A DNA stretch of 22,064 nt. Source: a virus. The first letter of the stretch is position 1, and the number at the start of each line of letters is the position of its first letter. Location of the stretch: positions 1-22,064 of the IMG/VR virus record IMGVR_UViG_3300019776_000608, one strand, 5' to 3'. Shown piece after piece: positions 1-22,064 of the stretch. Position numbers and translations under genes: made by a program. Below the pieces are notes generated by a model. It searched no databases. It had not been told where the DNA came from and saw only the letters and a list, made by a program, of their open reading frames with translations.

Positions 1-53
1 CGAGCACCACCGAAGGTAAGCTGGCTTCTGATGTCGTTAATGCTGAAAGCCAT
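1..53 (-). CDS. 19: Tail tube protein gp19, N-terminal fragment
   Basis: Only the first 17 codons lie in the window; the gene continues past the left edge. The ATG at 53-51 opens a peptide reading MAFSINDIRSQLTFGGA, which matches the usual start of T4-like tail tube proteins (MAFS.NDIRS.L.FGGAR style). A strong ribosome binding site (AGGAGG on the minus strand, about 59-64) sits just ahead, and the gene follows the tail sheath gene by 12 bases, the same 18-19 order as in T4. Gp19 polymerises into the inner tube of the contractile tail through which DNA passes. The identification rests on a short stretch plus gene order, both of which agree. Confidence 0.85.
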   Translation of the reverse strand, partial: MAFSINDIRSQLTFGGA

Positions 54-65
54 TATTCCCTCCTA

Positions 66-2174
66 TTAGAACCTGCCGACGACTTCTTCAAACTGTACGC
101 CCGTCCTCACAGCCACGAAGTTGAGCTGAATGAAGTTGATGGAGCGAGCAGGCTTGATGTAGATGTCGCCAATGAACTCGTTTCGGTCAATGACCTCAGG
201 GGTGTTGTTGGTCGTGTCGCAGACCACCTTGAAGTCATAGATACCGCGCCTTCCCTGCACGTCGCGAAGGAACGGCTCAACCAGGTTCTTGAAGGTCGCC
301 CTGGTGAACTCGTCGTTGAACTCGAACAGGGTGAACTTAGCAGAGGTCGCGATGGACTTCTCAAGAACGATGAAGAGACGGCGGACGTTGATCCTGTCGA
401 AAGCCGACGGCTTGGCAAGGAGCGTCTTGTCTCCGTAGAGGACGGTGCCTTGGCCAGGGAAGGTAACGACTGGGTTGATGCCCTTCTTGTAGAGCACGTC
501 GCGATCCGACTTGTCTGGGTTGTAGGCCAGACGAACGACGTTCTTGATCTGACCGCGGTTGAAGCCGGCCGGTGAGAACCAAGGATCGCGAAGGTCGTCG
601 GTACGAACGCAGAGACCGGCAGTGTCGCCGTTCAGAGGTACGTAGCGATACTTGTCGTTGTAGCGGTCGTACATGTACTTGTAGCCGCTGTCGAGAACCG
701 CGTATGAGGTCGAGCGAAGTCCGTCGCGGAACGCCACGATGGCCTCTGCCTCTTCCCCTGGGTTGTTGACCACGTCAGCGACGTCCGGTGAGACGAAGAC
801 CACGCAGTCGCGACGGTACTCAGCGATGTTGTCGATGAGGTAGTTCGCCAGCTGCTCGCCGTTGGTTCCACCCGAAGCCTTACCGGCGAGAACGAGACTG
901 ATGTCGACGTCCTCAGCAGACTTGAACTGGTCGTAGGCGTTGGCCAGAGCCGAGATGGTGATGGCAGTCTCAGAGACTCCGTCAGTACCACCGCTCATCA
1001 CTGCACTGAGAGGAGTGATGTTGGTAGCAGCAGTCAGAGAAGCCGCGAGGCCGGTAGCTGCGCCAGACCTGTTGGAACCGGCGTAGAGATACCTTGATCC
1101 GCTCTTGAGAACTTCCTTGTAGTACAGAGTTCCACCCTGCTCCGACTTAGCGTCAGTAGCGCGAGAGAGACCTTCCCACACCTCAAGGATCGTGCCCTTG
1201 ACTCCAGTCCACTTGCCGTCGTTGTCGACGACCACCACGTGCATCTCGTCCTTGACGGTGCTGGTGGTGTTGTTCTGAATGAAGGCCGACTGTCCTGGAG
1301 GGGCGTCGACGGTGTTGTAGAACTCCCAGTAGCGGATGAAGTTGTCCGCCATGGTGACGTCGCCAGAAAGACTGAAGATGTTCTCACACTGAATGGTACC
1401 GACGATCGCCGAGGCGTTCGAGGTAGGAACCGTGTTAAGAGCCTTGATCTTCATGTCCTGGAATCCAACCGAAGAGTTACCGATGCGGATGTAGTCACCC
1501 ACGGTAAGCTTGGTCAGAAGGCTCTGGTAGTCGGTGTTAGCAGAAGCTGCGCTCGGAGTAGTGTTCGCGTTAACGATCGTGATCTCGAGGTTAGCGCTTC
1601 CAACCGTCGCGTCTACTGTGAGAGTATTGTTGGCGTCAGCGAAGATGCCGTTGGCTACTGGAACCGTGCCGTCGCCGGCAGCAGTTGAGTCACCCACGAC
1701 TGTCTGAGCAGAGGTAGCGATACCAGCTATGATGCTGTGGTAGGCAGCCTCGGTATCGACGACAGAGATCTTCAGAGAGTTACCGAGGGCACCGGCATAC
1801 TTAGCGTAGTAGGTGACGTTGGCGTCTGGAGTGAAAGTCTCGAAAGCGACCTTGTTCTTGATCTGTACCGACACCGCGGTACCGGCAGTGTTTGCTCTGG
1901 CGTTGTAGGCGTTTGAAGCCGCTGCGCGAGATACATACAGCTTGTTGCCGTAGGCTAGGAACGAGGCAGCCGTGAAGAAGGTCTCGTAGTTGTCGTCGTT
2001 CGGCTTGCCGTACGAGCGGACGAGCTCATCCTCGTTGCTGATTAGTTGGCGGTCTTCGATTGGACCCCAGCGAAAGACACCGGCAATACCACCCTCAGTG
2101 GTAGATACGGCAGGTACGATCGTAGTAAGGTCAATCTCAGAGACATTTACGCCCGGTGAAACCTGAAATGGCAT
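66..2174 (-). CDS. 18: Contractile tail sheath protein gp18
   Basis: This 702-residue protein is the tail sheath subunit, which forms the contractile outer cylinder around the tail tube. It starts with the typical sheath N-terminus (PGVNVSEIDLTT near residues 7-18, then a G.AG.F.WGP stretch). It ends with the conserved C-terminal domain (VRRLFIVLEKSI, F.FND..TRA.F, then VEPFLRDVQGRRGIYDFKV). T4 gp18 is 659 residues, so the length is ordinary. The start at 2174 is supported by AGGAG at 2185-2181, six bases upstream. The gene lies between the terminase and tail tube genes as in T4. A T4-type late promoter box lies about 50 bases upstream. The central part (about residues 100-400) is Ala/Thr/Ser/Asn-rich and probably holds the surface-exposed protrusion domains, which vary between phages. 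Confidence 0.95.
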   Translation of the reverse strand: MPFQVSPGVNVSEIDLTTIVPAVSTTEGGIAGVFRWGPIEDRQLISNEDELVRSYGKPNDDNYETFFTAASFLAYGNKLYVSRAAASNAYNARANTAGTAVSVQIKNKVAFETFTPDANVTYYAKYAGALGNSLKISVVDTEAAYHSIIAGIATSAQTVVGDSTAAGDGTVPVANGIFADANNTLTVDATVGSANLEITIVNANTTPSAASANTDYQSLLTKLTVGDYIRIGNSSVGFQDMKIKALNTVPTSNASAIVGTIQCENIFSLSGDVTMADNFIRYWEFYNTVDAPPGQSAFIQNNTTSTVKDEMHVVVVDNDGKWTGVKGTILEVWEGLSRATDAKSEQGGTLYYKEVLKSGSRYLYAGSNRSGAATGLAASLTAATNITPLSAVMSGGTDGVSETAITISALANAYDQFKSAEDVDISLVLAGKASGGTNGEQLANYLIDNIAEYRRDCVVFVSPDVADVVNNPGEEAEAIVAFRDGLRSTSYAVLDSGYKYMYDRYNDKYRYVPLNGDTAGLCVRTDDLRDPWFSPAGFNRGQIKNVVRLAYNPDKSDRDVLYKKGINPVVTFPGQGTVLYGDKTLLAKPSAFDRINVRRLFIVLEKSIATSAKFTLFEFNDEFTRATFKNLVEPFLRDVQGRRGIYDFKVVCDTTNNTPEVIDRNEFIGDIYIKPARSINFIQLNFVAVRTGVQFEEVVGRF

Positions 2175-2224
2175 TGTGATCTCCTCTTATGATAAGAACG
2201 TTTTCAATTCTTTTCTTACTTGTT

Positions 2225-2232
2225 TATTTATC
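2225..2232 (-). promoter_or_regulatory. T4-type late promoter box for the tail sheath gene
   Basis: The minus strand reads GATAAATA here, one base from the T4 late consensus TATAAATA. It sits in the 69-base gap between the terminase stop (2244) and the sheath start (2174). A start site about 6 bases downstream would give a leader of roughly 45 bases containing the AGGAG site. T4-like phages recognise such boxes with the gp55-type sigma factor and the sliding clamp. The call is by motif and position only. Confidence 0.6.
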
Positions 2233-2243
2233 AATTGGTAGAA

Positions 2244-3869
2244 TTATAGGAGGAGATCTCTCTCGAAGCTATTAGAGTTGATGATTCTGTATCCATCCTC
2301 TTCTTGGTAGTCATCCCTACCGTCGTCGATCATTCCAAACGGTGTCAGTTGTTCCTCTATAAATCTCTCATTGTCAAGGGCTATATGCTTCCTGTAGTCT
2401 AAGTTAGTCAGATCCCTGAAGTACTGCTGGTTGGCCAGCCACGAGAACAGGACCAGACACATGACCAAGTCGTCGTGCTTCCCCTCCTCAGCCTGGAACG
2501 AGGAGTTTACCGCTATGAACGAGGCCAGCTCCTGTATGGTGTCGTAGTCCGGTATGAAGAGCTTATCGTTCTCAACCAGAGACTTGAAGTTAGAGCATCC
2601 TACCTTCTTGACTGTGGTAGTGGTCTTTACCCCTAGGCGGGTCTTCCTTCCACCCTCAGAGTTGGCCCTCACGCCTACCTTTGGGTTAGGCTGGGTCATG
2701 ACCACGTTCTCGTACTCGAACTCCATATAGAGCATGTCGACGATCTGCTGACCGTTGTCGTTGACCTCTACCAGGACGTAGGCGTCGTTGTAGTGTCGAC
2801 ATGTATTTATGATGAGCGTCGGAAACAGCACCGGCTCCATCATGTTGTCCCTGAACTTGGCCACCATCTCGTATGGAAACTCAGTAACGTCTACTATCAC
2901 GAAGGCCGAGTAGTCTAGACCTACTCCTCGACTGGTGTCGGCGGCGCAGATGTAGATGTGGTCCTTCTTCGCCCTCTCGTATATGTCCAGTCCGTTCTTT
3001 GACTCGATGGGTGGGTAGAACGCCATCTTAGACAGGTAAGATCCAGAGATGAGAGTGTTGGTGGATCCTAGGAACTCGCACTCGAACTCTTGCTTGAACT
3101 GCTGCTCGCTGGTGTTCCTGATCATCTCGTCACGCCAGGCCTCGTCACGACCCGGAACGTCTGACCAGTGGACGTCGACTCTCACGTAGGTATTTCTGTC
3201 GTGCTCCGAGTCGACCCACAGCTTGTGGAACAGGTCCATACCGTTAGGCGTAGAGGTGATCACCACCTTACTGGTCTGACCGGACGAGATAGTAGGAAAG
3301 GTCGAGGCGAAGAACTGGTCCTGAATGTTCCTAGGAACGAACGCGAACTCGTCGAGGTACACCATGTTGTAGGACTGTCCGCGGATGGCGCTCGATGATG
3401 TGGACGAAGCCATGATCTTCGAGCCGTTCTCGAGGACGATGTTGCTCTTGTTCCACTCGATGATGCCCTGCTGCAGCCACTTAGGCAGCCACTCGTAAGC
3501 CAGCTGGACGCGACCTAGGATCTCCCTAGACTGCTTCTCCTTGTTGGCCAGGACTGCGATGCTGTAGTTCTCATTGAACAGGACGTACCAGAGAAGTAGA
3601 CCGACTACTCCGGTGGTCTTACCGACCTGACGAGGCATCTTACAGATGGTGAACCTGTTGTTCACTATCTGCTTGAACATGGTCTTCTGATACTCGTAGG
3701 GAACGAACGGAATCAGACCCTTGTCGACGCTGACTATCTTGACGTAGTTCTCGCAGAAGTAGACCGGATCTTGGGAGCACTTGATGAACTCCTCGATCTG
3801 TTCCTTCTTGAAGTCTATGACGACTCCGGCGCGCTTTAGGTTGTTATTACCAAGGTAGATGTCACTCAT
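2244..3869 (-). CDS. 17: Terminase large subunit gp17 (packaging ATPase/nuclease)
   Basis: This 541-residue protein is the DNA packaging motor and headful nuclease. The N-terminal ATPase has Walker A (MPRQVGKTT, residues 78-86), Walker B with the catalytic carboxylate (MVYLDEFAF, 169-177) and the coupling motif TSTPNG (205-210). The C-terminal RNase H-like nuclease shows the expected acidic residues: D311 in AADTSRG, E368 in VLVEVNDNG, and D466/D467 in GKHDDLVM. T4 gp17 is 610 residues, so this is a slightly short but complete version. The start codon overlaps the end of the small subunit gene by 8 bases (ATGAGTGA), which suggests coupled translation. It follows gp16 and precedes gp18 as in T4. 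Confidence 0.96.
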   Translation of the reverse strand: MSDIYLGNNNLKRAGVVIDFKKEQIEEFIKCSQDPVYFCENYVKIVSVDKGLIPFVPYEYQKTMFKQIVNNRFTICKMPRQVGKTTGVVGLLLWYVLFNENYSIAVLANKEKQSREILGRVQLAYEWLPKWLQQGIIEWNKSNIVLENGSKIMASSTSSSAIRGQSYNMVYLDEFAFVPRNIQDQFFASTFPTISSGQTSKVVITSTPNGMDLFHKLWVDSEHDRNTYVRVDVHWSDVPGRDEAWRDEMIRNTSEQQFKQEFECEFLGSTNTLISGSYLSKMAFYPPIESKNGLDIYERAKKDHIYICAADTSRGVGLDYSAFVIVDVTEFPYEMVAKFRDNMMEPVLFPTLIINTCRHYNDAYVLVEVNDNGQQIVDMLYMEFEYENVVMTQPNPKVGVRANSEGGRKTRLGVKTTTTVKKVGCSNFKSLVENDKLFIPDYDTIQELASFIAVNSSFQAEEGKHDDLVMCLVLFSWLANQQYFRDLTNLDYRKHIALDNERFIEEQLTPFGMIDDGRDDYQEEDGYRIINSNSFERDLLL

Positions 3870-4239
3870 TCGCCTTCGCCTTGAGCATCTTCAGAAGCTC
3901 AGTGGAGTTTCCGACGAACAGGTTGTTGTTGACGGTAGACGGACCGTCTGACTGCTTCTCGTCCTTGAGCTTCTTCTTCTGGGCAGCCAGCTCGAGAAGC
4001 TTCTTGTTAGCGTCGGTGATCTGACCGATGAGGGTCGACACTACCTCGTAAGCCCTAGGAGACTCGCTCTGCTGGGCTATGTCGATGATGTCCTCTAGCG
4101 CAGAGGCGCCGCGGTGGATGACGTCCCTCAGGTTCTTCCTGGCGAAGTCGTAGTCGTCGTCGATGTGGTCGACCGGGATCGGCTCTTCGACCTCCATTGG
4201 CGTCATGTTAAGAGAGTTAGCGATTACGTCACGCGACAT
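3862..4239 (-). CDS. 16: Terminase small subunit gp16
   Basis: This 125-residue protein sits directly before the large terminase and matches the T4 gp16 type small subunit, which recognises viral DNA and stimulates gp17. A central region (about residues 30-95) contains FARKNLRDVIHRGASALEDI, then SPRAYEVVSTLI and a Lys-rich helix, the helical core that oligomerises into rings. The C-terminus (NNNLFVGNSTELLKML) resembles tails seen in relatives. It is shorter than T4 gp16 (164 residues). The start is backed by GGAGGAG about 5 bases upstream. It overlaps gp15 by 11 bases and gp17 by 8 bases, so the three are probably co-translated. Confidence 0.9.
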   Translation of the reverse strand: MSRDVIANSLNMTPMEVEEPIPVDHIDDDYDFARKNLRDVIHRGASALEDIIDIAQQSESPRAYEVVSTLIGQITDANKKLLELAAQKKKLKDEKQSDGPSTVNNNLFVGNSTELLKMLKAKANE

Positions 4240-5074
4240 TCGGCTCCTCCGTGGTCACGATATAGTCATAGTCATCAGTCTCGTCGATGAGAAGCGGGTC
4301 TATGCTGTCTGCAAGTATAGTCGTAGGTTGACCGTTGGCGGTCAGTCCTGGCTGAGCAGTCACTCTCTGACTAAACTGGGACGGTGGGTCGTTCTGTATG
4401 TCTGCCTGTATGCTTGCGTCGGTGTACACAGGAACCTGAGCGATCTTGATAACTTTCTCTTGAATCACTGGTCCAAAGAACATAGCCTTCATGGTGAAGT
4501 CTAGGACGTAAGTCAGACTCCTCCTAGACAGGAAGTCAGAGTCGTAGGTGTCGTCAAGAGACACTGAGTTAAGAACTACCGGTATGTCAAGCTTCAAGTC
4601 CGGGAAGTCGTCAAGCAGCTTAGCAGTGACGCTGAACTCCGGCCTGAAGTAAGGGAGGATCTGCTCGATTATCTTGGCCCCGTCCTCGTTTGACTTGACC
4701 ATCACCGACAGCTGAAAGTTGATGTCGTACGGCGACGGGTTCAAGACGTTCGAGTACTGCGTCTCGTCGTCGGCGAAGATCTTTGACTTGAACTTTCCAG
4801 CCCTAGAGATAGCCCTGTTAGGAGCGTAGTTGATGCCGGTGATTTCGAAGCCCATCCTAGGCAGCCTGATAGACACCGGCCTGTCAATCCGCGGGTCCTC
4901 GGTGACGCGGGCCAGAAACTTCTCTCTCGGACCGTACGCTATCGGCACTTTCATCTTCTGAGTGTTGCCACCACCGGCCGTGTCCTGCCTGAATATGTAG
5001 ATGTCGTTGAAGAGAGTGCCAAACAGAATGACGTACTTCCTAGTCAGACCGTGGTAGTAGTTGTGTCCAAGCAT
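4229..5074 (-). CDS. 15: Tail completion / sheath terminator protein gp15
   Basis: This 281-residue protein corresponds to T4 gp15 (272 residues), a ring that caps the finished tail and joins it to the neck. Visible similarities include the N-terminus with YY.GL.RKY..LFG.LF..I.I.R, the segment PIAYGPREKFLARV, the central NPSPYDINFQLSVMVKSNED, then IVEQILPYF-like IIEQILPYFRPEFSVT, and LSRRSLTYVLDF. All follow the order seen in T4 gp15. The start codon shares one base with the gp14 stop (TAATG), and a GGGAGG site lies inside the end of gp14. The last 60 residues are acidic and look flexible. Order gp14-gp15-gp16 is as in T4. Confidence 0.92.
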   Translation of the reverse strand: MLGHNYYHGLTRKYVILFGTLFNDIYIFRQDTAGGGNTQKMKVPIAYGPREKFLARVTEDPRIDRPVSIRLPRMGFEITGINYAPNRAISRAGKFKSKIFADDETQYSNVLNPSPYDINFQLSVMVKSNEDGAKIIEQILPYFRPEFSVTAKLLDDFPDLKLDIPVVLNSVSLDDTYDSDFLSRRSLTYVLDFTMKAMFFGPVIQEKVIKIAQVPVYTDASIQADIQNDPPSQFSQRVTAQPGLTANGQPTTILADSIDPLLIDETDDYDYIVTTEEPNVA

Positions 5075-5805
5075 TAGTATATTCCTCCCTCACTGAACGG
5101 GTCTCTCTCAGTGAAGTCAAGTATGTTGTTGCCGTCGGTCTGGAACTCGTCGTTCTGCGCTCCGAGGTCAAGGACGTCGATAGACTCTTCTATCTCGTTG
5201 AGGTCGATGAGGTCACCGGCCTCGGTGGTGATCTTGTACAGAGCGTTCTCCGTCACGAGGTTGAGAAGGACGTCAGTCCTGAAAGCGTTGCCTCTGTCGT
5301 CGATGTCAGGAACTCCGGTGTTGAACACCTCGTTGGAGTACTCAAACTTCTCGAGGTAGAGGTCCCACATCTGAAGCGCGCCGAGCTGGTAGAAGACCGA
5401 CTTGTCCTCGACGAACCTAATACTGAACAGGTCGTGCGTCATAGGCAGATAGATGACGTCTCCTTCTCGCGGCCTGACGTAGTCAAACTGCTTCCCGACG
5501 TCCTGCTCCCAAGACCTGCGAGCCACGCTGAGAGTGAGCTCCTCTCGGATCTCGAGACCGAACTTCGACATGAAGTCACCCTCGCCCTCGAACCCCTGAG
5601 TGTTCTTTATGTAAGCCTCGAGCATGGCGTAGTCCTCGAGCACGTAGTACTCAGGCTCGCGCATGACGCCGTCGACGTTGACGTTCCTTCTAGGCATGTA
5701 GTATATGTCAGTGCCGTAGATCTTTATGCTCTCGACGATCAGGTCCTCGAGCAGGCTCTGCTCAGCCCAGTTGTTGTAGTTGTTGAAGAACGTCGAGGTG
5801 ACCAT
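5074..5805 (-). CDS. 14: Neck protein gp14
   Basis: This 243-residue protein fits T4 gp14 (256 residues), part of the neck that closes the portal after packaging and receives the tail. The N-terminus TSTFFNNYNNWAEQSLLEDL, the YYMPR segment (residues 36-40) and REGDVIYLP (about 113-121), followed by F.IRFVE, are features I associate with this family. The C-terminal third is acidic (DLNEIEESIDVLD, then DFTERDPFSEGGIY). It starts 5 bases after the gp13 stop and ends by sharing a base with the gp15 start. I rely on both motif likeness and the conserved gene order. Confidence 0.9.
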   Translation of the reverse strand: MVTSTFFNNYNNWAEQSLLEDLIVESIKIYGTDIYYMPRRNVNVDGVMREPEYYVLEDYAMLEAYIKNTQGFEGEGDFMSKFGLEIREELTLSVARRSWEQDVGKQFDYVRPREGDVIYLPMTHDLFSIRFVEDKSVFYQLGALQMWDLYLEKFEYSNEVFNTGVPDIDDRGNAFRTDVLLNLVTENALYKITTEAGDLIDLNEIEESIDVLDLGAQNDEFQTDGNNILDFTERDPFSEGGIY

Positions 5806-5810
5806 CAGTC

Positions 5811-6548
5811 TTAGCCTATCATGTCAGAGACTGGAAGCGAGTAGTCTAGAAGCTCGGCCTCTATCTTAGCGACTGCAGCCTCAGCGTCGTCGTAGATCTT
5901 CTCGCCGTTGAAAGTCACGCCGCCCGGTAGGACCATGCCGCTGAACTTGATGAGGTTAGTTCCCCACTGTCTCTTGATGAGGGCCGCGGCGTACTTCTGA
6001 AGCCAGGTGTCTTTCCAGACGTTGGTGAACTCTGTCGGATCCACGATCTGGTAGCACTCGGCCACTATGTACTCGCCCTCCTCGACCTTACCCCAGTCCA
6101 TGTCGATATGGAGCCTGTTTCTGTGGCGGTTGTACCTCAGTGGCTGCTTTCCTACTAAGAGCTGCTCTAGGTGCTGGATATGCTGCATGGCCATGTAGTA
6201 CGGGACCATGCTGGTCGAGGTCAGAGTGTATAGGTCGTTAAGGGCTATCTGGTACCTGATATTGAACAGATTGTTGGTGCTCAGAGAGCTTCCGATGTCA
6301 AACAGGTTGACCACACCGATGATATTCTCAGGAATAGTTATGTACTGGTTGCTAATATCAGTTGACGTTAGCTGGTACTTGTAGTATAATTTTTCTGTAC
6401 CGTCGAAATGGTAATCCCAATACTTAGACAGGGCCTCGTCGATTCGGTCCTCAACCTGGTCGTCGTCGACGTTGATCTCGATGACTGGGTATCCGAGTCG
6501 ACGGAGGCAGTTGAGCTTGAACTCTTCTCTAGTGGTAGGAACGGCCAT
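5811..6548 (-). CDS. 13: Neck protein gp13
   Basis: This 245-residue protein matches gp13, the neck protein that binds the portal side of the head completion complex. The N-terminus (MAVPTTREEFK, then RRLGYPVIEINVDDDQVEDR, IDEAL and YWDYHFDGTEK) is the form I recall from marine T4-like phages. T4 gp13 itself is longer (309 residues). The segments ITIPENIIGVVNLF and VPYYMAMQHI also fit. The ATG is preceded by GAGG about 7 bases upstream. A perfect T4 late box lies about 38 bases upstream, so this gene probably heads the packaging/tail operon. It is the first minus-strand gene after the divergent sugar cassette. Confidence 0.9.
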   Translation of the reverse strand: MAVPTTREEFKLNCLRRLGYPVIEINVDDDQVEDRIDEALSKYWDYHFDGTEKLYYKYQLTSTDISNQYITIPENIIGVVNLFDIGSSLSTNNLFNIRYQIALNDLYTLTSTSMVPYYMAMQHIQHLEQLLVGKQPLRYNRHRNRLHIDMDWGKVEEGEYIVAECYQIVDPTEFTNVWKDTWLQKYAAALIKRQWGTNLIKFSGMVLPGGVTFNGEKIYDDAEAAVAKIEAELLDYSLPVSDMIG

Positions 6549-6568
6549 CTGAGCCTCTTCTGTAAAGC

Positions 6569-6576
6569 GATAAATA
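6569..6576 (+). promoter_or_regulatory. Late-type promoter box for the sugar cassette
   Basis: The plus strand reads GATAAATA, one base from the T4 late core and the same variant seen ahead of the sheath gene. The next plus-strand start codon is 28 bases away at 6605, leaving a leader of about 20 bases that holds an AAGGTGAG ribosome binding site. If functional, the sugar genes would be expressed late, together with structural genes. Confidence 0.55.
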
Positions 6577-6585
6577 GATCCATGG

Positions 6586-6593
6586 TATTTATA
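6586..6593 (-). promoter_or_regulatory. T4 late promoter box for the gp13 operon
   Basis: The minus strand reads TATAAATA, an exact match to the T4 late promoter core. It is followed by about 37 bases to the gp13 ATG. Expected transcription start is near 6580. It almost abuts a plus-strand box (6569-6576), so the two diverge from the same short region. By position, it should drive gp13 through gp17 as one overlapping gene string. Confidence 0.75.
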
Positions 6594-6604
6594 AGGTGAG
6601 CGAC

Positions 6605-7774
6605 ATGAATGTACTAGTGATCGGAGACGCCATAATGGACAAGTACGTCTACTGTGGCACCGAGAGGGTATCCGCCGAGGCTCCTATCCCAATCTTCTAT
6701 CAGATCAAAGAGACCACCTCGCCGGGCGGGGTCTACAACGTCTATGAGAACCTCAAGGCTCTGGGGTGTAGGCCCGACATCATGACGGGTAGCACCTCGT
6801 TCAAGACTCGGTACGTCTGCGACAACAAGATAGTCTTCAGGTGCGACGACGACGCCACCGACAGTCACCCGACCAGCTCCTTCAAGTCTGACAAGCACTA
6901 CGACTACGTCGTCCTGGTCGACTACCTGAAGGGCACGATCACTTCAATAGAAGACCTCATCGAGTACTACAGCGAGAGAGGGAGTCGCGTCGTCGTAGAC
7001 ACCAAGGGAGCCTTACAGGAGTGCTCAGGTGCCTGGATGGTCAAGATGAACAAGCAGGAACTCAAGAAGAGCGGAGTCGAGGGCTATGAGGCGATCGACG
7101 TCTTAAAGTATTATGACATCAAGAATCTAATAATTACGGCTGGATCAGACGGCATATACACCTACAGCAAGGACGGGACGGTCGGTCGCTTTTTCACCGA
7201 GAGAGTAGAGGTAGCAGACGTCACCGGTGCTGGAGACGTGGTAACCGCTGGTATAGTGTCAGCTCTAGCAGAGGGTAGAGACCTAGCGACCGCGGTGCAT
7301 CAGGCCGCCGCGCTGGCCACGATATCAGTCACACGCTTCGGCACCTACAAGCTTACCGCAGAGGACATAGCCAAGGCCCGTCCTAAGGTGGTGTTCACCA
7401 ACGGCTGCTTCGACATCCTGCACAGAGGTCACATCGAGCTGCTCAAGGCGTCTCGCGAGATGGGAGACCGTCTGGTCGTAGGGATCAACAGCGACGACAG
7501 CGTTCGCAGGCTGAAGGGGATGTGTCGACCAATCAACGACCAGGAGTCTAGGAAGGCCGCTCTCGAGGCTATCAAGTGGGTTGATGAGGTGATCATCTTC
7601 GACGAGGACACACCGCTCGAGCTGATCAAGAGCGTACAACCGTCGATCATCACCAAGGGTGGTGACTACGAGGTCGCTACGGTGGTGGGCAACGAGCTGG
7701 CAGAGGTAAGAATCATTCCTCTGGTCGAGGGGTTCTCGACCACGGACATAGTGGAGAAGATACGAAATGAGTAA
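6605..7774 (+). CDS. hldE: HldE-like bifunctional heptose kinase/nucleotidyltransferase
   Basis: This 389-residue protein has two domains. Residues 1-250 are a PfkB-type sugar kinase: N-terminal VLVIGDAIMDKY, the PGG...N substrate/nucleotide motif (GG 41-42), DYLKG, and the catalytic VTGAGD motif (GAGD 208-211). Residues 260-389 are an adenylyltransferase with TNGCFDILHRGH (HxGH 273-276), KGGDY (351-355) and STTDI (378-382). This order is that of HldE, which phosphorylates D-glycero-D-manno-heptose 7-phosphate and later adenylates the 1-phosphate to ADP-heptose. E. coli HldE is 477 residues; here the kinase half is about 70 shorter. I chose ATG at 6605 because AAGGTGAG lies just before it; an in-frame GTG at 6596 is possible but falls inside that site. 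Its end overlaps the cupin gene by 8 bases. A different sugar substrate is possible. Confidence 0.9.
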   Translation: MNVLVIGDAIMDKYVYCGTERVSAEAPIPIFYQIKETTSPGGVYNVYENLKALGCRPDIMTGSTSFKTRYVCDNKIVFRCDDDATDSHPTSSFKSDKHYDYVVLVDYLKGTITSIEDLIEYYSERGSRVVVDTKGALQECSGAWMVKMNKQELKKSGVEGYEAIDVLKYYDIKNLIITAGSDGIYTYSKDGTVGRFFTERVEVADVTGAGDVVTAGIVSALAEGRDLATAVHQAAALATISVTRFGTYKLTAEDIAKARPKVVFTNGCFDILHRGHIELLKASREMGDRLVVGINSDDSVRRLKGMCRPINDQESRKAALEAIKWVDEVIIFDEDTPLELIKSVQPSIITKGGDYEVATVVGNELAEVRIIPLVEGFSTTDIVEKIRNE

Positions 7775-8126
7775 GCAGATAGTCGAGAAGGGCTGGGGAC
7801 GCGAGATCATATTCGCATCTAACGAGATGTACTGCGGCAAGCTTCTACAGTTCGACAAGACTGGATCTAAAGGAAGCATGCACTATCACATGAAGAAGGA
7901 CGAGACGTTCATGGTGGTTAGCGGATCGTTCATACTGAGGACGATCGACCAGAAGACAGCTCAGCTGAGCGAGCAGAAGATCGAGACGGGTCACGTCGTT
8001 CGCGTCATTCCAGGATTCGTTCACCAGCTAGAGGCGATCGAGGACGACTCACAGATCTTCGAGGTGTCGAGCCAAGACGACCCAGACGACAGCTATCGCG
8101 TGATGCCTGGAGACTCGCAGCGATGA
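7767..8126 (+). CDS. Small single-domain cupin, possible sugar-phosphate isomerase
   Basis: This 119-residue protein is one cupin barrel. It begins KGWGREIIF, like the C-terminal cupin of type II mannose-6-phosphate isomerases. Motif 1 carries likely metal ligands H39, H41 and E46 (MHYHMKKDETFMVVSG); motif 2 supplies H86 (PGFVHQLEA). The four ligands are all present, so a metal-dependent enzyme is plausible. It starts in ATGAGTAA overlapping the end of the hldE-like gene and overlaps the next gene by 4 bases (ATGA). Its place in a heptose-type operon suggests it isomerises or epimerises a sugar phosphate, perhaps standing in for GmhA, but that role is inference. Alternatives are a sugar-nucleotide epimerase or a binding protein. 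Confidence 0.75.
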   Translation: MSKQIVEKGWGREIIFASNEMYCGKLLQFDKTGSKGSMHYHMKKDETFMVVSGSFILRTIDQKTAQLSEQKIETGHVVRVIPGFVHQLEAIEDDSQIFEVSSQDDPDDSYRVMPGDSQR

Positions 8127-8458
8127 GATACATGGTCGACATCGACGGAACGATATGCAGGACAAAAGGTTCTGAGTACGAGAAGAGCGAGCCGATCAAG
8201 GAGAGGATTAACCACTTCAACATGCTCTACGACTGGGGTCACGAGATCCACTACTGGACAGCTAGAGGCGGAGTCTCGGGAATAGACTGGACTGAGTTGA
8301 CTGAGAGACAGCTGAGAGAGTGGGGCTGCAGGTACACGAGCCTGAAAATGAAGAAGCCGTCGTACGACGTGTGGATAGACGACAAGGCCATGAACGCTGA
8401 CCTTTATTTCTTAGGACCTCACAGGGAGATCAATCAAGATGAAGTTTGTCACCGGTAA
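8123..8458 (+). CDS. Compact HAD-family phosphatase
   Basis: This 111-residue protein shows the HAD signature in order: DIDGT near the N-terminus (D6 nucleophile, D8 acid/base), HYWTARGG (motif II Thr46), a lysine pair at 77-78 before PSYDVWIDDKA, and acidic motif IV (D86, D87). It is too short for a large cap domain, so it is a capless HAD that would act on a large or tethered substrate or form oligomers. In the operon it occupies the slot of GmhB, the heptose 1,7-bisphosphate 7-phosphatase, although GmhB is normally near 190 residues. It overlaps the cupin gene by 4 bases and the epimerase gene by 20 bases. Similar small phage HADs are often annotated only as hydrolases, so the substrate is inferred. 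Confidence 0.78.
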   Translation: MRYMVDIDGTICRTKGSEYEKSEPIKERINHFNMLYDWGHEIHYWTARGGVSGIDWTELTERQLREWGCRYTSLKMKKPSYDVWIDDKAMNADLYFLGPHREINQDEVCHR

Positions 8459-9218
8459 CTGTGGGTTCATCGGAAGGAACCTGTTGGCCAAGCTCGACGG
8501 TCAGGTGGCGTGCTACGACACGCTGACAAATACCCTTCCAGACATCTTCACGATTCTAGACGCGATAGAGTGGGAGAACATCGAGGAGATCTATCACTTA
8601 GGAGCTATCTCAGACACGACTTGCAAGGACATCAACCTTCTGCACGCCCACAACGTGGACTTCAGCATCAGACTATTTGAAAAGGCGATCGACTATCAGA
8701 TTCCCGTCACGTACGCTAGCTCTGGGTCCGTCTACGGCAACACATGCGAGAGCAAGCAATACAGGATCAACCCGCTCAACTACTACGCCATGACGAAGGC
8801 TACGGTAGACGCGTGGGTCGAGGACAACATGAGCAGGTTCAAGCTCGTGAGAGGCATGCGATTCTTCAACGTGTACGGAGAGAACGAGGGATCGAAGGGG
8901 GAGCAGGGAAGCCCGCACTACAAATTCATGCAGCAGGCCAACGAGACTGGGGTCATAAAGATCTTTGATAACTCTGACAACGCTTACCGAGACTTCATAC
9001 ACGTCAACAGCGTGGTAAAGACTATCCTAGAGTGCAAGAGAGAGTCTGGAATATACGACGTCGGTACCGCTGCTCCTAAGAGCTTCACTGAGGTGGCCGA
9101 GTCGATAGCTAGCAGGACTGGCGCTAGGATAGAAAGAATCAAGTTTCCCTTGAAGCTACAGGGAAAGTATCAGTACTGGACTCAGGCTCAGTACAACTAC
9201 AACGAGCTATTAAAATGA
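8439..9218 (+). CDS. hldD: HldD-like NAD(P)-dependent sugar-nucleotide epimerase
   Basis: This 259-residue protein is an extended short-chain dehydrogenase/reductase. It has the Rossmann glycine motif VTGNCGFIG (G6, G9, G12), the serine stretch YASSGSVYG (92-100) and the YxxxK pair Y116/K120. Further segments track HldD (ADP-L-glycero-D-manno-heptose 6-epimerase): IYHLGAISDTT, FFNVYGENEGSKG, FDNSDNAYRDFIHV, GIYDVGT, and FPLKLQGKYQYWTQA. E. coli HldD has 310 residues; this one stops soon after the WTQA segment, so the last C-terminal helix region (about 35 residues) is missing, and the rest of the shortfall is internal. The stop codon overlaps the stop of the convergent RCC1 gene. It ends the sugar operon. 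A GDP- or dTDP-sugar epimerase is a less likely alternative. Confidence 0.85.
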   Translation: MKFVTGNCGFIGRNLLAKLDGQVACYDTLTNTLPDIFTILDAIEWENIEEIYHLGAISDTTCKDINLLHAHNVDFSIRLFEKAIDYQIPVTYASSGSVYGNTCESKQYRINPLNYYAMTKATVDAWVEDNMSRFKLVRGMRFFNVYGENEGSKGEQGSPHYKFMQQANETGVIKIFDNSDNAYRDFIHVNSVVKTILECKRESGIYDVGTAAPKSFTEVAESIASRTGARIERIKFPLKLQGKYQYWTQAQYNYNELLK

Positions 9219-11594
9219 CTCTAACACTGCGAACGTAGCGCTAGACTTACCTGCTTCTACCAGCTTCCAACTGTTCTTGGTACCAACTTGAACCGGCGAC
9301 GTCATGGTGGTGTATACCGTAGGAGCTAGTCCCATAAGTTGGCCGACGTTGTTTCTTCCCCAAGTAAATAGTCTTCCAGCTACGTCTATGGCTGCGGTAT
9401 GTGCGTTTCCTGCAGATGCCATCGTCCACGAAGAAGATCCAACTTGTACAAAACTTGATCTGCCACCCACAGGTAGTACACCAAGTTGTCCGTAAGTTGA
9501 ATCTCCAGTTACCCACAGAGACCCGTCGCTCTTAACTATTACAGTGTGTCCGAATGAATTTGATATTTTAGCTCCAGCATAACCTGTACCAATTAAGGTC
9601 GGAGACGATCTATAGATAGTATCATTTAGTCCAAGTTGACCGGCAGCATTATATCCCCAGCCCCATAGAAGTCCGTCTGCAGTAATGCCATGAACAGACG
9701 CTCCGTTGGTGTAGACAGCAGTCCAAGACTTGTTTGCTCCAACTTGTGTTGGTGAACTTCTGCTAATAGTATTATTTAATCCCAGTTCACCAAAGCTGTT
9801 CGCACCCCACATGAATAGCTTGTAGTAAGATCCTTGATTCTGTAGGCCTATACTAATACTTCCGCCGGCGTATACGCGATGAAAAGTATCATTACTTACT
9901 TTCACCGGCTTAGATCTTGAAGACACTGAAGAGTTGAGTCCAAGACCTCCATTTGATGCGTATCCCCATGACCACAGAGTTCCGTCAGACTGTATTCCTA
10001 GTGCGTGTGTTTGCCCCATAGCTACAGCATTCCACGAGGTATTAGCAAACTTGTGGTAGTATCTTAATTCCCACAGGTATCCACCACTTATGCCGGCCGC
10101 GCCGGTACCGTTCTTGGCTCTTCCCCAGGCATACACACTTCCATTTTTAATGTAGTGCTTCACTCCGCTGAAGCTACCTGAACTGGTGACGTCCGGCCAC
10201 AGCTCTGAAGAGAGACCAGAACCTACTTGAACGAATGAAGATCTATCGATCCAAGTAAAGTCGCCGACTCCACCTGGACCCGCACTTACATATCCAGATC
10301 CAGAACCGTCATCTTGGGCGTTAGATCCAGCTGACCAGAGAGTGCCGTCAGTCTTTAGTATGAGGCTGTTGTAGTCAGCCGCCATTATCTTAGAGACTCC
10401 AGTTGCTACTAGAGTCGGAGAGCTTCTATCTATCTGGTCACCGGTTCCAAGTTGACCATAAATGTTCCATCCCCAAGCGTACAGATCACCGTTGGTCTTA
10501 AGCGCTAGAGAGTGTTGAGATGAAGCAGACACTGAGCTCCAGTCAGTGCCAGACCCAACTTGCACGAAGCTTGACCTGCTTAGAGTGTTGCTTATGCCGA
10601 GCTGGCCTCTCTGATTCCTTCCAACGGCAACTAGAGTACCGTTCGTCTGTACACCGAGAGCGTGTTGAGCACCAGGCGCGAAGCTGTTGAACCTAGCCTG
10701 AGAGACTCCGACCGTCATAGACCTAAATGCCGTAGTGGCAGAGTTAGTTCCACCTGGATAGTACAGGTCTAGACCTGCCCACCACATGTAGCCGCTACTG
10801 TCTCTTATGAACGATCTTCCTGGAGAGGCGTATACGTCTCCGCCTCCGTTCGCGAGCCCCGCCACTGCAGACCAACCGGGTGCAATGACTGGGTTTGATC
10901 TAGCGATAGTGTCGGTCTGACCCAACTGACGCTCGGCGTTTCTTCCCCACGCGTGCACAGTACCAAACCTGTCAAGGGCGATAGCGTGGTCTCCGGCTGC
11001 AGCAACTTTAATCCAGTCAGTGCTGCTTCCGACCTGTGAAGGTGAGCTTCTGAATATAGTGTCAGCTTTACCCAGCTGTCCTATAGTATTTCCACCCCAA
11101 GTCCACAGACTTCCGTAAGTCTCTCCGGTGTTTACTTTAATGCCGACGAAGAACTGTTTTCCAGACGCAGAGGCCTGAGCTCCATAGTCTTCTGCCCAGT
11201 AGCCGTCTACGCCGCCCGAGACAAAAGTTTTCCAGGAGGTGTACTGCGTGGAGGCGCCAACTAAGGTCGGCGAGCTTCTAGTTGCTGTCGTCCAAGCGGT
11301 CGTAGGTTGAACTCCAAAGTCATACTCGTTTAGAGAGTCACCCCAAATGCCAAAGTTGTTGTCTCCAAATATGTACAGTTCGCCTATGCTGTTCAGCGCT
11401 GCGGTAGCTTGAAACCCTTGAATAGTCGTCCAAGACCTGCTTCCAGGCAATGGATCAGCAAACGTAACGGCGGTGGGAGAGCTTCTGGACGCGTCGACGT
11501 TGATGCCGAGAGAGAAGTAATTAGAAAAACCCGAAGAGTAGATCTGTGTCTTTCCTACGGCCTTTGTCTGAAGACCCGAACCTAGTATAAGCAT
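9210..11594 (-). CDS. RCC1-repeat beta-propeller protein, 14 modules
   Basis: This 794-residue protein is built almost wholly of RCC1-type modules of about 55 residues. The repeated pattern is L.aWG.N..GQLG..dti.RSSP.qVG...W..V.ag..HslAl..dG. I count 14 modules, of which modules 2, 5, 8 and 9 carry insertions or have lost parts of the motif. Since RCC1 propellers have seven blades, 14 modules would fit two propellers. No signal peptide, membrane segment or enzyme motif is seen. It follows a tail-assembly-chaperone-like gene and a fibre gene on the same strand with AGGAGA just ahead of its ATG (11604-11609). I infer a virion-surface or receptor-binding role, but no function is proven. Its 3' end overlaps the convergent epimerase gene by 9 bases. 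Confidence 0.8.
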   Translation of the reverse strand: MLILGSGLQTKAVGKTQIYSSGFSNYFSLGINVDASRSSPTAVTFADPLPGSRSWTTIQGFQATAALNSIGELYIFGDNNFGIWGDSLNEYDFGVQPTTAWTTATRSSPTLVGASTQYTSWKTFVSGGVDGYWAEDYGAQASASGKQFFVGIKVNTGETYGSLWTWGGNTIGQLGKADTIFRSSPSQVGSSTDWIKVAAAGDHAIALDRFGTVHAWGRNAERQLGQTDTIARSNPVIAPGWSAVAGLANGGGDVYASPGRSFIRDSSGYMWWAGLDLYYPGGTNSATTAFRSMTVGVSQARFNSFAPGAQHALGVQTNGTLVAVGRNQRGQLGISNTLSRSSFVQVGSGTDWSSVSASSQHSLALKTNGDLYAWGWNIYGQLGTGDQIDRSSPTLVATGVSKIMAADYNSLILKTDGTLWSAGSNAQDDGSGSGYVSAGPGGVGDFTWIDRSSFVQVGSGLSSELWPDVTSSGSFSGVKHYIKNGSVYAWGRAKNGTGAAGISGGYLWELRYYHKFANTSWNAVAMGQTHALGIQSDGTLWSWGYASNGGLGLNSSVSSRSKPVKVSNDTFHRVYAGGSISIGLQNQGSYYKLFMWGANSFGELGLNNTISRSSPTQVGANKSWTAVYTNGASVHGITADGLLWGWGYNAAGQLGLNDTIYRSSPTLIGTGYAGAKISNSFGHTVIVKSDGSLWVTGDSTYGQLGVLPVGGRSSFVQVGSSSWTMASAGNAHTAAIDVAGRLFTWGRNNVGQLMGLAPTVYTTMTSPVQVGTKNSWKLVEAGKSSATFAVLESF

Positions 11595-11609
11595 TTAGTC
11601 GCGTCTCCT

Positions 11610-12104
11610 TTAGATAGCTGGTGGCTCAGGCCACGCGATGCTATCTATAGATGGAAGCTCCGAAGTCTGCATAGTCTCAAACGCGCTAGGAAAGTCTCTC
11701 AGCTGCTGCCTGTAAGCTTTCCAAGAGTCTATCCAAGCTTGACCCTTTATCTCAGCTGTGTCAGGAAGCATCGTCCAGTCAGTTCCAGAAAGTCTAGAGT
11801 TTCTTCTGTCGCGAACGAAGCGCATAAACGTATCTTTTATCTCGGCGTCGGTCTGTGGGTCCCACGGTAAGACTACGTAATAAGCCTCAACGTAGTCGCC
11901 GCGGTTCGTGTAACTCGTGTCTATTCTCTGCCACACAGAATCGTGCGGAGGAGCGTCGGTTGCTTCTACTATTGGAAGCCAACCTAGCTCCTTAAGAGCT
12001 TGAGAGTCCATGAGGTTAAAGTTGCTGTAGTTCTTCCAGCTAACAGGAAGAGAATCATGAATCTCGCTGATCTCTCCATTGTCTAAGTAAGCGTATCTAG
12101 TCAT
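11610..12104 (-). CDS. Tail fibre assembly chaperone-like protein
   Basis: This 164-residue protein resembles phage tail assembly chaperones of the Phage_tail_APC type. The C-terminal half has the telling layout: FVRDRRNSRLSGTDWTMLPD (about 91-110), then AWIDSWKAYRQQLRDFPS and a final WPEPPAI. The N-terminus (MTRYAYLDNGEISEIHDSLP) looks like the short beta region of fibre assembly proteins. It lies between the collagen-like fibre (10 bases before) and an RCC1-repeat protein (15 bases after), so one of these is its likely client. The upstream ribosome site is weak (AGGTTAGAG). Proteins of this family help fold or attach fibres and are usually not in the mature particle. Confidence 0.72.
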   Translation of the reverse strand: MTRYAYLDNGEISEIHDSLPVSWKNYSNFNLMDSQALKELGWLPIVEATDAPPHDSVWQRIDTSYTNRGDYVEAYYVVLPWDPQTDAEIKDTFMRFVRDRRNSRLSGTDWTMLPDTAEIKGQAWIDSWKAYRQQLRDFPSAFETMQTSELPSIDSIAWPEPPAI

Positions 12105-12114
12105 TTCTCTAACC

Positions 12115-15100
12115 TTACTTGCTGTCTATAATTACTGCGTTTCCGCGCCACGTCGTCCCACCGTTGTTTGTCATGAACGTAACGATGTCGACTCCCGAAG
12201 TAGTTAGCACTGGCGCGACTCCACCTGGCCACTTGACTGAGGCTGGCCAGGTCTGAGTTCCAGTACCTCCGTTAGTCAACTCAAGAATGACCAGGACGGC
12301 CCTAGACGCTGGAACGTTTGAGAATGTCCAGGTAAGAGCTCCAGACGCGGTCTTTATGAAGTAGTTACCCTGAGCGCAGTCGATGTCAGACGCCGACACT
12401 GTGACGATGTTCATGCCGTAGTTACCAGAGACGTCGATCGTCGCCGCTGGAGTAGAAGTTCCTACGCCGACCCTTCCGTTAGTCTTGTCGTACACGAAGG
12501 TGGCAGCGGTGTTAGCGTTTCCGCCGTCGTTAAAGACCACCTGAGTGTTTGTTCCAGGAACGGTGAACGATCCCTGCGAGCCAGTGAATCCTATCGAGCC
12601 CGTGTATCCGACCGATCCAGTGTAACCTACCGATCCAGTATATCCAGCTCCCGCAGATCCAGTGTAGCCGATGTTACCAACAGACCCGGTGTATCCTACC
12701 GAGCCGGCGTAACCGACACCTTGGGAGCCAGTGTAGCCCGTAGGACCCGCCACAGTCGACTCAGACCCAGTGTAACCTACAGGTCCTAGTGAGCCAGTGT
12801 AACCTACGGATCCAGTATAACCTACGCTGCCCGTGTAGCCGACGTCGCCGATCGATCCGGCGTAGCCTCTAGACCCAGTGAATCCGGCAGATCCAGTGTA
12901 GCCTATAGGACCTTGCTCAGTGGACGCGGACCCAGTAAATCCAGTGTCGCCCTTTGAACCGGTGTATCCTACCGACCCAGTATATCCGATGACGTCAGAC
13001 GCGGATCCAGTAAATCCAGTGGAGCCAGTGTATCCTACCGACCCAGTGTATCCCGGTATGTTGGATCCGGAACCCGTGTAGCCAGTGTCACCTATAGACC
13101 CAGTGAATCCGCGCGAACCGGTAAATCCAGCAGACCCAGTGTACCCTCTAGAGCCGGAGTAGCCGACGCTTCCAGTGTATCCAACACTGCCAGTGTAGCC
13201 GATCTCACCCTGCGATCCTGTATACCCTCTGGAGCCGGTGTAACCCAGAGGTCCAGGAACCTCGGAGGCAGATCCGGTGAATCCAATCGAGCCGGTGTAA
13301 CCAAGAGATCCAGAGTAGCCGACGCTGCCGGTGTATCCTATCGAGCCGGTGTAGCCACGAGATCCAGTATAACCTCTAGATCCGGTGTAACCTAGGAATC
13401 CCTGCCTGCCGGCGGCCGTAAGTATCCAGTTGTTCTGGAACCCAGCCCCGTCGACGACGTCGACCGCGATCGTTAGGTTTGCACCTACGTACGTGACGAT
13501 GTTACCCTCGTTAGAGACGTTTGGGTCGTCGACACAGATCATCCTGACGCGCATGCCAGGCTCGAACGCGTTCTCAGTGTAGTCCTGGTTCATGACCCAG
13601 GTCTTGTTGCCGGTGCCTGAGGCGTTCAAGTTGGTTGAGCTGGATACGCCGGAGTACCCTAGACCCATCGAGCCAGTGTATCCTTGAGTTCCGGCAGAGC
13701 CGGTGTATCCGTCTGGGTCTCCCTTAGACCCAGTGAATCCGGTGTAACCGGTAGTTCCCTGCGAGCCGGTGTATCCAATAACGCCTCTCGACCCGGTATA
13801 TCCAGGAACTTCGGAAGCGGACCCAGTGTAACCCTGTGAACCAGAGTAGCCTCTTAAGCCTTGAGGACCTACTGCGCCTACAGAGCCGGTGTATCCAACT
13901 GACCCGACGTAGCCAGTGTCTCCGCGAGAACCGGTGTAGCCGTCCGGTGGACCCTGTGATCCAGTCCATCCTTGAATACCCTGCGAGCCAGAGTAACCCT
14001 GTGAACCTGAGTAGCCTCTAGACCCAGAGTAACCTAGGCTGCCGGTGTACCCAAAGCTTCCAGTGTAGCCTCTAGACCCAGAGTAACCTAGGCTGCCGGT
14101 GTACCCAAAGCTTCCAGTGTAGCCGATCGAACCAGTATAACCCAGACTTCCAGTGTAACCTAGACTTCCAGTATAACCTGCAGATCCTGTGTAACCCGCA
14201 GATCCTGTGTAGCCGCGCAAGAACGCGATAGGGTCGGACCAGTCGCCTGACGTGTTGCTGAGCTTGTAGTAGATAGAGTCGGTGTCGGTAGCTAGAAACG
14301 AGAACCCCTTAGGCTCTGCGTCGAAGGTGCTCCTGTCAAGAAACACACCGACCTCGTCCGGCTGGAGGGACTCGCCGACCGAGCCGGTGAATCCTACTAC
14401 GCCTTGCTCACCGGGAGATCCTGTCAGACCTCTAGAGCCGGTGTATCCAGCTGAGCCGGTATAGCCTATGCTGCCAGTGTAGCCGATGACGGTAGAGGCT
14501 GAACCTGTGAATCCCGCGCTTCCCGAGTATCCTTGAGAGCCGGAGTATCCTAGTGAGCCAGTATATCCAAAGCTGCCCGTGTAGCCGAACGAGCCCGTGT
14601 AGCCGTTGACTCCGCGAGATCCAGTGTAGCCGAGAGACCCGGAGTATCCTAGTGAGCCGGTGTAACCTGCAGCTCCTCTAGAGCCGGTGTAACCGTTCGG
14701 CGGACCCTCTGATCCGGTGTAACCGACGTTGCCTTGGATACCTTGGGAGCCGCGAGAACCGGTGAAGCCGATAGAACCAGTGTAGCCGATGACCGTCGAG
14801 GCCGACCCGGTGTAGCCGGTAACGCCTCTAGAGCCAGTATATCCTAGTGAACCGGTGTATCCCGGAGCAGTTGACGCTGAGCCGGTGAATCCTGCAGAGC
14901 CGGCGAATCCTCTTGACCCCGCAAAACCCTTCGATCCAGCAAAGCCGCTCGTGCCGGTGAAGCCAGTCAGACCTCTAGAGCCGGTGTATCCTTGTATTCT
15001 AGCTTCTCCCCAGAAGCTGTAGCGAGGGGTGTTTGAAGGAAAATCAGCAAACGAACCAGATTGTCCAGCTGTGTTGAGCAAGTATACTACGTCAGCAGCG

Positions 15101-15372
15101 TGTCCTGGTAAAGTAGGAAACGGCGACGTAGTTACTTTTTCATTGTTGTACCAGACCCACCAAGACGGAGTGATGCTGTAGACCCAGACGATGCCACCGT
15201 CTAGTCCCCAGTCAAACCATATACCGGCACCGTTAGTGTATCCATCGCCGATGATAAGAAACCGAGTCCCCTCCTTGGCCGCCTTCTCCTCGAGTGGAAG
15301 AGTAGACCAGCTGTTGTAGAGATCGATCATCTCTTGTACGGAACCGCTGTAGTCAAAGAGAGTATCAGGCAT
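12115..15372 (-). CDS. Collagen-like GYTGS-repeat tail fibre
   Basis: This 1085-residue protein is a long fibre with collagen-like G-X-Y triplets, mostly as a six-residue unit GYTGSx (also GFTGSx, GYSGSx). Residues 1-127 form a non-repetitive Trp-rich head that may attach to the particle. Triplet arrays cover about 128-333, 387-575 and 660-934. Two globular inserts break them: 334-387 (FLATDTDSIYYKLS, SGDWSDPI) and 576-659 (FEPGMRVRMICVDDP, LTIAVDVVDGAG), both like small domains I recall from phage fibres. Residues 935-1085 form the C-terminal tip (VVFNDGG, GRVGVGTSTPAATIDV, GTQTWPASVKWPGG). A perfect late promoter box is 39-46 bases upstream, but no strong ribosome site is evident. Fibre function is well supported; the receptor is unknown. 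Confidence 0.88.
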   Translation of the reverse strand: MPDTLFDYSGSVQEMIDLYNSWSTLPLEEKAAKEGTRFLIIGDGYTNGAGIWFDWGLDGGIVWVYSITPSWWVWYNNEKVTTSPFPTLPGHAADVVYLLNTAGQSGSFADFPSNTPRYSFWGEARIQGYTGSRGLTGFTGTSGFAGSKGFAGSRGFAGSAGFTGSASTAPGYTGSLGYTGSRGVTGYTGSASTVIGYTGSIGFTGSRGSQGIQGNVGYTGSEGPPNGYTGSRGAAGYTGSLGYSGSLGYTGSRGVNGYTGSFGYTGSFGYTGSLGYSGSQGYSGSAGFTGSASTVIGYTGSIGYTGSAGYTGSRGLTGSPGEQGVVGFTGSVGESLQPDEVGVFLDRSTFDAEPKGFSFLATDTDSIYYKLSNTSGDWSDPIAFLRGYTGSAGYTGSAGYTGSLGYTGSLGYTGSIGYTGSFGYTGSLGYSGSRGYTGSFGYTGSLGYSGSRGYSGSQGYSGSQGIQGWTGSQGPPDGYTGSRGDTGYVGSVGYTGSVGAVGPQGLRGYSGSQGYTGSASEVPGYTGSRGVIGYTGSQGTTGYTGFTGSKGDPDGYTGSAGTQGYTGSMGLGYSGVSSSTNLNASGTGNKTWVMNQDYTENAFEPGMRVRMICVDDPNVSNEGNIVTYVGANLTIAVDVVDGAGFQNNWILTAAGRQGFLGYTGSRGYTGSRGYTGSIGYTGSVGYSGSLGYTGSIGFTGSASEVPGPLGYTGSRGYTGSQGEIGYTGSVGYTGSVGYSGSRGYTGSAGFTGSRGFTGSIGDTGYTGSGSNIPGYTGSVGYTGSTGFTGSASDVIGYTGSVGYTGSKGDTGFTGSASTEQGPIGYTGSAGFTGSRGYAGSIGDVGYTGSVGYTGSVGYTGSLGPVGYTGSESTVAGPTGYTGSQGVGYAGSVGYTGSVGNIGYTGSAGAGYTGSVGYTGSVGYTGSIGFTGSQGSFTVPGTNTQVVFNDGGNANTAATFVYDKTNGRVGVGTSTPAATIDVSGNYGMNIVTVSASDIDCAQGNYFIKTASGALTWTFSNVPASRAVLVILELTNGGTGTQTWPASVKWPGGVAPVLTTSGVDIVTFMTNNGGTTWRGNAVIIDSK
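12571..14991 (-). repeat. 18-bp coding repeat array (GYTGSx units)
   Basis: Nearly the whole span is made of imperfect 18-base units encoding G-Y/F-T/S-G-S-x, often with GYTGS spelled by alternative codons. It is interrupted at about 14212-14373 and 13396-13647, where globular inserts are encoded. Codon variation between units shows that most copies are old, with some recent exact duplications. Confidence 0.9.
14011..14124. repeat. Perfect 54-bp tandem duplication inside the fibre gene
   Basis: The segment 14011-14064 is repeated exactly at 14065-14118, followed by six more matching bases. The unit encodes 18 residues (three GYTGS-like blocks, ending GYSGSR) and keeps the reading frame. Exact identity amid otherwise diverged 18-base units points to a recent slippage or unequal recombination event. 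Confidence 0.9.
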
Positions 15373-15410
15373 TTTGACTCGTTCTTATTGTTGTTGGTAG
15401 GAATCTATGT

Positions 15411-15418
15411 TATTTATA
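15411..15418 (-). promoter_or_regulatory. T4 late promoter box for the collagen-like fibre
   Basis: The minus strand reads TATAAATA, an exact T4 late core, in the 51-base gap between the GT25 gene (stop at 15424) and the fibre start (15372). Expected leader is about 30 bases. It probably drives the fibre, the assembly chaperone and the 794-residue RCC1 protein together. Confidence 0.72.
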
Positions 15419-15423
15419 AGAAC

Positions 15424-16131
15424 CTACCGCTCATTACCCACGTTCTCGTCCTTGAGGCTTACGTCTTTCTTTCTATTAACGATCGTGGTTCCCTCGAACC
15501 TGTCGTAGGCGTAGAGGCCGGCCTGGCTGATGTTGAAGAGGTCAGCCCTCATGATGACGTCTAGACTCTCACATATCCCTCTCTGGACCAGCGTGCCAAG
15601 TAGGTTCTTGGCCATCGGTGGGTCTATGGCATAGGCGTGCGCCCTGCAGATGAAGTGGTAGTTGTTGTTGAGAGACCCGTGAGGAGGCACCGGTCCGATC
15701 GGCATCCTATTATTCTTCTGCTCCTCACCTCCGAGGTAGACGATGCTGTTGTAGGCGGTCATTCCCTCGTAGCGTCTGACCATGATGGCGTCGTGTTCGA
15801 GTATCACTATAGGTCTGTCCATCTCGAGACACTTAGCCCAGAGGCTGGCGTGGCTAAAGAAGCATGCGATCTCGGTGATGGACAGGTGGTGGTCGTACAC
15901 CTTCACCCACTTCAGCCACGACGAGTCTCGAGAGTGCTCAGGCACCTTGATGGACTTTCCGTCCGTAGCGTCGAAGGCGTCCCAAGTCTTCCACGGCATC
16001 CCGGCAAGGTCACACGACCTTTGACACCCCTTGGCCAGTCTCTCAGACTCGGTGTGGTTCTTGATCGTGATTATGTAAGCCGACTCTACAGACGTGTCGT
16101 AGCCAAAGTTAAGAGACTTAGAGAGGTCCAT
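15424..16131 (-). CDS. GT25-family glycosyltransferase
   Basis: This 235-residue protein looks like a family 25 glycosyltransferase, a group that includes LPS glycosyltransferases and, in animals, collagen galactosyltransferases. The visible hallmarks are AYIITIKNHTESERLAKGC near residue 18, WDAFDATDG (about 50-58), LSITEIACFFSHASLW (about 83-98), then the acidic sugar-nucleotide motif VILEHDAIM (about 109-117), and HAYAIDP near the C-terminal third. No signal or membrane segment is seen. It overlaps the preceding multidomain gene by 14 bases, so the two are probably translated together. Acceptor could be host LPS or a phage structural protein; the position next to the collagen-like fibre is suggestive but not proof. 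Confidence 0.82.
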   Translation of the reverse strand: MDLSKSLNFGYDTSVESAYIITIKNHTESERLAKGCQRSCDLAGMPWKTWDAFDATDGKSIKVPEHSRDSSWLKWVKVYDHHLSITEIACFFSHASLWAKCLEMDRPIVILEHDAIMVRRYEGMTAYNSIVYLGGEEQKNNRMPIGPVPPHGSLNNNYHFICRAHAYAIDPPMAKNLLGTLVQRGICESLDVIMRADLFNISQAGLYAYDRFEGTTIVNRKKDVSLKDENVGNER

Positions 16132-17851
16132 GGAGCGCAGCCTTCCTGAGCTCGCGGTCCAGCTCCTGCCTGTCGTGTCTTCCAGGCTTATGAACCTGAA
16201 TGAGTAGCTTCACTGACAGCACCACGTTGTTTAGGTGGTTGATCATGTACTCCAGTTGTTCCTCACCCATCTGTCCGGAGTCTATCGCAGCTTGAATAGG
16301 TCCAGTAAACTCTAAGGCATGCTCTATGACCTCGATGTCCACACCATGTGTGAAAGCGTGGTACGAGTCGGTCTCACCGGCAGTAGCTTTCTCGTAGCAC
16401 CTCTTCTTGTCAAACAGTCTGAAAGTATCGATGGTGAGCAGTCGCACGTGCTCCGGGTCGGACTTAGCGATATCACAGTTCCAGTGAGGGAACTGAACCT
16501 CCCACACCGCGCCGTTGTCGGAGACGCGGTACATCTCCTTGATGATGTCCTCGAACTTCACTCCCGAGTGACCGAGATGCTCTAGGATGTCTTTGGCTAT
16601 GATGTGACTGAACTCGTCGTCCTTCCACGGCCAGGTCTTGCTGTTCAGGTCTACGACCTGATCCGGCGAGCATATATCAGACGCGTCGACGTTGATGAAG
16701 CCCTCGTGCTTCTTGAAGCCGCACCCTAGGTTCAGCCTCTTGACCTCCTTGTCTTGAGACGGAAAGTCTAGGTGATCCAGTGAGAACTTCTTCTCCAGGT
16801 CTGCGTACAGTTTCTGGAAAGGCTGGTTCCACTCACCTTTCTTCTCCTGTCTGTAGAGTCTGACGCTCTCGTAGTACGGCGACGACGTCGAGTAGGGAGC
16901 GTTGAGAGTCCATGTGTGGTAGGGAAGGATCGGCACCATGACCCATGTCTCCTTACCAAGGGCAGCCGAGAGGTGAGCCACAGATGTGCAGGAGGTGATC
17001 ACGAGGTCTAGGTTCATAATAGCTGCGGCCGTGTCCTCCCACGAGATCAGAAGGTGCTGCAGGTCAATGATGTTCTCGGGAAGCTCGATGACGTTGTTGT
17101 CTCTCTGCAGAGAGTAGAGCTGCAGACCCTCGTACTCTGACAGCTGGGTCATGAACTTCTCTGGGAAGCGCCTGAACTGCTGGTGCTCGAACTTTGGGTT
17201 ACCCGCCCAGCGAATACCGATCTTCTTCTTGTCAGAGGTGAGGACGCTCTTCCACATCTCGACTGACTCTGGCTTAGCGGTCAAGTATGGCTCGCCAGGA
17301 AAGTCGTCGAACGTGTGACCAGAGAGCCATCCGGCAGAGAAGCCAGGAAGCCAGTAGTCGTGATGAACGGTGTGGGCCTCGGCGCGTGTGATGCACTTGG
17401 TGACTCCCTTAATTCGCTCTAGCATAGAGTGAAGGGACGGGTCGGCCGCGAGGTAGACGTTCTCTGCTCCAAGGTTCTTGAATGATGTGGCGAAGCGAGC
17501 GTGGATCATCTCGTCGCCGTACCCACCCTCGAGAGAGATGATGATCGACTTACCCGTGACGTCGTGCTCCTCTGGGTTGAACAGTGGAGCCGTAGTCTTC
17601 ATCGGCGGGCTGCCGTAGACCTTGATGAAGCGACCATTCTCGAGGAGCTGGCACCCCTCCTTGTACTTGTTCTGTTGAAGGAGGAACCAGCCTCGGTTGA
17701 AGCTGTGTCTGACCCACATCTCGGGATTCTTCTGACCGCGGGCGTCAAGGAGGTTCTCTGGCCCAATAGCCTGCATCTCCTCTGAGAGATGCCAGGCCTC
17801 GTCGAACCTGCCGTCGAGCATGAGCTTTAGTTGCATGTCAATCTTGTGCAT
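16118..17851 (-). CDS. TPR + GT-B glycosyltransferase + SAM methyltransferase fusion
   Basis: This 577-residue protein has three parts. Residues 1-75 contain two TPR-like helical pairs (GRFDEAWHLSEEM; NRGWFLLQQNKYKEG). Residues 100-355 resemble a GT-B glycosyltransferase of the GT9/GT41-like kind: SLEGGYGDEMIHARF, KKIGIRWAGNP, a C-terminal donor site with DLVITSCTSVAHLSAALGK and WVMVPILPYHTW. Residues 370-560 are a class I SAM methyltransferase with RLNLGCGFKKHEGFINVD (motif I around 373-378) and AKDILEHL. The methyltransferase could modify the added sugar. The start is supported by GGAGTAG just upstream and a late box sits 35 bases above. It overlaps the GT25 gene by 14 bases. Donor and acceptor are unknown; GT9 includes heptosyltransferases, which matters given the plus-strand cassette. 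Confidence 0.8.
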   Translation of the reverse strand: MHKIDMQLKLMLDGRFDEAWHLSEEMQAIGPENLLDARGQKNPEMWVRHSFNRGWFLLQQNKYKEGCQLLENGRFIKVYGSPPMKTTAPLFNPEEHDVTGKSIIISLEGGYGDEMIHARFATSFKNLGAENVYLAADPSLHSMLERIKGVTKCITRAEAHTVHHDYWLPGFSAGWLSGHTFDDFPGEPYLTAKPESVEMWKSVLTSDKKKIGIRWAGNPKFEHQQFRRFPEKFMTQLSEYEGLQLYSLQRDNNVIELPENIIDLQHLLISWEDTAAAIMNLDLVITSCTSVAHLSAALGKETWVMVPILPYHTWTLNAPYSTSSPYYESVRLYRQEKKGEWNQPFQKLYADLEKKFSLDHLDFPSQDKEVKRLNLGCGFKKHEGFINVDASDICSPDQVVDLNSKTWPWKDDEFSHIIAKDILEHLGHSGVKFEDIIKEMYRVSDNGAVWEVQFPHWNCDIAKSDPEHVRLLTIDTFRLFDKKRCYEKATAGETDSYHAFTHGVDIEVIEHALEFTGPIQAAIDSGQMGEEQLEYMINHLNNVVLSVKLLIQVHKPGRHDRQELDRELRKAALHGPL

Positions 17852-17885
17852 GTCTACTCCATGTTGTAGAATTACGACTCGCGTA

Positions 17886-17893
17886 TATTTATC
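17886..17893 (-). promoter_or_regulatory. Late-type promoter box for the glycosyltransferase pair
   Basis: The minus strand reads GATAAATA, overlapping the stop codon of the large RCC1 gene (17894-17892). The ATG of the TPR-glycosyltransferase gene is 35 bases downstream. Same variant as ahead of the sheath gene and the sugar cassette. Confidence 0.58.
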
Positions 17894-20800
17894 ACTCGGT
17901 CTTCGTAGCTAACACCGAGTCATAGCCCGAGTTGACCGAGACCCAGCTGCCGACGCGTCCCTCGGCGATGAAAGTTGGGTCAGATCTAGTGCCAGGATTG
18001 CTACCGAGTCCAGTAAACGTTCCAGGCGCACCCCAGATGTACCTGTCTCTAGTCCCAGCCTCGATGGCTGTCACATATACGCTGGTGTGAAGTATAGTCG
18101 AGAAGCTGCGAGATCCAGTTATGAGAGTAGGGGAAGATCTAGCTATAGTATCTCCGGTTCCTAACTGTCCGTTACCTGAGCTGGTGCCCCAGGCAAAGGC
18201 TCTACCTGTCGCGTCTATCGCAGAGGCTCTGTTACCTACGTTTTGTGCACCTTGAACTGCTGTCCAAGAGCTAGTTCCTATTTGCGTAGGAGAAGATCTA
18301 GCTACAGCGTTTCCAGTACCAAGGATTCCGTTAGTGTTGTCTCCCCACGCCCAGAGAGTCCCATCGGACTTGATAGCGATGACGTTACTCAGCTTCACCG
18401 TGATCTTGTTTGGATCCGTAGTCCAGTCACTGGACACTAGCACCGGCTCCGATCTATTCACTGAGCTGTTCTGTCCGGTTCCAGAGGCAGTTCCCCACGC
18501 ATAGAGGGCGCCGTTGATCGTGATAGCCGCGGCGGTAGTCCCACCTACCTTTACGATCGCGAAGCTACTGGTCTGGCCTACTCCAGTCACCTGCACCGGA
18601 GACGACCTGTTGATAGTGGTGTTGTCTCCCAGCGTGCCGGTGGAGTTGTTACCCCAGGCCCACAGCTTTCCAGTAGAGCTGATCGCCGCGGTGAACGAAG
18701 TTCTGCTGCTCACGAAAGACCAGCTGCTGGTGCCAACCTGCGTAGGGGAGCTTCTGTTGATAGTGTCGTTCAGACCTAAGTTTCCGTTGGCGTTGTCTCC
18801 CCAGGCCCAGAGCCTGCCGTCGGCGGTGATCCCGTGCGTAGAGCTGTCTCCTGCAGAGACCATCAGCCAGCTGCTGTTACCGATCTTTGTGTAGGCTGGT
18901 CGGTTCAACACGTCGTTGGTACCAAGTTCTCCGGATGGACCTGCACCCCATACCCAGAGGCCTCCCTCTGAGTCGATGAGGGCGACGTGCGAGAGACCAG
19001 CGGAGGCGGAGCTCCAGTTCTCACCCACTTGAACTGGGAGCGACCTGTTTCCAATCGTTGAAGATATACCGAGCACGCCGCCGGTAGGTAGACCAAAGGC
19101 CCACATTGTTCCAACCGTGTCGATGGCTTGCGAGAAACCATTTGCTCCGGCACCTATCGCGGTGAAGCTCTTTCCAGCCATCACCTGCACCGGAGAAGAT
19201 CTTGATACGGCGTCTTGTATTCCGAGCTGTCCTGACGTGTTGAGACCCCAGGCCCACAGAGTGCTGTCAGTCTTTAGACCGAGCGTGTGCGAGTTGCCCG
19301 TGGCTATCTTCTTCCAGGTGCCGTTGTCTATCTTGATCGGGACGTACGCCGACGTAGTAGTCAGTCCGTCTCCGAACGCTCCGTCCTTTCCAGCGCCGAT
19401 GGCGTAGAGAGACCCGGCAGTCGACAGCACCATAGTGTGTGAGCCGAGCATGCTCGGAGCTAGCTCCTTGGCCGAGAAGTTAGGCCCGAACAGAGCTACT
19501 GGAGAAGAGGTGCTATTGATAGAAAAGGCTCCTGGTCTGTAACCCCAGGCGTAGACCACCTGACCATAGTCTCCGACGGCTATCACGGTGTTCTCGCCGG
19601 AGGCCACGTGGGTCCAGTCGTTCTTTGTCCCAACCTGAGTCGGCGACGACCTCGCGGTGATGCTTCCAAGACCCGTCGATCCAGACTGACCGTAGCCCCA
19701 GGTCCACAGTGTGCCGTCGGTCTTGATTCCCGCCTGAGTCGGGTAGTCCTGTCTGGCGTACGAGACCATCGACCAGGATCCTGGGATCTGAGTGAACGAC
19801 TGGAGTGGGTTCACCATGGAGCCAGAGTTGTTACCGACGCCCCACGTCCAGACCTTTCCAGTGGTGTCCATCTCTCCAAGTATTGTAAATCCAAGAGTTT
19901 TAACCGCTACGCTCGTAGTTCTCCAACTCGTAGCGGTCCCTATCTGAGTTGGTGATGACCTATTTACAGCGTCCTTTGTGGCAATCTGATAGTAAGAGTT
20001 GTCACCCCAAGCCCATAGGGTGCCGTCGGTCTTCACCGCCTTAGTAGTTCCATACAACATGTGAGAGTTGTTGGACCACGGGCCGTCTGGGTAAGCGCGG
20101 TGTCCTTTCGTGCCTTCCATGATTGTTCGCGAACTGGTGTTCCAAGAGTTAGTCGTGGTGCTGTTGTTTCCGAGGACGTAAGGTGTGTTAAGATGACCCT
20201 CGGTAAGAATCATAGTCTTATTATAGATAGCAAGATGATAGTACTGAGTGGTGCAGCTGTTCTTCCAGTCTCCTACTCCTACTAGGACCGGCGAAGACCT
20301 GTCTCCGGTTATAGAGTCTACTGCTCCCATCGCGTACAGCGCTGAACCTCTGATAGCAGTATTGACCTCTGTAATAAGAGTTTTACCTAGAGCCGTCCAG
20401 CCAGTAAGAGCTCCCACTTGAGTAGGCACTGACCTATTTCTAACATCTCCAACCCCTAGTCTCCCCTGCGAGTTAGACCCCCACGCCCATAGAGAAGTGG
20501 CTGTGGTGATGCCCATGCTACCGTAGTAGCCGGCAGATACCTGCGACCAGCTGCTGGTACCGACTTGAATCGGAGAAGACCTGCTTGTCGAGATGTCTAG
20601 ACCTAGACATCCGTAGCCAGCGTCACCTCCCCAGGCGAACAAGGCTCCGTCAGTTCTTATAGCTAACATGTGCGGCTCTCCTACAGAGACCGCAGACCAG
20701 CTACTGGTGCCGAGTTGGACCGGCGAAGACTGATGAACGTTGCTAGTGTTGAGACCGAGTCTTCCTAGACTGTCGTCACCCCAGACAAACAATCTAAACG

Positions 20801-22064
20801 CGCTTATTCCTGCAGAGCCCGCATTTCCGGTCGAGATAGCGCTCCAGCTGCTGGTGCCTATCTGTATCGGTGAAGACTTGTTTATGGTGGTGCCGTCTCC
20901 CAGTCTTCCCAGCCCGTTAGAGCCCCACGCCCAGAGAGTTCCGTCTGTCTTTCTCGCTAGCGTGTGTGCTCCTCCGGCAGAGACGTCTGACCAGTTAGTC
21001 AATGAGCCAACCTGTACCGGAGAAGACCTGTTGTTGGTGTCGTTTGTACCTAACCTTCCGTCCGTGTTGAGACCCCATGACCAGAGAGAGCCGTCCGATC
21101 TAACCGCTGCGACGTGATCTATACCCATCGACAGCACTGACCAAGACAGAGTCTGTCCGACTACAGTAGGCCACGAGCGGTTGACTTGATCGCCGTGTCC
21201 TTGGTTCAAGTATATGCCGTTGCCCCACGTGAGCAAGTTTCCGTCGGACATTCTTATAAGAGACGTCCCGTAGTCAGAAGCGCTGACGCTGGTCGCGCTT
21301 ATTCCAGTGTAGGTCAGCGGGGCTCCGATTGATACTGGAGAAGACCTGTCGATCCCGTAGACTTCGTTTCGGGCTCCGATAGATCCTCCGAGGTAGCTGT
21401 TTTGGTTCGAACCCAGTCCCCACGTATAGACCTGACCGTTGGTCTTTATGCCGATCATGCTCTTAGACTCGTTCGAGGACGCGCCCGAGAAAGCCACCAT
21501 GGTCCAAGCTCCCGCCACCTGCACAGGTGAAGACCTGTTTATAGTGTCGCTGACTCCGAGCTGACCATTCGCGTTACCTCCCCAGGTCCACAGCGTGCCG
21601 TCGGTCTTTATCGCGGCCACGCTGGACTGACCTATCGCGACGAAGTTCCAAGATCCCGCCACCTGCACGGGAGAGGACCTGCTCGCCACGCTGTTCTGAC
21701 CGAGCTTTCCGTCCGTGTTAACACCCCAGGTGAACAACCGTCCAGCGGTGTCTATCGCCGCCGCCACTTGGTTATTAACTGCCACGAACGACCAGCTGCT
21801 GCTTCCTATCTTCTGAGGGTTTCTGAACCTGTTTACTGTAGTACCGTCGCCTATAGTACCAGCGTTGTTGTTTCCCCAGGCCCAGAGACTTCCGTCGCTC
21901 TTCACGCCTAGAGCTGTAGAGTAAGAAGACTCAAAGTTAGGGTAGTAGCCGAAGGCTACCATGGTCCAAGACCCGGCCGCGGCACCGAGAGTCTCGTTGA
22001 AGGGCTCGTTCATGTACCCTAAGATCGGGTTAAAGAACGGACCGCTTCTTCCAGCCGCTCCAGC
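17892..22064 (-). CDS. Giant RCC1-repeat protein, 5' end outside the window
   Basis: This frame is open to the right edge, giving at least 1390 residues; the internal ATG at 22013 is probably not the true start because 17 codons upstream stay open (AGAAGRSGPFF, NPILGY). From about residue 33 on it consists of RCC1 modules of about 50 residues with the motif LwaWG.N..G.LG..dt.nRSSPvqVG.ssWs.Vs...... I count about 26 modules, several degenerate (for example the stretch at about 20080-20220). At seven blades per propeller this suggests near four propellers in a row, plus whatever lies beyond the edge. No enzyme motif, signal or membrane segment is evident. It shares motif wording with the 794-residue protein, so the two are paralogues. 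I infer a virion-surface protein from position; function is unknown. Confidence 0.8.
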   Translation of the reverse strand, partial: AGAAGRSGPFFNPILGYMNEPFNETLGAAAGSWTMVAFGYYPNFESSYSTALGVKSDGSLWAWGNNNAGTIGDGTTVNRFRNPQKIGSSSWSFVAVNNQVAAAIDTAGRLFTWGVNTDGKLGQNSVASRSSPVQVAGSWNFVAIGQSSVAAIKTDGTLWTWGGNANGQLGVSDTINRSSPVQVAGAWTMVAFSGASSNESKSMIGIKTNGQVYTWGLGSNQNSYLGGSIGARNEVYGIDRSSPVSIGAPLTYTGISATSVSASDYGTSLIRMSDGNLLTWGNGIYLNQGHGDQVNRSWPTVVGQTLSWSVLSMGIDHVAAVRSDGSLWSWGLNTDGRLGTNDTNNRSSPVQVGSLTNWSDVSAGGAHTLARKTDGTLWAWGSNGLGRLGDGTTINKSSPIQIGTSSWSAISTGNAGSAGISAFRLFVWGDDSLGRLGLNTSNVHQSSPVQLGTSSWSAVSVGEPHMLAIRTDGALFAWGGDAGYGCLGLDISTSRSSPIQVGTSSWSQVSAGYYGSMGITTATSLWAWGSNSQGRLGVGDVRNRSVPTQVGALTGWTALGKTLITEVNTAIRGSALYAMGAVDSITGDRSSPVLVGVGDWKNSCTTQYYHLAIYNKTMILTEGHLNTPYVLGNNSTTTNSWNTSSRTIMEGTKGHRAYPDGPWSNNSHMLYGTTKAVKTDGTLWAWGDNSYYQIATKDAVNRSSPTQIGTATSWRTTSVAVKTLGFTILGEMDTTGKVWTWGVGNNSGSMVNPLQSFTQIPGSWSMVSYARQDYPTQAGIKTDGTLWTWGYGQSGSTGLGSITARSSPTQVGTKNDWTHVASGENTVIAVGDYGQVVYAWGYRPGAFSINSTSSPVALFGPNFSAKELAPSMLGSHTMVLSTAGSLYAIGAGKDGAFGDGLTTTSAYVPIKIDNGTWKKIATGNSHTLGLKTDSTLWAWGLNTSGQLGIQDAVSRSSPVQVMAGKSFTAIGAGANGFSQAIDTVGTMWAFGLPTGGVLGISSTIGNRSLPVQVGENWSSASAGLSHVALIDSEGGLWVWGAGPSGELGTNDVLNRPAYTKIGNSSWLMVSAGDSSTHGITADGRLWAWGDNANGNLGLNDTINRSSPTQVGTSSWSFVSSRTSFTAAISSTGKLWAWGNNSTGTLGDNTTINRSSPVQVTGVGQTSSFAIVKVGGTTAAAITINGALYAWGTASGTGQNSSVNRSEPVLVSSDWTTDPNKITVKLSNVIAIKSDGTLWAWGDNTNGILGTGNAVARSSPTQIGTSSWTAVQGAQNVGNRASAIDATGRAFAWGTSSGNGQLGTGDTIARSSPTLITGSRSFSTILHTSVYVTAIEAGTRDRYIWGAPGTFTGLGSNPGTRSDPTFIAEGRVGSWVSVNSGYDSVLATKTE

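Follow-up and report, generated by a model that had tools for sequence, protein, structure and literature searches.

The window analysed here, a 22,064-nt stretch from a T4-like virus of bacteria (positions 1–22,064 of IMGVR_UViG_3300019776_000608), combines a sugar-donor cassette, glycosyltransferase genes and genes for collagen-like and RCC1-repeat fibres (Table 1), all of which, as proposed in the initial annotation, are real open reading frames (ORFs) at the positions given there. The ORFs of the GT25-family enzyme and of TPR-GT-MT, a fusion of N-terminal TPR-like helices, a glycosyltransferase and a methyltransferase, overlap by 14 nt. The fibres had been placed between the donor and glycosyltransferase genes, which holds for the collagen-like fibre and RCC1_B; the fibre directly upstream of TPR-GT-MT is RCC1_A, outside the segment that had been singled out. 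The 5' part of RCC1_A is lost at the window edge (the version in the relative L002 has 2570 aa), and its repeat family is assigned by similarity to RCC1_B, itself a PF00415 match.

Table 1. Genes and promoter-like motifs of the window.
Feature	Coordinates	Strand	Basis
ATAAATA, T4-late-promoter-like, 20 nt 5' of hldE	6570..6576	+	motif scan
Divergent late-promoter-like site for gp13	6586-6592	-	motif scan
Donor cassette hldE-cupin-HAD-hldD	6596-9218	+	Pfam/NCBIfam similarity
HldE-like: short PfkB kinase and nucleotidyltransferase	6596..7774	+	GAGD and HxGH intact
Cupin (metal site HxHxxxE), sugar-phosphate isomerase candidate	7767..8126	+	Pfam; conserved in hldE loci
HAD-type phosphatase (DxDGT); candidate GmhB substitute	8123..8458	+	domain matches; identity to cyanophage proteins
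HldD-like ADP-heptose epimerase, convergent with RCC1_B	8439..9218	+	heptose_epim match; E. coli HldD similarity
RCC1_B, second RCC1-repeat fibre	9210..11594	-	PF00415, E 3e-65
Tail fibre assembly chaperone (Phage_tail_APC)	11610..12104	-	PF16778, E 9e-13
Collagen-like fibre, 208 Gly-X-Y triplets, 57 GYTGS	12115..15372	-	ORF; PF01391, E 2e-80
ATAAATA, late-promoter-like, 5' of collagen-like fibre	15411..15417	-	motif scan
GT25-family glycosyltransferase	15424..16131	-	ORF, Pfam, invariant EHD, fold comparison
TPR-GT-MT fusion	16118..17851	-	ORF, conserved motifs, structure model
ATAAATA, T4-late-promoter-like, ~35 nt 5' of TPR-GT-MT start	17886..17892	-	motif scan
RCC1_A, RCC1-repeat propeller fibre, adjoining TPR-GT-MT on its upstream side	17892..22064	-	ORF

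The structural model of TPR-GT-MT (pLDDT 89.9) comprises N-terminal helical pairs (residues 3–12, 16–29, 43–59 and 63–70), a GT9-type GT-B fold (residues 94–358) and a SAM-methyltransferase fold (residues 369–556). The nearest solved structures are 3tov (Z 17.6), WaaF (1psw, 16.8), TibC (4rap, 16.2) and WaaC (15.7), with 232–250 residues aligned at an rmsd of 3.0–3.4, so that the GT9-like character suggested earlier is borne out for the predicted fold, which is that of GT9/TibC heptosyltransferases (Z 16–18). This fold fits the LPS heptosyltransferases WaaF and WaaC as well as the protein heptosyltransferase TibC. The protein has no Pfam match, a search of the window for the GT9 family PF01075 is also blank, an hhalign comparison with E. 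coli WaaF is not significant, and a sequence profile search of solved structures yields no match; a paralogue in L037 matches PF01075 with an E-value of 0.004, below the cut-off. The conserved motifs are EGGxGDE, GIRWAGNPKFEHQQFRxFP and SCTxxAH, of which G112-D113-E114 and SCTxxAH show little or no variation among 22 relatives. Compared with WaaC and WaaF, the enzyme shares the GT-B fold of GT9 (Z 15.5–16.8), and its GD and TxxxH-type motifs may correspond to theirs in an alignment by eye, but it lacks significant sequence similarity, carries the additional TPR-like and methyltransferase parts and, in an alignment by motif only, has Cys or Ser at the position of the donor-site Asp.

TPR-GT-MT is a phage-restricted GT9-fold enzyme that is nearly absent from cellular genomes: the genomes of 84,980 species contain a single relative, in a MAG whose contig is phage-like at that place, and the best matches among 50,697 phage records come from the RCC1-rich T4-like phages BUCT-ZZ01, S-SRM01 and AG-345-E08. 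The psbA gene was not found in a 118-kb relative.

The second enzyme shows the features of the GT25 class, namely a PF01755 match above the Pfam cut-off (E 1e-14), a GT-A fold and a DxD-type metal motif, here the metal-binding-type EHD, which is invariant in 17 sequences. Its closest structural neighbours are the GT25 galactosyltransferase 8xkd (Z 16.4) and COLGALT1 (Z 14.2), so that ADP-heptose is not the expected donor; judging from these structures, a UDP-sugar should be used. GT25 is a common companion of TPR-GT-MT, present in 39 of the 52 non-redundant clusters.

The genomic association of the fusion enzyme is with RCC1 propeller fibres. Of 76 relatives, 66 have a same-strand RCC1 gene as the immediate upstream neighbour, at a median distance of 58 nt; in another 6, RCC1 lies two or three genes upstream, and the other 4 have a different fibre type or RCC1 on the opposite strand. 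RCC1 is present in 48 of the 52 TPR-GT clusters (95% identity), the association is significant in both gp13-anchored (p = 0.0026) and hldE-anchored loci (p = 2e-8), and the pair stays intact in two settings, next to gp13–gp18 or next to ribonucleotide reductase genes. The link between glycosyltransferase and fibre that had been postulated is far tighter than the general T4-like background, but it involves the RCC1 propeller rather than the GYTGS collagen. RCC1 fibres of unrelated phages come without TPR-GT, and RCC1_B, used as a single-sequence anchor, finds no relative in viral contigs. Linkage by itself is no proof that the neighbouring RCC1 gene encodes the substrate. Two candidate signatures were rejected: the RSSP loop of the RCC1 repeats, which seemed enriched and was considered as an acceptor motif, does not track the glycosyltransferase (0 of 13 in BUCT-ZZ01, 1 of 14 in L250 and 1 of 14 in L205, all from phages with the enzyme), and the Ser+Thr excess of the linked RCC1 proteins (median 23.5%) is confounded by phylogeny, the unlinked set being small and one of its entries, L001, being a fragment of this very window. 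A literature match to 'RCC1' (PMC12906663) was set aside because it refers to culture-strain names.

The module bears signs of late expression. T4-late-promoter motifs stand before TPR-GT-MT, the collagen gene and hldE; ATAAATA occurs at 7 sites in the window against 2.0 expected, 5 of them just upstream of genes, and in 26 of 80 cases it is found 5' of TPR-GT-MT, compared with 2 of 80 inside genes.

The explanation preferred here, with about an even chance of being correct, is that a late-expressed, phage-specific cytoplasmic module places sugar on the RCC1 fibre and may also cap it by methylation. TPR-GT-MT would be produced just after the fibre and would hold it in the cytoplasm, probably via the N-terminal helical repeats, by analogy with FlmG and flagellin. 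The GT9-type GT-B domain would then move a sugar from a nucleotide donor onto the fibre, the fused methyltransferase domain would methylate the sugar or glycan, and GT25 would lengthen or cap it, a part that may be played in relatives by GT2 enzymes, extra O-methyltransferases, a sulfotransferase or a carbamoyltransferase. In this virus the probable contribution of the hldE-cupin-HAD-hldD cassette is a richer supply of an ADP-heptose-type donor; in other phages the sugar would come from host donors or from different cassettes, UDP-Gal mutase for example. The decoration might stabilise the fibre, tune its use of receptors or conceal it. The broader version, slightly short of an even chance, is that T4-like aquatic phages possess dedicated late glycosylation of RCC1 fibres by a phage-restricted TPR-GT9-methyltransferase with swappable donor and capping genes, a cupin replacing GmhA in the ADP-heptose cassette.

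Several known systems are comparable in part. FlmG, the TPR-glycosyltransferase for flagellin in Caulobacter, likewise unites N-terminal helical repeats and a GT-B domain in one cytoplasmic protein and serves a polymeric surface filament, its TPR part binding the substrate (PMC7591256); the likeness is one of architecture, and FlmG differs in using pseudaminic acid and in its 313-aa TPR part, compared with helical pairs of ~75–90 aa, a fused methyltransferase, a phage origin and a putative substrate in TPR-GT-MT. The bacterial autotransporter heptosyltransferases (TibC/AAH) share the GT9-like fold (Z 16), an adjoining repetitive adhesive surface protein and heptose donor genes at hand; unlike these, the phage enzyme has a fused methyltransferase, adjoins a tail fibre and is devoid of the iron-finger CxxC, two of which occur in the glycosyltransferase region of none of the 56 family members, that of the window lacking the motif altogether. 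Phage-encoded glycosyltransferases modify virion proteins in the mycobacteriophages Che8, Corndog and Myrna (Freeman 2023, as cited in PMC12363180), although in these unrelated phages the targets are capsid or tail tube proteins rather than fibres.

The donor cassette is heptose-like at the sequence level. HldE matches rfaE domains I and II (E 4e-46 and 2e-51, both below the NCBIfam equivalog cut-offs) and retains the kinase GAGD and the HxGH motifs, HldD matches heptose_epim (E 1e-54, below the cut-off) with 33% identity to E. coli HldD, and the HAD protein is 39–44% identical to P-SSM2 and S-CAM1 proteins annotated as 'phosphoheptose isomerase'. Of the 36 hldE loci that could be surveyed, 35 contain the cupin, GmhA (SIS, PF13580) is found in none of 15 hldE-bearing contigs, some of 182–221 kb, and the GmhA isomerase step is possibly contributed by the host. 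The cassette is significantly enriched near the TPR-GT module (12 of 39 loci versus 0 of 31 controls, p = 7e-4), so that the donor genes may be linked to the glycosyltransferase. In the co-occurrence survey that the initial annotation had proposed as a check, hldE nevertheless occurs without TPR-GT in 73 of 80 hldE-anchored loci and in 12 of 16 long hldE-bearing contigs, an outcome that the initial annotation had named as refuting its proposal, and the cassette-bearing P-SSM2, S-CAM1 and a 198-kb contig likewise lack the glycosyltransferase; conversely, 10 of 20 TPR-GT records have no donor cassette, and the complete isolate genomes of BUCT-ZZ01 and S-SRM01 carry RCC1 and TPR-GT without hldE. 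This separability in both directions, together with the UDP-sugar expected for GT25, runs counter to the 'self-contained' system that had been envisaged, and both the sugar-donor genes and the collagen-like fibre are optional parts of the module. It is accordingly a realistic, if not a probable, alternative that the cassette has a separate role, making its own glycan together with transferases (carbamoyl- or others) encoded at other sites of the genome, and came to lie here by modular shuffling, with only TPR-GT-MT and GT25 serving the RCC1 fibre. In P-SSM2 and S-CAM1 the same cassette indeed adjoins tail fibres and a carbamoyltransferase; the enrichment near TPR-GT and the GT9 fold, with its characterised relatives taking ADP-heptose as donor, argue the other way. 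This alternative is compatible with glycosylation of the RCC1 fibre and differs solely in the donor step.

The main rival, which we consider unlikely, is remodelling of the host surface, whereby TPR-GT-MT, GT25 and the heptose cassette alter the LPS core, the O-chain or another surface glycan and thereby block superinfection or the loss of progeny on debris, the adjacency to fibres reflecting a shared host-recognition island. This is the usual explanation for glycosyltransferases in such islands, and the published one for this island as it occurs in pelagimyophages and cyanomyophages, where fibres, glycosyltransferases and rfaE likewise precede the neck genes and the sugar genes are interpreted as O-chain genes; the excerpted text of that account does not describe the RCC1/TPR-GT-MT pairing (PMC7029224). 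The resemblance of the GT-B domain to WaaF and WaaC, the name of the GT25 Pfam family ('LPS biosynthesis') and neighbours typical of polysaccharide loci (sulfotransferase, carbamoyltransferase, UDP-Gal mutase) are all in line with remodelling. However, TPR-GT keeps a set order and strand relative to a single fibre type, beyond mere island membership, and belongs to a family almost missing from cellular genomes; its late-promoter motif sets it apart from the superinfection-exclusion genes of T4, which are early genes. Moreover, a simple hydropathy scan of the 378 ORFs downstream of the glycosyltransferase found no protein with at least three TM-like segments (the WaaL control has 7), and hence no membrane glycosyltransferase, flippase or ligase, nor were Gtr-type O-antigen seroconversion proteins (the membrane proteins GtrA/GtrB/Gtr) encountered among these ORFs. 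Heptose, finally, is absent from cyanobacterial LPS (PMC4515613).

The original proposal, that TPR-GT-MT and GT25 both receive ADP-heptose from the hld cassette and decorate the GYTGS collagen fibre, is very improbable: although every part lies within 11 kb here, with the cassette enrichment, a TibC-like fold with ADP-heptose precedents, the collagen galactosyltransferase COLGALT1 among the GT25 relatives and Thr-rich Yaa positions in its favour, the collagen-like fibre is missing from most TPR-GT loci and, unlike GT25, is not a frequent partner, Thr at Yaa, tried as a signature of the glycosyltransferase, is equally frequent in collagens of loci without it, donor and transferase genes are separable, and GT25 structures use UDP-Gal. 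The 'over a hundred' GYTGS units ascribed to this fibre were an overcount, the sequence containing 57 exact copies and 85 of the form G[YFW][TSA]GS.

Phage tail fibres determine which bacteria get infected. If the TPR-GT family modifies the fibre, the default LPS interpretation does not hold for a recurring set of aquatic phages, a question that is directly testable with BUCT-ZZ01, which is in culture on the laboratory cyanobacterium PCC 7942. The origin of the fusion itself can be gleaned from two relatives (L172 and L205), in which separate glycosyltransferase and methyltransferase genes adjoin each other behind RCC1, so that the fusion joined genes that were already adjacent.

Relatives of TPR-GT-MT, the fusion of helical pairs, a GT-B glycosyltransferase (GT) and a SAM-methyltransferase, are encoded on 114 viral contigs, and 80 of these loci were examined for linkage. 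An RCC1 fiber is the immediate upstream gene in 66 of the 76 loci with a visible neighbor and lies two or three genes upstream in another six; the remaining four have a different repeat fiber (L051, L052), a glycine-rich fiber (L074) or RCC1 on the opposite strand (L064). At 95% identity the loci group into 52 clusters, 48 with RCC1, 39 with GT25 and 14 with hldE. The RCC1 and TPR-GT-MT pair stays together in different settings, some loci placing it beside gp13-gp18 and others beside ribonucleotide reductase genes, and two contigs (L172, L205) encode the GT and methyltransferase as separate adjoining genes behind RCC1. Among 80 gp13-anchored loci, three carry the full TPR-GT-MT, all with RCC1 (Fisher p = 0.0026, partial copies counted), and among 80 hldE-anchored loci, all six with RCC1 have the GT, one more GT locus having no visible RCC1 (p = 2e-8); locus p values are indicative only, many contigs being fragmentary and the loci not independent.

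In 50,697 phage records, S-SRM01, BUCT-ZZ01 and AG-345-E08 are both the top RCC1 matches among T4-like phages and the best TPR-GT matches. Clostridioides, Brevibacillus, Pseudomonas and Erwinia phages with RCC1 fibers have no annotated TPR-GT neighbor (one record is unannotated) and no TPR-GT match in this search. A scan of 84,980 species' genomes with short conserved peptides, which distant cellular enzymes would escape, yielded a single TPR-GT-MT relative, on a MAG contig with phage-like gene order. This contig (L250, CAIWHI010000271.1), binned as uncultured Bacteroidetes and ordered fiber, chaperone, fiber, TPR-GT-MT, neck-like, is probably a phage contig.

The window is a 22-kb IMG/VR piece of a T4-like phage genome, its terminase being closest to that of cyanophage ACG-2014d (56%); psbA was not found in its 118-kb relative L002. 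Beyond RCC1_B, the minus strand continues with gp13-like, gp14, gp15, gp16, terminase and sheath genes, and the ADP-heptose cassette hldE-cupin-HAD-hldD, with mutually overlapping ORFs, lies on the plus strand between RCC1_B and gp13. In L002, a 94% relative, the collagen-chaperone-RCC1 unit occurs on both sides of TPR-GT-MT/GT25, suggesting a duplicated fiber unit; the window (9210-22064) ends short of the first copy's collagen and chaperone genes.

Features of the window and of two related contigs, window genes in minus-strand order
Feature	Coordinates	Strand
RCC1_A (cut by window edge)	17892-22064	-
TPR-GT-MT	16118-17851	-
GT25	15424-16131	-
Collagen-like fiber		-
Tail-fiber assembly chaperone		-
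RCC1_B	9210-11594	-
hldE-cupin-HAD-hldD cassette	6596-9218	+
HAD phosphatase	8123-8458	+
Cupin	7767-8126	+
Divergent late-promoter-like sites, region	6548-6596	
Site for gp13	6586-6592	-
Site for hldE	6570-6576	+
L002, both fiber units	3-21731	
L205, putative capping genes	7384-9680	

The T4 late promoter core is ATAAATA. HTAAATA has seven matches in the window (2.0 expected), six of them ATAAATA. Five genes (TPR-GT-MT, collagen, gp18, gp13 and hldE) have a site 20-51 nt upstream; the divergent gp13 and hldE sites span ~25 bp. Across loci, ATAAATA precedes TPR-GT-MT in 26 of 80, compared with 2 of 80 inside the genes; it also precedes gp13 in 111 of 161 cases and the collagen gene in 16 of 34.

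No Pfam family matches TPR-GT-MT. In its AlphaFold model (pLDDT 89.9), residues 1-75 form helical pairs, and a GT-B domain and a SAM-methyltransferase follow; the GT9-like features recognized in the initial annotation are borne out by the structural matches of the GT-B part, all GT9 enzymes (3tov, Z 17.6; WaaF, 16.8; TibC, 16.2; WaaC, 15.7). These scores lie within <2 of each other, so the fold cannot separate a protein acceptor from LPS. The EGGxGDE, GIRWAGNPKFEHQQFRxFP and SCTxxAH motifs persist in relatives down to 46% identity; the protein has no iron-finger cysteines and is therefore not classed as BAHT. GT25, with an invariant EHD motif, best matches bacterial GT25 beta-1,4-galactosyltransferase, mimivirus R655 and human COLGALT1, so that a UDP-sugar donor is expected.

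We favor modification of the RCC1 fiber by the TPR-GT module, given the tight, oriented linkage to one fiber type, the late-promoter motifs, the phage restriction and the lack of membrane GTs (none of the 378 ORFs in the five positions that follow the GT encodes a multi-pass membrane protein); the acceptor, the donor and methyl capping we infer. Precedents are FlmG (PMC7591256) and mycobacteriophage virion glycosylation (Freeman 2023, cited in PMC12363180). LPS remodeling by the GTs, the published reading of this island (PMC7029224), is still a plausible alternative, since the GT fold suits both acceptors and no acceptor signature was found in the fibers. For the cyanophage members, LPS heptosylation is less likely, cyanobacterial LPS lacking heptose (PMC4515613), which does not settle the case of the window phage. 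Neither Thr at Yaa nor the RSSP loop tracks the GT, and the GYTGS units, put earlier at over a hundred in the fibers, number 57 exact copies, or 85 with near variants, among the 208 Gly-X-Y triplets of the collagen-like fiber.

Of the self-contained system proposed initially, with the cassette feeding fiber glycosylation, proximity holds but obligate co-occurrence does not: the cassette is enriched near TPR-GT (12 of the 39 clusters with enough flank vs 0 of 31 gp13 loci, p = 7e-4) but separable from it, hldE being absent from 10 of 20 long TPR-GT records and TPR-GT from 12 of 16 hldE contigs. The records without hldE include the complete genomes of S-SRM01 and BUCT-ZZ01, the latter with nothing stronger than a sub-threshold nucleotidyltransferase match, and a 244-kb contig. 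HldE retains the GAGD and HxGH motifs and scores under the equivalog cut-offs. GmhA was found in none of the 15 hldE-bearing contigs tested; 35 of 36 hldE loci encode a cupin, a candidate substitute isomerase whose window copy carries an HxHxxxE metal site. In cultured P-SSM2 and S-CAM1, the same four-gene cassette adjoins tail fibers, and the relatives of its HAD phosphatase and cupin are named 'phosphoheptose isomerase' and 'cysteine dioxygenase', labels that accordingly look erroneous.

Other neighbors at TPR-GT-MT loci are O-methyltransferases, GT2 enzymes, UDP-galactopyranose mutase, sulfotransferase and carbamoyltransferase. The last two also occur within RCC1-linked modules (L205, L251), joined in S-SRM01 by a 2OG-Fe(II) oxygenase, hinting at varied glycan capping.
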